64,000 nt of DNA, from positions 124,001 to 188,000 of the forward strand of contig NZ_LT629759.1 in NCBI RefSeq assembly GCF_900105025.1. Direction: 5' to 3'. The notes under the pieces were generated by a model that was not told where the DNA came from, did no database searches, and saw only the letters and a program-made list of their open reading frames with translations. Shown here piece after piece: positions 1-64,000 of this stretch (positions within the stretch are counted from its first letter, which is position 1; every line of letters starts with the position of its first letter). The stretch is from Parafannyhessea umbonata (lineage in GTDB: Bacteria > Actinomycetota > Coriobacteriia > Coriobacteriales > Atopobiaceae). A program made the translations under genes and the position numbers.

Positions 1-266
1 TCGCCGCTCACGCCACGGTTCAGAAACAGCCGCTGGCGCGTGGTGAACTGGTAGCGGTTGCCCACGAACTCCACGGCCGTCTCGCGCGGGTAGCCGCGGT
101 CCAGCAGAAACGACAGCTCGGCCGCCGCGCGTTGCAGGGTCTCCATCGACTCCGTGCCAAAGTCCTTCTCGTCCGTGGGCTGGTACCCGCGGCGAGGCGC
201 GGCCGCACCGTCCGTCAGGGTGCCGTCGCTTGCGTTTTCGTTGCTATGGGTGATGTCGTATGACAT
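1..266 (-). CDS. DUF434 family protein (partial)
   Basis: The gene runs leftward off the window, leaving 88 codons from the start. After a variable, probably disordered first 35 residues, it reads LSFLLDRGYP, then VGNRYQ and RQRLFLNRGV, which is the recognisable core of the DUF434 family (function unknown). The ATG at 266 is preceded on the minus strand by AAGGAG at good spacing. Residues 33-37 (TDEKD) are encoded by a GACGAGAAGGAC sequence close to the motif dispersed elsewhere in the window. The C-terminal part is outside the window, so completeness cannot be judged. Confidence 0.75.
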   Translation of the reverse strand, partial: MSYDITHSNENASDGTLTDGAAAPRRGYQPTDEKDFGTESMETLQRAAAELSFLLDRGYPRETAVEFVGNRYQFTTRQRLFLNRGVSG

Positions 267-417
267 GGGATGCTCCTTGGTTTGCCGGCGTTTCGCACGG
301 ATACTCCTAGTCTACCCATCGCGCGCCCGCCCGTGTGCCGTGGCGCAACTTCCCACACGCCGCTCGGCAGGCTTTCCGCACGGCGTGCGCGGCACGCGCG
401 CCGCCTGGACGTGCCGC

Positions 418-1101
418 CTACGCGCCTGCGCCCATGCCCGCAAATCCCGTCTGGCGCAGCGCCTCGTACAGCACGACGGCGACCGCGTTCGAGAGGTTGA
501 GCGCGCTTATGCGCCAGTCGTCCACGTTCACGAAGTTGCCGCAGATGTCCTGCCGCGCAAGGGGAGAAGCGCCGGCCCCCGCGCTCGCGGCCGCGTCCCC
601 AAGCGAGGCCTCGTGCGCGGCCCACGCGTCGCGGTTGGAGAGCGACCTCGCGTCCGGAAGCATGGGGATGCGCTCGCAGCTTGCGGGGTGCGCGGCGAGC
701 ACCTGCTCGGGGATGCCGGTGCTCTCGGATCCAAACACCAGGAAGTCGCCGTCGCGGTACGTGGACTCGGCGTACGTGCGTCGCGCCTTCTTCGTCAGCA
801 GATGCAGCCCGGGCGTGCCTGCGGGCGCGTTGCCCGCGGTCGCGGCTCCGTCACCCTGGCCGCGCGCGCCGTCGTCCCCGCCCGCAAGGCCGTTCCGTCG
901 CAGGAACTCGTCCCAGCTGGCATAGCGCGTGACGTCCAGGTTTGGCCAGTAGCCAAGGCCGGCGCGGCGCAGCATGCGGCTGTCCAGGCTAAAGCCCAGG
1001 GGCTCCACCAGGTGCAGGCGCGATCCCGTGAGCACGCACGTGCGCCCTATGTTTCCCGTGTTCGCCGGGATCTCCGGCGCGTAGAGCACGATGTTGAACA
1101 C
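418..1101 (-). CDS. trmL: tRNA (cytidine(34)-2'-O)-methyltransferase TrmL
   Basis: SPOUT-class methyltransferase expected to 2'-O-methylate the wobble base of tRNA-Leu. The N-terminus (FNIVLYAPEIPANTGNIGRT) is diagnostic, followed by HLVEPLGFSLD, the cofactor-loop segment VFGSESTGIP and the C-terminal NLSNAVAVVLYEALRQ. I chose the GTG at 1101 because GGGAGG lies 8 bases upstream and the family begins exactly here; an upstream in-frame extension to about 1152 lacks family similarity. The protein is about 227 residues, longer than the usual ~155. One Gly/Ala-rich insertion follows the FLRRNG segment, and a second of about 45 residues splits the usual IPM..SLNLSN motif. The insertions are odd but the core is intact. 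Confidence 0.9.
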   Translation of the reverse strand: MFNIVLYAPEIPANTGNIGRTCVLTGSRLHLVEPLGFSLDSRMLRRAGLGYWPNLDVTRYASWDEFLRRNGLAGGDDGARGQGDGAATAGNAPAGTPGLHLLTKKARRTYAESTYRDGDFLVFGSESTGIPEQVLAAHPASCERIPMLPDARSLSNRDAWAAHEASLGDAAASAGAGASPLARQDICGNFVNVDDWRISALNLSNAVAVVLYEALRQTGFAGMGAGA

Positions 1102-1311
1102 CAGCGATGCCTCCCGTCCCGCCCGGCGCGCGCCCTGCGCGCCCGCGGCCATCTACGCGGCCCCATGGCGCGCGTCTCCGTCCCAGCATCATAGGCGCAT
1201 TCCCCCTGCGCGCGCACGCCGCGCCGCCGCAGTGGTATCGTGACGTGACGGCGCCGTCGGCCCGCGCGCAAGCCGCGTGGCCGAGTACGGCGCATCCGGG
1301 AGGGAGGCACC

Positions 1312-2160
1312 ATGATCAGGCTGTTCGCGTCGGACCTCGACGGCACCCTCCTCAACGCGCTGCACCGCACGGACCCGGTGGTGCTGCGCTCCATAGCCCG
1401 CGTGCGCCAGGCTGGCCTGCGCTTCTCGCTCGCAACGGGGCGCACGCTCAGGAGCGGCCGCCAGATGGGCTTTGCGGGCAACGTGTGCGTCGTGTGCGCA
1501 AACGGCGCCATCGTGCTGGACGAGGGCGGCGCCCCCATCCGCACCCGCAGTCTGGATCCCGCCTTCGTGCAGGAGCTCGCCGCGGCGTTTCCCACGGCGC
1601 CGCTCGAGTTCGTGACGGTCGCGCACACCTACCACCTGCAGAGCCTGGAGCAGCACCGCGCGTCCTTTGGCAACGCGCCGCTCGCCCGGCGGCTCCTCAT
1701 GCGCGCGCCGGGGCTCGTCGGGCCTCCGGAGCACGTGTATAACGTCACGCGTGCCCAGCTCGCCTCGCTCGACGTGCTGAAGGTGAACGCCCACCTCCAG
1801 GGACCGGGCCTCGCCCAGGACGTCCACGCGTTTCTCGCCCGGCATGCCGACGTCGCCACCAACGCGCCGTTCGACCCGTGCATGTTCGAGATAACGGCCG
1901 CCGGCGTCAACAAGGGGGAGGCCCTCGCGTGGCTGGCCGCGCGCCTGGGCATCGCGGAGGACGAGGTGGCCGTCTACGGCGACGGCGGAAACGACGTGGT
2001 GATGCTGGAGCGCTTCAGGCACGCGTACGCCACGGAAAACGGCTCGCCCGCGGCCAAGCGCGCCGCCGGCACCGTCATCGGGTCGTGCGCCACGTACGCC
2101 GTGCCGCGCCACGTGGTGCGGACGCTTCGTGCGCAGGGGTCGCTTTGCGCCGCGCGCTAG
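1312..2160 (+). CDS. HAD-superfamily (Cof-type) sugar-phosphate phosphatase
   Basis: Class IIB HAD hydrolase of 282 residues. Motif I is DLDGTLLN at residues 8-15 (nucleophile Asp). Motif II is LATGRT, and motifs III/IV sit in NKGEALAWLAARLGI and the GDGGNDVVML loop that binds Mg2+. These enzymes dephosphorylate sugar phosphates, FMN or pyridoxal phosphate; the substrate cannot be read from sequence. The ATG is preceded by GGGAGGGAGG. It sits head-to-head with trmL across about 210 bases and may be co-transcribed with the deformylase-like gene 95 bases downstream. Confidence 0.85.
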   Translation: MIRLFASDLDGTLLNALHRTDPVVLRSIARVRQAGLRFSLATGRTLRSGRQMGFAGNVCVVCANGAIVLDEGGAPIRTRSLDPAFVQELAAAFPTAPLEFVTVAHTYHLQSLEQHRASFGNAPLARRLLMRAPGLVGPPEHVYNVTRAQLASLDVLKVNAHLQGPGLAQDVHAFLARHADVATNAPFDPCMFEITAAGVNKGEALAWLAARLGIAEDEVAVYGDGGNDVVMLERFRHAYATENGSPAAKRAAGTVIGSCATYAVPRHVVRTLRAQGSLCAAR

Positions 2161-2255
2161 CACCAACGGATATACTGTCAAAACGACTGTCGAAACGTAC
2201 ACGGCGCCGCACGGGCGCCTTGGGGCCGCGCAAACGCGGCCGGGAAGGAGCCCAC

Positions 2256-2675
2256 ATGATCAAGGAACTCTGCAAGGACGAGGCGATCCTCTCCAAGAGG
2301 TGCGAGCGCGCCACCGCAAAGGACGCGCCCGTCGCGCAGGACCTCATCGACACCATGCACTCGCTCGAGGACTGCGGCTGCCTCGCCGCAAACCAGATCG
2401 GCGTCACCAAGGCCGTCGTCGTCTTCCAGGATGATGCTGGGGAGGACCACGTGCTCTACAACCCCCGCATCATGATGGGCCTGCGCGCCGCGAAGATGGT
2501 CGAGGGCTGCATGACGCGCGACGAGCCGTCCAAGGTCACGCGCTACCAGAAGGTGAAGGTCAGCTTCGACGAGCTGGTCGACGGCGAGCTCAAGCCGCGC
2601 CGCCGCGACTACACGGGCTTCGAGGCCCAGATGATCCAGCACATGTGCGACCACTGCCAGGGCAAGCTGGTCTAG
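2256..2675 (+). CDS. Peptide-deformylase-like protein lacking the catalytic Glu
   Basis: A 139-residue member of the short polypeptide-deformylase family. Motif 1 is CLAANQIG, motif 2 is EGCMT (Cys metal ligand kept) and motif 3 reads QHMCDH instead of QHExDH. Both His ligands remain but the Glu that acts as general base is Met (codon ATG at 2641-2650). In genuine deformylases loss of this Glu abolishes turnover, so this is probably not the cell's main Def; it may be a metal-binding paralogue or act on another substrate. The start has GGAAGGAG 5 bases upstream. The next gene lies 71 bases downstream on the same strand. Confidence 0.8.
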   Translation: MIKELCKDEAILSKRCERATAKDAPVAQDLIDTMHSLEDCGCLAANQIGVTKAVVVFQDDAGEDHVLYNPRIMMGLRAAKMVEGCMTRDEPSKVTRYQKVKVSFDELVDGELKPRRRDYTGFEAQMIQHMCDHCQGKLV

Positions 2676-2746
2676 CGGCCCGTATCCGCGGGGCCGGCGC
2701 GCGCCCGGCAAGGTGCCAACCCGCAAAAGCGCCAAGGGAGAAGAAC

Positions 2747-3568
2747 GTGCCATCCTCAGTCGCAGACGCCAACGAGCGTGCGATCTACTCGCTCATCTGC
2801 AGCGAGGACGGCCTGAGGGCGCGTGACGTCGCCCGCAGGCTCGGCATCGACCGCACGACGGTCAACCGCTACCTGTACGCGTCGCCCTTTGTGCGGGACC
2901 TCTGCTATCGCGACGACGCCTACCTGTGGTACGGCCTCATCGGGCAGACGGTCCCGCATCACGGCCTCGGCGAGTTTTGTGGCTGGTACGGCACGGTGGG
3001 GGAGTTCCTCGCGCAGGACCGCGACGCGTGGCTGGCCGAGCTCAAGCGCGGCTGCGCGCGCATCGGGCGCAACCTCAATAACGCGCGCGGACTCTTCCAC
3101 TCGTTTCTGGACACCCACGACACCATGGCCTCGCTCTTCTCGGACCTGCGCCAGCTGGGGTCGCCGGACCCCACCAGCTGGGAGCTCTGCTTCGAGCTGC
3201 GCATACGCCGCGCACGCCACGTGCGGATCTACGCGGACGTGTTGCTGCTGGTGCCGCCCACGTCAGCGGCCACAGCCACGGGCGCGCCAGGGCCTCCCGC
3301 GTCCGCGCGGCCGGGCTACGCGTTCAGCCTCGAGTTCAAGATGAAGGACGCCATCGACCAGGCAGAGGTCGACCAGGCCGCAAAGTACGTGCCGTACCTT
3401 GAGGTCGTGCTCGGCCCCACGTACAACGTCGTCGCGGCGCTCGTGCTCACGTCCGCCCGCGACCTGTACACCCACGCGCGCATCTCGCGCAGCACGGCGG
3501 AGGTGTCCGTCGCATCCGGTGATATGCTGTTCAACGTGCTCGACGAGTACTTGGGCTTCCTGTCCTAG
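2747..3568 (+). CDS. HTH protein with PD-(D/E)XK-like C-terminal domain
   Basis: About 273 residues from a GTG start with AAGGGAG six bases upstream. Residues ~5-45 form a helix-turn-helix (SLICSEDGLRARDVARRLGI then TTVNRYLY). The C-terminal half has an alternating strand/helix pattern with YADVLLL (Asp164) and SLEFKMKD (Glu196-x-Lys198), then a Gln/Glu-rich helix. This D...ExK arrangement is that of PD-(D/E)XK nucleases, separated by a Pro/Ala-rich loop. I do not recognise a named family. It could be a DNA-binding nuclease or a regulator with an inactive nuclease fold. Its neighbours (deformylase-like and flavin-binding genes) give no functional clue. Confidence 0.55.
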   Translation: MPSSVADANERAIYSLICSEDGLRARDVARRLGIDRTTVNRYLYASPFVRDLCYRDDAYLWYGLIGQTVPHHGLGEFCGWYGTVGEFLAQDRDAWLAELKRGCARIGRNLNNARGLFHSFLDTHDTMASLFSDLRQLGSPDPTSWELCFELRIRRARHVRIYADVLLLVPPTSAATATGAPGPPASARPGYAFSLEFKMKDAIDQAEVDQAAKYVPYLEVVLGPTYNVVAALVLTSARDLYTHARISRSTAEVSVASGDMLFNVLDEYLGFLS

Positions 3569-3656
3569 GCCCGGGCGGGCGCGCGTCGCAAACCACGAGC
3601 AAGAACCACCGGCCGTCAAACGCCAACCGCCGATAGCCAACTGCCAGGAGGCTCCC

Positions 3657-4160
3657 ATGAAGGCAATGCGCAGGAAGGACCGTTCCGTCACCGATCCCAA
3701 AAGGATCGAGCGTATCCTCTTGGCGGCGCGCATCGTGCACCTGGGGCTCGTGGATGGCGGCCACCCATACGTGGTGCCGCTGCACTACTGCTACGAGTAC
3801 GCCGGCGCGGACCTCACGCTGTACATGCACTCCGCGCGCAGCGGCCGCAAGATAGACGTGATAGGCGCAGGCGCCCCGTGCTTTGTCGAGCTCGAGTGCG
3901 ACGTCGATCTGGACGACGGCGGCAGCACTCCCTACGATCAGGCCTGCAAGTACGGCTCGTTCTACTCCAGCGTCATGGGCGAGGGCACGGCCTCCCTGGT
4001 CACGGACGAGGACGAGAAAGTCCACGCCCTCAGGCTCCTCATGCGCCAGCAGACGGGCCGCAGCTTCCCGATCACCCGCCTCATGGCCAAGCCCGTCGCC
4101 GTCATACGCGCGCACATTCCCGCAGACGCGCTCACCGCAAAGGCCCACATGCGCAAGTAG
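3657..4160 (+). CDS. Pyridoxamine 5'-phosphate oxidase-like flavin-binding protein
   Basis: A 167-residue split-barrel protein of the NimA/PNPOx-like group. The order MRRKDRSVTD, ILLAARIVHLGLVDGGHPYVVPLHY, LYMHSARSGRKID and the KYGSFYSSVMGEG strand is typical of FMN-binding 'flavin nucleotide-binding' proteins common in anaerobes. It probably reduces or binds small molecules with FMN; it lacks anything specific to pyridoxine synthesis. The ATG has CAGGAGG six bases upstream. It ends 75 bases before the 36-bp palindrome that precedes the next gene. Confidence 0.8.
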   Translation: MKAMRRKDRSVTDPKRIERILLAARIVHLGLVDGGHPYVVPLHYCYEYAGADLTLYMHSARSGRKIDVIGAGAPCFVELECDVDLDDGGSTPYDQACKYGSFYSSVMGEGTASLVTDEDEKVHALRLLMRQQTGRSFPITRLMAKPVAVIRAHIPADALTAKAHMRK

Positions 4161-4235
4161 GACCCCCACCGCTCAAATGCGTTGGCAGCGTGTCGATAAA
4201 ATTGAACCCATGAGTTCAAAATCGTTGTGCTAAAG

Positions 4236-4271
4236 TGTCCGTAGTTCAATTTAAGAATTGAACTACGGACA
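4236..4271. promoter_or_regulatory. Perfect 36-bp palindrome upstream of HTH::AlaA
   Basis: Arms of 16 bases (TGTCCGTAGTTCAATT and its exact complement) flank the 4-base spacer TAAG. Related half-sites TTGAAC/GTTCAA occur at 4202-4219 as an inverted pair and ATTGAAC again near 4287-4293. The cluster sits 39 bases upstream of a gene whose protein starts with an XRE-type HTH, so an autoregulatory operator is the simplest reading. The stretch is AT-rich against its surroundings. It lacks a T-run, so it is not an obvious terminator. Confidence 0.7.
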
Positions 4272-4309
4272 TCTGCGTTAGATTGAAATTGAACTTCGAA
4301 AGGTCGGAC

Positions 4310-5908
4310 ATGTCCCACAACCTCTTCAGCGATCGGCTTGCGGAAGCGATGGAGAAGGGCGGCCTCCGCCAGTCGGACCTCATCCGCATCGCGGCGGAGC
4401 AGGGCCACAAGCTCGGCAAGAGCCAGCTGAGCCAGTACCTCAGCGGCAAGGTGACGCCTCGGGCCCAGGCGGTGGTCATTCTCGCCCAGGCGCTGGGCGT
4501 GAGCGAGGAGTGGCTTGCGGAGGGCGAGGCCGCGTCGCAGCCAGAGGCGGTTGCGCAAGAGGCTGCCACGCCCGATGCCGTCGCACAGTCGGCACCGCGC
4601 GGGGAGGAAAGACGGGAGCCCGAAGAGGGCTCGATGGGCACGAAAACGATGGAGAAGGGCACTGCCGCCGGCAGGCAAGGGGAAGGAAGCTCCATGCGTC
4701 AGTTCACGAAGTCCCACAAGCTCGACAACGTCCTGTACGACATCCGCGGGCCCGTCCTGGACGAGGCCTACCGCATGGAGGACCAGGGCATCCATGTGCT
4801 CAAGCTCAACATCGGCAACCCGGCCCCGTTTGGCTTCCGCACGCCGGACGAGGTCGTGAAGGACATGCAGGACCAGCTCACGGACTGCGAGGGCTACTCC
4901 AACAGCCGCGGCCTCTTTACCGCGCGCAAGGCCATCATGCAGTACGACCAGCTCAAGGGCATCCCCAACGTGGACGTCGAGGACATCTACACCGGCAACG
5001 GCGCGTCCGAGCTCATCCAGCTTGCCATGAACGCCTTCATGAACGAGGGAGACGAGATCCTGGTCCCGAGCCCGGACTACCCGCTGTGGACCGCGTGCGC
5101 CACGCTGGCCGGCGGCACGGCCGTGCACTACATCTGCGACGAGAAGGCCAACTGGTACCCCGACATCGAGGACATCAAGAGCAAGGTCACGCCGCGCACC
5201 AAGGGCATCGTCGTGATCAACCCCAACAACCCCACGGGCGCCCTGTACCCGCGCGAGGTGCTGCAGCAGATCGTGGACGTGGCGCGCGAGCACCAGCTCG
5301 TGATCTTTGCGGACGAGATCTACGACCGCCTGGTGATGGACGGCAAGGAGCACGTCTCCATCGCGAGCCTCGCGCCCGACCTCTTCTGCATTACGTTCAA
5401 CGGCCTCTCCAAGAGTCACATGGTCGCGGGCTACCGCATTGGCTGGATGAGCCTCTCGGGCAACAAGCGCATCGCCAAGGACCTGATCGACGGCATCAAC
5501 ATGCTGTCCAACATGCGCCTGTGCTCCAACGTGCCCGCGCAGTCCATCGTGCAGACCTGCCTGGGCGGCATCCAGCGCTCGCAGCAGCTGCTCAAGCCGG
5601 GCGGCCGCATCTACGAGCAGCGCGAGTACGTGTACGACCGCCTCTCGCACATGGATGGCGTCACCGTCACCAAGCCGGAGGCCGCGTTCTACATCTTCCC
5701 GCGCCTGGACCCGGACAAGTTCCACATCACGGACGACGACCAGTTCGCGCTCGACCTGCTGAAGGACAAGCACGTGCTCGTGACGGCCGGCAAGGGCTTC
5801 AACTGGGAGACGCCCGGCTACTTCCGCATCGTCTACCTGCCGCGCAAGCACACGCTACACGATGCCATGGACGCCCTCGAGGACTTCCTCGGCTACTACC
5901 ACCAATAA
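4310..5908 (+). CDS. XRE-type HTH fused to AlaA-like alanine aminotransferase
   Basis: A 532-residue fusion. Residues 1-72 are a helix-turn-helix (GLRQSDLIRIA, LGKSQLSQYLSGK, ALGVSEEWL). Residues ~73-128 are a Glu/Ala/Gly-rich linker. From 129 on the protein follows the alanine/glutamate-pyruvate aminotransferase AlaA closely: YDIRGPVLDEA, LKLNIGNPAPFGF, PDYPLWTA, INPNNPTGALY, FADEIYDRLV, the PLP lysine in FNGLSKSH (Lys368) and a C-terminal YYHQ. An ATG at 4694 (residue 129), exactly at the enzyme start, has its own GGAAGGAAG, so an unfused enzyme may also be made. The chosen start has GAAAGG seven bases upstream. The HTH may bind the adjacent palindrome, linking pyruvate/alanine state to transcription (inference). 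Confidence 0.88.
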   Translation: MSHNLFSDRLAEAMEKGGLRQSDLIRIAAEQGHKLGKSQLSQYLSGKVTPRAQAVVILAQALGVSEEWLAEGEAASQPEAVAQEAATPDAVAQSAPRGEERREPEEGSMGTKTMEKGTAAGRQGEGSSMRQFTKSHKLDNVLYDIRGPVLDEAYRMEDQGIHVLKLNIGNPAPFGFRTPDEVVKDMQDQLTDCEGYSNSRGLFTARKAIMQYDQLKGIPNVDVEDIYTGNGASELIQLAMNAFMNEGDEILVPSPDYPLWTACATLAGGTAVHYICDEKANWYPDIEDIKSKVTPRTKGIVVINPNNPTGALYPREVLQQIVDVAREHQLVIFADEIYDRLVMDGKEHVSIASLAPDLFCITFNGLSKSHMVAGYRIGWMSLSGNKRIAKDLIDGINMLSNMRLCSNVPAQSIVQTCLGGIQRSQQLLKPGGRIYEQREYVYDRLSHMDGVTVTKPEAAFYIFPRLDPDKFHITDDDQFALDLLKDKHVLVTAGKGFNWETPGYFRIVYLPRKHTLHDAMDALEDFLGYYHQ

Positions 5909-5930
5909 GTCCTGGGGGATGTAACCAAGC

Positions 5931-5968
5931 GAGCGCCATGTCCGGCTGGGCATGGCGCTCTTCTTTTC
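5931..5968 (+). terminator. Rho-independent terminator of HTH::AlaA
   Basis: A 10-bp perfect stem (GAGCGCCATG / CATGGCGCTC) with a 10-base loop, followed by TTCTTTTCC, 22 bases after the stop codon. Confidence 0.85.
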
Positions 5969-6016
5969 CCGTGAAAACCGAACGAATTGGGCGTACGAAA
6001 ATGTCTCAAGTAACGA

Positions 6017-6045
6017 AACCGAACAAATGAGGTACTCGGTTTTTT
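6017..6045 (+). terminator. Second, weaker hairpin with T-run
   Basis: AACCGA / TCGGTT stem followed by TTTTT, about 50 bases past the first terminator. It may catch read-through. The preceding AAACCGAAC also occurs at about 5975. Confidence 0.4.
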
Positions 6046-6073
6046 AACTACAGGGGGGCAACGCATGCAAAAG

Positions 6074-6111
6074 GCGGGCGAGAAGGACGTGACCTCGTCC
6101 TTCTCGCCCGC
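6074..6111 (-). terminator. Terminator of the leftward sucrose operon, built from the dispersed motif
   Basis: Perfect 15-bp stem: GCGGGCGAGAAGGAC at 6074-6088 and its complement at 6097-6111, loop GTGACCTC. Read on the minus strand it is followed by CTTTTGC, as expected for termination after the fructokinase gene. The same 15-mer forms an inverted pair at 34667-34706 inside a coding region. Confidence 0.8.
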
Positions 6112-6168
6112 TTGGCGTGTGGGTGAAGCGTGGCTGACAGGGGGTTGGTGGGGAAGCCGTGCGGCGCG

Positions 6169-7128
6169 CTAGGCGTTGTTGGCGAGCACGCCCTCGACCG
6201 CGTCGCGCGGCGGCATGGCGGGGATGGCGCCCCTGCCCTGCACGCAGAGGGAGGCGACGGCGTTGCCGAAGCGCGCGAACGAGGCCGCGTCGTCCAGCGT
6301 GAGGTCGCGGACGTCCTTGCCGGAGTCGAGCAGCGCGCACAGGAAGCCGCCCCAGAACGAGTCGCCGGCACCGGTGGTGTCCGTCGCGTCCACGCGGAAG
6401 CTCGGCACCATGCGCGCGCCCTCGGCCGTGACGACCATAGCGCCATCCGCGTCGAGCGTGACCACGACGACCTTGGGTCCCTGCGCAAGGATCTTGCGGG
6501 CCGCCTCGATCGGGTCGGACTCGTCCGTGAGGAGTCCGGTCTCCTCCGCGGAGATCTTCACCAGGTCCATCATGTCCACGACGGAGCGCATCCGCTGCGC
6601 GGCGACCTCGGCGGACGGCCAGAGCGACGCGCGGTAGTTGGGGTCGTACGAGAGGGTGGCACCGGCGTCGCGCGCGATGCGCAGCGCCTCGAGCGTGGCG
6701 GAGCGGGCGGGCTCGTCGGTGAGCGAGAGCGAACCCACGTGCAGTACGCGCGTGTTCTGCAGTACGTCGCGGTTGAGCTCCTCCGGGCGCAGCTGGGTGT
6801 CAGCGCCGGGTTTGCGTGCGAACGAGAACGTGCGCTCGCCCGTGGGGTCGAGCGCCACGAACGCGAGGGTGGTGAAGTGGTCGGGGTCGCTCACGAGGCC
6901 GGAGCAGTCGACGTCGTTCTCTTCGAGCGTCTGCCGCAGGAAGTCGCCGTGCATGTCGCACCCGACCTTGCCCACGAACGCCGTGGAGTGGCCGAGCCTC
7001 TGCAGCGCCACCAGGACGTTTGCGGGGGCGCCGCCGGGGTTGCGCTCGAACAGCTTCTGTCCGGAGGGCGACATCCCGGCATCCGTAAAGTCAATCAGCA
7101 GCTCGCCCAGCGCGGTTACGTCGTACAT
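6169..7128 (-). CDS. scrK: Fructokinase (PfkB family), sucrose operon
   Basis: Ribokinase/PfkB sugar kinase of 319 residues. It has the N-terminal substrate loop GELLIDFTDAG, NPGGAPANVLVALQRLG, GKVGCDMHGDFL and the C-terminal signature DTTGAGDSFWGGF with the catalytic Asp. It would phosphorylate the fructose released by ScrB from sucrose-6-phosphate. The ATG at 7128 fits the family start and has AAGGGA upstream; an in-frame extension to 7164 is not family-like. The gene follows the sucrose PTS gene by 111 bases on the same strand and ends at a strong terminator. Confidence 0.9.
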   Translation of the reverse strand: MYDVTALGELLIDFTDAGMSPSGQKLFERNPGGAPANVLVALQRLGHSTAFVGKVGCDMHGDFLRQTLEENDVDCSGLVSDPDHFTTLAFVALDPTGERTFSFARKPGADTQLRPEELNRDVLQNTRVLHVGSLSLTDEPARSATLEALRIARDAGATLSYDPNYRASLWPSAEVAAQRMRSVVDMMDLVKISAEETGLLTDESDPIEAARKILAQGPKVVVVTLDADGAMVVTAEGARMVPSFRVDATDTTGAGDSFWGGFLCALLDSGKDVRDLTLDDAASFARFGNAVASLCVQGRGAIPAMPPRDAVEGVLANNA

Positions 7129-7239
7129 GCCCAGATCCCTTCTGTCTGCGTCGGTCGGTCGCAACGTCGCGACCGACCGTAAGGATATGCCATGCCGCGC
7201 GCCCGGGGCGGGACGCGCGGCATGGACTTGGATGAGCGG

Positions 7240-9192
7240 TTACTTGGAGAGCTTCACCAGGGAGGCACCGGCGACGACGGCACCGGAGGTTCCCTCGATC
7301 GACTTGAAGTCGTCGGAGTTGGTGACGATGACCATGGTGGTCGCGGCCTTGCCGGCGGCCTTGATCTGGTCGAGGTCGGCCTCCATCAGGAGCTGGCCGG
7401 CCTTCACGTGGTCGCCTGCGTTGACGTGGACCGTGAACGGCGCGCCCTTCAGCTCGACCGTGTCGATGCCGATGTGGAGAAGGACCTCGCATCCGTCGTC
7501 GGACATCATGCCAAGCGCGTGGCCGGTATTGGCCACGAGCGTGACCTTGCCGTCGCACGGGGCGTAGATGGCGCCCTCGGTGGGCTCGACGGCAGCGCCC
7601 TTGCCCATGGACTCGCTCGCGAACACGGGGTCGCTCACCTGGGAGAGGGGAAGCGCGGTGCCGGTCATGGGCGAGACGAGCGTCGTGGCGTTCGCTGCGG
7701 AGGCGTCAACCTGCGGGGCGACCATGGCCTTGGGTTCGGCTGCCTTCGGGGCATCGGACTTCTTTGCGGACTTCGCCTTGTCCTCGTCCTTGTAGATGGT
7801 GCTGGTGATGCCGAACGCGACGCCGAAGGCGACGGCGAACATGATGACGTACTGGATGGGCTGGGCGATGCAGAGCAGGATGCCGAAGATGCCGGTGACG
7901 CCGGTGCCGGATGCCGCGAGGTTGAAGATGTAGCAGCACAGGGCGCCGCACGCGGAGCCGATCATGCCGGCGACGAACGGCTTGATCTTAGGCAGGTTCA
8001 CGCCGAAGATCGCGGGCTCGGTGATGCCGAGCAGGCAGGAGATGCCGGAGGGAACCGCGAGGGACTTCGTCTTCTCGGACTTGGTGCGAAGCGCCACGGC
8101 GAGGCAGGCGCCGCCCTGGGCGATGTTGGCCGCGGAGGCGATGGGCAGCCAGTAGGTCACGCCGTACTTCGCGAGCATGGAGACGTCGATGGCGGTGTAC
8201 ATCTGGTGCAGGCCGGTGACGACGGACGGGCTGTAGATGAGGCCGATGACGATGTAGCCGATGCCCAGGGGCACCTTGAGGAGGAACATGAGCAGGCCGA
8301 GGATGGAGTTCTCGAGCCAGACGAAGATCGGGCCGATGAAGAGAATCGTGATGTAGGCGGCGAGGGAGACGGAGACGAGCGGGGTCACGAACAGGTCGAA
8401 CATCTCGGGCACGGCCTTGTGGAGGCGCTTCTCGAAGAAGCAGAGGATCCAGACGCCGACGAGGATGGGGATGACGTGACCCTGGTAACCGACCCAGTCG
8501 ATGCTGTAGAGGCCGGGGATGACGTCGAGCGTGATCATGGTTCCCTTGGCGATGGCATCGCTCGCGCTGTACGCGTTGATGAAGTCAGAGCTGATGAGCA
8601 GGGCGCCGAACGACGCGCCGAGGTAGGGGTTGCCGCCGAAGACCGTCGCGGCGCTGAACCCGAGCAGGATCTGCAGGTTTGCGAGGGCGCAGGCGTTGAT
8701 GAGCTTCGCGATGCGCCACCAGACGGTGTTCTGGTCGAGCATGAAGAAGCCGGCGCCGCCGTCCGCGACGGGGGTGCCCATGTAGCTGAGGGCACCCATG
8801 ATGCCCATGAGCATGCCGGAGGCCACGATGGCGGGGATGATGGGGACGAAGACGTCGGAGAGGACCTTGATGGCGCGCTGGAAGGCGTTGCCCTGCTTGG
8901 CGGCCTCCTCCTTCGCCTCGGCCTTGCTGACCGCGGTGATGCCACCCTGGCTGACGAACTCGTCGTACACCTTGTCGACCGTGCCGGTGCCGTAGATGAT
9001 CTGCAGCTGGCCGGCAGCCTCGAAGTTGCCCTTTGCGCCGAGGGCGTCCTCGAGCTTGTCCTTGTCGATCTTGCCGTTGTCCGCGATCACGAGACGCAGA
9101 CGGGTGGCACAGTGGGCTGCGGAGACGACGTTGTCGGCCCCTCCCACGGCCTCTAGTGCCTGCCGCGCGGCTTCCTTGTAGTCCAATGCCAT
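7240..9192 (-). CDS. scrA: Sucrose-type PTS transporter IIBCA
   Basis: A 650-residue PTS permease of the glucose/beta-glucoside superfamily. Residues 1-90 are the IIB domain with the phospho-Cys in SAAHCATRLR (Cys28). Residues ~105-460 form the multi-spanning IIC channel (GITEPAIFGVNLP is the family signature). After an Ala/Lys-rich linker, a IIA domain at ~500-650 carries VEPTEGAIYAPCDG and the phospho-His motif LLHIGIDTVEL. It imports sucrose as sucrose-6-phosphate. The substrate is inferred from the adjacent ScrB, ScrK and ScrR. The ATG has GGGAGG at correct spacing. Confidence 0.88.
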   Translation of the reverse strand: MALDYKEAARQALEAVGGADNVVSAAHCATRLRLVIADNGKIDKDKLEDALGAKGNFEAAGQLQIIYGTGTVDKVYDEFVSQGGITAVSKAEAKEEAAKQGNAFQRAIKVLSDVFVPIIPAIVASGMLMGIMGALSYMGTPVADGGAGFFMLDQNTVWWRIAKLINACALANLQILLGFSAATVFGGNPYLGASFGALLISSDFINAYSASDAIAKGTMITLDVIPGLYSIDWVGYQGHVIPILVGVWILCFFEKRLHKAVPEMFDLFVTPLVSVSLAAYITILFIGPIFVWLENSILGLLMFLLKVPLGIGYIVIGLIYSPSVVTGLHQMYTAIDVSMLAKYGVTYWLPIASAANIAQGGACLAVALRTKSEKTKSLAVPSGISCLLGITEPAIFGVNLPKIKPFVAGMIGSACGALCCYIFNLAASGTGVTGIFGILLCIAQPIQYVIMFAVAFGVAFGITSTIYKDEDKAKSAKKSDAPKAAEPKAMVAPQVDASAANATTLVSPMTGTALPLSQVSDPVFASESMGKGAAVEPTEGAIYAPCDGKVTLVANTGHALGMMSDDGCEVLLHIGIDTVELKGAPFTVHVNAGDHVKAGQLLMEADLDQIKAAGKAATTMVIVTNSDDFKSIEGTSGAVVAGASLVKLSK

Positions 9193-9277
9193 GGTTCCCT
9201 CCCAAGGTTGGCTTGGTACCCGACGGCGATTCCACGTGCCTTGGGGGCGAACCGTGCTCCCAGAAGGTGGCATGGCA

Positions 9278-9295
9278 TGTGAAATCGTTCTCACA
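9278..9295. promoter_or_regulatory. Candidate ScrR operator upstream of scrA
   Basis: TGTGAAATCGTTCTCACA is an imperfect dyad around a central CG, typical of LacI-family operators. On the minus strand it reads TGTGAGAACGATTTCA, matching 13 of 16 positions of TGTGAGACCGATACCA in the scrR-scrB gap. It lies 86 bases before scrA. The rest of the 359-base scrR-scrA gap (9193-9551) shows only one copy of the dispersed motif at 9421. Confidence 0.6.
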
Positions 9296-9420
9296 ACTCA
9301 CTATGAAACGCCTTGCCGAAGGCAGAGGAGTCAGCATCAGCGGTTGAGACGGACGAACGGTAGGAAATGCTCGGTGTATGGAACGGTTTTCGTGGCGAGC
9401 CTGTGAAGACAAAGGAGACC

Positions 9421-9434
9421 GCGTTCTTCTCGCC
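9421..9434 (-). repeat. Isolated copy of dispersed motif (GGCGAGAAGAACGC)
   Basis: Intergenic copy between scrR and scrA, read on the minus strand. No hairpin partner nearby. Confidence 0.6.
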
Positions 9435-9551
9435 TGGCGCCACGGCATGGCGGATGAGCTGGAAGATATGGGATAGTTCCCATAGCGTTTGGAACGGGCG
9501 GCGGGGATGCGGCGCGTTTGGGCGGAGGTGGGGGGAGCGGTGGTGCGGGGG

Positions 9552-10535
9552 CTAGCGCGTGGAGTTGCGCATCATGATGCCGTAGGACATGCGAATCTCG
9601 CGTGGGACCACGTCCTTGCCGGTCATGGCCTCGATCAGGAGCTTGGCGGCCTCGCGGCCGGACGTCTGGTAGTGGTGGTGGATCGAGGTGAGGGTGGGGG
9701 TGACGACGCGCGTGAGCTCGCTGTCGCCGACGCCCGTGACCTGCACGTCCTCTGGCACGCGCCGACCGTACTCGCGCGCGCACGTAAGGGCGCCGAACGC
9801 GATGACGTCCGTGGCGCACACGAACGTGTCGAGCTCCGGATGGCGGGACATGAGGGACTCCGCGCACTCGTAGCCGCCGTCGAGCGAGAACGGGCTTGTG
9901 CCCATGGCGTCCGCGGGAACGTCGAGCCCGAGCTCCGCGCAGGCGTCCAGGAAGCCGCGACGGCGCTCCTGGCCTGCGGAGACGTCTTCCTGCGTCACGC
10001 CGATGTACGCGGGGTGGGCGCTGTTTGGAAGCACCTTGCGGCACAGCTGGAGCATGGAGCGGTAGTCGTCGTTGAAGACTGAGGAGCAGCCCTCCATGTC
10101 CTGGCCGAGGATGACGACGGGCACGCGCAACGCGTCGAGCGCGCGACGGTGCTCCTGGTCGAGCACGGTCGCGATGAGGATGATGCCGTCCACCTGGTTG
10201 CCCTCCGCGAAGAGCTGCAGGTAGGAGACCTCGGTGTCCTTGTTGTTGTTTGTGTTGGCGAGCAGCGTCTGGTAGTGGGCGTCGTTGAACTCCAGCGTCA
10301 TGCCGGCGAGCATGCGCGAGACCGCGTGCGAGTTTACCTTGGGGAGTATGACGCCGACGATGTTTGTCTTGCCGGTGCGCAGCGTCTGGGCCTGCTGGGA
10401 CGGCACGTAGCCGGTCTCCTTGATGACGCGGGCGATGACCTTGCGCTTCTCGGCGGAGACGTAGCCGTCGTTCAGGTAGCGCGAGACCGTGGCGCGCGAG
10501 ACGCCCGCGAGCTTTGCTATGGAGTTGATGTCCAC
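9552..10535 (-). CDS. scrR: LacI-family sucrose operon repressor
   Basis: A 327-residue LacI/GalR regulator. The N-terminal HTH SIAKLAGVSRATVSRYLND and hinge (QQAQTLRTGKTNIVGVILP) are followed by a periplasmic-binding-protein-like effector domain with FVCATDVIAFGAL and HHHYQTSGREAAKLLIE. The GTG start at 10535 has AAGGAG six bases upstream. It lies between the leftward scrA/scrK genes and the divergent scrB. The shared operator-like sequence before scrA and scrB supports control of both by this protein, relieved by a sucrose-derived sugar (inference). Confidence 0.87.
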   Translation of the reverse strand: MDINSIAKLAGVSRATVSRYLNDGYVSAEKRKVIARVIKETGYVPSQQAQTLRTGKTNIVGVILPKVNSHAVSRMLAGMTLEFNDAHYQTLLANTNNNKDTEVSYLQLFAEGNQVDGIILIATVLDQEHRRALDALRVPVVILGQDMEGCSSVFNDDYRSMLQLCRKVLPNSAHPAYIGVTQEDVSAGQERRRGFLDACAELGLDVPADAMGTSPFSLDGGYECAESLMSRHPELDTFVCATDVIAFGALTCAREYGRRVPEDVQVTGVGDSELTRVVTPTLTSIHHHYQTSGREAAKLLIEAMTGKDVVPREIRMSYGIMMRNSTR

Positions 10536-10611
10536 GGGCGCTCCTTCCGCGTTGGGTGACGTGCTGTGGCGGGGGCGTGGCGGCCGTGGCCGCGGCGATT
10601 CTCGCCCACAA

Positions 10612-10642
10612 TGTGAGACCGATACCAGTATGATGTGACATC
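10612..10642. promoter_or_regulatory. scrB promoter region with candidate ScrR operator
   Basis: TGTGAGACCGATACCA (10612-10627) matches the scrA operator. It is followed by a plausible -10 TATGAT at 10629-10634 and a small palindrome GATGTGACATC at 10632-10642. An operator abutting the -10 is a standard repression layout. Confidence 0.5.
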
Positions 10643-10681
10643 AAGGTGGCTCCTGTCAAAGTCGATTGCGAGGAGGAACAC

Positions 10682-12133
10682 ATGTCCAACGCTCTTGAGC
10701 GCGACCTCGACGCGCTGCGCATTGGCGCGGAGGGGGCGGCGAGGCACGGCCGATACGCGCAGGGGTTTCACCTGATGCCGCCCGTGGGCTGGCTGAACGA
10801 CCCGAACGGGCTGTGCCAGGTGGACGGGACGTTCCACGCGTTCTTTCAGTACTCACCGTTCAACGCGTCCGGCGGGGTGAAGATGTGGGGGCACTCCACG
10901 TCTGGCGACCTGCTGACGTGGGACTACCACGGCGTGACGCTCTTTCCGGACCAGCCGGCGGACTGCTCTGGCGTGTACTCCGGAAGCGCGCTCGTTCGCG
11001 AGGTGGACGGCCGGAGGCGGATGGAGCTGTTCTACACCGGCAACGTGAAGCTTGAGGACGCGGACGGCTACGACTACGTGCGCACCGGCCGCGAGGCGAA
11101 CACCGTGTGGGTGACGACGCAGGACGGCGACGCGCACGGGCCCAAGCGCGTGGTGATGACGAACGCGGACTACCCCACGGACGACACCTGCCACGTGCGC
11201 GACCCGAAGGTGTGGGAGAAGGACGGGCGCTACCTGATGGTGCAGGGTGCCCGCCGCGACGACGACTGGGGCGAGGTGCTGGTGTTTGGCTCCGACGACC
11301 TGGCGCACTGGGAGCTTATGAGCCGCGTGACCACGCCCACGCGCTTTGGCTACATGTGGGAGTGCCCGGACTACTTCGAGCTTTCCGACGGAGAGGGCGG
11401 GTCGGCCGAGGTGCTGGGCGTTTCTCCCCAGGGGCTTGAGGGCGGCGACTGGGAGCGCAGGAACGTGTACCAGTCCGGCTACTTCACGCTGGAGGGCGAT
11501 GTTACGGGCCGCTGCGAGCTGGGCGACTTTGCCCTGTGGGACGCCGGCTTCGACTTCTATGCGCCGCAGACGTTTGCCGCGGAGGACGGCCGACGCATAC
11601 TGATTGGCTGGATGGGGATCCCGGACGAGCCAACGTACGGAAACGACCCGACGGTCGCGGCGGGCTGGCAGCACTGCTTCACGCTGCCGCGCGAGGTGAC
11701 GCTTGCGGGCGGGCGCGTGAGGCAGGCCCCGGTGCGCGAGCTGGACGCGCGCCGCACGGACGAGGTTCGCTCTGTGGACGGCGTTCTGGACGTTGAGGGT
11801 CGCACGGCGTTTGACCTGGTGCTGGACGCGAGTGCCTGTACGAAAGACGTGCGCGTGACCCTGGCGGACGAGCTTGCGCTCACGTGGCGCGACGGCCGGC
11901 TGAGCATGGCGTTTGGACGCACGGAGCGCTCTGACGCCGGCTGCGGCCGCACGGAGCGCTGGGAGCCGCTGCCGGAGCTGCGGAACCTTCGCGTGGTGGG
12001 CGACGCGTCATCCGTGGAGGTGTTCGCGAACGACGGCGAGCTGTGCATGTCGACGCGCTACTATCCCGACCGCTATCGCGTGCAGGTGGACGCGCCCGGC
12101 GCTGACGCGACGCTTTGGGGTATTTCGGTCTAG
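10682..12133 (+). CDS. scrB: Sucrose-6-phosphate hydrolase (GH32)
   Basis: A 483-residue GH32 enzyme hydrolysing sucrose-6-phosphate to glucose-6-phosphate and fructose. It has the nucleophile motif WLNDPNG (Asp40), FFQYSPF, the transition-state stabiliser in CHVRDPKVW and the acid/base Glu in MWECPDYF. The C-terminal beta-sandwich runs from ~360 to the end (SSVEVFANDGELCMSTRYYP). The ATG is chosen by AGGAGGA five bases upstream. It is cytoplasmic (no signal peptide) and complements the PTS and fructokinase encoded on the other strand. Confidence 0.93.
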   Translation: MSNALERDLDALRIGAEGAARHGRYAQGFHLMPPVGWLNDPNGLCQVDGTFHAFFQYSPFNASGGVKMWGHSTSGDLLTWDYHGVTLFPDQPADCSGVYSGSALVREVDGRRRMELFYTGNVKLEDADGYDYVRTGREANTVWVTTQDGDAHGPKRVVMTNADYPTDDTCHVRDPKVWEKDGRYLMVQGARRDDDWGEVLVFGSDDLAHWELMSRVTTPTRFGYMWECPDYFELSDGEGGSAEVLGVSPQGLEGGDWERRNVYQSGYFTLEGDVTGRCELGDFALWDAGFDFYAPQTFAAEDGRRILIGWMGIPDEPTYGNDPTVAAGWQHCFTLPREVTLAGGRVRQAPVRELDARRTDEVRSVDGVLDVEGRTAFDLVLDASACTKDVRVTLADELALTWRDGRLSMAFGRTERSDAGCGRTERWEPLPELRNLRVVGDASSVEVFANDGELCMSTRYYPDRYRVQVDAPGADATLWGISV

Positions 12134-12183
12134 GCCATAGCGCGGCCCGCGGGGCCGCGGCGGCGAGGCAGGCGTGATAAAGG

Positions 12184-12221
12184 ACGGGCGAGAAGTGCGT
12201 GGGTGCGCTCTTCTCGCCCGT
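12184..12221. terminator. Bidirectional hairpin from an inverted pair of the dispersed motif
   Basis: 12-bp perfect arms, ACGGGCGAGAAG (12184-12195) and its complement (12210-12221), sit between the convergent scrB and TIM-barrel genes. The minus-strand side runs into CCTTTATC. The location and stem suggest a shared terminator. Confidence 0.65.
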
Positions 12222-12263
12222 TGGCGTATGAGGGGTGTGGGTGGCTTTGCGTGGCCCGCGGCG

Positions 12264-13091
12264 CTACTTGTCGCGATTGTTCCCGTGGCCCGGCTTGGCG
12301 TCGAGGTCTGCGTCCGCGCCGGCGTGCGTGCCGTGGAACAGCTCGAAGAAGTCGTGCACGGCATCGCGGCTTGTGTCCGACGTGCGGAAGTGGAACTCCG
12401 GGTTCTTGGTCTTGAGCTGGCGGTACTCCGCCATCATGTCGCCGAAGATGTGCGCGTTCGAGGGCGGCGTGTACACGATGGAGTTTGCGCCTGCCTGGAT
12501 GGTCTCTTGTATGGACTCGTCCGTGCGTCCGCCCGTGGCGATGATGGGCACGGCGGGGAAGTCCTTGCGGATGTTGCGCACGACCTGGGCCGTCTTGGCG
12601 CCGGCGGCGACGTTGAGGATGGTGACGCCGGCATCGAGGCGCGCCTGCACGTCCTCGTCGCCGGTGGCGATGGTCGCGATGATGGGGATGTCGATGACGC
12701 GGCGGATGAGGCGGATGTTGGAGTTGCTCATGGGGGAGTTCACGACCACGGCGAACGCGCCCTGGGCCTCTGCGTCCTGCGCGATGACGACGGAGCGCAT
12801 GCCGCGCGTGGTGCCGCCGCCGACGCCCACGAAGACGGGGCTGACCGCGGCGCTGATGACGGCCTGCGAGATGGCCTGCTGCGGCGTGAACGGGTAGACG
12901 GCGAGCACGGCGTCCGCGTTGCAGTTGCGGATGATGGCGACGTCCGTGGAGAAGACGATGGACTTGATGCGGCGCCCCATGATGACCATGCCCTTGGCCT
13001 GGTAGATGACGTCTGGGACCTGAATGGAGTGCGCTCGCAGCGTGCCGGTGATGCGTGGGACGTGGTCTTCGTCCTGGGTTGTGGTGACCAT
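12264..13091 (-). CDS. TIM-barrel protein of unknown function
   Basis: 275 residues with a clear (beta/alpha)8 rhythm and a C-terminal phosphate-binding loop (IIATGGRTDESIQETIQAGA then SIVYTPPS). Other segments are GVGGGTTRG, VVNSPMSN, IIATIATGDEDVQARLDAG and VAAGAKTAQVVRNI. Similar proteins in Firmicutes are often annotated only as 'hydrolase'; I cannot name a reaction. The last 25 residues are Gly/Asp/His-rich. The ATG has GAAGGGAAGG upstream. It is transcribed divergently from the glutaredoxin-like gene. Confidence 0.65.
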   Translation of the reverse strand: MVTTTQDEDHVPRITGTLRAHSIQVPDVIYQAKGMVIMGRRIKSIVFSTDVAIIRNCNADAVLAVYPFTPQQAISQAVISAAVSPVFVGVGGGTTRGMRSVVIAQDAEAQGAFAVVVNSPMSNSNIRLIRRVIDIPIIATIATGDEDVQARLDAGVTILNVAAGAKTAQVVRNIRKDFPAVPIIATGGRTDESIQETIQAGANSIVYTPPSNAHIFGDMMAEYRQLKTKNPEFHFRTSDTSRDAVHDFFELFHGTHAGADADLDAKPGHGNNRDK

Positions 13092-13207
13092 GCGTTTACC
13101 TTCCCTTCAGGTGTAGGGGCGTTGCCACCTGTGCGGTGGCGGTCCCGCCGGCGTGACTATGGTCGTTAGGATATCCAATTCTTGGGGCGCCAAACAGTCA
13201 TTTTTTG

Positions 13208-13220
13208 CAAACGACGTTTG
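13208..13220. promoter_or_regulatory. Small perfect dyad in divergent promoter gap
   Basis: CAAACG-A-CGTTTG lies in the 227-base gap between divergent genes, next to an AT-rich TCATTTTTTGC stretch. It may be an operator for either gene; no regulator can be assigned. Confidence 0.35.
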
Positions 13221-13318
13221 GCCACGTTTGCCCCCGCGGGGTTCTGGGTAGACGTTCTGCAGGAAACGGAACGCCGCCCGCACGGAGCGCGGGCGGCACG
13301 AACGACGGGAGGCCCCCC

Positions 13319-13630
13319 ATGGCCAACTTTGACGACCTGAAGCTCTACGTCCTGCCCGGATGCCCCTTCTGCGCGAAGGTGGACGCGTTTTTGGACGAGC
13401 ACGACATCCAGATCGAGCACCTGGACGTGACCCAGGGCACGAACGGCGACGACCTTGTGCGCATTGGCGGCAAGAGGCAGTGCCCGTGCCTGCTGATTGA
13501 CGGCAAGCCAATGTACGAGAGCGGCGACATCATCGACTACCTGGCCGGTCGCATCGGCGCGGACGCACCGAAGCACGAGGGCGGCGGCGCATGCCACTTT
13601 GTTCCCGGCGGCGGCCACGTGTGCGACTAG
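13319..13630 (+). CDS. Glutaredoxin-like protein
   Basis: A 103-residue thioredoxin-fold protein with the dithiol active site GCPFC at residues ~14-18, then the cis-Pro region QCPCLLIDGKPMYES and a helix SGDIIDYLAGRIG, as in glutaredoxins/NrdH-type proteins. The short tail is Gly/His/Cys-rich (HEGGGACHFVPGGGHVC), which could bind metal and is not part of the standard fold. The start has GACGGGAGG six bases upstream. Confidence 0.82.
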   Translation: MANFDDLKLYVLPGCPFCAKVDAFLDEHDIQIEHLDVTQGTNGDDLVRIGGKRQCPCLLIDGKPMYESGDIIDYLAGRIGADAPKHEGGGACHFVPGGGHVCD

Positions 13631-13705
13631 CGTGGGGCGATTGCCGGGCGCGACGCCGGCGCGCGCGGCATTGTAGAGTGCGGCACTGGTACTATCGACT
13701 GGTTT

Positions 13706-13737
13706 GGCGGGCGGACTCCGTTGGGGGTCCGCCCGCC
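13706..13737 (+). terminator. GC-rich hairpin after the glutaredoxin gene
   Basis: 11-bp stem GGCGGGCGGAC / GTCCGCCCGCC with a 10-base loop, followed by TTGCTG. The T-run is weak, so its strength is uncertain. The remainder of the 355-base gap 13631-13985 shows only a degenerate copy of the dispersed motif (CTCTTCTCGGC) near 13772. Confidence 0.55.
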
Positions 13738-13985
13738 TTGCTGTGCCGCTCGCCGTTTGGGGGAGGGGGGGCGGCTCTTCTCGGCAGGGGAGGAAGGCAT
13801 CTGGAAGGCGGCGTGGACGGCTTGCGTTTGGCAGCGCGGATCGCGGCCGGAGGCAACGCTCTGGCGTGCGGGAGCGCCCGCCCCGTGCGAGTTCGCGTGC
13901 AGACATGTGAAAGGCGACATCTGGCCCGAGGCGCCGCTGGCGGAAAGGGTGCGGTACGCATGCGGGCGAGGGATAGTATGCCGGC

Positions 13986-15065
13986 ATGTCGATTGCGGTC
14001 GTGGGACATATTTCGAGCATAGAGGCGCATGACCTTGGCCTTGTAAGTGCTGACGGCGCGAGACTGCCAGTGGGAATGGCGAGCGGTACGATGGATGTGG
14101 ACGACTTGCGGGTCCAGTCCCTTCGCGTGTCTCCACCCACGCGTATGAGGCCGGATGTCGTGGCGTCGTTGGTGAGGGCGGGTCTACCTGCGCCCGTGCA
14201 CATGCTTGTGCCTGTGAGGGCGGATGCATTTGCCACACGACGTGTAATTCCCCACGGTTGGTCGTACGTTCAGCCATGGGACGACCTGGCTCGGGTCGAG
14301 ATAGAGTGCCCTGCAAACGTGTTTGCGTGTCCTCCCGAGATGGCTCTGATGCAGATGGCGCGGGGTCTTGGCGTGGCAAAGACGGCACTTCTTGTTGATC
14401 AGGTGCTGGGGACGTATAGGGCTTGTAGACCGGAGGCAATCGAATCATATGGTCAGATAGAGGGGGTCTCGATCGAAAGCTGCACGGACGAGTGTGGGAC
14501 GGCTACGGCGTACGGCCTTTCGCCACTGACTACGATTGTTAGGTTGTCAAACTACTTGGATGCGATGGCGGGTGCTCCTGGGGCTAGGTCGGTCAGGAGG
14601 TCGCTCCCGCTGGTGGCCGATGGTCTGGCATCGCCGCTTGAAGCCCAGACATACGCCCTGGCGTTTTGCTCGCGCCACATGGGAAGCCTTGGGTTGCCGA
14701 AACCACTCGTGAACCACGGGGTTGAGGTTCCCATTGAGGCCCGAGGTTGCTTTGGCTCTGCGTTTATTAGACCTGATTTCTGGTGGCCTGAACAGCGAGT
14801 AGCCCTTGAAGTCCTCGGAGTCCGCTGGCACGACGGTGCGCAGGGAATCACCCAGACGTCCATGAGGGAAAAGGGGTACTACGCCATGGGAGCCTCCTGC
14901 ATCACAATCACCGAGAGGGAGATTCGCATGCTGTCGAGCTTCGAGGCCGCGATGGCGGTGCTGGCGAAACTCCTGGGGGTGAAGCTCCGGCCACCAACCA
15001 AAGCGTTCGAAAAAATGAGAGGTCAGTTGCGTACCGAGGTTCTGGACGTACGCCCCGCGCGTTAG
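13986..15065 (+). CDS. Orphan protein with DUF559/Vsr-like nuclease domain
   Basis: A 359-residue protein. The N-terminal ~250 residues resemble AbiEi-type or winged-helix proteins linked to such nucleases but I cannot assign them firmly. The C-terminus has RPDFWWPEQRVALEVLG (Asp264, Glu275), the hallmark of DUF559/Vsr-like endonuclease folds, then a helix with SMREKGYYAMGASCITIT. Possible roles are a DNA-repair or restriction-type nuclease, or a toxin/antitoxin component. It sits 85 bases before the dyad-repeat array, on a stretch with less biased codon use than its neighbours, which suggests acquisition. The start is uncertain, as the RBS GAGGGA is distant. Confidence 0.55.
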   Translation: MSIAVVGHISSIEAHDLGLVSADGARLPVGMASGTMDVDDLRVQSLRVSPPTRMRPDVVASLVRAGLPAPVHMLVPVRADAFATRRVIPHGWSYVQPWDDLARVEIECPANVFACPPEMALMQMARGLGVAKTALLVDQVLGTYRACRPEAIESYGQIEGVSIESCTDECGTATAYGLSPLTTIVRLSNYLDAMAGAPGARSVRRSLPLVADGLASPLEAQTYALAFCSRHMGSLGLPKPLVNHGVEVPIEARGCFGSAFIRPDFWWPEQRVALEVLGVRWHDGAQGITQTSMREKGYYAMGASCITITEREIRMLSSFEAAMAVLAKLLGVKLRPPTKAFEKMRGQLRTEVLDVRPAR

Positions 15066-15150
15066 CTCGGCTGGACGGAAGGTGCAGTGTGCCGAACAAA
15101 TCATCTTATAGGCTGCCTGGGAATCTCGGGTAGATGTGGGGCTGGAAGTC

Positions 15151-15552
15151 TCACTATCTGACAGATCCTACAGCTGTCAGATAGTGATGGGGTATGAGGG
15201 CTTGCACGTTGCCAAAGGGGCACTTAAGGCATCATTATTTGACAGGTCACGTTGCTGTCAGAAAGTGGGGGTTCCAGGAGTACCACTATCTGACAGGTTC
15301 AACATCTGTCAGATAGTGAGGGTTTCTGGTCATCACTATCTGACAAGTTGTACTGCTGTCAGAAAGTGGGAGCTCTTCAACCCCCATTATCTGACAGGTG
15401 GCGATTCTGTCAGATAATGGGGGTTCCTGGCATCATTAACTGACAGGTTATGCTTCTGTCAGAAGGTGAGAGAGTTTGAGGCCCCAAGGGGCCTCCTTCC
15501 ACGCAAATACGCCCCACAATCTGACAGCAATCGCTTCTGTCAGATTGTGGGG
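15151..15552. repeat. Array of seven dyad repeats (CTGACAG-N9-CTGTCAG)
   Basis: Seven inverted repeats centred near 15169, 15250, 15301, 15351, 15402, 15451 and 15532. Each has a CTGACAG/CTGTCAG core (first arm CTGACAA in unit 4, TTGACAG in unit 2) around exactly 9 variable bases. Units 1, 3, 5 and 7 have perfect arms of 13-17 bases whose outer parts differ but stay complementary (CACTAT/ATAGTG, CCATTAT/ATAATGG, CACAAT/ATTGTG). Units 2, 4 and 6 have imperfect outer arms, all with a GAAAGTG or GAAGGTG right side. The central five are spaced 49-51 bases apart and the outermost two 81 bases. A GGGGTTYCTGG-like sequence follows several units. There are no T-runs, so these are not ordinary terminators. 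They fill the 523-base gap between the nuclease-like gene and the aldo/keto reductase. Confidence 0.95.
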
Positions 15553-15588
15553 TTTCCTGTCCCATTCCGCTCCGCCACCCTCCTCGCG

Positions 15589-16704
15589 CTACTCCAGCGT
15601 GGCGGCTGCCTCCTTAAGCAGGCTCACGATGGGCAGGTGCTGCGGACATGCCTGCTCGCACTGTCCGCACTGGATGCACTCGGACGCCAGCGTGTCGCCG
15701 GCGCGCCGCACGTAGTCCTTGCGCGAGCGCTCCAGGTTGCCAAAGAGCTTGTACTCGTTCACGGTGCGGAAGATGTCCGGAATGTGCATGTGCACGGGGC
15801 AGCCGCCCGTGCAGTAGTGGCACGAGGTGCACGCAATGCGATCGATTGCGTCGAACGCGCGACGGACCTCGTCCACCGTGGCCGCCTCCTCCTTCGAAAG
15901 CGGCTTGAAGTCGCGCATGAAGCTCAGGTTGTCCGCCATCTGCTCCGGGGTCGACATGCCACTCAGCACCATCATCACGTTCGGAAGCGATGCCACAAAG
16001 CGGATTGCCCACTGTGCGGGCGAGGCCGTCGCGTCCGCGGAGCGGAAGATCTCTGCGACCGCAGGCGGAAGCGCGGCCAGCGTGCCGCCCTTCACGGGTT
16101 CCATCACCACCACGGGAACGTCGTGCGCCACGGCGACCTCGTAGTTCGCGCGAGACTGCACCACCGGGTCCTCCCAGTCGGCGTAGTTCAGCTGCAGCTG
16201 CACAAACTCCACCTCGGGATGCTCCGTCAGCAGGCGGTCAAGCAGTTCCGGCCCGTCGTGGAACGAGAACCCCATGTGCCGCACCAGCCCGCGCGCCTTA
16301 AGGTCGCGCACGTACTCCCAGATGCCGTACTTATCGTACAGCCCCACGTTGTCGCTGGACAGCGCATGCAGCAGATAGAAGTCGAAGTAGCCGGCGCCGG
16401 TGCGCTCCAGGCTCTGCTCAAACTCCGCCTTCGCGGCGGCCTCGTCCTTCGCGGCCCACTCGCCGGCGTTCAGCTTCGTCGCAAGGTAGTACGAGTCGCG
16501 CGGGTGGCGCTCAACCAGCGCCTGTCGCACGGCGTCCTCCGACCCCTCGTACACAAAGGCGGTGTCCACGTACCTGCCGCCCGCCGCAAGGAACTCGTCC
16601 ACCATTTGCGCGGTCGTCCCGACGTCGATGGTCCCGTCCTCGCGCTTCGGCAGGCGCATCATGCCAAATCCCAGCTTGATGCAGTCAGGTGCAAGGGTCC
16701 TCAT
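15589..16704 (-). CDS. Aldo/keto reductase with C-terminal 4Fe-4S motifs
   Basis: A 371-residue fusion. Residues 1-~270 are an aldo/keto reductase barrel (GFGMMRLP, DTAFVYEGSED with catalytic Asp/Tyr, ATKLN with Lys, YLLHAL with His). From ~290 a ferredoxin-like module carries CTSCHYCTGGCP and CIQCGQCEQACP, enough for two 4Fe-4S clusters. This architecture is widespread in anaerobes and probably couples ferredoxin to carbonyl reduction; the substrate is unknown. The ATG at 16704 has GGAGG six bases upstream. The gene ends 36 bases from the last dyad of the array. Confidence 0.88.
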   Translation of the reverse strand: MRTLAPDCIKLGFGMMRLPKREDGTIDVGTTAQMVDEFLAAGGRYVDTAFVYEGSEDAVRQALVERHPRDSYYLATKLNAGEWAAKDEAAAKAEFEQSLERTGAGYFDFYLLHALSSDNVGLYDKYGIWEYVRDLKARGLVRHMGFSFHDGPELLDRLLTEHPEVEFVQLQLNYADWEDPVVQSRANYEVAVAHDVPVVVMEPVKGGTLAALPPAVAEIFRSADATASPAQWAIRFVASLPNVMMVLSGMSTPEQMADNLSFMRDFKPLSKEEAATVDEVRRAFDAIDRIACTSCHYCTGGCPVHMHIPDIFRTVNEYKLFGNLERSRKDYVRRAGDTLASECIQCGQCEQACPQHLPIVSLLKEAAATLE

Positions 16705-16811
16705 GGCAGCCTCCAGCTTGCTCGTCGCGGTCGCTTCAACTACCAATTGTGCACCAATCGGCGTCCCGCGTGCGTCCCGCGTCGCCACGCCGCGCAGGCC
16801 CCTCCGCCGCC

Positions 16812-16824
16812 GGGCGAGAAGAGC
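16812..16824 (+). repeat. Isolated copy of dispersed motif (GGGCGAGAAGAGC)
   Basis: Lies in the 143-base gap between the reductase and the HAD gene, followed by CGCCCC. Confidence 0.6.
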
Positions 16825-16847
16825 CGCCCCTTTCGCGGGCGCCCAGC

Positions 16848-17798
16848 CTACGCCCGCGGCCTGAAGTACGGCAGCGACTCCACCTTCCGGTCGCCGGCAG
16901 GCCGCGCGCGCATGGCGAGGCCGCGCTCGTTTTCCGCCTCGCACATGAAGTCCGGCATGCGGCCCTCCGTACTCGCGCGGGCGATGTCCTCTATCGCGTC
17001 CGCCACGGCGTCGTCCGCACTCGCGCCAATGTGCCAGCGCGCCGCGCTTGCCACCTCCGGAACGGCGTTCGCAACGGCGACGGAGTTCGGATAGAACCCC
17101 AGAAGCTCCAGGTCGTTCTCCGCGTCGCCAAACGCGGCCACCTCGTCCACGCCAATGCCCAGGTGCCGGCGCAGCAGCTCCGCTCCCTTCGCCTTCGACC
17201 AATCCTTAGGCGCAACGTCGAACATGGGCACCTGCGGCCCGGGAGACATCAGCCTGATGCCGGGGCACAGCGCCTCCAGGCGCTCGCGCACCTCGCCCAT
17301 CCGCCCCACGCCGCCCATCACGTGGATGTTCGACTTCACCAGCGGACCGTCCGGCAGGTGGTCCATCACCACCACGTCGTCGCTGTCCGCGCGAAACGCG
17401 CGCCGGGCGGCGTTAGGGTCGTCGCTCACGATCACGCGCACGGGCTCCATCGTCTCGGCGCGCGTGATCACGTTCAGCATGAAGTTTCGGTCTCCCACCA
17501 GCTCCGCCGCCAGGCGCTCCATGCCCTCGCGGTCAAGCTCCACCTGTCCAATCAGCTGTCCGTCCGCAAGCACAAGCTGGCCGTTGCTCATCACGGCAGA
17601 CTGCGTGCACTCGCGCGCAAAGCCAAACGCCGCGCATGCGCCCTGGCGGATCCTTCCCGTCGTGGCGGCAAACGTCACGCCCGCGGCCTGCGCGTGCCTG
17701 ATGGCGGCGATGGCGTGGTCGGTCGCGCGCGTCAGCCCAAAGTGAATCAGCGTCTCGTCCAGGTCGGTCAGGATGAGCTTTATCAAACGTCTTCCCAT
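16848..17798 (-). CDS. HAD-superfamily (Cof-type) phosphatase
   Basis: 316 residues. Motif I is LTDLDETLIHFG (the usual DxDGT has Glu for Gly). TTGRIRQG is motif II; SKAKGAELLRRHLGI and FGDAENDLELL form the Mg-binding C-terminal motifs. It probably dephosphorylates a sugar phosphate or cofactor. The start at 17798 (MGRRLIKLIL) matches the family but lacks a good Shine-Dalgarno sequence. It is a paralogue of the HAD gene at 1312 with low similarity outside the motifs. Confidence 0.8.
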   Translation of the reverse strand: MGRRLIKLILTDLDETLIHFGLTRATDHAIAAIRHAQAAGVTFAATTGRIRQGACAAFGFARECTQSAVMSNGQLVLADGQLIGQVELDREGMERLAAELVGDRNFMLNVITRAETMEPVRVIVSDDPNAARRAFRADSDDVVVMDHLPDGPLVKSNIHVMGGVGRMGEVRERLEALCPGIRLMSPGPQVPMFDVAPKDWSKAKGAELLRRHLGIGVDEVAAFGDAENDLELLGFYPNSVAVANAVPEVASAARWHIGASADDAVADAIEDIARASTEGRMPDFMCEAENERGLAMRARPAGDRKVESLPYFRPRA

Positions 17799-18013
17799 CT
17801 GCAATGCGCCGCCAGCCGGGCGCGGGCGTGCTTCCAAGGTCCACCATTATGCACGACGCTTGTGGTCTATCCGTGTATGGCGCGCGCGGCCAGCGCCTTG
17901 CGGGCGCTGCGGCAACGCCCGCTCAAATCTAGTGCGCCCACGCGCCCGCGTGACGCATAATTGGAACGGAACGCACGCATCCCGGCGAGCACCCGTCGTA
18001 AGGAGACCATGGC

Positions 18014-19564
18014 ATGAACAGCACGCACGCGACCCTGCAGAGCAAGGACCTCTCCCGCGCCATCGAGGTGGAGGTGTACGGTGACGCAGGCCAGCCCGTC
18101 ATAGTGCTGCCCGAGGGCGACTCCTCGTTCGCCAGCTGGTCGGAGGGCGGCATGATCGATGCGCTCGCCCCGCTCGTCGATTCCGGCATGATGCGTCTGG
18201 TCTGTACGGATTCCGTCGACCTCATGGGCTGGTACTCGCGCTACGCCGTGCCTGAGTATCGCCTTTCAAACATCAAGAACTTCTTCAAGTTCGTCGAGAA
18301 GGACCTGCTGCCCTTCGTCGCGGCCACGTGCGAAGATAATCGCCCGCCCGTTCTTGCGGGCGCGGGCATGGGTGCGCTGAACGCGTGCGTGCTCATGCTG
18401 TCCAAGCCGCAGCTCTTCGGCGGCCTCCTTGCGCTCTCGGGCACGTACGACGCGCGGCGCTTCGTCGTGGGCGAGCTTCCGGACGGCTGGGAGGAAGTCT
18501 CCCCGGTCGACATGGTCCCCGCGCTTCCCCAGCGCGGCAAGGCGGTCCGCCTGCTCAATGGCCTTCCGCTCGCATTTGTCTGCGGCCAGGACGCAAGCGA
18601 GGACGGCATCGACACGCAGCGCGCGCTAGAGCAGGCGTTTAGCGACCGCGGCATCGACGCCACGTTCGAGTACTGGGGATACGACGTCCGCCACGACTGG
18701 GAGTGGTGGCGCAAGGAGGCCGCGGAGATGCTCCCCGCGGTGCTCTCGCCGGAGGGCCTTGCGGACCGCAGGCTCAGCGCGTCTCTCGCCTACGCGGAGC
18801 GCGAGGCAAAGCACGCGGCCACGCAGCTGGCAGACGCGCAGGCGCGCCTCGCCGCGGCGCGCGACGCACTGAAGATCGCCAAGCACGATCTGGACGTCAC
18901 CACCAAGCGCGCAAAGCAGGAGGAGAAGAGCGTGACCACGTGCGGCGAGGCCGAGGCGGAGCTCTTGAAGGCCGCCCGCGTCGCATGGGCGGAGCGCGAC
19001 CGCGTGGCAAAGCTCCTGCACGACGCGGAGTCCGTGGCAAACGAGGCCCAGGCAAAGGCCGATGCCGCCACGAAGTCCCGCCGCGACGCGGAGTGGATAC
19101 TGGGCGAGGCGCGCGCGGCAGCCTCGGCAGCCAGGGCCAACAACGAAGCCGCACAGGAGTCTGTCACGGCGTGCGAGGAGGAGGCCGCGTCTGCCACCAG
19201 GGAGGACGCCCTTGCGCAGGAGCGCCTGAAGAAGACCCAGGCCCTCATCGAGGAGGAGCGCGCCAAGGCGAAGGCCGCGGCAGAGCATGCGCTCGAGCTC
19301 GCGCACAAGCCCGCCGCGAAGAAGCCTGCCGCCAAGAGGTCCCGGTCAACCCGGAAGTCAGCTGCAACCAAGGAGCCAACGGCCTCTAAGCCCGCAGCCG
19401 CGAAGCCCGCGGCCACCAAGGTGCCTGCAACCAAGAAGCCGGTCGCGAAGAAGGTGCCCGCTCCCGCGAAGGCAACTGCCAAGAAGCCCGTGGCGCCGGC
19501 AAAGTCCGTCCCTGCGGCAAAGTCCGCTCCCGCAAGGAAGCCAACTCCCAAGACCGCGGAGTAA
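18014..19564 (+). CDS. Esterase-like protein with coiled coil and H1-like tail
   Basis: 516 residues in three parts. Residues 1-~245 are an alpha/beta-hydrolase of the esterase D-like type (VLPEGDSSFASW, nucleophile-elbow-like AGAGMGALNACV with Gly-x-Gly in place of Gly-x-Ser, DVRHDWEWWR near the expected catalytic His). Residues ~255-425 are a long Ala/Glu/Lys heptad-rich coiled coil. Residues ~430-516 are a Lys/Ala/Pro repeat (KPAAKKPAAKR, KKPVAKK) like bacterial histone H1-type tails that bind DNA or polyanions. The apparent loss of the catalytic Ser suggests a scaffold rather than an enzyme. The start has AAGGAG 8 bases upstream. It is transcribed alone. Confidence 0.65.
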   Translation: MNSTHATLQSKDLSRAIEVEVYGDAGQPVIVLPEGDSSFASWSEGGMIDALAPLVDSGMMRLVCTDSVDLMGWYSRYAVPEYRLSNIKNFFKFVEKDLLPFVAATCEDNRPPVLAGAGMGALNACVLMLSKPQLFGGLLALSGTYDARRFVVGELPDGWEEVSPVDMVPALPQRGKAVRLLNGLPLAFVCGQDASEDGIDTQRALEQAFSDRGIDATFEYWGYDVRHDWEWWRKEAAEMLPAVLSPEGLADRRLSASLAYAEREAKHAATQLADAQARLAAARDALKIAKHDLDVTTKRAKQEEKSVTTCGEAEAELLKAARVAWAERDRVAKLLHDAESVANEAQAKADAATKSRRDAEWILGEARAAASAARANNEAAQESVTACEEEAASATREDALAQERLKKTQALIEEERAKAKAAAEHALELAHKPAAKKPAAKRSRSTRKSAATKEPTASKPAAAKPAATKVPATKKPVAKKVPAPAKATAKKPVAPAKSVPAAKSAPARKPTPKTAE

Positions 19565-19645
19565 CTCTTCCGTCCGGCACACCGCCAGCCCAACCACGCC
19601 GCCCCGTGGCCTGTTCCGCGGGGCGGCGCCGTGCGTCGTGGGACC

Positions 19646-20578
19646 CTACAGCCAGACCAGGTTCGCGAGCCCCACCACCAGGGGCACGGTCACGATGGAG
19701 AGCAGCACGGACACCACGACGGTCTCGACGGCGTACGCGTAGTCCGCGTCGTGAAGCTGCGCGTACACGGCGACGTTTGCGCCCACGGGGCACGCCGCCG
19801 CGATCAGCAGGGCCATGCGCATCTGGTACGGCATGCCCGGGATGACGGAAAGCAGCGCGAGCGAGAAGAGCGGCGACACCACGATGCGTGCCAGTGCCAC
19901 GCGGTAGTTTGCCACGCGCGCAAGCATGCGCCGCACATCCGTCTGCGCAAGGTAGACGCCGATCATGAACATGGCGAGCGGTGTGTTCAACGCCGCAACG
20001 TCGTCCAGGCAGGTGGTGACGACGTCCGGCAGGGGAGGCTGCGTGCAAAACAGCGCGACGCCCACCAGCGACGCGATCATGAATGGCGCGGTCGCCACGT
20101 CACGCAGCACCTGGCGAGGCGTGGGCGAGGGCTCGCCGTTCTGGTGGGTAAGAAGCGACACGCCGTACGTCCACTGGCCAATGTTCATGAGCGCGATAAA
20201 GCCCACGTTGTAGAACACGCTCTTCGCGCCAACCGTCGCGACCACAAGCGGTATGCCAAAGAAGCTCGGGTTGCTGAACGTACCCGCGAAGTTGCCGATA
20301 GCGTCCCTGCCGCAGACCACGCGCGCAACAACTGCGGCCAGCACCAGCAGCACAAGCGCGACCACCGTGCCCAGCACCAGCGCAAGCGCGTGCTCGGGCG
20401 TGCGCTCAATCATGAAGCTCTTGATGATGACGGCGGGAAGCGACAGGTAGATGAGCACGTTGCCTATGACGCGGTTTCCCTCCATCGAGATCTTGTGCGC
20501 CCGAAACATCGCATACCCCACGCCCACCAGCACAAACATCACGAGCACCTGCTTCGCGAGCACTATGGACATCTGCAT
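19646..20578 (-). CDS. AEC-family auxin-efflux-type transporter
   Basis: A 310-residue membrane protein with about ten hydrophobic segments in two halves. It has the AEC-type segments VLVMFVLVGVGYAMFRAHKIS, NFAGTFSNPSFFGIPLV, NTPLAMFMIGVYLA and AACPVGANVAVYAQ. These carriers export or import malate or other organic acids in bacteria; the substrate is not predictable here. The ATG at 20578 has GGAGGG eight bases upstream. It converges with the esterase gene. Confidence 0.85.
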   Translation of the reverse strand: MQMSIVLAKQVLVMFVLVGVGYAMFRAHKISMEGNRVIGNVLIYLSLPAVIIKSFMIERTPEHALALVLGTVVALVLLVLAAVVARVVCGRDAIGNFAGTFSNPSFFGIPLVVATVGAKSVFYNVGFIALMNIGQWTYGVSLLTHQNGEPSPTPRQVLRDVATAPFMIASLVGVALFCTQPPLPDVVTTCLDDVAALNTPLAMFMIGVYLAQTDVRRMLARVANYRVALARIVVSPLFSLALLSVIPGMPYQMRMALLIAAACPVGANVAVYAQLHDADYAYAVETVVVSVLLSIVTVPLVVGLANLVWL

Positions 20579-20897
20579 GGGTGGCTCCCTCCGTCGGGCG
20601 CGCGGCGCCGGTTTGCAACGGTCACCCATGATAGGACCATCCACACGCGCGGCTCGCCGCGACCTGCGCACATGCAGAACGAACACCCGTCCATGCGGAA
20701 TGTACATGCAACAATTGGCAAACTTGTACTTCATTTATAAGACATTTCGCTACTTACCGATTATTTGACCTGCAGATATCCCATATAGATTGAATATCTG
20801 CAGCAAAATGGCTACCATTCCCAAAAAGCGGCGGCCGCACACCGCGGGGCGGGCGCTCGCCGCACGGCAAGGCGTATAGGATCGATTGGAACCCACC
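20579..20897. other. AT-rich intergenic region with a 10-bp dyad
   Basis: A 319-base gap between a leftward transporter and a rightward small gene. It contains CTGCAGATAT (20770-20779) and its exact complement (20794-20803) around an AT-rich loop, which could be an operator or stem-loop. No ORF with coding character was seen. Confidence 0.5.
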
Positions 20898-21128
20898 ATG
20901 CGTAAGACCAAGACCTTCGAGGGCAAGCACCACGTGTACGATACCGAAAGGGCGGAGGAGTGCGGGCACCGCACATTCGGTGCGTTCGGCGACCCGGACG
21001 GCTACGAGGAGACCCTCTACAAGACGAAGGGCGGTCTGTACTTCGTGCTCGGCACGGGCGGCGAGGCCTCTCCGTACCCCACCCAGGACATAAGGCCGCT
21101 CACCGCCGTGGAGGCAAAGCAGTTCTAG
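20898..21128 (+). CDS. Small conserved-looking hypothetical protein
   Basis: 76 residues (MRKTKTFEGKHHVYDT...), acidic and aromatic, with GGLYFVLGTGGEASPYP in the middle and a terminal TAVEAKQF. There is no signal peptide or membrane segment. The composition and codon use look genuinely coding, but I do not recognise a family. The Shine-Dalgarno sequence is weak and a TTG start at 20886 is an alternative. Confidence 0.5.
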   Translation: MRKTKTFEGKHHVYDTERAEECGHRTFGAFGDPDGYEETLYKTKGGLYFVLGTGGEASPYPTQDIRPLTAVEAKQF

Positions 21129-21285
21129 CCCGGCGGCCGCGGTCGCACAAGCGTGGGGCGGCGCCGGCGAGCTCCGTCCCTCTATACACGGTTCGGTCCT
21201 TGCAATGCGGCACGGGTTGCTTCATCGTTGATGGCGTGCGCGGGTGCGTCCCGCGCCTCGCGATCTCAAGGCTGGAGGCAGCAAC

Positions 21286-21765
21286 ATGGCAGAGCAGCGC
21301 AGCGACGTGATTTCCTGGGACGAGTTCTTCATGCGGGTGGCTTTTGCCGCAAAGCTCCGCAGCAAGGACCCCAACACCCAGGTCGGTGCCTGCATAGCCG
21401 ATACCGACCATCGCATACTCTCCGTTGGCTACAACGGTACGCCGCATGCCATAACGGACGAGGCCTTCCCCTGGGGCGACAGCGACGACCCCCTCAACGA
21501 CAAGCACAGCTACGTCATCCACGCGGAGGCCAACGCCATCCTCAACTTCCGCGGAAGCCTGAAGGACATGCAGGGCGCCACGGTCTACGTCACGCTCTTC
21601 CCGTGCCACGAGTGCGCAAAGCTCCTGGTCCAGGCCGGCGTCGGCGAGGTCGTCTACCTCGACGACAAGTACGCCGGCACCATGGACAACCTCATCAGCA
21701 AGCGCACGCTCGACTCCTGCGGCGTCACGTACCGCAAGGTTCAGATGCCCCACGGCCTGTCCTAG
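21286..21765 (+). CDS. dCMP deaminase-family protein
   Basis: A 159-residue zinc-dependent deaminase. It has TQVGACIAD, the HAEANAIL motif with catalytic Glu and the PCHEC zinc motif in the TLFPCHECAKLLVQAG segment. It would convert dCMP to dUMP (or a related nucleotide) for dTTP supply; the same family includes ComEB of competence operons, but no competence gene is adjacent. The start follows GGAGG by seven bases. It is followed 33 bases later by the SGNH-like gene. Confidence 0.85.
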   Translation: MAEQRSDVISWDEFFMRVAFAAKLRSKDPNTQVGACIADTDHRILSVGYNGTPHAITDEAFPWGDSDDPLNDKHSYVIHAEANAILNFRGSLKDMQGATVYVTLFPCHECAKLLVQAGVGEVVYLDDKYAGTMDNLISKRTLDSCGVTYRKVQMPHGLS

Positions 21766-21775
21766 CCGCCCCACC

Positions 21776-21788
21776 GGGCGAGAAGAAC
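21776..21788 (+). repeat. Copy of dispersed motif before the SGNH gene (GGGCGAGAAGAAC)
   Basis: It fills most of the 33-base gap between two same-strand genes and lies 10 bases before the next ATG, where a Shine-Dalgarno sequence would be expected. Confidence 0.65.
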
Positions 21789-21798
21789 GCGCCGTCCC

Positions 21799-22404
21799 AT
21801 GCGCATCCTCATGCTGGGAAACAGCCTCACCACGGCCCATAGCCTGCCAGACCGCCTTGCCTCCGCGCTCGACGCGGAGGTGGTGGTGCACGCCCGCGGC
21901 GGGGCACGCCTTGCGGAGCACCTCAACCCCAAGACAAGAAACGGTGCCCGCACGCTCGCGGCGCTTGCGCCGGTGGGCCCCGGCGGGGAGCCTGCCCATC
22001 CCTTCTGGGATTACGTCGTCCTGCAGGAGATGTCCCACGCACCGGCCACCACGCCCGAGGCCTATGCAAGAAGCGTGGCGGCCCTCTGCGCGCTCGCCCG
22101 CGGGGCGGGCGCCACGCCCGTCATCTACGCAACCTGGGCCTACCGCGAGGGGAGTTCCAAGCTCGCGCGGCTGGGTCTTTCCTACGTCCAGATGCACGAC
22201 CTCATGCACGATTCGTTCGTTCGGGCCGCCGCCCAGAACGAGGCCATACTCGCGGATGCCTGCGACGCCTTCTATGGGGCGGCGGATCCTGCCGCGCTCT
22301 ACGCACCGGACGGCGTCCACCCCTCCCAAATGGGAACGGGGGTCGCGGCGTCCGTTCTGGCACGTGCCATGGACGCCGCGACCCCCTGGTCGCACGCTCG
22401 TTGA
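21799..22404 (+). CDS. SGNH-hydrolase-like protein
   Basis: 201 residues. The start MRILMLGNSLTTAHSLP resembles the first SGNH block (GNSxT, Ser nucleophile). YVVLQEMSHAP is block III-like, and YAPDGVHPSQMG has the C-terminal Asp/His pair. This architecture hydrolyses esters (acyl groups on sugars or lipids). It lacks a signal peptide, so it is likely cytoplasmic. No good Shine-Dalgarno sequence is visible and a dispersed-motif copy occupies its leader; it may depend on read-through from the deaminase gene. Confidence 0.72.
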   Translation: MRILMLGNSLTTAHSLPDRLASALDAEVVVHARGGARLAEHLNPKTRNGARTLAALAPVGPGGEPAHPFWDYVVLQEMSHAPATTPEAYARSVAALCALARGAGATPVIYATWAYREGSSKLARLGLSYVQMHDLMHDSFVRAAAQNEAILADACDAFYGAADPAALYAPDGVHPSQMGTGVAASVLARAMDAATPWSHAR

Positions 22405-22428
22405 CCTGCGGCTGTGTGCCCGATTGGG

Positions 22429-24366
<1,938 letters not shown>

Positions 24367-27300
24367 ATGAATTGGGATGCATTCAAAAACAGAGCGCAGA
24401 CCAATGGCAAGAAGAGGATGCCGCGCAGGCATCGCCATGCCGTCGAGCTGACCGCCACCTGCGCCTGCGCGCTGCTCGTCACGCTGTCCCTCGTGCTGCC
24501 CGCGTTCGCCGCCGGTGCCTCCAACGATGCCCAGACCGAGTCAACGACCGTCGCAGCCACGACGGACAACTCCTCATCCTCCTCGAGTAATGAAAATGTG
24601 TCGGGGGGGGGTACCTCTCAGGACGGTAGCGCCTCTGCATCCGTAGAGAAGGACGAGTCATCTTCGGATGAATCGTCGAGTGCAAGTGATAACGCGTCAT
24701 CCTCCGCTGCTGCAGCTGCGAAGGCAGCTCCTCTGCTTGCGGCGAGTAACGCGAGTAACGTGACCACGCTTTCGGGAAACAGCACGCTTCCCTCCAATGG
24801 TGCTTCAGGCACCTACCAGCTTACTGATAACGTTACCCAGAGCTACACGTCATTCATTTCTAGTGACGTGACCATCGACCTCAATGGTCACACCCTTAAC
24901 TACACTGGCAACCAGAGCCTGTTCCACGTGCAGAGCGGCGGCAAACTCACTATTGTCGATTCCTCCAACACTGCTTCCAACAATGTTGTGAGAACGAGCA
25001 CCGTTGACGCCAAGAACGATGCGTCCTCCATCGGGAAGACGGCAAGTATCGAATGGAATGGCAGTGCGCCTTCCAAGCTCACTTACTATGTGACTAAGTC
25101 GGACGTCAACACTAACGGAGTCAACACTAACGGACTTGGTACTACCGAGACTTGCGAGAAGCATGAGGTCACTCCGGGCGGCGTAATTAACGCCACGAAT
25201 TCAACTGGTGCCAACTCGGTCATCTACATGGACGGTGGCGAGCTCAACCTCCAGGGTGGCATGATCACGATGGCGCACGCAAGCGAGTATTCCAGCACTG
25301 ACGGCCACATCATCGACGTCAACGGCGGCACGTTCAACATGACTGGCGGCTACGTCTGCGGCGGCACGTTCCAGACTGGCAGGAATAGCCATGACCATGG
25401 TGGCGGCATCCTTGTTCGCAGTGGCTCCATGGAGCTCTCTGGTGGTGTCATTGCCGCCAACAGCGACGGTGAGGGTGGCGGCATCTACAACTCCGCGACC
25501 CTGAAGATCAGCGGTGGCGTAGTCAGCGGGAATGAGGTTCCAGTCAGCAGCTATGGCGGCGGCATCTCCTCCGTTAACGGTACACTTACCGTGTCGGATG
25601 GCTTCATCACTAACAACGTCATGAGCAAGTATTGCAATAATGACGGCTGGGGCGATCATGGCGGAGGTGGCATCGCCGCCAGGGGCACTGCGGGAACGCT
25701 CAGCATCACTGGTGGTTATATCACGGGCAACAAGTCCCAGGAGGCTGGTGGTGGCGTCTATGCCGGCGCTAACAATGCCGGTCTCAAGAGCTTTACTATC
25801 TTTGGCGGCATCATAGCCTCGAACGCCTCGGAGCAATCCGAAGGCGGTGGCGTGCGCGTCTCCCAGGGCACAAAGGCCGTCTTCAATTCCACGAACGGCA
25901 AGACATTCATCACCAACAATGCCTGCAACTCCACCTTCGACTGGGGCGGTGGCGGAGTCTTCGTCCAGGCGGGCGATGACAAGACGCATGTGGCGAACGG
26001 TAACCTCATCGTTGAGAACGCCCTGATAACGGACAACACCGCTGGTGGCTATGGCGGAGGTGTAGCGGCATGCCCAACGGGCGAAACTGTAGTTACTCAT
26101 ACGCAGGGCGCTGCCATCTACGATAACCATGACGCTCGTAGTTCCGATAATGCGAATATGTCAAGTGGCGGTCATGACAAGGATATGGACTCCACTGTCG
26201 CCTATAAAGACACTACCTTCCGCAACAATGGCCATGCAGACTACTTCCTAGTGCGCAGTAAAGGTAACAGCAGCTACATCTCCGTTATCACTGGCCGCAT
26301 GCTGGGTGACGGCGCTGCGAACTGGTCTGGATCCGTTGATGGAGTGAAGACTGATATCGATCCCAACTCGGGTGCAGAGGCCACGTACATGGTGGGCCTC
26401 ACGGCGAAACCGGACCAGGCTGCCAAGACTGCTGCCATTGGAGCGGCGACGCTGATCATCAGCGGCAACTATTCTCACAACCATGGTGGCGGCATCATGA
26501 CCAATGGCGGCGTTACTCTCGGCCATGTTGAGAACGTCGATATCTACCCTGGCCTCAAGCTCAATGCCAAGAAGGCTCTTACGCAGGATGTTAAAGATGC
26601 GTCTAGCCAGCTGACCAAGGACGAATACACCTTCGTTCTGCTTAGCCCTGACTCCTCGACCAGTGCTGCTCCGTATTGGAATGAGGATGGGACGCTGAAC
26701 TATGGTGGATGCTCCGAAGCAGCTCGTACGACGAACGCTAAGAGCGGAGCCATTCAGTTCAACGTTAGTAGCCAGTACTCCCAGGCTGGTAAATACCGCT
26801 ACTACGTTGCGGAGATTCCCAACTCGAGCGATACGGATACGAGGACGAAGGCCTACGACAAGACGATCTATCGGATTGATGCTCAAGTAGCCGAGAGCTC
26901 TTCAACGACACTCCTGAAAATCAAATTCACGCATTACACGGTCTCTAGCTTGACCGTTACCCCCATCACTAACGGAAAGGATGGCAGTAGCTATACGCCG
27001 TCCATTACGACGAACGATGGCATCGTCGACTTCACGCTCACAAAGGATGGCAACAGCAACGATGCTGCCTTTACGAACGCGCTGAAGCCATACTCCACTT
27101 CCGGCTCGTTCACACCGTCGGTCAAGAAACACGTCGATGGCGGCGAGGTCAAGGAGTTTACTTTTGAGCTCTATAGCGCGGACGGCTATAAGGATGGCAA
27201 GTGGGACAGCAGTAAGGTGATCGACACCAAGACCACCACGAAGTCCGACGGCTCGTACGCCACGGTGACCTTCGACACCATCAACTACACCAACCTCGGT

Positions 27301-27684
27301 GTGAATGATCTCGACACCAAGGCCCGCGGTGGCAAGGCGACCTACACCTACTACATCCGCGAGAAGCCGGGTTCCGACAACGGCTACAGCTACGACGGCG
27401 GCTACTACAAGGTGGTCGTGACGGCGAAGGACACCCCGGCGGCGGACAACTTCAGCGGCACGCTCAAGACTACTGCTACGTACACCTACTACGACAAGGA
27501 CGGCAAGGCAGCCTCCACGTCCACCACGGATCCCACCTTCAACAACAAGTACGCGACCTCGCTTCCCAGCGCCGGACAGGCTGGCATCGCGCTCGCCTAC
27601 GTGGCAGGTGCCGCGGCCCTCGCGTACGGAATCGTGAGGCTCTACAAGACCCGCAGCGATTCCCGCAAGGGAGGTGACCGCTAA
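24367..27684 (+). CDS. Sortase-anchored beta-helix adhesin (pilus tip candidate)
   Basis: About 1105 residues. There is a Lys/Arg-rich signal peptide (to about LVLPAFAAG), a Ser/Asn-rich segment, and then residues ~200-720 with many GGG(I/V) turns and short strands typical of a right-handed beta-helix. Two pilin isopeptide-type domains follow (one with YRYYVAEIP, one with TYTYYIREKPG). The C-terminus TSLPSAGQAG plus hydrophobic segment and RLYKTRSD is an LPxAG-type sorting signal. It is likely the adhesive tip of the pilus made by the downstream genes. The start at 24367 is chosen for AGGAAGG upstream; 24343 is possible. Codon use is much less GC-biased than in the next gene. A G9 run lies near the N-terminus. 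Confidence 0.8.
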   Translation: MNWDAFKNRAQTNGKKRMPRRHRHAVELTATCACALLVTLSLVLPAFAAGASNDAQTESTTVAATTDNSSSSSSNENVSGGGTSQDGSASASVEKDESSSDESSSASDNASSSAAAAAKAAPLLAASNASNVTTLSGNSTLPSNGASGTYQLTDNVTQSYTSFISSDVTIDLNGHTLNYTGNQSLFHVQSGGKLTIVDSSNTASNNVVRTSTVDAKNDASSIGKTASIEWNGSAPSKLTYYVTKSDVNTNGVNTNGLGTTETCEKHEVTPGGVINATNSTGANSVIYMDGGELNLQGGMITMAHASEYSSTDGHIIDVNGGTFNMTGGYVCGGTFQTGRNSHDHGGGILVRSGSMELSGGVIAANSDGEGGGIYNSATLKISGGVVSGNEVPVSSYGGGISSVNGTLTVSDGFITNNVMSKYCNNDGWGDHGGGGIAARGTAGTLSITGGYITGNKSQEAGGGVYAGANNAGLKSFTIFGGIIASNASEQSEGGGVRVSQGTKAVFNSTNGKTFITNNACNSTFDWGGGGVFVQAGDDKTHVANGNLIVENALITDNTAGGYGGGVAACPTGETVVTHTQGAAIYDNHDARSSDNANMSSGGHDKDMDSTVAYKDTTFRNNGHADYFLVRSKGNSSYISVITGRMLGDGAANWSGSVDGVKTDIDPNSGAEATYMVGLTAKPDQAAKTAAIGAATLIISGNYSHNHGGGIMTNGGVTLGHVENVDIYPGLKLNAKKALTQDVKDASSQLTKDEYTFVLLSPDSSTSAAPYWNEDGTLNYGGCSEAARTTNAKSGAIQFNVSSQYSQAGKYRYYVAEIPNSSDTDTRTKAYDKTIYRIDAQVAESSSTTLLKIKFTHYTVSSLTVTPITNGKDGSSYTPSITTNDGIVDFTLTKDGNSNDAAFTNALKPYSTSGSFTPSVKKHVDGGEVKEFTFELYSADGYKDGKWDSSKVIDTKTTTKSDGSYATVTFDTINYTNLGVNDLDTKARGGKATYTYYIREKPGSDNGYSYDGGYYKVVVTAKDTPAADNFSGTLKTTATYTYYDKDGKAASTSTTDPTFNNKYATSLPSAGQAGIALAYVAGAAALAYGIVRLYKTRSDSRKGGDR
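24603..24611 (+). repeat. G9 homopolymer within the adhesin N-terminus
   Basis: Nine consecutive G (codons for the Gly-Gly-Gly of VSGGGT) just after the signal peptide. The present length keeps the frame open. A change by one or two bases would truncate the protein early. Confidence 0.95.
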
Positions 27685-29336
27685 TGGCAATCTCGAAGGC
27701 GATCCGCAGCCTGGCAATCCGCAACGCGGCCCAGCGCAACCTGGCGATCCGCAACGTGGTCCGCACCATGGTCCTCGCGGCATGCGCGCTCGTGCTGGCA
27801 CTGGCGGCACCGGCAACGGCGCTCGCGGGAGAGGTCACCGTCACGGGTGACAACGCGACCGACTACCTGGCATACCAGGTCTTCTCCGCGGACGTGGCAA
27901 ACGGCAAGGCAAGCAACCTCGCGTGGGGCTCGGCCGCCGCGCGCGATGCGGCCGCAAAGGCGGGCGCCCCCACCGCCACCGCGCAGGACGCGGCGGACTG
28001 GATCGACGCAAACCTCTCGGACGGCAACTCCGTGGGGTACGCGCTCGCGTCCGCGCTCATGGAGGGCGGCGCCACGCCCGCCAGGCTGACGGCGGGCAAG
28101 GCCGCGACGCTTCAGAACGGCTACTGGCTCATCGTGGCGGACGAGTCCGCGCTGGGCGAGCGGCAGAGCGGCACCGCGCCGGTCTTCGTGCTGGTGGGCG
28201 ACGGCAGCAGGAGCGTCAAGCCCAAGTCCGCGGTGCCCACCGTGACCAAGCACGTGCAGGAGAACAGCACCTCCGCCTGGCAGAAGGCGGCCGACGCCAC
28301 CGTGGGCGACGACGTGCTGTGGCGCCTGGAGGCCACCGTGCCGGCGGGCGTGCAGGGCTACACCAGCTACGACGTGACGTTCGCGGACACGATGTCCGCC
28401 GGGCTCGACCCCGGCAAGGTCGCGTCCTCGGCCCGCGTGTACGCCAGGGCGGGCACGGGCTCCGCGTGGGTCAAGTCCACTGCGGACGTCCCCGCCACGG
28501 GGGAGAAGAACGCGGCCGGCTGGCAGGACGTGACTGCCCAGTGCACCATCGACGTCACGGGCCAGAACTTCACCGTCAAGTCGCCAAACCTGGTGGCGAC
28601 GCTCGGGGCGGACGCGCTCAAGGCCGGCGGCGCGCAGGTGTGCGTGATCTACAACGCACCCCTCAACCAGAAGTGCAACCACGGCGCGGCCAAGGGCAAC
28701 CCCAACGAGGTCGTCCTCAAGTACCCCAAGTCGCCCTTCAGCTACCAGGAGTACCTGAGCACCCCCAAGGACGACGCCACGGCCTACACCTGGGACGTGC
28801 TGCTGACCAAGCGCTCCAGCGCGGGCGACGCCGTGCTCTCCGGCGCGGTGCTGGGCGTGACGGACCCGCAGGGCCGCCACCTGGCGCAGGACGGCAGCTG
28901 GCACAGGTCCGGCCGGACCGTGACCACCAACGCCAGGGGCCAGGTGCGCCTGAGCGGCGTGGACTCCGGCACCTATCGCGTGAGCGAGGCCAGGGCGCCC
29001 GAGGGCTACCGGCGCTTCGAGGGCACGCGCAAGCTGGTCCTCACCGTGACGGGCCTCGACGTGAGGCAGGTCGCCTCCGCGCACCCCACGCTCACCATCC
29101 AGGCGGAAAGCCCGCTGCGCGCTGACTCCGTGAGCGCCAGCACCAGCCTCGCCCAGGCGAGCATCCTCAACACCCCCACGACCACCGTCCCGCCCACGAG
29201 CAGGGGCGGCAACGGGATCGTCAAGACGGGAGACCTCGTCAACCTCGCGCCGGTCGCGCTGCTGGCGCTCGCGGGAGCCGGATTGGCGGTGATGGGCCTC
29301 AGGGTGCGCAGGAGGGGCGAGAAGAACCACCGCTAG
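27684..29336 (+). CDS. Minor/basal pilin subunit
   Basis: A 550-residue secreted protein whose ATG overlaps the adhesin stop by one base (TAATG), so translation is coupled. The N-terminus repeats LAIRN..., followed by a hydrophobic signal segment ending ATALAG. Pilin features are YLAYQVFSADV, NGYWLIVAD, VPTVTKHVQE (a pilin-motif Lys position), NPNEVVLKYP and a SpaA-type C-domain with YRVSEARAPEGY (isopeptide Glu). The sorting signal is GIVKTGD plus a hydrophobic helix and RRRGEKNHR, where Ile-Val replaces Leu-Pro of LPxTG. Codon use is strongly GC-biased, unlike both flanking pilus genes. The last codons contain the dispersed motif (29315-29327). Confidence 0.82.
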   Translation: MAISKAIRSLAIRNAAQRNLAIRNVVRTMVLAACALVLALAAPATALAGEVTVTGDNATDYLAYQVFSADVANGKASNLAWGSAAARDAAAKAGAPTATAQDAADWIDANLSDGNSVGYALASALMEGGATPARLTAGKAATLQNGYWLIVADESALGERQSGTAPVFVLVGDGSRSVKPKSAVPTVTKHVQENSTSAWQKAADATVGDDVLWRLEATVPAGVQGYTSYDVTFADTMSAGLDPGKVASSARVYARAGTGSAWVKSTADVPATGEKNAAGWQDVTAQCTIDVTGQNFTVKSPNLVATLGADALKAGGAQVCVIYNAPLNQKCNHGAAKGNPNEVVLKYPKSPFSYQEYLSTPKDDATAYTWDVLLTKRSSAGDAVLSGAVLGVTDPQGRHLAQDGSWHRSGRTVTTNARGQVRLSGVDSGTYRVSEARAPEGYRRFEGTRKLVLTVTGLDVRQVASAHPTLTIQAESPLRADSVSASTSLAQASILNTPTTTVPPTSRGGNGIVKTGDLVNLAPVALLALAGAGLAVMGLRVRRRGEKNHR

Positions 29337-29351
29337 GGCAGATGCCCCGGC

Positions 29352-29370
29352 GTGGGCTCGGAGTGCCCAC
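29352..29370 (+). other. Small hairpin between minor and major pilin genes
   Basis: GTGGGC / GCCCAC with a 7-base loop in the 90-base gap. There is no T-run. It could attenuate transcription or protect the major-pilin mRNA. Confidence 0.35.
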
Positions 29371-29426
29371 CACTCGTTAGGTAATCATGCGGGCAGAAGG
29401 CGTCCGCTGACAGGAAGGATTGGAAC

Positions 29427-31082
29427 ATGAAGAAGCACAACATCGCACGCGCGGCAGTCTCCGCTGGGCTCGCCATCGCAATGACCTTCGGCGGCATCGC
29501 GCCGGCGACAATGGCGTTCGCAGCCACGAACGACGGCTCGGTCACCATCTCGAAGCGTGCCGACAACGACAACACCACGCTGCAGGGTTACCAGATCTTC
29601 AAGGCTGACGTTGCCGACGTGAATGGCAGCAAGGTCGCCTCGAACCTTGAGTGGGCTTCCGACCAGGTGAAGGCTGATGTCCAGACGGCAACTGGCAAGA
29701 CTTTCGCCAAGGCTCAGGATGCAGCCGACTATCTTGTCACGCTTTCGACTTCCGACACTGACTATATCCTCGCTAACGGCGATGTCCTGAACACCATTGC
29801 CAACACGCTGAGGAACGATACGAGCCTCACGCCTACGACCGTTAAGCCGGGCACTGCTTCGACCGGCATGTCCACTGGCTATTGGCTCTTCGTGACGAGC
29901 AAGGACTCCACGAACAACACATCTGACGCGTCGAAGGTTGATCAGACTGGTACCTCGCCCATCTACGCAATCGTTGGCGGATCCGCGCTGACCATCAACC
30001 AGAAGGCCACCATCCCCACGGTCGACAAGTTCGTGAAGAACGACAAGGATGATTCCGACTGGGGCAAGGTCGCCGACTCTGAGGTGGAGCAGGAGCTCAA
30101 CTACAAGCTCGTCGGTACTGTTGCTGATAACGTAGCGACCTATGACACCTACTACTACAAGTTCACGGATACCCTGTCTGCTGGCCTGACCGCCGACCTC
30201 GGCTCCGTCGTCGTGAAGGTCAAGAACGGTGATACTGAGACCACCGTAAATGCCTCGAGCTATAGAAAGAACATCGATAGCATTACTAACACGCTGACGG
30301 TTGAGTTCTCGGACCTCAAGAAGGCCAAGGACGAAAACGGGGCTGCGGTGACGATTAACAAGGACTCCGTCGTTAACGTCTACTACAACGCGAAGCTCGA
30401 CAAGACCAAGGCTTACAAGCTTGCCAGCGACGCTGCTAAGAGCACGATCGACACCGACTATAACAACAACCCGAATGAGGTCAAGCTGACCTACTCCAAC
30501 AACCCCAACACCGACAGCAAGGGCGATACCACGCCGCACAAGGTGACGGACTACACCTATCAGCTGAACATCGTGAAGCAGGACACCGACGACGCGACGA
30601 AGAAGCTCCAGGGCGCTAAGTTCACGATCAAGGCTACTGGTGCTGACGAGGGCACGACTGACAAGTATGTCCAGGAGGACGGCTCGCTCGGCTCGACGGC
30701 TCACGAGTTCACGACTAATGCGGATGGCAAGATTGAGGTGAAGGGCCTCGACGCTGGCACCTACACCGTGACCGAGACCACCGCTCCTACCGGCTACAAC
30801 AAGGTTGCCGACTTCGACTTCACCATCACCCCGACGTGGAACAACGCGGATGTCACGAAGGCAACCGCACTGCAGTCCCTCGCAGTCACGGAAGATGCAA
30901 GCTACGTCGACTCTAATGCGACCGGCAGCCAGGTCAACCTTACGGTCAAGGATAAGGCCGGCCACGGCCTGCCCCTTACCGGCCAGGCTGGCGTGACGGT
31001 GACCTTCGTTGCCGGCGCTCTCGTGCTCGCCTTCGGCGTGAGCCGCGTCGTCCGCAACCGCAAGGAGCAGGACGCGGAGTAA
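29427..31082 (+). CDS. Major pilin (FimA/SpaA-type, LPLTG-anchored)
   Basis: A 551-residue pilin with signal peptide ending ATMAFA. Features are LQGYQIFKADV, GYWLFVTS, the polymerisation region IPTVDKFVKND (Lys as the likely sortase acceptor), a central isopeptide domain with NNPNEVKLTYSNNP, and a Cna-B-type domain with YTVTETTAPTGY (E-box). The sorting signal is GLPLTGQAG, then a membrane helix and VRNRKEQ. It would form the pilus shaft, cross-linked by the downstream class-C sortase. A strong AGGAAGG precedes the ATG. Codon use is relaxed, like the adhesin. Confidence 0.88.
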   Translation: MKKHNIARAAVSAGLAIAMTFGGIAPATMAFAATNDGSVTISKRADNDNTTLQGYQIFKADVADVNGSKVASNLEWASDQVKADVQTATGKTFAKAQDAADYLVTLSTSDTDYILANGDVLNTIANTLRNDTSLTPTTVKPGTASTGMSTGYWLFVTSKDSTNNTSDASKVDQTGTSPIYAIVGGSALTINQKATIPTVDKFVKNDKDDSDWGKVADSEVEQELNYKLVGTVADNVATYDTYYYKFTDTLSAGLTADLGSVVVKVKNGDTETTVNASSYRKNIDSITNTLTVEFSDLKKAKDENGAAVTINKDSVVNVYYNAKLDKTKAYKLASDAAKSTIDTDYNNNPNEVKLTYSNNPNTDSKGDTTPHKVTDYTYQLNIVKQDTDDATKKLQGAKFTIKATGADEGTTDKYVQEDGSLGSTAHEFTTNADGKIEVKGLDAGTYTVTETTAPTGYNKVADFDFTITPTWNNADVTKATALQSLAVTEDASYVDSNATGSQVNLTVKDKAGHGLPLTGQAGVTVTFVAGALVLAFGVSRVVRNRKEQDAE

Positions 31083-31113
31083 GCTGGGACTCAGTTCATA
31101 GCCGAATGGGCAT

Positions 31114-31126
31114 GTTCTTCTCGCCC
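31114..31126 (-). repeat. Copy of dispersed motif after the major pilin gene
   Basis: Minus-strand GGGCGAGAAGAAC, just before the pilin terminator. If a start codon at 31106 were used for the sortase, it would encode FFSP. Confidence 0.6.
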
Positions 31127-31131
31127 GTAAG

Positions 31132-31159
31132 ATGGGACCCTGCCTTGGCGGGGTCCCAT
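31132..31159 (+). terminator. Hairpin between major pilin and sortase
   Basis: 9-bp perfect stem ATGGGACCC / GGGTCCCAT with a 10-base loop, 50 bases after the pilin stop, followed by TTGCGG. The weak T-run suggests partial termination, lowering sortase relative to pilin. Confidence 0.6.
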
Positions 31160-31165
31160 TTGCGG

Positions 31166-32242
31166 ATGGGGGACGGCCCGTTTGGCGGCGCGTTTGGTTT
31201 GGGGGTACCTGTGGCCGCGCACTTTGCCAAGGGGAAGAAGGATGCGTCCGGGACGTCGGGCGCCGGCGTGGCGTCCGGCGAGGGCGGATCCGGCAAGAGG
31301 GGCGGCAAGCGCAAGGGCCGTCGCAAGCGTCTGCCCAGGTGGGCGGACCGCCTGATAACCGTGCTGATCATCCTGGTCGGCGCGGGGATGCTGGCGTGGC
31401 CGTGGGTGATGGACCGCCTGGAGGCGTCGGGCGTCTTCAACCAGATCTCGACCGTGAGCAGCAACATCGACGCGATGAGCAAGCAGCAGCGCGCGTACTA
31501 CCTGCAGCAGGCGCAGGCGTACAACGCGGTGCTGGCTGGGCAGACGCCCGCGATCGACGCGAACGCGATCCTTCCGTACGAGAGGCAGCTGACGTTTGAC
31601 CGCGACCCCATGATGAGCTGGATCGAGATCCCCTCCATCAACGTGAGCATGCCCATCTACCACGGGACGAGCGACTCCGCGCTGATGGCGGGCGTGGGTC
31701 ACCTGGAGGGGACGAGCCTTCCCGTGGGCGGGGCGAGCACGCACTGCGTGCTGACGGCGCACAGCGGCATGAAGAACCTGAGCATGTTCGACGACATCCG
31801 CGACCTGAAGCCGGGCGACCTGGTGCTCTTGCACACGCTGGGGAAGACCCTGGCGTACAAGATGGTGAGCTCAGAGGTGGTGTGGCCGGACAACATGAAG
31901 AGCCTGGGGATCGAGCAGGGGGCCGACAAGGTGACCCTGGTGACCTGCACTCCGTACGGCATCAACGACCACCGCCTGCTGGTGCACTGCGTGCGGACCA
32001 AGTACGACCCGAAGAAGGCAGCGGCGCAGCGAAGCCTTTCCGGCCGGCACTGGGGCAGGCGCGAGCTGGCCGTGCTGCTGGTGGCCGTGACGCTGGCGCT
32101 GATGGCGCTGGACGTGGTGGTGCACCGCGTGCGGAAGAAGCGGAAGGCGGCCAAGGCGGCCGCAGCGGCGAGTGCGATTGGCGCGGCCGCGGGTGCAGTG
32201 GAGGCGAGCGCGGGCCGGAAGAGGCGTAGGGGCAAGGGCTAG
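31166..32242 (+). CDS. Class C (pilus-assembly) sortase
   Basis: About 358 residues. There is a basic Gly/Lys-rich N-tail, a transmembrane segment (LITVLIILVGAGMLAW), the sortase domain with catalytic His199 (LTAHSGM), Cys261 (TLVTCTPYG) and Arg270 (HRLLV), and a second C-terminal transmembrane helix (ELAVLLVAVTLALMALDVVV) with a basic tail. This layout and TCTPYG are typical of class C enzymes that polymerise pilins. The start is uncertain: ATG 31166 lies just after the terminator and a GTG at about 31211 follows GGGGG. It overlaps the stop of the convergent ATPase gene by 4 bases. Confidence 0.9.
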   Translation: MGDGPFGGAFGLGVPVAAHFAKGKKDASGTSGAGVASGEGGSGKRGGKRKGRRKRLPRWADRLITVLIILVGAGMLAWPWVMDRLEASGVFNQISTVSSNIDAMSKQQRAYYLQQAQAYNAVLAGQTPAIDANAILPYERQLTFDRDPMMSWIEIPSINVSMPIYHGTSDSALMAGVGHLEGTSLPVGGASTHCVLTAHSGMKNLSMFDDIRDLKPGDLVLLHTLGKTLAYKMVSSEVVWPDNMKSLGIEQGADKVTLVTCTPYGINDHRLLVHCVRTKYDPKKAAAQRSLSGRHWGRRELAVLLVAVTLALMALDVVVHRVRKKRKAAKAAAAASAIGAAAGAVEASAGRKRRRGKG

Positions 32243-33630
32243 CGGGTCAGGAACCAGCGCCAGGCGGGGACCACGGAGATGGTCCCGTGCTGCGACTCGA
32301 TCTTCTCGTCCTCACGCAGGGTGACGATGGAGCCCGTTGCGAGACGGGTCCTTTCCATTGCGGCGTCGAGCGATTCGACCTCGCGACGGCGCGTGCGCTC
32401 GGACGCGATGGAGGCCGCCACCTGGAGAAGGGCGTAGGGCTGGCAGGGCTGTCCTTCTCCCGCGTATGCCTCTCCCACGAGGAAGTCAACCTTGCGACCG
32501 CGCGCGCCGGGCTCCGTGTACGAGGTGATGGAATCCGTGCGGCTTCCCGCCATGCGTCGCCTGAGCTCGAGGTACACGGCGGTCTCAAGCCGCTTGCCCA
32601 CGTCCTCCTGGCTTGCGCGCGACACCGCGAGGGCGAGCCCCGGGTCGACGGCGTAGAGCTTTGGGGGGTTCTTGGCGCTGGCAAGCAGCTCGTGGCTGTA
32701 CTCGTAGACCTCGAAGAAGAGGTACGCCTGCTCGAAGAGCTGGACCATCTGGTCCGCGCGCTCCCAGCCGATGCTGTTGCCCGCGCTCCTGAGGTCCTGC
32801 GTGATGCCGTTGACCGACATCTCACACGAGGTGTTGCGCAGGATGAGGAGCGCCATCTGGTTGGCCAGCGGGATTGACGGGCGGGAGATCCTATCTGCCA
32901 CGTCGCGGGCGACGACGTCGCGCACGTAGCCCTGGAGGATCTCTATGCGGGTGGCGGCGGTGTCCCGCTGGACGCCAGGGAAGCCGCCGGTGACCAGGTA
33001 GCGGTCGAACAGGGACTCGAGGGCCGTGCGCTCCTGCGGGGAGGTTGCCCCGGACTGCACGTGCGCGACGCAGTCCTCTGGGCTCGAAGGAAGGACGTCC
33101 TGGTGGAAGCGCAGGTACTCCGCGTAGGAGAGGGGCAGCATCTCGTGCGTGTGCGAGCGGCCGCGGAAGTTGGTCGCAATCTCCTCCGACGACACCTTGG
33201 AGGAGGAACCCGTGATGCAGAGCGTGACGCGCTCGTTTTCCGCCACCCTGCGGCAGGTGCTCTGCCAGCTGGGGCAGTCCTGAACCTCGTCCAGGAAGAG
33301 GTAGGCGCCCTCGACCCTGGCCTCGGGCACCTGGCGCCAGTACTCGTCCAGGACGGCGTCGATTGCGCGGAAGCCATCGACCTCCCGGGGCAGGCGGTCG
33401 TCCGAGAAGTCGAAGTAGAGCATGTGGCTGCGCTGTACGCCGGACTCCATGAGGCGCCGCATGACCTGGAAGAGGTAGAAGGTCTTGCCGCTGCGGCGCA
33501 TGCCCGTGATGATCTGCACGCGGTTGAAGCGCTCCGGCGTTGGAAGCTGCTCCATGATGGGGTTGCGCTCGATGACGGCAGGGATCTCCTGCTGCATGCG
33601 TTCGGCAACCAGTTCCTGCACGATGCCCAT
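32239..33630 (-). CDS. AAA ATPase with DUF4143 domain
   Basis: A 463-residue member of the AAA_14/DUF4143 family. Walker A is GMRRSGKTF, Walker B is AYLFLDEVQD, and sensor 1 is LCITGSSS, followed by RGRSHTHEMLPLSYAEYL. The C-terminal DUF4143 part has EQAYLFFEVYEYS, LYAVDPGLA and a nuclease-like VYLELRRR...GRKVDFLVG segment. The cellular role of this family is unresolved; links to defence or toxin-type functions are only suggested. The start at 33630 has GGAGAGGAG upstream. The leader carries tandem dyads (see 33640-33795), which suggests self-regulation. Confidence 0.85.
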   Translation of the reverse strand: MGIVQELVAERMQQEIPAVIERNPIMEQLPTPERFNRVQIITGMRRSGKTFYLFQVMRRLMESGVQRSHMLYFDFSDDRLPREVDGFRAIDAVLDEYWRQVPEARVEGAYLFLDEVQDCPSWQSTCRRVAENERVTLCITGSSSKVSSEEIATNFRGRSHTHEMLPLSYAEYLRFHQDVLPSSPEDCVAHVQSGATSPQERTALESLFDRYLVTGGFPGVQRDTAATRIEILQGYVRDVVARDVADRISRPSIPLANQMALLILRNTSCEMSVNGITQDLRSAGNSIGWERADQMVQLFEQAYLFFEVYEYSHELLASAKNPPKLYAVDPGLALAVSRASQEDVGKRLETAVYLELRRRMAGSRTDSITSYTEPGARGRKVDFLVGEAYAGEGQPCQPYALLQVAASIASERTRRREVESLDAAMERTRLATGSIVTLREDEKIESQHGTISVVPAWRWFLTR

Positions 33631-33639
33631 GGGTTTCTC

Positions 33640-33795
33640 CTCTCCGTACAGAAGAGAATATACCCAAATGTCTTCTGTAGCAGAAGAGATTTGATGCAAA
33701 ACCTCTCTTGTAGGAAGAGAAGACTGAAGCAAAAGGTCTCCTGCAGCAGAAGAAGGATTGATGCGAAGTTCTTCTGCTGCAGGAGACGATGCGTT
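33640..33795. repeat. Tandem ~33-bp imperfect repeats with CTTCTG..CAGAAG dyads
   Basis: Five degenerate units in the leader of the ATPase gene. Each has a short dyad such as TCTTCTG-TAG-CAGAAGA followed by TTGATGCRAAA (clear in units at about 33671, 33703, 33736; partial at both ends). They look like iterated operator sites or small stem-loops. Confidence 0.75.
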
Positions 33796-33820
33796 GTATG
33801 GGGCGTGAGCTGCGGTCGCG

Positions 33821-35650
33821 CTACGCCTTGAGACGGCGGATGCCGAGGACGGCTGCGCCGATGGCGCCGCAGAGCTGCGAGTCCTCGTGCGTGGCGACAG
33901 GGGAGTCCAGCACCTCGGAGAGTGCCTTGACGACGCCCTGGTTCTGGGCGACGCCGCCGGTCATGAGGTAGGGAGGCTCGCCGCCGACGCGGTGGGCGAG
34001 GGCGGCCGTCTTGCGCGCGACGCTCACGTCCAGGCCGTGGATGATGTCCGGCGTGGGGGTGTCGTCCGCGATGAGGGAGACGACCTCCGACTCCGCGAAG
34101 ACCGTGCACATGCTCGAGATGGTGACCGCGTGCTTCCACTCCAGGCCCTCGCGGGAGAGCTCCTCGATGGGCATCTGCAGCGTGCGGGCCATGGCTTCCA
34201 GGAAGCGGCCCGTGCCGGCGGCGCACTTGTCGTTCATCACGAAGTTCTGGACCGTGCCGTCCCCGTGCAGGTGGATGACCTTGGAGTCCTGGCCGCCGAT
34301 GTCGATCACGGTCTTGGCCTGGGGCGCGAGGTAGTGGGCGCCGGCCGCGTGGCAGGTGATCTCTGTTATGGCGACGTCCATGTTGGGGATGGCGTCGCGG
34401 CCGTAGCCGGTGGCCACGCTCATGGCGAGGTCGTCGCGGGTGAGGTGGGCCTGGTCGAGCACCTCTTCTATAACGGCGGCGGCGCCGCGTGAGGCCTTGG
34501 CGCCCGTTGCGCCGATGACGGAGGCGACTATGTTGCCGTCGAGGTCCATCACGACGGCGTCCGTGCTGGTGGAGCCGGAGTCCACGCCCAGTACGTAGCG
34601 CGGGTCGCTTGGTGTGGAGCCCATGGGGGCCTCCTTCCGGGTTGTGGGTGCGGGCGCGTGGGGCGCGTCCTTCTCGCCCGCGGGATTGGGGGCGGGCGAG
34701 AAGGACTGGCCGTCGTGGCCCGCGGCCGCTGCGGCGTCCGTGCGCAGAGTCTCGTCGAAGGCCTCGATGCGGGTGCGGAGCTGGCCCGCGCTCTGGCGGG
34801 TGCCGTCGGTCTCGAGCTTGAGGATCGGCGTCGCGGTGGTGCCGGCGACGTCTGCGTACTCGAAGCCGTAGTAGTCGCAGAACTTCATGGTGTGGTACAC
34901 GATGCCGTGGTGCGCGCCGGAGACGAGGCCGGAGCGTCCGCCTACCTCGTCCATGCGCATGCACGGCGTCTGGTCCAAAAGCGCGCCCGCGTACCACTCT
35001 ACGAAGCGGTCGAACGTGGAGGCGTTGGTGCCCTCACCCGCGATGTCCGCCGTGGTGCAGCGGCCGCAGCCCGTGGACTCTGCGCGCGCGAGCTCGATGG
35101 GCGGCTGGGCAAGGATGCGCTCGCCCGTGCACGTGTGGTTGACGACGGGGGCGCCGATCCCGCGATCGAGCTCGTCTAAGAGCGACCGCGGCGCGTGGGC
35201 GCCCACGAGCGCGACCGAGCCCGGCTTGGGCGCGGGTGGCACCTGGATGGCGGCAAGCGCGCGGCCCACCTCGAAGCTGCGGCCGCTGAAGCGGGCGTAG
35301 GTGCGGGCAAGGCTGCGGAGCTGCGCCTGCAGCAGGCGGCGCTCCGCCGCACCGGTGCGGTGGGGGAGGTCGACCATCCACAGGAAGTCGAGGCAGCCCT
35401 GCGCCTTGAGCACGTCGTACGCGCGACGCATGACGTCACAGCACGTGGTGAGCACCATCTGGTGCACGTTGGGGTCAAGGCCGCACGCGAGGACGGACTT
35501 GCCAAAGCCGCACAGGTTGCCGTGGGCAAGGCGCTCCGCGACCTCGAAGCTCTCTGGCTCTGCCATGATGAGCCGGGCGTCCGCCCCAAACCCCGCGAGC
35601 AGCTCTATGGGCGCGTACTTGCAGCCGTAGCAGACGACGTTTTCTGTCAT
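33821..35650 (-). CDS. 2-hydroxyacyl-CoA dehydratase-like subunit fused to its activase
   Basis: 609 residues in one frame. The first part (1-~300) is an HgdB/YjiM-like subunit with likely Fe-S Cys in VVCYGC, GNLCGFGKSVLACG, TTCCD, HTCTGER and GCGRC. The second (~343-609) is an HgdC/YjiL-type ASKHA ATPase: GVDSGSTSTDAV, VATGYGRD, VIDIGGQDSKVI, and cluster Cys in NDKCAAGTGRF and SSMCTVFAE. The Ala/Pro/Gly-rich linker includes an inverted pair of the dispersed motif, and an ATG at 34624 with GGAAGGAGG could start the activase alone. The family performs ATP-driven radical dehydration or related low-potential reductions; the substrate is unknown. The start overlaps the preceding gene's stop (ATGA). 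Confidence 0.82.
   Translation of the reverse strand: MTENVVCYGCKYAPIELLAGFGADARLIMAEPESFEVAERLAHGNLCGFGKSVLACGLDPNVHQMVLTTCCDVMRRAYDVLKAQGCLDFLWMVDLPHRTGAAERRLLQAQLRSLARTYARFSGRSFEVGRALAAIQVPPAPKPGSVALVGAHAPRSLLDELDRGIGAPVVNHTCTGERILAQPPIELARAESTGCGRCTTADIAGEGTNASTFDRFVEWYAGALLDQTPCMRMDEVGGRSGLVSGAHHGIVYHTMKFCDYYGFEYADVAGTTATPILKLETDGTRQSAGQLRTRIEAFDETLRTDAAAAAGHDGQSFSPAPNPAGEKDAPHAPAPTTRKEAPMGSTPSDPRYVLGVDSGSTSTDAVVMDLDGNIVASVIGATGAKASRGAAAVIEEVLDQAHLTRDDLAMSVATGYGRDAIPNMDVAITEITCHAAGAHYLAPQAKTVIDIGGQDSKVIHLHGDGTVQNFVMNDKCAAGTGRFLEAMARTLQMPIEELSREGLEWKHAVTISSMCTVFAESEVVSLIADDTPTPDIIHGLDVSVARKTAALAHRVGGEPPYLMTGGVAQNQGVVKALSEVLDSPVATHEDSQLCGAIGAAVLGIRRLKA
34667..34706. repeat. Inverted pair of dispersed motif inside an interdomain linker
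   Basis: 15-bp perfect arms at 34667-34681 and 34692-34706, identical in sequence to the arms of the terminator at 6074-6111. In frame it encodes FSPAPNPAGEKD between the dehydratase-like subunit and the activase. Confidence 0.9.
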
Positions 35651-36954
35651 GATCTTCTCCCCGCTTGCAGCATCTCGAGGTAGGCCTGCACGCGCGTGGC
35701 CACCTGCCCCTCCGGCATGTTGCGACGGGCGCAGCCGTCGCCGTCCAGCACGAGGGTGGGAAATCTCGCCTCCTCGAGCGCGGACTTCATGAGCTGCGAC
35801 GCGCCGAGGGTCTCCTTGCAGCCCCAGTGGCAGAACACGACGGCGCCGTCCGCGTGGGTCTTCTGGGCAAGGTCGACCAGGCGTGCGACGCGGCGCTTGG
35901 CGGGGCCGTTGTAGCTGTTGTACACCAGGCGTTCCGCCATGGCGAGGTACGGCTCGTCCGCGCCGTGGCGCCAGCCGTCCGGGCGCCACTGGTCGAAGCA
36001 CATCTCGCTCGCGACTATCTGCGCCAGGGGCGAGTGGTCAACCGCCTTCTGCAGCGGCACGCTGAAGTACGGCATGGAGTGGCACCACAGGAGGTTCAGG
36101 CCCGCAAACGGGCGCGTCTGGGCGGGGATTTCCGCCTGCACCAGGTCCATGAGGGCGTCCACCTGCGGCGTGCCCAAGAGCATGTGCATGGAGCACGAGC
36201 GCATCATCTCGACGGTCATGCTCGTCTGCATGGCGCGGCCGCGGCGCAGGGGCAGGCTCTTCTCCATAACGTCGAGCGCGCGCAGGCTGCGGCCGACGCA
36301 CGCGCGCAAGGCGTCCTCGTTGAGCCTGCGGCCAAACGCGTCCTGCGTTGCGGACGCGAGCTCGCGAAGCTCTTCCGCCACGTAGCGGACGGCGTCCTCG
36401 GATGGGTCGTACGGCACGTCCACGTACACGTGGGGCGCGTCCAGCCGCCGCGCGAGCCACTTGAACGTGAGGTTGTTGGCGTCGCACGCGACGGAGCAGT
36501 TTGCGATGAGCCGGGGCGCCGCGATGACGCCGGCGGCCGTGGCTCCCACGAGCACCTTGTGGTAGCTGCAGTAGGACTCCGGCACGGAGCGCTGCTCCGC
36601 CGCGGTCACAAAGCCCTGCTCCGCCTGCGCGCCGCTGAAGAAGTCGCCAATGGCCTCCGCGATCACGGGGTACAGGCCCATGGCGTGGAAGATCTCGCTC
36701 GGCATGAACATGGACGTGAGGGCCATGCGGTCCGGGTGCTCCAGCGCGCCGACCACGCCCTCGAGCGTGAGGCGGTTGTCCAGCTGGCCCGAGGGCAACA
36801 GCTCGCGCCGCGGCAGCACGCGCGTGCGCAGGCGCTCCGCCTTGAACGCGGCCAAAAGCATCCTGCGGGCGCGCAGGGGGTTCTTCTCTATCTGGTCGTC
36901 CACCAGCTGGCCAAAGCGGCCTATGAGCTGGGCGCCGCGGGAGTCGTCCGGCAT
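35647..36954 (-). CDS. 2-hydroxyacyl-CoA dehydratase-like subunit
   Basis: 435 residues, HgdA/HgdB-like. It has GLYPVIAEAIGDFF, PESYCSYHKVLVG, IANCSVACDANN (Cys for a 4Fe-4S cluster), VYVDVPYDPSEDAVRYVAEEL and VVFCHWGCKETLGASQLMK. It likely pairs with the adjacent subunit in the fused protein to form the heterodimer that the activase reduces. Translation is coupled to both neighbours: 3 bases after the peptidase stop and an ATGA overlap with the next gene. No acyl-CoA transferase or ligase lies nearby, so the substrate may not be a CoA ester. Confidence 0.8.
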   Translation of the reverse strand: MPDDSRGAQLIGRFGQLVDDQIEKNPLRARRMLLAAFKAERLRTRVLPRRELLPSGQLDNRLTLEGVVGALEHPDRMALTSMFMPSEIFHAMGLYPVIAEAIGDFFSGAQAEQGFVTAAEQRSVPESYCSYHKVLVGATAAGVIAAPRLIANCSVACDANNLTFKWLARRLDAPHVYVDVPYDPSEDAVRYVAEELRELASATQDAFGRRLNEDALRACVGRSLRALDVMEKSLPLRRGRAMQTSMTVEMMRSCSMHMLLGTPQVDALMDLVQAEIPAQTRPFAGLNLLWCHSMPYFSVPLQKAVDHSPLAQIVASEMCFDQWRPDGWRHGADEPYLAMAERLVYNSYNGPAKRRVARLVDLAQKTHADGAVVFCHWGCKETLGASQLMKSALEEARFPTLVLDGDGCARRNMPEGQVATRVQAYLEMLQAGRRS

Positions 36955-36957
36955 GGG

Positions 36958-39900
36958 CTACTCCCCGCCCTCGCCCGCGTCGTCCGCGGGCTGCGGGTCC
37001 ATGAGGTCCACGACCTCGAAGTCGAGCCCGGACTCCGCCGCCTTCTGCCTGGGGCCAAACACGACGACTGCGTGGTCTGCCGCAAGCTGGCGCATGGACG
37101 GCGCAAGCGCGCGCACGTCGTCTGCCGTGACGGCAAGCTCCTGGGCGCGCACCTCGTCGCGCCATGTCGCGGGCCTGGCCGAGAAGAACTCGCCGTCCTG
37201 CCTGCGGGCGATCGAGCGGGACTTTGCGGGGGCGTCGTGGCTGGCGACGACGCTCACGACATAGCCGTCGAGCTCGTCCGCCGTGCCGGGCCAGCCGGCC
37301 ATCCAGCTGGCAGCGCCCTCGTAGCGCCGAAGCGTGCCGGCGATGCCCGGGTCACGGAACGACCAGTACTGCTGCAGGCCCGTGGTGGTGTGGCGGAACC
37401 CCGTGCCGTACGCGCCGCCCTTGACGCGGACCTCGTTCCACAGGTAGTCGAAGCTCAGCATGCGCGAGGCGACGGTCCACGCGCCCACGGTGCCGCGGTC
37501 GAGGGCGGACGGCGCCGTGCCCTCCGCCACGAAGCACACGTTGGAGGGGATGGAGAAGAACAGGTTCCTGGGCCGCGGGTCTGGGATCAAGAGCCGCCGC
37601 GTCGCGGTTGCGTCCGGCGCGGGCTGAAGGCCGAGCGTGCCAGCCTCCTGCCAGAAGCGCTCGCAGTCCTCGCGCGGGCCCGTGAAGCTCACGTGCACGT
37701 TGTCCGCGCTGAACACCTTGCGCGCGATGCGCCCCAGGCGTTCGGAAAGCCCTGCCTTGCGCTCGTCCCAGTGGGCGAGAAGATCCTTGAGGAACAGGTA
37801 GTACTCCACGCCGCCCATGGCGTTCGTGGCGACGGACACCTTGGAATACAGGCCCGTGAGCTGCGCCATCGCGCTGGAGTGGCCGCTGTTCACGAAGTGC
37901 TGCGCCAGCAGGATGCGTCGCTGCGTCAGGATGGCGAGCATGCGGTCCGCGTCCGCGAAGCTCGTGCGCGACCACACCTCCGGCGCGATGGTTGCGAGTG
38001 CGGCCACGTTCTCGGAAAGCGCGCTCTCTGCCACCACGAGCTTGGGGTCCGCAAACGCAAGGTCGTCGTCGTGGCCGTACGTCTCTGCGAAGAAGTCCAG
38101 GTTGCCTAGGTTCGCCTCGATGAGCGTGTCGAGCTCGCTTGCCGTGTGGTCAGCCGTGTCGAGCTTGCCCAGCAGGTCCGTGAGCACGCCGACGTACGGG
38201 AGGTCCGCAAAGTCGAGCGCGCCGAGGTCGAAGTACAGGTACGCGTAGTCGATCCGGTGCGTGGGCAGGTCGTGGTACAGGCAGGGGAGAGGGGCGTCCA
38301 TCCGCTGCAGCGGCGCGTCCGTGGGCGCGGGGCCGATGTCGGCCGTGGTGAGGCGCGGCAGCGTGGCCAGGGCCTCCGGGCTGTCCGGTGCCTCCTGCTC
38401 GCGGCGCAGCGCCTCGACCTCGCGGGCCACGGCCGCAAGGTCCTCTGGCGTCATGGCGCGCTGGCGGGCAAGGAGCTCGTCCTTCTCGGCCGCGCCCGCG
38501 CCCTCCTCCGCCGGCACCAGCTCCACCTCGCAGCTGTGGGGCGAGTCGCACACCAGCTCGCGCAGCAGGCGCTCGAAGTAGCCGTTGCCCAGGCCGGCGC
38601 GCATGTGGGCCATCTGATCTTCGTAGCGCAGGTAGTCCACGGGGCGGGCGTCGTCGTACAGCCAGCTGGACATCGCCTGCATGGACAGCGCCACGCCGTC
38701 CGCGTACGAGCCCCAGTCGCCCTCGCGCAGGTTGAACTCTCCCTGGGCAAGCGACGCCTCGAGCTTCGTGCGGTCGATCCCGTCTGCCGCGAGCCTTGCA
38801 CACGTGTCCTCTACCAGCTGGCGAAAGCGCCTGGCCACGCCGGGCTTCGCGCCCTTCAGCTGGAACAGCACCTGCGGCTGCAGCTCGCCGTCCACGAGGG
38901 TCGCCGTGAAGTCGTCGCCGAGGTCCGCGTCGAGCACCGCGCGCTTGAGCGGCGCCTCGTTCGAGCCCGCGAGCGCGTCCAGCAGCACGTCCGTGGCGAG
39001 CACGCGCTCGCGGTCCGCCGCGCACCCAATGACGTACGCAAGGCCCACGCTGGCGTTCTCCGGCGCGGTGGCCATGGTGACCTGCCTAAACGGCGCGCGC
39101 ACGGGAGCCTGCAGCGGCAGCGGGTTTGGCGCGCCGGCGCCGCGGTCCGTCGCCGCGTCGAAGCGGCTGCCCACAAACGCGAGCATGTCCTCTATGTCCA
39201 GGTTGCCGTACAGGATGGTGTAGCTGTTCGCCAGGTTGTAGTGGCGTGCGTGCGTGTCCAGAAACTCCTCGTACGAAAGCTCCGGAATGTGGCGGGGGTC
39301 GCCGCCGGACTCGAAGCGGTACGGCGTGTCCGGAAACAGGCTCTGGTTCACGGCCTCAAACAGCACCTCGTCCGGGTCGCTCAGGGCGCCCTTCATCTCG
39401 TTGAAGACGACGCCGTTGTACGCAAGGCGCGCATCCGGGTCTTCCGGAGCGGCCGCCTTCCCGTCTGCGTCCTGAAGCTCCAGGTGCCAGCCCTCCTGCT
39501 CGAAGATGCGCGGCCGACGGTAGATGGCGGGGTGGAGCACCGCGTCCAGGTACACGTCCACCAGGTTCTTCAGGTCCGCGGCGTTGGTGGACGCCACGGG
39601 GTACATCGTCTTGTCCGGGAACGTAAGCGCGTTCAAAAACGTCTGCATGGACGTCTTCAGCAGGTTCACGAACGGCTCCTTCACCGGGAAGCGATCGCTG
39701 CCGCACAGGACGGAGTGCTCCAAAATGTGGAACACGCCCGTGCTGTTGGCGGGCGGCGTCTTGAACGCTATGGAGAAGGACTTCTCGTTGTCGTCCACGG
39801 CGATCCACATGGCGCGGGCGCCCGTGGCGTCGTGGCGCATGACGTAGGCGGTGCCGGAAAGCTCCGGCAGCGGCAGCACGTCCGTCACGGTAAAGCCGGC

Positions 39901-39996
39901 GTGGCGCGTGCCGGGCGCCAGGCTGGGGTCGGCCTTGGTGTAGGGTGCCACGGCTCCGCATGCGGGCGTGGCGGCGTTCTTCTCTTCTTGCAACAT
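36958..39996 (-). CDS. M16C zinc metallopeptidase (presequence-peptidase type)
   Basis: A 1012-residue insulinase-family protein of the PreP/M16C group with two homologous halves. The inverted zinc motif is HILEHSVLCGS in FHILEH, with the distal Glu in NEMKGAL. GGAYGTGFRHT is the C-half substrate-binding motif. There is no signal peptide, so it is probably a cytoplasmic peptide-degrading chamber. The ATG at 39996 has GGGAG five bases upstream. It heads a three-gene leftward operon with the dehydratase-like pair, a grouping without an obvious biochemical link. Confidence 0.9.
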   Translation of the reverse strand: MLQEEKNAATPACGAVAPYTKADPSLAPGTRHAGFTVTDVLPLPELSGTAYVMRHDATGARAMWIAVDDNEKSFSIAFKTPPANSTGVFHILEHSVLCGSDRFPVKEPFVNLLKTSMQTFLNALTFPDKTMYPVASTNAADLKNLVDVYLDAVLHPAIYRRPRIFEQEGWHLELQDADGKAAAPEDPDARLAYNGVVFNEMKGALSDPDEVLFEAVNQSLFPDTPYRFESGGDPRHIPELSYEEFLDTHARHYNLANSYTILYGNLDIEDMLAFVGSRFDAATDRGAGAPNPLPLQAPVRAPFRQVTMATAPENASVGLAYVIGCAADRERVLATDVLLDALAGSNEAPLKRAVLDADLGDDFTATLVDGELQPQVLFQLKGAKPGVARRFRQLVEDTCARLAADGIDRTKLEASLAQGEFNLREGDWGSYADGVALSMQAMSSWLYDDARPVDYLRYEDQMAHMRAGLGNGYFERLLRELVCDSPHSCEVELVPAEEGAGAAEKDELLARQRAMTPEDLAAVAREVEALRREQEAPDSPEALATLPRLTTADIGPAPTDAPLQRMDAPLPCLYHDLPTHRIDYAYLYFDLGALDFADLPYVGVLTDLLGKLDTADHTASELDTLIEANLGNLDFFAETYGHDDDLAFADPKLVVAESALSENVAALATIAPEVWSRTSFADADRMLAILTQRRILLAQHFVNSGHSSAMAQLTGLYSKVSVATNAMGGVEYYLFLKDLLAHWDERKAGLSERLGRIARKVFSADNVHVSFTGPREDCERFWQEAGTLGLQPAPDATATRRLLIPDPRPRNLFFSIPSNVCFVAEGTAPSALDRGTVGAWTVASRMLSFDYLWNEVRVKGGAYGTGFRHTTTGLQQYWSFRDPGIAGTLRRYEGAASWMAGWPGTADELDGYVVSVVASHDAPAKSRSIARRQDGEFFSARPATWRDEVRAQELAVTADDVRALAPSMRQLAADHAVVVFGPRQKAAESGLDFEVVDLMDPQPADDAGEGGE

Positions 39997-40203
39997 GGCA
40001 TCTCCCGTTGTGTCAAATATCTAACGAGGTAACTCTACCCCTCTTCAGCTCGCCTGAAGCCTGCGTTGGTGCTATCGTGCTGAAAGCCGCGCGCGACGCG
40101 TGCGCGGCGTGTGCGCGGCACCGTCGCGGTACCGCCGTGGCGCTGTCGTGGCACGTCCGGATGGCGTTGGTTTAGTGGCAGGAGAGTTGTGGCACGGCAT
40201 GGC

Positions 40204-41190
40204 ATGATCCCCTCCGAGCAGGTGGATAAGGACATACGGCAGGGTGGCGTCCGCGCGGTCGCGCGCAGGGCGCTTGGCAGGGCGGCCTCCGCGCGGGCGC
40301 ACGCGGGCGAGAAGGGCTCCGGCCTTGGCCGCGGCATCGCCCTGGCGCTTCTGGGCGCCACGCTCTGGGGCGTCAACGGCACGCTGTCGAAGGTGCTCAT
40401 GGGTCGCTACGGGGTGGACCCACTGTGGTTTGCGTGCGTGAGGGAGCTCACGGCGTGCTGGCTGTTTCTGGGCATGGGCTACGCCACGTCGCCCAACCGC
40501 CTCAGGGGCGTGCTGCATGACGGCCGGTCGCTGCTGTCCATCGCGGGCATCGCCATCGGGTCCATCCTGTTCTCGCAGGTGGCGTACCTCGAGGCGATCG
40601 ACTGGACCAACTCCGCCACCGCAACGATCCTGCAGAGCCTGTGCACCGTGATCGTGATGGCGTACGTGTGCGTCGTGAACCGGCGCGGGCCGCGCCGCAG
40701 GGAGGTCGCGGGCCTGGTGCTTGCCATCGCGGGCACCTACCTGGTGGCCACGGGCGGAAACCCCGCCGCGCTTGCGTTGCCGCCCCAGGGCCTGGCGTGG
40801 GGCCTTGGCTGCGCGCTCGCCGCGGCGATCCTTGCGATCCAGCCCATCAAGATGATCGCGCGCTGGGGCAACTTCGCCGTGAACGGGCTGGCGTTCCTCA
40901 TGTCCGGACTCGTGCTCAGCGTCGTGTACCAGCCGTGGAACCACATGCCCGTGCTGGATGCGTTTGGCGTGCTGCTCCTTGCGGCGTCCGTCGTGTTCGG
41001 CACGTTCGGCGCGTACGCGCTCTACCTGCAGGGCGTGAAGGAGGTCGGCTCCGTGCGCGGTGCGATGCTCGGGACCATGGAGCCGGTCATGGCCACGGTC
41101 ACGTCCGTCGCGTTTCTGGGGGCGCACTTCTCGCCCATGGACCTTCTGGGCTTCGCCATGATCATCGTGATGGTGTTCCTCACGGCATAG
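40204..41190 (+). CDS. EamA/DMT-family transporter
   Basis: About 328 residues with ten hydrophobic helices in two EamA repeats (GATLWGVNGTLSKVLM; LYLQGVKEVGSVRGAMLGTMEPV). Such carriers move amino acids or metabolites; the substrate is unknown. The hydrophilic N-terminal ~40 residues contain AHAGEKGSG, encoded by the dispersed motif. The start is uncertain: ATG 40204 is far from AGGAGAG, while a GTG at 40189 is close to it. It is divergent from the M16C peptidase. Confidence 0.85.
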   Translation: MIPSEQVDKDIRQGGVRAVARRALGRAASARAHAGEKGSGLGRGIALALLGATLWGVNGTLSKVLMGRYGVDPLWFACVRELTACWLFLGMGYATSPNRLRGVLHDGRSLLSIAGIAIGSILFSQVAYLEAIDWTNSATATILQSLCTVIVMAYVCVVNRRGPRRREVAGLVLAIAGTYLVATGGNPAALALPPQGLAWGLGCALAAAILAIQPIKMIARWGNFAVNGLAFLMSGLVLSVVYQPWNHMPVLDAFGVLLLAASVVFGTFGAYALYLQGVKEVGSVRGAMLGTMEPVMATVTSVAFLGAHFSPMDLLGFAMIIVMVFLTA

Positions 41191-41213
41191 CTGCGCGTTG
41201 CGCGCGCAAAAAG

Positions 41214-41241
41214 GGGTCGGGTTCCACTGGGATCCCGACCC
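41214..41241 (-). terminator. Terminator of the cell-wall hydrolase gene
   Basis: GGGTCGGG / CCCGACCC stem with a 12-base loop. On the minus strand it is followed by CCTTTTTGC, 27 bases after the stop codon. It may also serve the convergent EamA gene. Confidence 0.75.
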
Positions 41242-41267
41242 TGCTCATGCGTAGCGCATGCGTCGCG

Positions 41268-42386
41268 TTAGATGCTGTTCATGTTGCTCAACACTGCGGA
41301 GTACCAGAACTGCCAGTTGGGCGGGCAGTACTTCTTCGCGACGGAGACGCTCACGGTGTAGCCGTAGCCAGAGGCGAGCCCCGCCACGTGGTCGCGGATG
41401 GCGGAGTCCCAGTCGCCCCAGCCGGAGCTGCCCCAGCCCCACGCGTTGTGCGGCTTGAAGCAGTACAGGCCCTTGCTCGACTCCACGTTCGCGATGGCGG
41501 GCGAGAAGCGCGGGTCCACGCCGTTGTCATACGCTGCCTCGGCAAACGTCTTGCCGTGCCCGGCCATGGGCGAGCCCGCGAGGTACGCGTCGATGCGGCC
41601 GGACCACTTCTTCACGAACTCGTCGCGCGCGGACCACGTCACGGCGCCCGTGTTCGGGGTGCTCGGCGTCGCGTTGTCCTGCTTCTGCGCGTTGTCGTTG
41701 CTCTTCTGCGGGGCCTCTGGGGTGGCGATGGTCGCCGTGTTCCCGGACTCGGTCTTGAACGTGGTCTGGCCGTCCTTCTCGGCCTTTTCCGCGTCCTCCA
41801 CGGCCTTCTGCGCCTCTGCCTGCTGCGCCGCAAGCTCCTTTGCGGCCCTCTGCTGCGCCTCCTTGCGCGCCGCGATGGCGTCGTTCATGGCGTCCTCGGC
41901 CTTCGCCTGTGCGGCCTTGGCCTCGGTCTTCTGTGCGGTGAGCTTGTCCTGAGCCTCCTGCGCCTGCTCGCGCGCCTCTACCAGGCGGTCGATTGCCTGG
42001 TAGTTCTTGCCCGCGATGATGTCCAGGTAGTTCATGGCGCTTATCAGGTCGTTGAAGTTCTCTGCGGACAGCAGCATGTCTATGAGGCCGTTGCTCGACT
42101 GCGAGAGCTTGTAGGACGAGTTAATGGAGCTCGCGGCCTCGCGCTTCAGCTCCGGCATCTTCGCGTTCAGGTCGTCCAGCTTCTGCTGGTTCGCGTCGAT
42201 GTCCGCCTGAACGTCCTCGAGGTGCTTCGTCGCGGCGTTGTAGTCCTTGCTGGTCTGCTCTACCTTCGCTTGCAGGTCAGAGGCCTCGTCCGCCTGCGCG
42301 GTCGTGGGAAGCGCGTTCGCCCCGACGCCAAACAGCAGCCCGGCAACCAGGACGGTCGCCGCCAGTCGCATCGGCCTTCGTGTCAT
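41268..42386 (-). CDS. Secreted coiled-coil protein with lysozyme-like domain
   Basis: 372 residues. The signal peptide spans ~1-32 (LAATVLVAGLLFGVGANALP). Residues ~35-215 are a long coiled coil of the PcsB/CwlO type (LQAKVEQTSKDYNAATKHLEDV), then a Pro/Asn/Thr linker. Residues ~250-372 are a lysozyme/glucosaminidase-like domain (DPRFSPAIANVESSKGLYCF, AWGWGSSGWGDWDSAIRDHV) where the Glu in NVESSKG is the likely catalytic residue. It probably cleaves peptidoglycan during division, with the coiled coil controlling activity (family knowledge). RBS GGGGGA precedes the ATG. Confidence 0.82.
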   Translation of the reverse strand: MTRRPMRLAATVLVAGLLFGVGANALPTTAQADEASDLQAKVEQTSKDYNAATKHLEDVQADIDANQQKLDDLNAKMPELKREAASSINSSYKLSQSSNGLIDMLLSAENFNDLISAMNYLDIIAGKNYQAIDRLVEAREQAQEAQDKLTAQKTEAKAAQAKAEDAMNDAIAARKEAQQRAAKELAAQQAEAQKAVEDAEKAEKDGQTTFKTESGNTATIATPEAPQKSNDNAQKQDNATPSTPNTGAVTWSARDEFVKKWSGRIDAYLAGSPMAGHGKTFAEAAYDNGVDPRFSPAIANVESSKGLYCFKPHNAWGWGSSGWGDWDSAIRDHVAGLASGYGYTVSVSVAKKYCPPNWQFWYSAVLSNMNSI

Positions 42387-42554
42387 GAATCCCCCAACTT
42401 TCGTCAGTCGTCGCGTCGCGTCATAACTGCTCTATTTTACCTAGGCAACGCGATTTACATGCTCCCTTCATAACCGCGCTCGGCAAACGCGCCGCAACGG
42501 GTGCCCTCTGCGCCACGCGCCGCGCTCCGCCCGCGCGTCCGTGGGGGAGAAAAG

Positions 42555-42586
42555 CGTCCCGCCCGGGGCGCACCCCAGGCGGGACG
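42555..42586 (-). terminator. Terminator of the universal stress protein gene
   Basis: 9-bp stem CGTCCCGCC / GGCGGGACG. On the minus strand it runs into CTTTTCTCCCCC. The flank GGGGGAGAAAAGC is a degenerate copy of the dispersed motif. Confidence 0.75.
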
Positions 42587-42645
42587 AGTCGCATCCGTCG
42601 TCAAGGTCACGGCCGCCAGCCGCGACGGCATGCCGTGGACGGCCG

Positions 42646-43098
42646 CTACTTAAGCACCAGCGTGTCGCACTTGGCGTTCCTGGTCAAAAACGTGCTGATC
42701 GACCCCAGCAGCGCGTACTTGATGGAAGAGAGCCCGCGCGCCCCGCAGATGATGAGGTCCGGCTCGATCACGTCGATCATGTCGTCCTTCAGCGTCTCGC
42801 GAATGCGACCGGCCTTCACGATCACCTCGACCTTCTTGATGCTCTCGATCTTGCGTGCGGCCTCCACCTGGTCCTCGATGGAGTCGCGGAAGTCCTTCTC
42901 GAGGCTCGCCACAAGGTCCACGGGGTAGGTCCCGGCGGTCTCCAGCGCCGTGGAGTCGATCACGTGCCCAATGTAGAGCTCGGAGTTGTTGTTCGCCGCG
43001 ACCACGATCGCGCGGTGCAGGACCTCGTCCTGCTGCTCCGTCCCGTCCAGCGCCACAAGAATCCTGTTGTAGCCCAGATCCTGATACTTGGTAACCAT
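42646..43098 (-). CDS. Universal stress protein (UspA family)
   Basis: 150 residues in the typical UspA fold. There is an N-terminal strand NRILVALDGTEQQDEVL, and a C-terminal nucleotide-binding loop that in this protein reads CGARGLSSIKYALLGSISTFL, close to the GxxGx9G(S/T) ATP motif, then AKCDTLVLK. It probably binds ATP and acts in stress adaptation. RBS GGGAGG is six bases before the ATG. It is monocistronic, ending in its own terminator. Confidence 0.88.
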   Translation of the reverse strand: MVTKYQDLGYNRILVALDGTEQQDEVLHRAIVVAANNNSELYIGHVIDSTALETAGTYPVDLVASLEKDFRDSIEDQVEAARKIESIKKVEVIVKAGRIRETLKDDMIDVIEPDLIICGARGLSSIKYALLGSISTFLTRNAKCDTLVLK

Positions 43099-43320
43099 GA
43101 GGCACCTCCCGTGCTCTAAGACCTGTCAGCCCGCGGGTGCCCGGGCTCGCCGGCGCGCGGCCCCCGCATGAGTCGAGTCTACCCATGCGCGCCGCGATCG
43201 TTCGCACGCGCCCGCCGAGCGGCGCATGATTCTCTTGTGGCGTTGCGTCGCGCACCTGCACAAAACGTCATGATAGAGTCCGCTTCGTCCGCGCCGCCCC
43301 GGGGAGGGGCGCGTCCACGC

Positions 43321-43333
43321 GGCCGAGAAGGGC
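43321..43333 (+). repeat. Variant copy of dispersed motif (GGCCGAGAAGGGC)
   Basis: In the leader of uppP, about 50 bases before its start. One base (C for G) differs from the consensus core. Confidence 0.4.
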
Positions 43334-43382
43334 GCGGGCACGTCGCCGGGACGGGCCCGCCGTACGCGAGGGGAGATTGCGC

Positions 43383-44318
43383 TTGAACATCGTCGAACTT
43401 CTGAAGGCGGCCCTGTACGGGCTCGTCGAGGGCATCACGGAGTGGCTGCCCGTCTCGAGCACGGGACACATGCTCCTGCTCAGCCAGTTCGTGACGCTGG
43501 ACGTCACCAAGGACTTCTGGGACATGTTCCTCGTCGTCATCCAGCTCGGCGCCATCCTCGCCGTGTGCGTCATGTTCTTCGGTGCGCTGAACCCGTTCTC
43601 CAGGGCGAAGTCCACGCAGGAGCGCAAGGGCACCTGGAGGCTGTGGGGGCAGATCATCGTCGCGTGCCTGCCTGCGGCCCTCGTCGGCATCCCGCTGGAC
43701 GATTGGATGGAAGATCACCTCGGCAGCCCGTTCGTCATCGCGGCCGCGCTCGTCGCCTACGGCATCGCGTTCATCGTCATCGAGACCTCCCGTGAGCACA
43801 AGGCGGAGCGCATCGCGATCGAGAGGTCGTTCAAGGCCCGCCCGCAGCACTTCAAGCCCAACTCCCAGCCCGTCGCACCCAGCAAGGCCGCGCTGGCAGA
43901 CGTCGACGCCCGCGTCCAGAGCATGGGCGAGCTCGGTTGGGGAACGGCCATCGGCATAGGCATCTTCCAGGTGCTCTCCATGGTGCCGGGCACCTCGCGT
44001 TCCGGCTCCACCATCATCGGCGGCCTGTTGCTCGGCTGCTCGCGCACCGTCGCGGCAGAGTTCACATTCTACCTCGCGATCCCCGTCATGGTGGGCGCCT
44101 CGGGGCTGCGCCTCGTGAAGTTCTTCCTCAAGGGCAACGCGTTCACGTCCGCAGAGCTCGCCATCCTCGGCGTCGGCTGCCTCGTCGCGTTCGTCGTCTC
44201 CATACTGGTCATCAGGTTCCTCATGGGCTTCATCAAGAAGCACGACTTCAAGCCCTTCGGCTGGTACCGCATCGTCCTCGGTGTCGCCGTCGTCGCGTAC
44301 TTCCTCATCGCCCGCTAG
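43383..44318 (+). CDS. uppP: Undecaprenyl-diphosphatase UppP (BacA)
   Basis: A 311-residue integral membrane phosphatase recycling undecaprenyl pyrophosphate for cell-wall synthesis. Signatures are GLVEGITEWLPVSSTGHM (catalytic Glu region), VPGTSRSGSTIIGG (active-site Arg/Ser) and eight or so hydrophobic helices. The TTG at 43383 is preferred because GGGGAG lies 7 bases upstream; a TTG at 43377 is too close. It is followed by a strong terminator. Confidence 0.93.
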   Translation: MNIVELLKAALYGLVEGITEWLPVSSTGHMLLLSQFVTLDVTKDFWDMFLVVIQLGAILAVCVMFFGALNPFSRAKSTQERKGTWRLWGQIIVACLPAALVGIPLDDWMEDHLGSPFVIAAALVAYGIAFIVIETSREHKAERIAIERSFKARPQHFKPNSQPVAPSKAALADVDARVQSMGELGWGTAIGIGIFQVLSMVPGTSRSGSTIIGGLLLGCSRTVAAEFTFYLAIPVMVGASGLRLVKFFLKGNAFTSAELAILGVGCLVAFVVSILVIRFLMGFIKKHDFKPFGWYRIVLGVAVVAYFLIAR

Positions 44319-44351
44319 GCTCGTCGTCTCGAGCAGTGCCATGCTCCCCAG

Positions 44352-44391
44352 GCCCGCGAACGGCAATTCTCTTGCCGTCGCGGGCTTTTTT
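44352..44391 (+). terminator. Strong terminator of uppP
   Basis: GCCCGCG-A-ACGGCAA / TTGCCGT-CGCGGGC stem with a 5-base loop (TTCTC) and T6. Confidence 0.92.
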
Positions 44392-44943
44392 CGTGCGCAA
44401 TTGATGTCGGAGACATCGCAATTTCCCGGCGTCCGCGCATGGTTCCGCCCTGATACTGGCTGCATAAATAGACCATAAGACAGTAACCTCGAACGTTGCG
44501 TCAATGTTTCGCGCATGGGTGAGAAAAACGTGCCCTTTTTGCGTTCGGCATACCTAACGTTTCGCTCATCCGTGGCCAGGGGTCGCGTCTCTCATTGCGT
44601 ACCTCGCGCGATGCTGATCGATTCGCAAGGATGCAATGGGATTGATATTTGTGACCTTTAGAACCCAAGCTGTCTGATGCAGGCGCAACTACCACTTCCA
44701 GAGAGGCTAGGTATTCAATAAACCCACGCTCCATATATGTAAAAACGTTTCCTGAAAAAGTTAGATAGGGTCCAAAAAGCGCTTGCCGATAAGTGGCATC
44801 CGCTTGGCGGCCCGTTTCATACCGTTTGCCAGTTTCGGCGGCCATGGCCACCAAAACCCTTTGCATTCACGCAACGGAAGCCTTGCAGCATCTTTGACCA
44901 ACGCGTCCATTGGTAATTCCTATGTGGTCTGGAGGGTGAAGGC
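44392..44943. other. Long low-GC leader of the microcompartment locus
   Basis: About 550 bases without a credible gene (a minus-strand frame at 44501-44866 has no Shine-Dalgarno sequence or family likeness). It contains a dyad GATGTC-GGA-GACATC at 44403-44417, a degenerate dispersed motif with a T-run (GGGTGAGAAAAACGTGCCCTTTTT, near 44517), and AT-rich stretches around 44730-44780 that could hold the promoter. It likely carries the regulatory sites for the ~20-kb operon. Confidence 0.55.
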
Positions 44944-46026
44944 ATGCAAGAGGCATCCGCTGTCAGCGTGGCTACGCAGAAGAAGAGGGAGCTTGACTCC
45001 AGCTTCTTCAAGAAGGGCATCATGGTTGCCCTTTTCTCGAGTCTTATGTACGGCTTCTACACCGCGTTCGTAACCGCTGGCCAGAACTCGCAGCTCTGGG
45101 CCAGCTGGACCAGCGCACTCAACCCGACCGCCTTCCTCGCGGTCTTCATCATCCCCACCGTCGCGAGTGCAATCAACGACTCCTGCAGCGCCATCTGGGC
45201 CCTCGCCATCACCGCGAAGCAGGGCAAGCTCGGTGACTTCGGGCGCACCATCAACACGAAGCCCGGCATCATCCTGATGCTCTCCGCGCTCGTCGGCGGC
45301 CCCATCGCCACGGTCGCCTACATCATTGCCCTCTCCCAGGCGGGCACCATCGTCGTTCCCATCGCGGCGCTCAACCCCGCAATCGGCTCCATCCTCTCCC
45401 GCATCCTGTACAAGCAGGAGCTTGGTCCCCGCAAGCTTGCCGGCATCGGCATCTGCGTCCTTGCGGGCCTCATGATCGGTACTGCGAGCCTCACGGGCGA
45501 CTCCTCCTCCAACATGGTTCTCGGCCTCGCCCTCGCGTTCGTCGCGGCGCTCGGCTGGGGTGCGGAGGGATGCATCGCCGGCTACGCCTCCTGCATGATC
45601 GACACCCAGATCGGCATCACCATCCGCCAGTGCGTCTCCGGCCTGGTCGAGCTCGTCGTCGTCCTGCCGGTCCTGTCCCTCGTCGGCGGCGTCTCGCTCG
45701 GCCAGTCCTTCGGCTACGTGGGTGCGGCAATCACCGACCTCCCCACCATCCTCTGCTTCGTTGTCGCCGGCTTCTCCGCCTACAAGTCGTTCGCCAGCTG
45801 GTATCGCGGCAACTCCATGTGCGGCACCGCCCTCGGCATGGCCTGCAACGGCACGTACACCTTCGTCGCGCCGCTTGTCACCTGGGTCGTCGTCGGTCTG
45901 ATCATGGGTATCCCCGGCTATGCGCTTCCGCCAATCGCCTGGATAGCCGCCATCGTCATGATTCTCGGCATCGTCGTCATCGCGGTTGACCCCAAGGAGC
46001 TCTTTGGAAAGAAGGAGGAGGCATAA
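44944..46026 (+). CDS. DMT-superfamily transporter of the choline locus
   Basis: 360 residues with ten hydrophobic helices. GPIATVAYIIALSQAGTIVVPIAALNPAIGSILSRI and LGWGAEGCIAGYASCMID mark EamA-like repeats. Its position as first gene of the microcompartment locus and translational overlap (TAATG) with the next gene suggest it imports choline or exports a product such as trimethylamine; neither is shown by sequence. It differs from the EutH/BetT carriers usually expected for ethanolamine or choline. GGAGGG and GAAGG precede the ATG. Confidence 0.82.
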   Translation: MQEASAVSVATQKKRELDSSFFKKGIMVALFSSLMYGFYTAFVTAGQNSQLWASWTSALNPTAFLAVFIIPTVASAINDSCSAIWALAITAKQGKLGDFGRTINTKPGIILMLSALVGGPIATVAYIIALSQAGTIVVPIAALNPAIGSILSRILYKQELGPRKLAGIGICVLAGLMIGTASLTGDSSSNMVLGLALAFVAALGWGAEGCIAGYASCMIDTQIGITIRQCVSGLVELVVVLPVLSLVGGVSLGQSFGYVGAAITDLPTILCFVVAGFSAYKSFASWYRGNSMCGTALGMACNGTYTFVAPLVTWVVVGLIMGIPGYALPPIAWIAAIVMILGIVVIAVDPKELFGKKEEA

Positions 46027-46289
46027 TGCGCCCGCTCAACTACGCAATGCTCAAGTACTTCACGACGGTCGACGAGGCAAGCGTCGACGACGTGATGAGG
46101 GACCTCAAGGGTGACTACTCCACGTTCACGGCGTTCAAGCGCGACAGGATGCAGGAGGCTCTCATGACTGCCGAGAAGAACGGGCTCATCAGCGAGACCC
46201 GCGTCGATCTCGACGATAACGGCGAGCTCCGCGTGTTCTACGGCGCGGATGCCGAGCAGCGCGACACCATCAATTCCTACATCAAGTAA
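46026..46289 (+). CDS. Small helical protein of the cut locus
   Basis: 87 residues, charged and helix-rich (YAMLKYFTTVDEASVDDVMRD, FKRDRMQEALMTAEKNGLI), ending in a beta-hairpin-like DNGELRVFYG. The pattern recalls a winged-helix fold and may be a small regulator or adaptor. Its ATG overlaps the transporter stop by one base, so the two are translated together. I do not recognise a named family. Confidence 0.7.
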   Translation: MRPLNYAMLKYFTTVDEASVDDVMRDLKGDYSTFTAFKRDRMQEALMTAEKNGLISETRVDLDDNGELRVFYGADAEQRDTINSYIK

Positions 46290-46302
46290 AAGGGGGCTTG
46301 TC

Positions 46303-46602
46303 ATGCGCTACAGGGGAGAGGAGGCCATCGGCCTCATCGAGACCATCGGCATGGTCCCCGCGATCTACGCGGCCGACGCGATGCTTAAGGCCGGCGACAC
46401 CGAGCTCGTCAGCTACGAGAACGTCGGCTCCACGCTCGTCACCATCATCGTGAAGGGCGACGTCGCGGCATGCGAGGCCGCGGTCAAGGCCGGCAAGGAG
46501 GCTGCCTCCAGCATTGGCAAGCTCACCGCCGCAAATGTGATGAAGAGGCCCGTCCCGCCCATCGGCGACGTCGTCTCCGTCCACGACGTCGACTACAACT
46601 AG
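46303..46602 (+). CDS. BMC-H shell protein, early paralogue
   Basis: A 99-residue single-domain BMC-H protein forming a hexameric shell tile. It shows EAIGLIETIGMVPAIYAADAM, then LVTIIVKGDVAACEAAVKAG, the canonical strand/helix order. It differs clearly from the later near-identical BMC-H set and has a longer tail (PPIGDVVSVHDVDYN). The start at 46303 has AGGGGGC upstream. Confidence 0.88.
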   Translation: MRYRGEEAIGLIETIGMVPAIYAADAMLKAGDTELVSYENVGSTLVTIIVKGDVAACEAAVKAGKEAASSIGKLTAANVMKRPVPPIGDVVSVHDVDYN

Positions 46603-46613
46603 GAGGCTGGACC

Positions 46614-46925
46614 ATGGCAAGTGAGGGCATGAACGCGCTCGGCGCAATCGAGACCTTTGGCCTGGTATGGGTCCTCGAGGCCGGGGACGCCATGTGCAAG
46701 GCGGGAGACGTCGAGCTCATAGGCTACGAGAACACCGCCTCCGGATATATCTCCATCCTCGTCCAGGGCGACGTCGCGGCGTGCAAGGCCGCGGTCGAGG
46801 CCGGCGTGAAGGCTGTCGAGGCGCTCGGCGCGGAGGTCTACAGCTCCGTCGTCATCGCAAGGCCTCACCCCGATCTCAAGAAGATCACTGACAAGTACAC
46901 CGTCGAGAAGCTCCTGCCCTACTAG
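46614..46925 (+). CDS. BMC-H shell protein, second early paralogue
   Basis: 103 residues, BMC-H fold (ALGAIETFGLVWVLEAGDAM; ISILVQGDVAACKAAVEAG). The pore region (ENTASGYI) lacks the GGG of the other shell paralogues, so the hexamer pore is probably different. The C-terminal ~20 residues (HPDLKKITDKYTVEKLL) form an extra helix. It follows the previous BMC gene by 11 bases with AGGAGG. Confidence 0.88.
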   Translation: MASEGMNALGAIETFGLVWVLEAGDAMCKAGDVELIGYENTASGYISILVQGDVAACKAAVEAGVKAVEALGAEVYSSVVIARPHPDLKKITDKYTVEKLLPY

Positions 46926-46936
46926 GGAGGTGTCGA

Positions 46937-48472
46937 ATGTCTCTCATCGATAACGACCTTCTCTCGATTCAGGAGGCGCGCATTCTCCTGGAGCACGCGG
47001 CCGAATCCGCGGAGGTCCTCGAGGGGCTGCCGGCATCGCTGGTCGACGACTTCCTGACACACCTGCGCGAACGAATCCTGCCCAAGGCGCGCGAGTACGC
47101 TGAGGCGTCCTTTGCGGAGAGCGACTACTGCTCGCCCGAGGACGAGTCCGAGCTCACGAAGTGGGTCCTCGGAGACCTGTTGGACGACGTGCGAGCACAG
47201 ACTCCGGTGCAGAAGATCATCCGCTCGCGCAGAGGCTCCGCGGAGGTATGCCTTCCCAAGGGCGTGGTCGTGTCGCTGCTTCCGGATTGGCTTGCGGTTC
47301 CCACGATGCTCAGCCAGCTCTTCATGGCGGTGCACTCCAAGAGCCCGATCGTCTTCTCGGCTAGCGCCCGCATCCATGCGACGTGCGAGAAGGTCATGGG
47401 CGACGTGCTCCAGGTCGCGGAGTTCTGCCACTATCCCACGGAGGCGCTCGGCTTCCTTTCGATCTTCTGCCCCGAGGGCGAGGAGTGGGTCTGTTCGCAG
47501 CCGTGCGTCCGCGTGGTCATCGACTCCCGCGAGGAATCGAACGCCCACGACTTCGACGCTGCTGGCAGGGACGTGTACCACGCGACGCTGGGCAACAACC
47601 CGGTCTTCGTGGAGTCGACCGCGGACCTCTCCGCGTGCGCGGACGAGGTGGTCCTCGGCAAGTCGTTCTGCTACGGGATGCTTCCGGGCGCGGAGCAGAG
47701 CGTTGTCGTGGAGCGTGCCGTGGACGAGCGCTTCCAGGAGGAGCTTCGCCGGCGCGGGTGCTACTTCCTCACGGACGAGGAGGCGGACCGCCTTGTGGGG
47801 ACGCTCTTCATGCAGGACGGCAGCCCGTATCGCGAGCTCATCGCGAAGAGCGCCTTCGACCTCGCCCGTCGCGCCGACATAACGGTGCCCGAGAGCACGA
47901 GGGTGCTCGTCGTCGAAAAGCCCTACGTCAGCGAGTACAGCTTCTTCTCGAAGGCAAAGTTCGGCCCCGTCCTCTCGTACTACGTGGAAGAGAGCTGGCG
48001 TACGGCGTGCGAGAAGTGCATAGAGCTGATCCTCAACAGCGGTCACGGCAACGCGCTCTCGATCTTCTCAAAGGATCCCGAGGTAATCCGCCAATTCATC
48101 CTCAAGAAGCCCGTTGGCAGGGTCCTCGTGAACGTCAGCACCGGACTTGGTTGCATCGGCTGTCACAGCGACCTGCCGAAGACGCTCACGGTCACCGGAT
48201 GGGACTGCGCCACCACCTCGGAGCTCGGGGTCACCTACGGGGATTTCGTGCGCAGAAGGCAGGTGGGAGTCGGGGAAGGTCCCGACGCGCGGGCGCTGCT
48301 TGACAAGGCGAGCTCGTGCGACCACACGCCGGTCGCTGTGAGGGTTCGGATTCCGGACTCCGGGGGCGGGGAGAAGAGCCGTCCTGCGGGGCCGAGGGAT
48401 ACAGGCAAGGAGCCGGGGGACTGGTTCTCCGGCGTAGTACAGGCAATTCGTAACGATTCCGAAGAGGAGTGA
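46937..48472 (+). CDS. Aldehyde-dehydrogenase paralogue lacking the catalytic Cys
   Basis: 511 residues of the CoA-acylating aldehyde dehydrogenase superfamily. Its N-terminus ([20 protein letters not shown]) parallels that of the active paralogue at 56458 (DYDLQSIQAARDL). In the active-site block it reads [14 protein letters not shown], where the paralogue has KTFDNGTICASEQS: the nucleophile position is Pro250. A Cys at 245 is the nearest alternative. The Rossmann glycine segment is also degenerate. Pseudoenzyme or scaffold function is likely. The C-terminal ~70 residues form a disordered tail with GGGEKSRP (dispersed motif) and an amphipathic end ([12 protein letters not shown]) resembling an encapsulation peptide. 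The stop is 2 bases before cutC. Confidence 0.82.
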
Positions 48473-48474
48473 GA

Positions 48475-51018
48475 ATGGACATCAAGGAGTTTGCGAAGGA
48501 GCTGTCCGAGGCAACGAAGGACATGTCCGACGAGCAGCGCGCTACCGTCCGCAAGATGTTCGAGAAGGTGGCCGACCAGCTCGACGCGCCCGTCGCCTCC
48601 GCCCACGAGCACGTGAGCGACGATGAGCCCTACGACGTGCCCGACGGTCCCACCGACCGCCAGGTCCGCCTGAAGGAGAACTTCCTCAAGCAGGTGCCGA
48701 CGATCACCATGTTCCGTGCTCGTGCGGTCACCGAGCTCACGAAGGCCAATCCCGGCATGCCGAAGATCGAGCTTCGTGCCAAGGCGTTCCGTCGCTGCTG
48801 CGAGACCGCCCCGCTGGTCATCCAGGACGACGAGCTTGTCGTCGGAGCACCCTGCGGCGCACCTCGCGCCGGTGCGTTCTCGCCGGACCTCGCATGGCGT
48901 TGGCTTCGCGACGAGCTCGACACCATCGGTGACCGTCCGCAGGACCCGTTCTACATCTCGGAGGAGGACAAGCAGTACTGCCGCGACGTGCTGTTCCCGT
49001 TCTGGGAGGGCAAGTCCCAGGATGAGATCTGCGAGGACCAGTACCGCGAGGCAGGCGTCTGGGAGCTCTCCGGCGAGTCTTTCGTCTCCGACTGCTCCTA
49101 CCATGCCATGTCCGGCGGCGGTGACTCCAACCCCGGCTACGACGTCATCCTCATGAACAAGGGCATGCTCGACATCCAGGCCGAGGCGAAGCAGCACCTC
49201 GCGCAGCTTGACTATGCCAACCCCGACGACCTCGACAAGATCTACTTCTACAAGAGCGTGATCGACACCACCGAGGGCGTCATGATCTATGCGAAGCGCA
49301 TGAGCGACTACGCGGCGAAGCTCGCCGCCGAGTGCCACGACGCGAAGCGCAAGCACGAGCTCGAGCAGATCTCCACGATCCTCTCGCACGTCCCCGCCCA
49401 CAAGCCCAGCACGTTCTGGGAGGCCGTCCAGTCCGTCTTCGTCATCGAGAGCCTGCTCCCGGTGGAGGAGAACCAGACCGGCATGTCTCTCGGCCGCGTC
49501 GACCAGTACATGTATCCGTTCTACAAGGCAGACATCGAGGCCGGCCGCATCACGCCGTACCAGGCGTTCGACATCGCGGGCTGCATGCTCATCAAGATGT
49601 CCGAGATGATGTGGGTCACCTCCCGCGGCCAGTCCGAGTTCTTTGCCGGCTACCAGCCCTTCGTGAACATGACCCTCGGCGGCGTCACGCGTCAGGGCCA
49701 CGACGCGACGAACGATTTGACCTACCTTCTGATGGACGCCGTCCGTCACGTCAAGGTGTACCAGCCGTCCATCGCGTGCCGCATCAACAACAAGTCGCCC
49801 GAGAAGTACATGCGCAAGATCGTGGACATCGTCCGCTCCGGCATGGGCTTCCCCGCGTGTCACTTTGACGACACCCACATCAAGATGATGCTTGCCAAGG
49901 GCGTCAGCGTCGAGGACGCGCGCGACTACTGCATGATGGGCTGCGTCGAGCCCCAGAAGTCCGGCCGACTGTACCAGTGGACCTCCACGTCCTACACGCA
50001 GTGGCCCATCTGCATAGAGCTCACCCTCAACCACGGCATCCCCCTGTGGTACGGCAAGCAGGTAACCCCCGACCTGGGCGACCCGGAGCAGTACCACACC
50101 TACGAGGAGTTCGACGCCGCCGTCAAGAAGACCATCTACTACGTCACCAAGTGGACGGACGTCGCGACGGTCATCTCGCAGCGCGTCGCGCGTGACGTCG
50201 CCCCGAAGCCCCTCATGTCCATCATGTACGAGGGTTGCATGGAGCACGGCAAGGACGTCTCCGCCGGTGGCGCCATGTACAACTACGGCCCCGGCGTCGT
50301 CTGGACCGGCCTCGCCACCTACGCGGACTCCATGGCCGCCATCAAGAAGCTGGTCTTCGACGAGCACAAGTACACGCTCACGCAGATGTTCGATGCCATG
50401 AAGGCCGACTTCGAGGGCTACGACCAGCTGCGCAAGGACTGCCTCGACGCCCCGAAGTACGGAAACGACGACGACTACGCGGATGACATCGCAGCGGACA
50501 TCATCGACTACACCGAGCACATCCACCTGGACTTCAAGACGCTGTACTCCCACATGTCCACCGGAACGCTCTCCATCTCCAACAACACCCCGTTCGGCGA
50601 GATGACCGGCGCCACCGCGAACGGCCGCAAGGCTTGGACCCCGCTGTCCGATGGCATCAGCCCCACGCAGGGTGCGGACTTCCGCGGTCCCACCGCCATC
50701 ATCAAGTCCGTCTCGAAGCTCTCGAACGACTCGATGAACATCGGCATGGTCCACAACTTCAAGCTCATGAGCGGCTTGCTCGACACGCCCGAGGGCGAGA
50801 ACGGCCTCATCACCCTGCTGCGCACCGCCTCGATGTTCGGCAACGGCGAGATGCAGTTCAACTACCTCGACAACAAGACGCTCATCGACGCCCAGAAGCA
50901 TCCGGAGAACCACCGCGACCTCGTGGTCCGCGTCGCAGGCTACTCGGCGTTCTTCAACGAGCTGTGCAAGGACGTCCAGGACGAAATCATCAGCCGCACC
51001 ATGCTCAACAAGTTCTAG
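48475..51018 (+). CDS. cutC: Choline trimethylamine-lyase CutC
   Basis: An 847-residue glycyl radical enzyme splitting choline into trimethylamine and acetaldehyde. Key residues align with the characterised enzyme with an offset of one: Asp217 in [10 protein letters not shown], Cys490 and Glu492 in MMGCVEPQ, and Gly822 in RVAGYSAFF. The GCVEP motif and choline-pocket Asp separate it from glycerol dehydratase, isethionate lyase and pyruvate formate-lyase. The N-terminal ~40 residues are a charged helix that may target the enzyme into the shell. GAGGAG precedes the ATG by 5 bases. It needs oxygen-free conditions and CutD for activation. Confidence 0.95.
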
Positions 51019-51090
51019 GCAACAAGAACCGTAATCGGAAGACCAGAGGAGTGCCACGCCGTGGTACGCGAAAAGAAGGGAGAGGCTGCA

Positions 51091-52035
51091 ATGAGCCGCG
51101 AGCAGAGTGGTGTTGAGCGCAAGGCGCGCATCTTCAACCTTCAGAAGTACAACATGTACGACGGCCCCGGCGTGCGCTCCATGGCCTTCCTCAAGGGCTG
51201 CCCCCTCCGCTGCAAATGGTGCTCGAACCCCGAGAGCCAGCATCGCGGGCACGAGGTCATGTTCAAGCGTGCGAACTGCGTCGACTGCGGGGCATGCGTC
51301 GCGGTCTGCCCCGTCGGCGTCCACAAGATGGCGGACGGGGAGCACGTCGTCGACCGCGACGTCCAGTGCATCGGCTGCCGCAGGTGCGAGAAGGCCTGCA
51401 TGTACCATGCGCTTGAGGTCATGGGGGAGGACCGCTCCATCGACGACATCATGGACTTCCTGGACGAGGACGCCGACTTCTACCGCATGTCCGGGGGCGG
51501 CATCACGCTCTCCGGGGGAGAAGTGCTGGCACAGCCGGAGGCAACCCTTTCCATCCTGATGGCGGCGAAGGCCCATGGCTACCACACGGCCATCGAGACC
51601 TGCGGTTACGCACCGACGCCGACCATCATGAGGGTCGCGCAGTACGTCGATCTGTTCCTGTTCGACATCAAGCAGATGGACCCCGTGAAGCACAAGTTTT
51701 GGACGGGCGTGAACAACGAGCAGATCCTGTGCAACGTCAAGGAGCTCCTGGAGAACGGATACAACGTCCGCGTCCGCATGCCCCTGCTCAAGGGCGTGAA
51801 CGACTCCAAGGAAGAGATCGACGCGGTCATCGCGTACTTCAAGCCGTATCGCTACCAGAAGAACTTCGACGGCGTCGACCTGCTTCCCTACCACAAGCTC
51901 GGCGTCGGCAAGTACGCGTCGCTCGGTCGTGACTACGAGATCAAGGACGACCCGTCGCTCAGCGACGACGACCTCAACAGGATCGAGGGCTGGATCAAGG
52001 GCGCCGACTTCAAGGTGAGCCTGGTCAGGCACTAG
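51091..52035 (+). CDS. cutD: CutC-activating radical SAM enzyme CutD
   Basis: A 314-residue glycyl-radical-enzyme activase. The SAM cluster motif is CPLRCKWC, a ferredoxin insert carries CVDCGACVAVCP and CIGCRRCEKAC, and the SAM-binding region contains SGGGITLSGGEVL. It installs the radical on Gly822 of CutC using SAM and a reduced 4Fe-4S cluster. The start at 51091 is set by AAGGGAGAGG; an upstream in-frame GTG at 51061 is less likely. Its position immediately after cutC is the standard pairing. Confidence 0.94.
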   Translation: MSREQSGVERKARIFNLQKYNMYDGPGVRSMAFLKGCPLRCKWCSNPESQHRGHEVMFKRANCVDCGACVAVCPVGVHKMADGEHVVDRDVQCIGCRRCEKACMYHALEVMGEDRSIDDIMDFLDEDADFYRMSGGGITLSGGEVLAQPEATLSILMAAKAHGYHTAIETCGYAPTPTIMRVAQYVDLFLFDIKQMDPVKHKFWTGVNNEQILCNVKELLENGYNVRVRMPLLKGVNDSKEEIDAVIAYFKPYRYQKNFDGVDLLPYHKLGVGKYASLGRDYEIKDDPSLSDDDLNRIEGWIKGADFKVSLVRH

Positions 52036-52089
52036 ATGCCGATGTGGCACCAGCATCTGCGGAACACGAGAGACTGAGAGGAGGATGAA

Positions 52090-52713
52090 ATGCACTACGT
52101 CACCGAGGACGAGCTGCGCGAGGCATACGGGACGTGCCCGTTCGAAAAGTACAAGCTTCCCGAGGACGCGCGCCTCACGCCAAGCGCAAGGCAGTTCCTG
52201 ATTGACTTCAGGATCGAGTTCGAGGGCGACGAACGGGGACCGAAACCCCACGGTGAGGCGCGTGGCATTCACGGCGGCCCGCATCGCGAGCCGACGGTGG
52301 ATCTGGGTGCGCTGGTCTTCGACGCGAACCTCCTCGGCGCCCGCCTGAGGCTGCTCGCCCGTAGGGCGCTCGGCGTGGACAACACCGTCGCGCGCCGTAC
52401 GGAGAGGGTCGGCCGTCTGTGGCAGGAGGCGCGGAGCGCTTCCGACCTCGTCACGGCCGACGGTCATGCCGACCCGGCCGGAGGTCCGCCGGGCCCGACG
52501 CCCGTCCCGACCTTCGATGCGGGCATACATCCGGTCTTCTTCGAGATGGCAAGCGTTCATGCCCAGATAGGTCGGTACGCCCGCTCCTGGGCGAGGGCGA
52601 AGGAGAGTCTGGGACCCGACGAGGCGAGGGTCGTCTCGGCGTGGGTCAGTGAGGCGACGACGGTGTGCGAACTGCTCGAAGAGGCAATTTCCAATGCGGA
52701 AGAGGAGGTGTAG
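52090..52713 (+). CDS. EutT-like protein in the choline locus
   Basis: 207 residues. The N-terminus (LPEDARLTPSARQFLIDFRI) strongly resembles EutT, the corrinoid adenosyltransferase of ethanolamine microcompartments. The C-terminal half is helical (HPVFFEMASVHAQIGRYARSW). Since CutC needs no B12, a corrinoid role would be unexpected here; it may be repurposed for structure or cofactor binding. The N-terminal similarity could also reflect a shared targeting segment. GAGGAGG precedes the start. The following eutJ start lies 3 bases after its stop. Confidence 0.6.
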   Translation: MHYVTEDELREAYGTCPFEKYKLPEDARLTPSARQFLIDFRIEFEGDERGPKPHGEARGIHGGPHREPTVDLGALVFDANLLGARLRLLARRALGVDNTVARRTERVGRLWQEARSASDLVTADGHADPAGGPPGPTPVPTFDAGIHPVFFEMASVHAQIGRYARSWARAKESLGPDEARVVSAWVSEATTVCELLEEAISNAEEEV

Positions 52714-52716
52714 AGG

Positions 52717-53565
52717 ATGGTCGACCTTAAGAAGGCGAACGGCAGGCTCGAGGATCTCTTGGACTGCGTGGACCATCCCAGGAAGGTGAGGGAGGGGCAG
52801 CGGCTCTACTGCGGCCTCGACCTGGGCACGGCCTTCATCGTCCTCGTCGTCCTGGACGAGGACGGAAACCCCGTCGACTGCAAGTACCAGTTCGCAAGTG
52901 TCGTGAAGGACGGCATGGTCGTCGACTACGTGGGCGCCTGCGACATCGCGAGGCGGCTGAAGGATCAGATCGAGGGTGAGCTTGGCGTAGAGCTCGAGGA
53001 GTGCGCGGTCGCCATCCCACCCGAGACCGAGGCGCTTGACGGCGGCGTGGTGAAGAACGTGGCCGAGAGCACGGGCATGGAGTGCATCGCGGTATTTGAC
53101 GAGCCCACTGCCGCGAACCTCCTCATCGGCACCACCGACGGCGCGGTCGTCGACATCGGTGGCGGCACGACCGGCATCTCCGTCTTCAAGGACGGCAAGG
53201 TAGTGGAGTGCATCGACGAGTCGACCGGAGGGACGCACTTCTCGCTCGTGCTTGCCGGCGCGAAGGGAATGTCGTTCGACGACGCGGAGGTCTACAAGCG
53301 CAACCCCGAGCACCACAGGGAGGTCCTTCCCATTGTGTCGCCGACGATTGACAAGGTGACCACGATCATCGAGCGCGCGTGTCGCGACTACGAGGTGCCG
53401 GAGGTCATCCTGGTCGGCGGAACGGCCGAGCTTACAGGCATCGAGGGCAGGGTGCAGAAGCGTCTGGGCATCGAGGTCCACAAGCCGAGCCATCCCATGT
53501 TCGTAACGCCGATGGGCATCGCGCTCGGATGCGTCCAGAAGGCGAGGGCGCGCGACGATGCTTGA
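52717..53565 (+). CDS. eutJ: EutJ-type microcompartment chaperone-like ATPase
   Basis: A 282-residue protein of the Hsp70/actin-like ATPase fold. Phosphate-1 is YCGLDLGTAFIVLVVLDEDG, phosphate-2 is GAVVDIGGGTTGISV, and the adenosine loop is VILVGGTAELTGI, with VFDEPTAANLL between. EutJ-type proteins are proposed to help fold or load microcompartment enzymes. RBS GAGGAGG precedes the ATG. It overlaps the next gene by 8 bases. Confidence 0.9.
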   Translation: MVDLKKANGRLEDLLDCVDHPRKVREGQRLYCGLDLGTAFIVLVVLDEDGNPVDCKYQFASVVKDGMVVDYVGACDIARRLKDQIEGELGVELEECAVAIPPETEALDGGVVKNVAESTGMECIAVFDEPTAANLLIGTTDGAVVDIGGGTTGISVFKDGKVVECIDESTGGTHFSLVLAGAKGMSFDDAEVYKRNPEHHREVLPIVSPTIDKVTTIIERACRDYEVPEVILVGGTAELTGIEGRVQKRLGIEVHKPSHPMFVTPMGIALGCVQKARARDDA

Positions 53566-53863
53566 CGTGAAGGTCATCAAGGCCCCGGCGCCTGGGACCA
53601 TGCAGATCATCAGGCAGCGAAGCGGCGCCCGCTGGGGCGAGGACTTCAGGCCGGCGGCGGTCGGGCTCGTCCAGGGCAAGCTGATCGAGATGGTGGTCGC
53701 GAGCGACATCGCCGAGAAGACCGCGGGCGTTGTCGTGACCGACGTGAGAGGGTCCTGTCCCCAGAACATGGTGATGCTCGCCATAGCTGGGGAGACGGCA
53801 GAGGTGATGGAGTGCCTCCGGAAGATCCAGGACGGAAAGGACGCGTCCCATGATTGTCGGTAG
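53558..53863 (+). CDS. Divergent BMC-domain protein
   Basis: 101 residues with a BMC-like core (AAVGLVQGKLIEMVVASDIAEK then VVVTDVRGSCPQN and AIAGETAEVMECLRKI), but with a different N-terminal strand (KAPAPGTMQIIRQRSG) and none of the typical pore sequence. It may be a specialised shell tile or a linker between shell and cargo. It overlaps both neighbours (8 and 14 bases), so the three are co-translated. Confidence 0.72.
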   Translation: MLDVKVIKAPAPGTMQIIRQRSGARWGEDFRPAAVGLVQGKLIEMVVASDIAEKTAGVVVTDVRGSCPQNMVMLAIAGETAEVMECLRKIQDGKDASHDCR

Positions 53864-54119
53864 GCTCATCGGCTCGATCTGGGCCACCCGCAAGTACGAC
53901 GAGCTGAACGGGATGAAGCTCATGCGCGTCGAGGTCATCACGGGCGACGAGGCAGGAAAGCAGCTCATCTGCGTCGATACCATCAGCGCGGGGGTGGGAG
54001 ACCGGGTGATCGTGACCACGGGATCTTCCGCATATCACTTCGTGAAGGACGAGTTCCAGAAGAACGCACCGGTAGACGCGGTGATCGTAGGAATCATAGA
54101 CGAAGACGTGAATCTGTAA
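53850..54119 (+). CDS. eutN: EutN/CcmL-type BMC-P vertex protein
   Basis: 89 residues. It has MIVGRLIGSIWATRKYDELNG, then LICVDTISAGVGDRVIVTTGSSA and VDAVIVGIID, the complete pentamer fold that caps the 12 vertices of the microcompartment. It is the only vertex protein in the window. Confidence 0.93.
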   Translation: MIVGRLIGSIWATRKYDELNGMKLMRVEVITGDEAGKQLICVDTISAGVGDRVIVTTGSSAYHFVKDEFQKNAPVDAVIVGIIDEDVNL

Positions 54120-54134
54120 GGAAAGGAGGACGAC

Positions 54135-55058
54135 ATGAAGAGACTTGTAAGCGCGAAGGACGTCATCGCGGCGGCGGCACGGCACGAGGACATCTACGTG
54201 GACGAGAACACCATCGTGACCGCCCAGGCGAAAGACGTTGCGCGGGAGAACGGCGTGAGCATCACGTGCGGCCCGAAGCCCGAGGGGCATGCGGCATGCG
54301 AGAAGCCCGCGGCTAAACACGCTGCGGTTGAGTGCCACAAGGTTGACCTCACCAGCGAGGGCAAGGGCACCGAGCCCGCCCTTACCGCGGCCGAGCTCGA
54401 GCATCTTATAGCCGCCGCCTTCGAGAAGGGCATCTGGACCAAGGACGACATCGAGTCGCTCTTGGGGAAGAAAGAGTCGGCCATCGACCCGAACATCGTT
54501 CCGGTGGGGGTGTCTGGCCGTCACATCCACCTGTCCCAGCACGACCTTGAGACGCTGTTTGGCAAGGGTTACGAGCTGACAAAGGTGAAGGACCTCAGCC
54601 AGCCCGGTCAGTTCGCGGCAAAGGAGTGCGTCACCCTCGCGGGCCCGAAGGGCGTCATCCAGAAGGTGCGCGTGCTTGGCCCCGTTCGCTCTCAGACCCA
54701 GGTGGAGGTGCTCGCGGGCGACACGTTCAAGTTGGGCGTTGCGCAGGAGATCCGCCTCTCGGGACACCTCGAGGGAACTCCTGGCATTACCGTCATCGGC
54801 CCGAAGGGGACGGTCGTCCTCCCCGAGGGCGTGATGGTGGCAGCCCGCCACATCCACATGAGTCCGTCGCAGGCAGCGGAGCGCGGCTTCCACGACGGTC
54901 AGGTTGTGTCGCTCAAAATCTGCGGAGAGCGTGGCGGCATGCTCGACAACGTGATCGTGCGCGTCACCGAGACCGGAAACCTTGACTGTCACATAGACAC
55001 GGAAGAGGCAAACGCGTTTCACCTCAAGACGGGCTCAAAGGTCCAGGTAGTTAGGTAG
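54135..55058 (+). CDS. pduL: Phosphate acyltransferase PduL with N-terminal extension
   Basis: 307 residues. The catalytic PduL domain (~120-307) carries the metal-binding motifs VSGRHIHLSQ and AARHIHMSP and the FAAKECVTLAGPKG segment. It converts acetyl-CoA and phosphate to acetyl-phosphate, regenerating CoA inside the shell. Residues 1-~45 (RLVSAKDVIAAAARHEDIYVD) resemble the N-terminus of EutQ-type proteins and likely target the enzyme; a Cys/His-bearing linker follows. GGAAAGGAGG precedes the ATG. Confidence 0.9.
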   Translation: MKRLVSAKDVIAAAARHEDIYVDENTIVTAQAKDVARENGVSITCGPKPEGHAACEKPAAKHAAVECHKVDLTSEGKGTEPALTAAELEHLIAAAFEKGIWTKDDIESLLGKKESAIDPNIVPVGVSGRHIHLSQHDLETLFGKGYELTKVKDLSQPGQFAAKECVTLAGPKGVIQKVRVLGPVRSQTQVEVLAGDTFKLGVAQEIRLSGHLEGTPGITVIGPKGTVVLPEGVMVAARHIHMSPSQAAERGFHDGQVVSLKICGERGGMLDNVIVRVTETGNLDCHIDTEEANAFHLKTGSKVQVVR

Positions 55059-55100
55059 CAAGCTCAGATAGCAGGCAAGTCGACCCAGGGAGGAACAAGC

Positions 55101-55388
55101 ATGGCAAGCACCACTGAGGCACTCGGCATGATCGAGACCAAGGGCATGATCGGATCCGTCGAGGCGGCGGACGCGATGGTCAAGGCGGCAAACGTCCGTC
55201 TCATCGGCAAGGAGCGCGTCGGCGGCGGCCTCGTGACCGTCTTCGTCCGCGGCGACGTGGGCGCCGTGAAGGCCGCGACCGACGCGGGCGCCGCCGCGGC
55301 GCAGCGCGTGGGCGAGCTGCTGAGCGTCCACGTGATCCCGCGCCCGGACGGAATGGTGGAGTCCATCCTGCCGCACGCCGCGGAGTAG
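55101..55388 (+). CDS. BMC-H shell protein, near-identical copy 1
   Basis: A 95-residue canonical BMC-H protein ([48 protein letters not shown]). The pore loop is VGGG. It differs from copy 2 at a few positions (for example GMIGS for [13 protein letters not shown] for KLVGKELV). It is likely a bulk facet tile. GGGAGG precedes the ATG. Confidence 0.93.
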
Positions 55389-55454
55389 CGAGCGTACCCG
55401 ACTAGACACGAAGAGGCGGGGCAAAAGACCCGCGCATCCCAGGGAGGAACAAGC

Positions 55455-55742
55455 ATGGCAAGCATGACAGAGGCACTCGGCATGATCGAGACCAAGGGCC
55501 TGATCGGCTCCGTCGAGGCGGCGGACGCGATGGTGAAGGCCGCGAACGTGAAGCTCGTGGGCAAGGAGCTCGTCGGAGGCGGCCTCGTGACCGTCTTCGT
55601 CCGCGGCGACGTGGGCGCCGTGAAGGCCGCGACCGACGCGGGCGCCGCCGCGGCGCAGCGCGTGGGCGAGCTGCTGAGCGTCCACGTGATCCCGCGCCCG
55701 GACGGAATGGTGGAGTCCATCCTGCCGCACGCCGCGGAGTAA
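55455..55742 (+). CDS. BMC-H shell protein, near-identical copy 2
   Basis: 95 residues; its BMC core is identical in protein sequence to the BMC-H domain of copy 3 apart from the first few residues and one Ala at the end. It has the same pore loop as copy 1 and the same RBS context (CAGGGAGGAACAAGC). It is a probable bulk facet tile. It ends 4 bases before the extended copy. Confidence 0.93.
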
Positions 55743-55746
55743 CCGC

Positions 55747-56412
55747 ATGGCGGCGAAGAAGTCGGGGCAGGAGGGGGAGGGCGCCACGACGCCGATCCCC
55801 GGCACCCCTCGTAGCCGGGGCAAGGCTGTCGAGGGCGCCAAGGCTTCCGCATCGACCGGGGCCGCGAAGGCCCCGGCCACGGCCGGAGGCGAGAAGGGCG
55901 TTGCGAGCCACGTGAAGGCCGATGCCAAGAAGCCGAGCTCTTCTCGTCCCGCCGCGTCGCGAAAGGCGGAGGCAGCACGCTCCGAGGCCCCGAAGGATGC
56001 CGCGGGGAGTTCCGCGGAGGCCACCAAGAAGACAGAGACGGCGCCCGAGGGGAAGCACCTTGGCGCACAAAAGGGAAAGGCCGAGCCCGCGAAGGCCGCG
56101 CCTGCCATGAACAAGGAGGTAACTGCGATGTCGAACACCACTGAGGCACTCGGCATGATCGAGACCAAGGGCCTGATCGGCTCCGTCGAGGCGGCGGATG
56201 CGATGGTGAAGGCCGCGAACGTGAAGCTCGTGGGCAAGGAGCTCGTCGGAGGCGGCCTCGTGACCGTCTTCGTCCGCGGCGACGTGGGCGCCGTGAAGGC
56301 CGCGACCGACGCGGGCGCCGCCGCGGCGCAGCGCGTGGGCGAGCTGCTGAGCGTCCACGTGATCCCGCGCCCGGACGGAATGGTGGAGTCCATCCTGCCG
56401 CACGCCGAGTAG
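55747..56412 (+). CDS. BMC-H shell protein with 127-residue disordered extension
   Basis: A 221-residue frame. Residues 1-127 are Ala/Lys/Pro/Ser-rich and probably disordered (with GGEKGVAS encoded by the dispersed motif). Residues 128-221 are a full BMC-H domain matching copies 1 and 2. The ATG at 56128 ([10 protein letters not shown]) is preceded by AAGGAGG, a better RBS than that of the long start (GGAG seven bases before 55747). Two products, long and short, are therefore likely. The extension might link shell to cargo or other proteins; this is inference. Confidence 0.85.
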
Positions 56413-56457
56413 CGAGGCGCAGCGCACCCATTCGTCAGCTAGTCGGAAAGAGGCATC

Positions 56458-58113
56458 ATGCAGGAATTCGATTACGATCTTCAGAGCATCCAGGCCGCCC
56501 GCGACCTTGCGCGCAAGGGCCAGGTTGCCGCGAACCAGATTGCAAACTACAGCGTCGAGCAGATCGACCGCATCCTTCGCGCCATGGTCGAGGTTGCCGA
56601 GAAGAACGCGAAGCAGCTTGCCGAGATGGCCGTCGAGGAGACGACCTTCGGCAACGTCCACGACAAGATCTACAAGAACCATATGGCCTCCGGCCTGCTT
56701 TACGAGCAGATCAAGGACGCGAAGACCATCGGCGTCATCGATGTGGACGAGAAGAAGCAGGTCATCACGATAGCGGAGCCGGTCGGTCTTGTGATGGGCA
56801 TCGTCCCCTCCACCAACCCCACCTCGACGGTGCTCTACAAGTCGATGATCGCGCTTAAGTCTCGCAACGCCATCGTCTTCTCCCCGCACCCGAAGGCCGC
56901 CAAGTGCACGAACCTTGCCATCAAGCTCATGAATGACGCCGCCGTTGCCGCGGGAGCCCCCGAGAACGTCATTCAGGGCGTGAGCCTGGCGACGATTGCC
57001 GCGACGAACGAGCTCATGCACGCGCCCGAGGTCAAGATGATCATCGCGACCGGTGGTCCCGGCATGGTGAAGGCAGCCTACAGCTCCGGCAAGCCCGCGC
57101 TGGGCGTCGGCGCCGGCAACTCGCCCTCGTACATCGAGCGCACCGCGAACGTGCATGACGCGGTTCGCCAGATCATGGCGTCCAAGACGTTCGACAACGG
57201 CACCATCTGCGCCTCCGAGCAGAGCGTCATCTGCGAGACCTGCAACCACGACGAGGTCGTCGCGGAGTTCAAGAGCCAGGGCGGCTACTTCATGTCGGAG
57301 GAGGAGTGCAAGAAGGTCTGCAAGATCCTGTTCCGCAACGGCCACTCCATGAGTCCAAACTTCGTGGGCCACGCCGCCCTCGACATCGCAAAGGCTGCCG
57401 GCATCTGCGTCCCCGCAGACACGAAGGTGCTCATCGGCGAGCAGCATGGCGTCGGTCCCGAGTGGCCGCTCTCTTACGAGAAGCTCACGACCGTCCTGGG
57501 CTTCTACACCGTCGCCGACTGGCATGAGGCGTGCGACCTGTCCATCGCGCTGCTCCAGAACGGCATCGGCCACACGATGAACATCCACACGGAGGACAAG
57601 GAGATCGTCCGCAAGTTCTCCGTCAAGCCCGCCTCGCGCATCCTCATCAACACCGGCGGAACCCAGGGTGGCACCGGCCTCTCCACGGGTCTGGACGTCG
57701 CGCTGACCCTTGGCTGCGGCACCTGGGGCGGAAGCTCCGTTTCCGAGAACGTTGGTCCGCAGCACCTCATCAACGTGAAGCGCGTCGCCAACGGCATCAT
57801 CGAGCCGGACATGGTCGCCGCCGCCGACGAGACGTTCGCGAAGTGGCACCCTGAGCTCGCGGCCGAGTACGGCTGCACGTCGCACGCGACCTGCGGCTGC
57901 GCCGCGACGTCCTGCGGCGAGAGCGCCAAGAGCGACCTGGGAATCGACATGCCCGTGGGTCACGGCGTAAGCGGCATCAGCTACTCCGTCGGCTGCAACA
58001 GCTGCGGTGGTCACGCGGAGCCGGAGTCGCAGGAGCGCAAGGGCGACACCATCGACGCGGCCGAGCTCAAGAAGATGGTCAACGAGCTGGTGGCCGCTTT
58101 CCGCGGCGAGTAG
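56458..58113 (+). CDS. CoA-acylating acetaldehyde dehydrogenase (active form)
   Basis: A 551-residue enzyme converting acetaldehyde, CoA and NAD+ to acetyl-CoA inside the shell. Catalytic Cys251 lies in FDNGTICASEQS. Other segments are VMGIVPSTNPTSTVLYKSM, IIATGGPGMVKAAYSSGKPALGVGAGN and NTGGTQGGTG. The C-terminal ~70 residues contain a Cys-rich segment (YGCTSHATCGCAATSC; VGCNSCGG) that could bind metal or Fe-S, and end in an amphipathic helix (DAAELKKMVNELVAAF) typical of encapsulation peptides. It corresponds to the aldehyde dehydrogenase of characterised cut clusters. Confidence 0.9.
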   Translation: MQEFDYDLQSIQAARDLARKGQVAANQIANYSVEQIDRILRAMVEVAEKNAKQLAEMAVEETTFGNVHDKIYKNHMASGLLYEQIKDAKTIGVIDVDEKKQVITIAEPVGLVMGIVPSTNPTSTVLYKSMIALKSRNAIVFSPHPKAAKCTNLAIKLMNDAAVAAGAPENVIQGVSLATIAATNELMHAPEVKMIIATGGPGMVKAAYSSGKPALGVGAGNSPSYIERTANVHDAVRQIMASKTFDNGTICASEQSVICETCNHDEVVAEFKSQGGYFMSEEECKKVCKILFRNGHSMSPNFVGHAALDIAKAAGICVPADTKVLIGEQHGVGPEWPLSYEKLTTVLGFYTVADWHEACDLSIALLQNGIGHTMNIHTEDKEIVRKFSVKPASRILINTGGTQGGTGLSTGLDVALTLGCGTWGGSSVSENVGPQHLINVKRVANGIIEPDMVAAADETFAKWHPELAAEYGCTSHATCGCAATSCGESAKSDLGIDMPVGHGVSGISYSVGCNSCGGHAEPESQERKGDTIDAAELKKMVNELVAAFRGE

Positions 58114-58167
58114 TACCGCGGTACGGCATGTGTCCGCACTTCTCTTAACTAGTCAAGGAGCTTAGTC

Positions 58168-58446
58168 ATGAACGAGGCATTGGGAATGGTCGAGACCGTC
58201 GGCTGCGTGGGCGCAGTCGAGGCCAGCGATGCCATGGTGAAGGCCGCCGAGGTTACTCTGGTGGGCAAGGTCAACGTGGGTGGCGGCATCGTCACCACCT
58301 TCGTGCGCGGTGACGTGGCAGCCGTGAAGGCCGCGACAGACGCCGGGGCTGCCGCGGCCGAGCGCGTGGGCGAGCTTCGCTCCGTCCACGTGATCCCGCG
58401 CCCGCATACGGACGTCGAGAAGATCGTTCCCCACCAGACGGCGTAG
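58168..58446 (+). CDS. BMC-H shell protein, divergent late paralogue
   Basis: 92 residues, BMC-H ([44 protein letters not shown]). It shares the core with the triplet but has diverged in sequence, including a Cys in the first helix. AAGGAG precedes the ATG. It is followed within 5 bases by the TPR gene. Confidence 0.92.
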
Positions 58447-58450
58447 CGCG

Positions 58451-59230
58451 TTGGAGCTCGGGGCGTTCTACAGCGAGCTCGACCGCCTGTACGGCGAGCC
58501 GGGGGCTGACGTCGAGGGCTTCCTGAGGGAGGCCCTGCGGCGCGCCCGGCTCGCCGGGGATATGCGCGGTGTCGCGTCCGTCGCGAACGAGCTGGGCAGC
58601 GTACTGAGGCTGCGCGGGGATCTTCGCGAGTCGGAGGAGCTGTACGACGAGGTGCTGCGCATGCTCGAGATAACGGGTGCGGACGACCGAGACGTGGCGC
58701 GGGCGGTCGTGAACCTGGGTGACGTGTATGTTGCGCAGGGGAGGAACGTCTCCGCGATCGAGGCGTTCGACCGCGCGGAGCGGATGCTCGGTGATGATGA
58801 CGCGCTGGAGCTGAGCGCGATTTGCAACAACCGGAGTAGCGCCTACCGGGCCCTCGGGCGGTTCTCGGACGCCAGGGCCGACCTGCGGCGCGCAGGTCGG
58901 CTGTTGGATGCGGTGCCAGGCTCCGAGGGCAGACGCGCGACGAACGCAATCAATCTCGCGCAGGTGCTGACCGACGAGGGGAGGATCTGGGAGGCGGCGG
59001 AGGTCATCGCTGCGGCCCTTGTCACGTACGAGACGCTGGGCGGCGGCCGTGACGTCCATCGCCCCCATGCCCTCGCGACGGCGGCGCGCATCGCGTATCT
59101 GCGCGGAGACTATGCAGCGGCAGAGGCGCACTACCTCAAGGCCGCGGAGGTCCTGCGCGACAAGCTGGGCGACGCGCCGAATGCGGACGCGCTCGAGCGG
59201 CGGGCGGGGGAGATGCACGCCCTGAGGTAG
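58451..59230 (+). CDS. TPR-repeat protein embedded in the cut locus
   Basis: 259 residues made of about five tetratricopeptide-like helix pairs (VASVANELGSVLRLRGDLRESEELYDEVL; AICNNRSSAYRALGRFSDARADL; AARIAYLRGDYAAAEAHYLKA). It probably mediates protein contacts. The start is uncertain: a TTG 5 bases after the BMC stop, with no clear Shine-Dalgarno sequence, implies translational coupling. It is followed by DUF4037 and DUF4125 genes, with which it may form a complex. Confidence 0.75.
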   Translation: MELGAFYSELDRLYGEPGADVEGFLREALRRARLAGDMRGVASVANELGSVLRLRGDLRESEELYDEVLRMLEITGADDRDVARAVVNLGDVYVAQGRNVSAIEAFDRAERMLGDDDALELSAICNNRSSAYRALGRFSDARADLRRAGRLLDAVPGSEGRRATNAINLAQVLTDEGRIWEAAEVIAAALVTYETLGGGRDVHRPHALATAARIAYLRGDYAAAEAHYLKAAEVLRDKLGDAPNADALERRAGEMHALR

Positions 59231-59290
59231 GGGCGTGGCATCGGCGCGATGGCATAACGAGACGTAGGCGACACGAAGGCGAGGTGCGAC

Positions 59291-60232
59291 ATGAGGGGCA
59301 TGGAGCTGGCCAAGAGGTACTTCGGGACGTTCGGCCCCGTGCTCGTGTCCGGGCTTCCGTACTCCGTCGAGTCGCGCCTCGCCTTTGGTCTCGTCGGGCC
59401 GGGCTCGGAGTGCCTGGGCTTCGACGACGACATCTCGCGCGACCACGACTTCGGTCCCGGGTTCTGCGTGTGGGTCCCAGCCGACCTGTGGGATACATAC
59501 GGCAGCGAGCTCGCGCGCAGGTACGCGACGTTGCCGGGCGAGTTTCTGGGCGAGAGGCGCAAGGAGAGCGAGCTCGCGGGCCAGCGCGTGGGCGTGTTCT
59601 GCACGGAGTCGTTCTACCGCACGTACACGGGGCTCGGGCGCGTCCCGCAGGGCGTGGCCGAGTGGCTGCGAATTCCCGAGCAGCTGCTTGCCATCGTGTG
59701 CGGCGGCGAGGTCTTTCGGGACCCAAGCGGCCAGTTCACACGTGTGCGCGAGGCGTACCAGGGCTTCTACCCCGAGCTCGTCGTGCGCAAGAAGCTGGCT
59801 GCGGACATGGCGGTCATGGCGCAGTCTGGCCAGTACAACCTGGGTCGCTGCCTCGTGCGGCGCGACCTCGTCGCGGCGGACGTGGCGCGCGGGGAGTTCC
59901 TGTGCGCCACCATGGCAGCGCTGCACCTGCTTTCGCGCACGTACATGCCGTTCTACAAGTGGTCGTTCAGGTCGCTTCGCGAGAGCGCGCACGTGCCGGC
60001 GCCCGTCTGCGACGTGGTGCGCAGGATCGCGGAGGCCCCCGTCGCAAAGGTTTCTTGTGAAGACGTGGAACTACTGTGCTCGGTCGTTCTGCGTGCCGCT
60101 CTTGCGCTAGGCTGGGCTGCTTCGGAGTCGGACTTCCTTCTGGACGCGGCCACGTCCATGTGGAGGGGGATTCCGAACGAGTATCTCCGCAGCCGTCCGT
60201 TGAACGAGGGGGCGTTTTCCCATGGCATGTAG
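59291..60232 (+). CDS. DUF4037 protein (nucleotidyltransferase-like)
   Basis: 313 residues. The signature segment LGFDDDISRDHDFGPGF resembles a nucleotidyltransferase core (acidic residues after a glycine turn), followed by VWVPADLWDTYG and a long helical C-domain (RKKLAADMAVMAQSGQYNLGRCL; FYKWSFRSLRE). The function is unknown; it may nucleotidylylate a small molecule or protein. RBS AGGCGAGG precedes the ATG. It overlaps the next gene by 11 bases. Confidence 0.8.
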   Translation: MRGMELAKRYFGTFGPVLVSGLPYSVESRLAFGLVGPGSECLGFDDDISRDHDFGPGFCVWVPADLWDTYGSELARRYATLPGEFLGERRKESELAGQRVGVFCTESFYRTYTGLGRVPQGVAEWLRIPEQLLAIVCGGEVFRDPSGQFTRVREAYQGFYPELVVRKKLAADMAVMAQSGQYNLGRCLVRRDLVAADVARGEFLCATMAALHLLSRTYMPFYKWSFRSLRESAHVPAPVCDVVRRIAEAPVAKVSCEDVELLCSVVLRAALALGWAASESDFLLDAATSMWRGIPNEYLRSRPLNEGAFSHGM

Positions 60233-60959
60233 CAGGTGCGGGTGCGCCGCGTGCGCCGGAACCGGTGACGCGAGGAGACCGTCGTACGGCCGCAGGCTCG
60301 AGCGCCGCGGCGACGTGAAGAGGTTCTTCTCTCTTTCGGCCGTGCAGGGCATCGCGGCGGAGCGCGGCGTAAGGGGAGACCTGCTCGAGGAGCTCGAGCG
60401 TGTCGTCGCCTTGGAGTGGGAGCAGTTCGACGCCGTCCTTGGCTTACATGGCCGAGCGGGCTGCCAGGATGACCTCAGGCGCTTCTCGGCGTATCGCTGC
60501 GCACAGTACCTCGCGTTTCCCCACGGGCTCATACCGCGGGTGCTCGCGGAGCTCGAGCAGGCGGAGCTCAGCGGCAGGAACCTGGTGGAGGAGAAGTACG
60601 CGCGCATGATGGCCGCGACCGATTCCTCTGAGTTCAACAGGACGTGGGCGAACGCCTTGCCCTTGACATCACCCGTGAAGAGGGGCGCCCTCCGCCAGCT
60701 GCGCAAGCTGCTGGCGCCTGTGCTTGCGCAGGCGGCGCGCGAGCTTCCCCAGGCACACCGCCATGCGCGTCCGGACGTGTCGTCGGCCGGCACGGTCTCG
60801 GCGCTGGACTACTTTCTGGCGGAGCTCGAGGGCTACTCGCTTTCGACGATCTTCTACCTTCGTGACGAGCTTGCGCGTCCGGGGACCGGGGCGAACCCGA
60901 TTGAGTCGAGTTACGTTCTGGCCGCGAGGCTTCTTGAGGCAACGGAGGTTGGTGCATGA
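60222..60959 (+). CDS. DUF4125 protein with N-terminal Cys motif
   Basis: 245 residues. The body matches DUF4125: EWEQFDAVLGLHGRAGCQDD, LSGRNLVEEKYARMM and SALDYFLAELEGYSLSTI. The first 11 residues (MACSRCGCAAC) form a CxxCxCxxC cluster suited to zinc or Fe-S binding. It is encoded in overlap with DUF4037 (11 bases) and with the MerR gene (ATGA), indicating tight co-translation. The function is unknown. Confidence 0.8.
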   Translation: MACSRCGCAACAGTGDARRPSYGRRLERRGDVKRFFSLSAVQGIAAERGVRGDLLEELERVVALEWEQFDAVLGLHGRAGCQDDLRRFSAYRCAQYLAFPHGLIPRVLAELEQAELSGRNLVEEKYARMMAATDSSEFNRTWANALPLTSPVKRGALRQLRKLLAPVLAQAARELPQAHRHARPDVSSAGTVSALDYFLAELEGYSLSTIFYLRDELARPGTGANPIESSYVLAARLLEATEVGA

Positions 60960-61813
60960 ACGCAAGCGAGCGCGCACGCAGGTGCGGACTGTACCAGATA
61001 GGCGAGGTCAGCAAGATCGGGGGCATATCGCAGCGCACGCTGCGTCACTACGACGAGCTGGGACTCATGCAGCCCGACCTGGTGGGAGACAACGGCTACC
61101 GCTATTACAGCCTGCAGACCATGCTGAAGATCCCCGTCATCAACTACCTCAAGATGATGGGACTCTCCCTGGAGGAGATTGCCTCCATGATGCAGCACTC
61201 CAGCCTTGGGCAGGCGCGCAAGTTCCTGTCCAAGCACCTTGCGGAGTGTGACGAGCAGGCGCGGCTCCTGGCCGAGAAGCGCGAGGCCATCGTGGAGTGG
61301 AGCGAGCTCGTGGAGGAGGCGAACATGGTGCTGCGCGTGAGGCCCAAGAACGTGAACGTGAAGTACCTGCCGCGTCAGGAGCTCCTGGGCCTCCAGACCA
61401 GGTTCTCGGGCAGCTTCGCGGAGTCTATCGTGAGCCTGGAGTTCGCATCGTACGTACAGGACATCGACAACGCGATTGCCGGACCCGTCATCTTGCGCTT
61501 CCCCTCGGTGGAAGATGCCGTCGCCGCGGCGGCGGACGGCTCGGAGTGCGACGTGTGGCTGCTGCAGAAGCCCATCAGGCCCATCAATCCCAATGACGCG
61601 TTCGTTTGCCCCGAGGGCATGTACCTCTCCACGTACCACGTGGGTGCGTTCGAGGAGTTGGGAGAGGCGTACAGCCGCCTGACTGAATTCGCGAACGACA
61701 ACGGTTACAAGGTCGCGGGTCCGGCGATAGAGCGCTTCGTCTCGGATTACTGGACCACGTACAACTCGGACCTCTTTGTCGCGGAGGTCCTCCTGTTAAC
61801 GGAAACGGAGTAA
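60956..61813 (+). CDS. MerR-family regulator with GyrI-like effector domain
   Basis: 285 residues. The MerR winged helix spans ~11-80 (YQIGEVSKIGGISQRTLRHYDELGLM, NGYRYYSLQTMLKI), a coiled-coil dimerisation helix ~95-125, and a C-terminal GyrI/SOUL-like ligand-binding domain (YLSTYHVGAFEELGEAYSRL). It is the only transcription factor in the locus and likely senses choline, trimethylamine or an intermediate, activating from a long-spacer promoter as MerR proteins do. Its target cannot be identified from the leader by eye. Confidence 0.87.
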   Translation: MNASERARRCGLYQIGEVSKIGGISQRTLRHYDELGLMQPDLVGDNGYRYYSLQTMLKIPVINYLKMMGLSLEEIASMMQHSSLGQARKFLSKHLAECDEQARLLAEKREAIVEWSELVEEANMVLRVRPKNVNVKYLPRQELLGLQTRFSGSFAESIVSLEFASYVQDIDNAIAGPVILRFPSVEDAVAAAADGSECDVWLLQKPIRPINPNDAFVCPEGMYLSTYHVGAFEELGEAYSRLTEFANDNGYKVAGPAIERFVSDYWTTYNSDLFVAEVLLLTETE

Positions 61814-61817
61814 AAAG

Positions 61818-62909
61818 ATGAACCAGTTCTCTCTCAAGGCAAAGCTGTTCTTCGGCCCGCAGGCGGTGGAGCACCTTTCTTCCCTTGCGTGTACTAACGT
61901 TCTCGTTGTGACGGACGGCTTTCTGCAGGAGTCCGGCATGGTCAGCAAGATGACACAGTATCTGCCGTCCGGTGCGCACGTGAGCGTGTATTCCAACGTG
62001 CGTCCCGATCCCAGCCAGGAGCTGGTGGACGCCGGCGTCGAGATGATCTTCGGTGTCAAGCCCGACGTGGTCATCGCGTTCGGAGGCGGCTCCTGCATCG
62101 ACGCGACGAAGGCCATCCTGTACTTTGCGGGACAGAAGGGCCTCGCCCACCCGTACTTCCTGGCCATTCCGACGACGGCCGGCACCGGCTCCGAGGTCAC
62201 GAACTTCGCGGTCATTACGCGCGGCGACACGAAGGTCGCCCTCATCGACGACGCGCTCGCGCCGGACGGGGCGCTCCTGGATGCCAGCTTCACGCGCTCC
62301 GTCCCACCCAAGATCACGGCCGACACCGGCATGGACGTCCTGACGCACGCCCTCGAGGCCTACGTGAGCAACCAGGCGACCACCTTCACGGACGCGCTTG
62401 CCGTCAAGGCGCTGCGCGTCGTGTTCGAGGACCTTCCCGTCGTCTTCCACGATGGCGACGCCATGCGCGCACGCGGCCGCATGGCCGAGGCCTCATGCGT
62501 GGCGGGTATCGCGTTCACCAACGCCGGGCTCGGCATCAACCACAGCCTGGCGCACGCCCTTGGTGGTCGCTTCCACGTTGCCCATGGCAGGCTGAACGCC
62601 ATTCTGCTGCCGTACGTGATGCGCTTCCACATGGCTGACTCAAAGTATCGCGAGCCGTACGAGCGCTGCGCCCGCGAGCTTGGCATGGCGGACGCGGAGG
62701 ACCTGCTGCGCCACGTGATTGACCTGCGAGCCGAGCTGGGGGTCGAGGATCGTCTGGCAGACCTTGGCAGCATCGACGCCAGCGCGTTCGAGGAGCACGT
62801 GGGCGACATGGCCGAGGCCGCGCTTGGCGACCGCTGCACCCCGACGAATCCCCGTCCCGTCTCGCGGCAGGACCTCGTCAACCTCTATCGCGATGCCTAC
62901 AACGGCTAG
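61818..62909 (+). CDS. Iron-containing alcohol dehydrogenase (ethanol-forming)
   Basis: A 363-residue group III alcohol dehydrogenase like EutG/CutO. The cofactor motif is VVIAFGGGSCIDATKA, with IPTTAGTGSEVTNFAVI. The Fe ligands come from TGMDVLTHALEAY, GINHSLAHALGGRFHVAHG. It reduces acetaldehyde to ethanol, recycling NADH made by the aldehyde dehydrogenase. The ATG follows the regulator by 4 bases, with GGAGTAAAAAG upstream. Confidence 0.9.
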   Translation: MNQFSLKAKLFFGPQAVEHLSSLACTNVLVVTDGFLQESGMVSKMTQYLPSGAHVSVYSNVRPDPSQELVDAGVEMIFGVKPDVVIAFGGGSCIDATKAILYFAGQKGLAHPYFLAIPTTAGTGSEVTNFAVITRGDTKVALIDDALAPDGALLDASFTRSVPPKITADTGMDVLTHALEAYVSNQATTFTDALAVKALRVVFEDLPVVFHDGDAMRARGRMAEASCVAGIAFTNAGLGINHSLAHALGGRFHVAHGRLNAILLPYVMRFHMADSKYREPYERCARELGMADAEDLLRHVIDLRAELGVEDRLADLGSIDASAFEEHVGDMAEAALGDRCTPTNPRPVSRQDLVNLYRDAYNG

Positions 62910-62971
62910 CTAGAGATACCGCCCCTAGCCTCTCTTCCCTGGGCTCGCATGGGGCGGCGGCGAGGGCGGCT

Positions 62972-62983
62972 GTCCTTCTCGCC
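62972..62983 (-). repeat. Isolated copy of dispersed motif (GGCGAGAAGGAC)
   Basis: Lies in the 234-base gap between the alcohol dehydrogenase and EutS-like genes. A second, degenerate copy (GGGGGAGAAGAGCC) is at about 63104. No other structure was noted in this gap. Confidence 0.6.
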
Positions 62984-63143
62984 TGCGGGCTTGGCCCGAT
63001 GCGAGAGGGCGGCCGCCCACCGATTCGCTGCTTGACACTCACGGTGCGTGAGCACCTACAAAGGAGTACGAAAGACATTTGCATGATGTGCGCCGGGGGC
63101 GGGGGAGAAGAGCCGCCGCCGTACGAAGGCTGTGGGAGTGGAC

Positions 63144-63500
63144 ATGGAACAGGACCAGATTCGCGTCGTTCAGGAGACCGTCTCGGGCAAGGAGATCACC
63201 CTCGCCCACGTCATAGGCGGACCCGAGCCCATCATCTATACGAAGCTTGGTCTGAACCCGTCCGTGGACTACGGTTCCAGCGCACTTGGCATCATGAACA
63301 TCACGCCGCCGGAGTCCGCGGTCATCGCGTCGGACATCGCCATCAAGAGCGCGGATGTCTACCTGGGGTTCGCGGACCGCTTCACCGGCACCATGATCAT
63401 CAGCGGGGAAATCGCGGATGTCACGACGGCCATCAAGGAGGTCGTCGAGTTCTTCCACGACACGCTGGGATACGTTACCTGCAAGGTTACGAAGCGCTAG
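63144..63500 (+). CDS. eutS: EutS/PduU-type permuted BMC shell protein
   Basis: 118 residues. It has VVQETVSGKEITLAHVIGGP, then ALGIMNITPPESAVIASDIAIKSADVYLGFADRFTGTMIISG, the circularly permuted BMC-H fold whose hexamer is capped by an N-terminal beta-barrel. The start at 63144 has GGGAG five bases upstream; a GTG at 63132 is possible. Confidence 0.9.
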   Translation: MEQDQIRVVQETVSGKEITLAHVIGGPEPIIYTKLGLNPSVDYGSSALGIMNITPPESAVIASDIAIKSADVYLGFADRFTGTMIISGEIADVTTAIKEVVEFFHDTLGYVTCKVTKR

Positions 63501-63507
63501 GCACGCC

Positions 63508-63942
63508 ATGGCAAGGCAGAGGGTCACGAGGCAGCAGTTCTTCGACGAGGTGTTCCACGGCAGTGTGCCGCGAGACGAGAACGGCGAAATCCGCATCACG
63601 CGCGTGCGCGTTCCCGGACGCGAGGTGGACCTCGCGCACGTGATGGGGACGTCCGCGCGCCGCACGTGCGAGACGCTTGGTTTGGACATCGGCACGCATG
63701 AGGGCGAAGACCACACTGGCGAGGCATTGGGCTTCATGCGCTTCACGCCGTGGGAGGCCGTCGTGGTGGCGGCGGACATCGCCGTGAAGCACGGGTCGGT
63801 CGAGCTGGGATTCATGGACCGGTTCAACGGATCGCTCATACTGTGCGGGCAGATAGCCGAGATAGAGAGCGCGGAGCAAGAGATTCTGGATTACTTCGAC
63901 CACGAGCTCGACTTTCATGTGTGCAAGATGACTCGCAGGTAG
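63508..63942 (+). CDS. Second EutS-like shell protein, N-terminally extended
   Basis: 144 residues, a paralogue of the preceding gene (VDLAHVMGTSARRTCETLGL; ALGFMRFTPWEAVVVAADIAVKHGSVELGFMDRFNGSLILCG). It has an extra ~20 residues at the start (RQQFFDEVFHGSVP) and a Glu/His-rich insertion (GTHEGEDHTGE). Two different EutS-type hexamers may co-exist or mix. It begins 7 bases after the first, without a strong RBS. Confidence 0.85.
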   Translation: MARQRVTRQQFFDEVFHGSVPRDENGEIRITRVRVPGREVDLAHVMGTSARRTCETLGLDIGTHEGEDHTGEALGFMRFTPWEAVVVAADIAVKHGSVELGFMDRFNGSLILCGQIAEIESAEQEILDYFDHELDFHVCKMTRR

Positions 63943-63948
63943 GTGGGT

Positions 63949-64000
63949 ATGAAGCGACTGTTTCTGATGGGCAGGAGCGAGGCGGGCAAGACCTCGCTCA
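63949..64000 (+). CDS. EutP/PduV-like GTPase (partial)
   Basis: The first 17 codons read MKRLFLMGRSEAGKTSL, with the P-loop GRSEAGKT that opens EutP/PduV proteins; the rest is beyond the window. These small GTPases associate with microcompartments, and some EutP proteins have acetate kinase activity. GGTGGGT precedes the ATG. Confidence 0.75.
   Translation, partial: MKRLFLMGRSEAGKTSL

Follow-up and report, generated by a model that had tools for sequence, protein, structure and literature searches.

Nine syntenic arrays of helically phased dyads as putative protein-binding platforms in the chromosome of Parafannyhessea umbonata

The chromosome of Parafannyhessea umbonata contains nine intergenic arrays of a 35-bp dyad that are phased on the DNA helix, share a conserved linker and are found at the same loci in another species of the genus. 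In the explanation that we favor, and in which we place about even confidence, these arrays are chromosomal platforms for a putative sequence-specific DNA-binding protein, arranged as a scaffold that would present the bound protein on the same face of the DNA. One of the nine lies in the window, the 64,000-nucleotide stretch of contig NZ_LT629759.1 (positions 124,001-188,000) that was analysed, and it was from this stretch that the original prediction described seven units with fixed nine-base loops. The loop between CTGACAG and CTGTCAG is indeed exactly nine bases in all seven units and the coordinates were right, but only one of the nine arrays had been covered.

The window array and its relatives

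Seven 35-bp dyads of the form CAC-N3-CTGACAG-N9-CTGTCAG-N3-GTG occupy positions 15152-15549 of the window, in the intergenic region between a convergent pair of genes for a nuclease-like protein and an aldo/keto reductase. Their cores, which start at 15158, 15239, 15290, 15340, 15391, 15440, and 15521, are perfect in five units and carry one mismatch in the other two, and the start-to-start spacings (81, 51, 50, 51, 49, and 81) agree with the earlier description of 49-51 bases inside the array and 81 at both ends. The alternation of perfect and imperfect units that had been noted is present here, with perfect arms in units 1, 3, 5, and 7 and not in units 2, 4, and 6, but none of the other arrays repeats it. 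Half-sites with at most one mismatch are found mostly inside the array, and the four strays in the window, all with one mismatch, are fewer than the six expected by chance. A search of window positions 13000-18000 with Rfam gave no match above the gathering score. The features are as follows.

13986-15065, + strand: nuclease-like gene, PD-(D/E)xK/DUF559-like by eye; a neighbor only, outside the array system
15152-15186: dyad unit 1 (CACTATCTGACAG-N9-CTGTCAGATAGTG), arms perfect; the array-end unit on the nuclease side, matched by the covariance model too
15187-15232: 46-bp linker of the first 81-bp spacing, of the conserved type (GAGGGC ... A/T tracts)
15233-15267: dyad unit 2, imperfect, with a TTGACAG core and mismatched outer arms
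15284-15318: dyad unit 3, perfect
15334-15368: dyad unit 4, imperfect, with a CTGACAA core
15385-15419: dyad unit 5, perfect, with full pairing of a stem that reaches 19 bp (15379-15425)
15434-15468: dyad unit 6, core perfect, outer arms mismatched
15469-15514: 46-bp linker of the second 81-bp spacing, holding a perfect 8-bp inverted repeat, GAGGCCCC-AA-GGGGCCTC
15515-15549: dyad unit 7, perfect, with a 16-bp stem; it ends the array some 40 bp from the aldo/keto reductase stop codon
15589-16698, − strand: aldo/keto reductase gene with a C-terminal 4Fe-4S domain; a convergent neighbor only

A pattern search of the 2.35-Mb chromosome that allowed up to two mismatches gave 38 dyads versus two for a reversed-pattern control. 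With a single exception, the 38 sit in nine arrays of 2-7 units located at 111.4, 139.2 (the window array), 600.1, 1123.5, 1213.9, 1485.3, 1600.7, 1864.6, and 2196.9 kb. A covariance model made from 74 dyad units, the E-values of which are rough, revealed no solitary unit in the chromosome outside the nine arrays. The array had been regarded as a product of selection rather than chance, with random scatter in the genome as the contrary outcome, and the excess over the control and the clustering of the dyads bear this out.

The arrays are intergenic and most begin 14-120 bp after a stop codon. The surrounding genes, as called with a simple codon-usage script, are co-directional at six loci, convergent at two and divergent at one (L013). 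Neighbors, which were named by reading the protein where there was no family match, include genes for an IMP cyclohydrolase-like protein, a lactate/malate dehydrogenase-like protein together with an L,D-transpeptidase, an RNA helicase, a GmrSD restriction protein, hisS, a purine nucleoside phosphorylase, a KdpD/KdpE-like pair with a cation ATPase, and murE and rph. They have no obvious function in common, and the orientation of arrays and loops relative to the genes is variable. The nine positions were also tested for origin/terminus bias and for even spacing, neither of which was significant, and they show no clear departure from random. The array at 1214 kb adjoins a likely type IV restriction gene with an N-terminal GmrSD and a C-terminal RAMA domain (L009:1669-3843).

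All nine arrays are syntenic in Parafannyhessea umbonata 105184 (G055), the second species of the genus, which has about 90% nucleotide identity to the window genome and the same gene order at the nine loci, although the numbers of units per array differ between the two species. Near the hisS array there is a transposase (L010:425-1888), IS21-like and of istA type as judged by eye from its protein, which is not aligned at that locus in G055. One array of G055 contains a tandem duplication of about 184 bp (C27:52096-52484, L051), in which three units were copied together with their linker, and this shows the growth of an array in whole modules. No arrays are present in the third genus member (G054), and at both loci examined (two of the nine) a short intergenic region is found instead. 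Arrays are likewise absent from the 137 further genomes of the 140 in the family and from the remaining 395 of the 398 Coriobacteriia genomes in the class sample, and no match was found in virus, phage, and plasmid records. As only two species carry arrays, the whole set may have been gained or lost in a single evolutionary event. Occurrences of the double-dyad pattern in Saprospiraceae, Ignavibacteria, Chloroflexi, and others proved on inspection to be different palindromes or chance matches. A separate family of paired palindromes, GACCTGACAGGT...ACCTGTCAGGTC, was seen in a Saprospiraceae genome and an Oscillochloris genome (L030:5139-5242, L041:6336-6422, and L034:about 930-1030), and it has only the letters CTGACAG/CTGTCAG in common with the dyads. 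No description was found in the literature searched for the sequence or for palindromes in Olsenella.

Spacing, linker and pairing of the arms

In the two species together, the start-to-start distances fall into six classes, 39-41 bp (5 cases), 49-52 bp (24), 61 bp (5), 70-71 bp (3), 80-81 bp (21), and 112 bp (1), and the single 112-bp gap contains an extra unit with an expanded loop. The best common period of these spacings is 10.14 bp (resultant 0.96) and, when each distance class is counted once, about 1 in 3000 random sets is equally good. This test and those of covariation were picked after the data had been looked at, and part of the phasing could come from duplication history, because the spacings of 81 and 51 recur. 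The 81-bp spacings have a 46-bp linker with a consensus of roughly AG.gg.t..GAGGgcgcaaa.g.gc.ttTT.CccGcaaAaa.cCat, which includes A/T tracts. In each species taken singly, all 2000 rotation controls fall below this consensus, which after orientation fitting reaches 466 versus at most 200 in the controls. The arrays at L010 and L012 consist of exactly one 81-bp module each.

The core letters are conserved across 75 units, and the core pairs (5-11) are paired in 485 of 525 cases versus 484.7 expected when arms are swapped within arrays, so there is no compensation. A core that is conserved while its substitutions are uncompensated fits a sequence that is read in duplex DNA. The compensatory arms of the original prediction survive in the outer pairs (12-14), which are paired in 172 of 225 cases versus 146.1 expected (within-array p = 0.003, 0.0005, and 0.001), but not in the core. 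Of the two kinds of unit, only those at array ends give a significant outer-arm signal (89/108 versus 75.3 expected, p < 0.001), the interior units giving 83/117 versus 78.9 expected (p = 0.13). Templated repair between the arms of a palindrome may be another source of matched arms.

Proposed protein-binding platforms and the alternatives

Protein-binding arrays are favored because of the phasing, the conserved but uncompensated core, the A/T-tract linker, the orientation that is indifferent to strand, and the lack of single units. A symmetric protein would bind to each 35-bp dyad, probably as a dimer whose subunits occupy one CAC-N3-CTGACAG half-site each. The two-fold protein site offered earlier as one option is the best reading of the evidence. 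Successive dyads that are whole helical turns apart would place the bound proteins on one face of the DNA. In the commonest module, in which a dyad, a 46-bp A/T-tract linker and a second dyad make up 81 bp or eight turns, the two bound dyads are predicted to touch across bent linker DNA and to generate a higher-order nucleoprotein complex, which at these intergenic positions may serve as a chromosome-organizing or silencing/insulating site, while at gene ends some end units would also have been shaped into hairpin terminators. The array type is best described as a putative multi-site nucleoprotein array. The dyads, their phasing, the linker consensus, the synteny between the two species, the lack of solitary units and the terminator-like end units are seen directly in the sequence, whereas we infer the protein, its same-face binding, the bending and the chromosomal role. 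Against this explanation, the outer-arm covariation of end units and the T-tracts behind several gene-proximal units show selection at the level of RNA or hairpin on at least part of the array, and the array positions are not clearly non-random. All of the data are compatible with a mixed state in which the interior is a protein array and the edges are terminator hairpins.

The main alternative, tentative and given clearly less credence, is that the units are serial RNA hairpins that act as tandem, largely bidirectional terminators or 3′-end barriers at gene ends. In addition to the location of most arrays shortly past a stop codon and the covariation of end units, this has in its favor that the gene-proximal end units at L007, L008, L010, and L011, and weakly so those of the window array, form long hairpins (−30 to −40 kcal/mol in the units that were folded) with T-tracts behind them on the upstream gene's strand. 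In the window array, the − strand of unit 7 forms a hairpin of about −30 kcal/mol with a weak T-rich stretch after it, and the array as a whole, when folded, lies 13 sd below shuffles. Clusters of hairpins that serve as terminators have been described (PMC8355165). These data suggest that end units double as terminators, and such a role could explain part of the outer-arm covariation. However, T-tracts are missing from most interior units, so that the GC-rich hairpin with an immediate T-tract after a stop codon that defines an intrinsic terminator is seen in the gene-proximal units of four loci, weakly in the window array, and not in most interior units. The covariation of interior units is not significant. 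The fixed CTGACAG core, the 10-bp phasing and the conserved 46-bp linker are not needed by terminators, the L013 array is situated between divergent genes, the sense-strand mismatches at co-directional loci (23 G-T versus 21 A-C) show no bias to G-U wobble, and a terminator scan, by its own rules, called none in the window array.

The other explanations are less probable still. A REP/BIME-like palindrome family that was once mobile and is now fixed would account for the resemblance to BIMEs (PMC2817692), which are likewise composite intergenic arrays of palindromes with fixed spacer motifs, and for unit numbers that vary between species. However, the REP-like element of the original prediction is refuted by the lack of a Y1_Tnp/RAYT gene (PF01797) in the window genome (G000), G055, and G054, where control genomes were positive, and by the lack of solitary copies. 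Further points against this family are that there are about 38 copies rather than hundreds, that nine loci common to two species of about 90% identity give no sign of movement, and that the GTAG head outside a short hairpin that is typical of REPs was not seen. The inverted 13-bp arms flank an asymmetric central region of nine bases, a 13-9-13 layout like that of lox/FRT sites, which are 13-8-13. Tyrosine recombinase genes are present in all three genus genomes, although none was singled out as a trans-factor, the extraction of open reading frames being poor. Site-specific recombination is nevertheless quite improbable, as the central regions vary among units and gene order at the nine loci is constant between the two species. 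It is also very improbable that the arrays are bidirectional promoters, even though every dyad reads CTGACA-16-GATAGT on both strands and the region has nine promoter-like matches versus 0.3 expected, as the second A of the −10 box, which ought to be near-invariant, differs in about one quarter of the units and promoters do not need 35-bp symmetry. Least credible is that the array serves the adjacent nuclease gene as a target or operator. The two are physical neighbors, also in G055, but eight arrays are elsewhere beside other genes, and relatives of the nuclease-like protein, which has no match in Pfam, NCBIfam, or PADLOC, occur in 125 of the 140 family genomes, often many per genome and nearly all of them array-free, so that the association proposed earlier does not hold.

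Returning to the protein-binding platforms, a bolder and at present doubtful proposal is that the arrays are dedicated architecture sites, centromere-like or loop-anchoring, on both chromosome arms, where a putative lineage-specific protein would assemble a complex of defined geometry on phased dyads and bent linkers. If true, this would be a nucleoid-organizing system unlike parS, matS, or BIMEs. That the nine arrays are precisely built, restricted to one lineage, identically placed in two species and never present as single units implies that a dedicated factor binds them and that their task is chromosome-wide. Arrays can be deleted singly and the putative binder could be caught with short DNA, which would provide a direct test of nucleoprotein assembly by phased dyads and bent linkers, and the set is also a case for how such a system appears or vanishes inside one genus.

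Comparison with known systems

The closest system in layout is sopC/parS of plasmid F, the SopB-bound centromere, in which twelve 43-bp repeats contain ten 16-bp inverted repeats (PMC6238139), that is, tandem units each with an inverted repeat bound by a dimer. The arrays share with it tandem dyads at regular spacing, but they differ in being nine separate chromosomal arrays off the origin, with a 35-bp dyad, several spacing classes and no known ParB partner. A chromosomal parABS centromere was rejected, as the arrays do not contain the parS consensus (TGTTTCACGTGAAACA) that such a centromere has near the origin; the true, ordinary parS sites of the host are at 2,064,743-2,064,982, and the arrays are 132-941 kb away. 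REP/BIME elements with RAYT, for which terminator and protein-binding roles have been proposed (PMC2817692), are superficially alike in their extragenic palindromes, composite clusters and conserved inter-palindrome motifs, whereas the dyads described here come without RAYT or solitary copies, are few, stay at fixed loci, and have helical phasing and 9-base loops. Hairpin-cluster intrinsic terminators also place several hairpins after stop codons (PMC8355165), but here there is a strict common core, phased spacing and a conserved linker, and most units are without a T-tract. Finally, the stem-loop sequence (SLS) families of bacteria are repeated intergenic stem-loops within one lineage (PMC2267715), whereas the present dyads occur only in clusters, are syntenic and are phased on the DNA helix.

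Follow-up and report, generated by a model that had tools for sequence, protein, structure and literature searches.

A maintained aldehyde dehydrogenase pseudoenzyme accompanies choline trimethylamine-lyase in GRM1 loci and is a probable assembly part of the microcompartment core

Results and Discussion

The gene directly upstream of cutC in a choline-utilisation locus of Parafannyhessea umbonata codes for an acylating aldehyde dehydrogenase (ALDH) homologue that has lost its nucleophilic cysteine together with several other catalytic residues. Given the replacement of these residues, the purifying selection on the gene and its linkage to cutC in the same 14 genomes, we consider this protein, CutB, to be a maintained pseudoenzyme, most likely a non-catalytic assembly part of the core of the GRM1 microcompartment (probability roughly 0.6). 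GRM1 compartments convert choline to trimethylamine in gut bacteria. A dead enzyme that strictly accompanies the choline lyase would be a specific and testable part of their assembly.

Dead aldehyde dehydrogenases have been reported from GRM1 loci since 2014. Axen et al. (2014, PMC4207490) describe a replacement of Cys by Ser or Pro in one of the enzymes of all GRM1 loci that carry two, and suggest a role as scaffold or regulator for the copy without Cys. Sutter et al. (2021, PMC8217296) apply the label "putatively inactive second copy" in both GRM1A and GRM1B, and Olsenella uli is named in the published GRM1 set (PMC4207490, PMC8217296). The cutB gene described here is a member of this group, with the same locus type, the same substitution class (Pro) and no essential difference. 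The loss of other catalytic residues and a count of the linkage to cutC are absent from the relevant passages of Axen et al. and Sutter et al., and our search of the open-access literature found no paper giving the function of the dead GRM1 enzyme. To this we add the loss of other catalytic residues, an Enterococcus form in partial decay, the linkage to cutC, a CutB-specific cysteine and a possible parallel with GRM2 loci.

Organization of the choline locus

The window, meaning the whole stretch of 64,000 nucleotides analysed (contig NZ_LT629759.1, positions 124,001 to 188,000), contains a GRM1 choline-utilisation microcompartment locus with all named genes on the forward strand (Table 1). The choline-lyase glycyl radical enzyme (GRE), its activating enzyme and BMC shell genes are all present, and cutB, the second aldehyde dehydrogenase gene, is accompanied by an intact one, cutF, about 8 kb away. 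An EamA-like transporter (below the Pfam cut-off) and a conserved protein of unknown function lie upstream of the first two BMC genes, which are followed in order by cutB, cutC, cutD, an unknown gene and eutJ. Then come a weakly matching BMC gene, genes for EutN/CcmL and a PduL-type phosphotransacylase, and a trio of BMC genes that closely resemble one another, the first of which was run against Pfam. These are followed by cutF and one more BMC gene and, further on, by a MerR regulator and an iron-containing alcohol dehydrogenase. The cutC product scored 1641.7 bits against a cut-off of 1050, and its likely ATG start is separated by two bases from the cutB stop. The ATG of cutB itself is preceded by GGGAGG.

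Table 1 Features of the cutB gene and its surroundings, in window coordinates.
Feature	Position	Strand	Evidence or remark
BMC shell protein upstream of cutB	46249..46602	+	PF00936; ORF as listed, true start perhaps further in
BMC shell protein directly upstream of cutB	46614..46925	+	PF00936, scan from 46539; ORF opens at 46470, start putative
cutB, catalytically dead acylating ALDH homologue, 511 aa	46937..48472	+	TIGR02518 below cut-off, homology, model
Leu119 at oxyanion-hole Asn position (CutF Asn120)	47291..47293	+	L in 13/13
Asp196-Ser-Arg-Glu199 replacing Ala-Thr-Gly-Gly	47522..47533	+	D, S, R, E each in 13/13; putative cofactor-loop region
Cys245, proposed alternative nucleophile, codon TGC	47669..47671	+	C in 13/13 Coriobacteriia
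Pro250, codon CCG, at catalytic Cys position (CutF Cys251)	47684..47686	+	alignment
Ala340 at catalytic Glu position (CutF Glu341)	47954..47956	+	putative equivalent of Cphy1178 E357
Cys358-x-x-Cys361	48008..48019	+	Cys361 CutB-specific in this sample
Asn372-Ala373 at catalytic His-Thr position	48050..48055	+	N-A in 13/13
C-terminal 13-residue segment after variable linker	48422..48460	+	candidate encapsulation peptide
cutC, choline trimethylamine-lyase, 847 aa, short (GRM1) form	48475..51018	+	TIGR04394
cutD, activating enzyme	51061..52035	+	TIGR04395, 543.8 bits
eutJ, weakly matching BMC gene, EutN/CcmL and PduL-type phosphotransacylase genes	52717..55058	+	Pfam/NCBIfam profile matches
cutF, active-type acetylating acetaldehyde dehydrogenase, 551 aa, Cys251	56458..58113	+	TIGR02518, 707.9 bits, cut-off 620.1
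Iron-containing alcohol dehydrogenase	61818..62909	+	putative CutO-like role

Loss of catalytic residues

The first-pass annotation of this DNA had called cutB a pseudo-aldehyde dehydrogenase on the ground that Pro stands where the active paralogue has its nucleophile, and the alignment with CutF indeed places Pro250 opposite Cys251. It had also asked whether the Pro is fixed among homologues. Pro was found in all 13 distinct orthologues from Coriobacteriia, and the single orthologue examined from Enterococcus raffinosus has it too, whereas Cys occupies this column in all 12 active-type rows of the alignment (seven CutF, including that of the window, one Enterococcus CutF, three EutE-like proteins and one AdhE). 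A sequencing error at this codon is thereby ruled out.

The replacements extend beyond Cys to several further catalytic residues (Table 1), which strongly supports the view of CutB as a pseudo-dehydrogenase. The catalytic roles of Cys, Asn, His and Glu in acylating ALDHs have been described (PMC4762007, PMC5311937), and we mapped them onto CutB and CutF by conserved columns and spacing; the distance from Asn to Cys is 131 residues in both Cphy1178 and CutF, and that from Glu to His is 30 and 31. The oxyanion Asn, the Ala-Thr-Gly-Gly stretch, the catalytic Glu and the His-Thr pair are each present in 12/12 active-type rows. At the Glu column the Coriobacteriia proteins have Ala in 12 cases and Thr in one. 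The Enterococcus CutB has lost the Cys and the Glu (here also Ala) and kept the Asn, the His-Thr pair and one Gly, with Asn-Ile-Gly-Ser in place of Ala-Thr-Gly-Gly; judging by these residues, it looks as if it were at an earlier stage of decay. More broadly, 125 columns are invariant in the active-type rows (one residue throughout, counting rows without a gap, of which there had to be 11 or more among the 12). The 13 Coriobacteriia proteins keep 37 of these fully and lose 66 fully, and 26 of the 125 survive in the Enterococcus CutB as well as in all 13.

Fold and C-terminal tail

The first-pass annotation also held that the fold is conserved, and homology and modelling agree with this. CutB matches PDB entry 3k9d in a phmmer search (E 1.3e-50), and the best structural matches of its AlphaFold model (pLDDT 74.5, pTM 0.77) are acylating ALDHs, with a Z of 45.7 and an rmsd of 2.9 over 440 residues for 3k9d and a Z of 44.3 for 5j78. 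Since 8 of the 15 rows in the alignment behind the model are active-type ALDHs, the model leans towards the ALDH fold and is not independent of the family; an earlier model from an 8-row alignment was poor (pLDDT 47). The likeness of CutB to EutE/CutF-type acetylating dehydrogenases (TIGR02518; 3k9d, 5j78) is thus one of fold, over residues 4-450. Apart from this fold, the Cys, oxyanion Asn, His-Thr and Glu of an active acetylating dehydrogenase are missing, the TIGR02518 score of 214 bits falls short of the cut-off of 620.1, and identity to CutF is only about 26%.

A C-terminal encapsulation peptide is general among type I aldehyde dehydrogenases (PMC8217296), and a possible encapsulation helix had been noted in the tail of CutB. 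Beyond residue 445 the tail is variable, with a mean majority fraction of 0.49 for residues 446-490, and residues 491-508 are more conserved (0.64; core 0.85). W496 and F497 are invariant in 13/13 CutB, and a terminal helix is predicted, at low confidence, for residues 497-508 in the AlphaFold model. Amphipathicity, however, exceeded that of shuffled tails at the 5% level in only 2/13 CutB rows, in a weak test that only 3/7 CutF tails pass (best-window moment, 500 shuffles, reached by 5 to 265 of them across the 13 rows; a pass is under 25). Amphipathicity therefore cannot serve as proof of encapsulation, and the helix is best regarded as a proposal.

Conservation and linkage to cutC

We searched 396 genomes of the class with CutB and found a match in 17 of them. 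Fourteen carry orthologues (62-100% identity), corresponding to 13 distinct proteins once exact duplicates are dropped. The nearest record bearing a name was that of Parafannyhessea umbonata strain 105184, 99% identical over CutB. The other three (L025, L026, L027) were counted as active-type, as they keep the Cys and are 48-52% identical to CutF. A tail-only sequence (L011) was left out of the alignment, and one further protein (L012) and one near-identical CutF were left out of the tree. In this tree, built without the nucleophile columns, all 13 CutB rows fall on one side of a branch with support of 100/99.5, which fits a single origin as judged from these sequences; the tree tool warns of long branches, that of the Enterococcus CutB among them.

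The cutB gene is under purifying selection. Median dN/dS (NG86) was 0.157 for cutB, 0.140 for cutF and 0.104 for both cutC and cutD, from 14 of 20 usable pairs per gene, the other six being dropped for a dS that was undefined or at least 3; the near-identical pair of the window and L004 had been excluded beforehand. Together with the full-length open frames, the value for cutB rules out a decaying pseudogene.

Linkage to cutC is strict in this class. A cutC match above the cut-off was present in 14 of the 396 genomes, exactly those with cutB, and in 14/14 the two genes are neighbours on the same strand. The interval from the cutB match to the cutC profile match is 180-188 bases in 13 genomes and 305 in one; about 180 bases of this interval belong to the CutC N-terminus, which the profile does not cover. 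A phylum search for CutC at E 1e-250 returned 2 of 396 genomes, namely that of the window and another from the same order. A fifteenth genome (G157) has only a broken cutC and no cutB match. In an Olsenella sp. metagenome-assembled genome (L011, positions 10001-12410), a cutC homologue spread across three frames is preceded by the last 22 codons of cutB, and no cutF was found in the 20 kb of this record. This decayed locus could reflect real decay or a fault of the metagenome assembly, and L011 and G157 are probably the same or near relatives, sharing the same 457-residue cutC frame. The first-pass annotation had named CutC as a possible structural partner of CutB; the adjacency in 14/14 genomes and the 22-codon remnant at a broken cutC speak for this only indirectly. 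One genome (G366) encodes another CutC-like glycyl radical enzyme (L048, positions 3101-5332, minus strand; 1167.1 bits, above the cut-off of 1050), which lies some 12 kb past the main cutC, and has a single cutB match.

A partly decayed CutB on an Enterococcus plasmid

A GRM1 choline locus was found on a 985-kb plasmid of E. raffinosus (L028, NZ_CP081847.1), with the same order of two BMC genes, cutB, cutC and cutD as in the window; its CutB orthologue is 31% identical to ours. CutB-like matches of at least 95% identity were present on five E. raffinosus records, all five of which also carry cutC; the Pro was checked in L028. A search of viral contigs with the Enterococcus CutB gave no match, and among the phage and plasmid matches listed (the best 5 of 14 for phages, the best 15 of 122 and 40 of 167 for plasmids) CutB-like places occurred only in E. 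raffinosus. The other listed matches were classed as active-type ALDH or AdhE by their identity and annotation, with the sequence checked for Klebsiella and Proteus. The sample consisted of two CutB lineages, Coriobacteriia and, on a plasmid, Enterococcus, and the published Ser variants did not appear in it.

Comparison with GRM2 loci

A difference in CutC length between GRM1 and GRM2 is published (PMC5026066). GRM2 CutC has an extra N-terminal GRE-like domain without catalytic residues (PMC6325248), and Klebsiella CutC requires its N-terminal domain to carry CutF into shells (PMC6971018). In the three GRM2 loci that we compared (25-27 kb each), CutC is extended (open frames of 1165 aa in Klebsiella and 1149 aa in Proteus, a gene of 3387 bases in E. 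coli R6), and one ALDH and no cutB were found. The ALDH has the Cys in Klebsiella, where in the record used it is covered by an open frame only from about residue 100 onward, and in Proteus; that of E. coli was judged by annotation. One record that starts inside cutC (L051) was left out. In eight GRM1 loci (the window, L004, L006-L010 and E. raffinosus), the homology of CutC begins at the short-form N-terminus and cutB is present; the CutC open frames span 846-871 aa, apart from one of 1047 aa in L008, where the frame runs on upstream.

CutB and the N-terminal domain of GRM2 CutC (Klebsiella; PMC6971018, PMC6325248) are alike in being non-catalytic copies of a pathway enzyme. They differ in that the GRM2 domain has a glycyl radical enzyme fold, unrelated to ALDH, and is fused to CutC, whereas CutB is a separate protein. 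The parallel points to an assembly role for CutB. By analogy, and as a tentative idea that we hold to be rather doubtful, each system might use a dead copy of one of its own enzymes as a core linker for the same job. If so, GRM1 CutB would bring CutF to CutC, and the two linkers would be interchangeable and mutually exclusive solutions.

Possible functions of CutB

In the assembly role that we propose, CutB, which has the fold of an acylating aldehyde dehydrogenase and lacks the nucleophile that forms the thioacyl-enzyme, would bind CutC and/or pair with CutF, the active dehydrogenase. Acetaldehyde would then be made beside the enzyme that consumes it. We infer its presence in the compartment, its binding to CutC or CutF and the targeting to the shell by its tail. 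Several observations argue against an assembly role. Price et al. (2014, PMC4215793) place Dde_3283, numbered next to the Desulfovibrio alaskensis CutC gene Dde_3282, among acetaldehyde-conversion genes and so treat it as active, and a figure legend in PMC6620236 puts CutB with CoA-acylating aldehyde dehydrogenases, both proteins being known here by description rather than sequence. In the Enterococcus protein the Asn, the His-Thr pair and one Gly survive, the tail exceeds shuffles in 2/13 rows, the lineages sampled are two, and the tree carries the long-branch warning. That CutB is still an active dehydrogenase, as its annotation elsewhere and the assignment of Dde_3283 to the pathway (PMC4215793) would have it, is nevertheless highly improbable with the nucleophile, oxyanion Asn, His and Glu missing at the aligned positions. 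In favour of the proposed role, the ALDH gene beside GRE1 in C. ljungdahlii, whichever residue it has at the catalytic position, is induced by choline (log2 7.2 ± 0.9; PMC12016505).

Among other non-catalytic roles, CutB might be the regulatory subunit of a mixed CutB-CutF tetramer, where it would adjust the activity of CutF instead of acting as a scaffold for the core. One microcompartment ALDH, Cphy1178, forms tetramers (PMC4762007) and the fold of CutB is intact in the model, but cutB adjoins cutC and lies about 8 kb from cutF, and the low identity of the two proteins also speaks against pairing; we regard this as possible though doubtful. A sensor or holder that binds CoA, NAD(H) or acetaldehyde without turnover would agree with the kept fold and the 26 residues common to both lineages, and is unlikely given that the Coriobacteriia proteins have other residues in place of the Thr-Gly-Gly loop and the Glu. 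The first-pass annotation had further raised a different chemistry through Cys245, to which the Cys358-x-x-Cys361 pair may be added. Cys245 is invariant in Coriobacteriia, and Cys361 is found in 13/13 Coriobacteriia and in the Enterococcus CutB, with Ala or Ser in all 12 active-type rows; Cys358 also occurs in active forms other than AdhE. However, the Cys245 column is Asp in the Enterococcus CutB and in 12/12 active-type rows, which argues against a new chemistry common to CutB and leaves the suggestion weak; with two lineages sampled, we consider such chemistry quite improbable.

Other proteins of the locus

Two proteins of the locus (52090-52713 and 46026-46289) had no Pfam or NCBIfam match at E 0.001. 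Genes annotated as "hypothetical protein" occupy the matching places in E. raffinosus, a correspondence of position alone. Between the region of the last BMC gene and the MerR regulator lie genes for a DUF4037 protein (59291-60232) and a DUF4125 protein (60222-60959).
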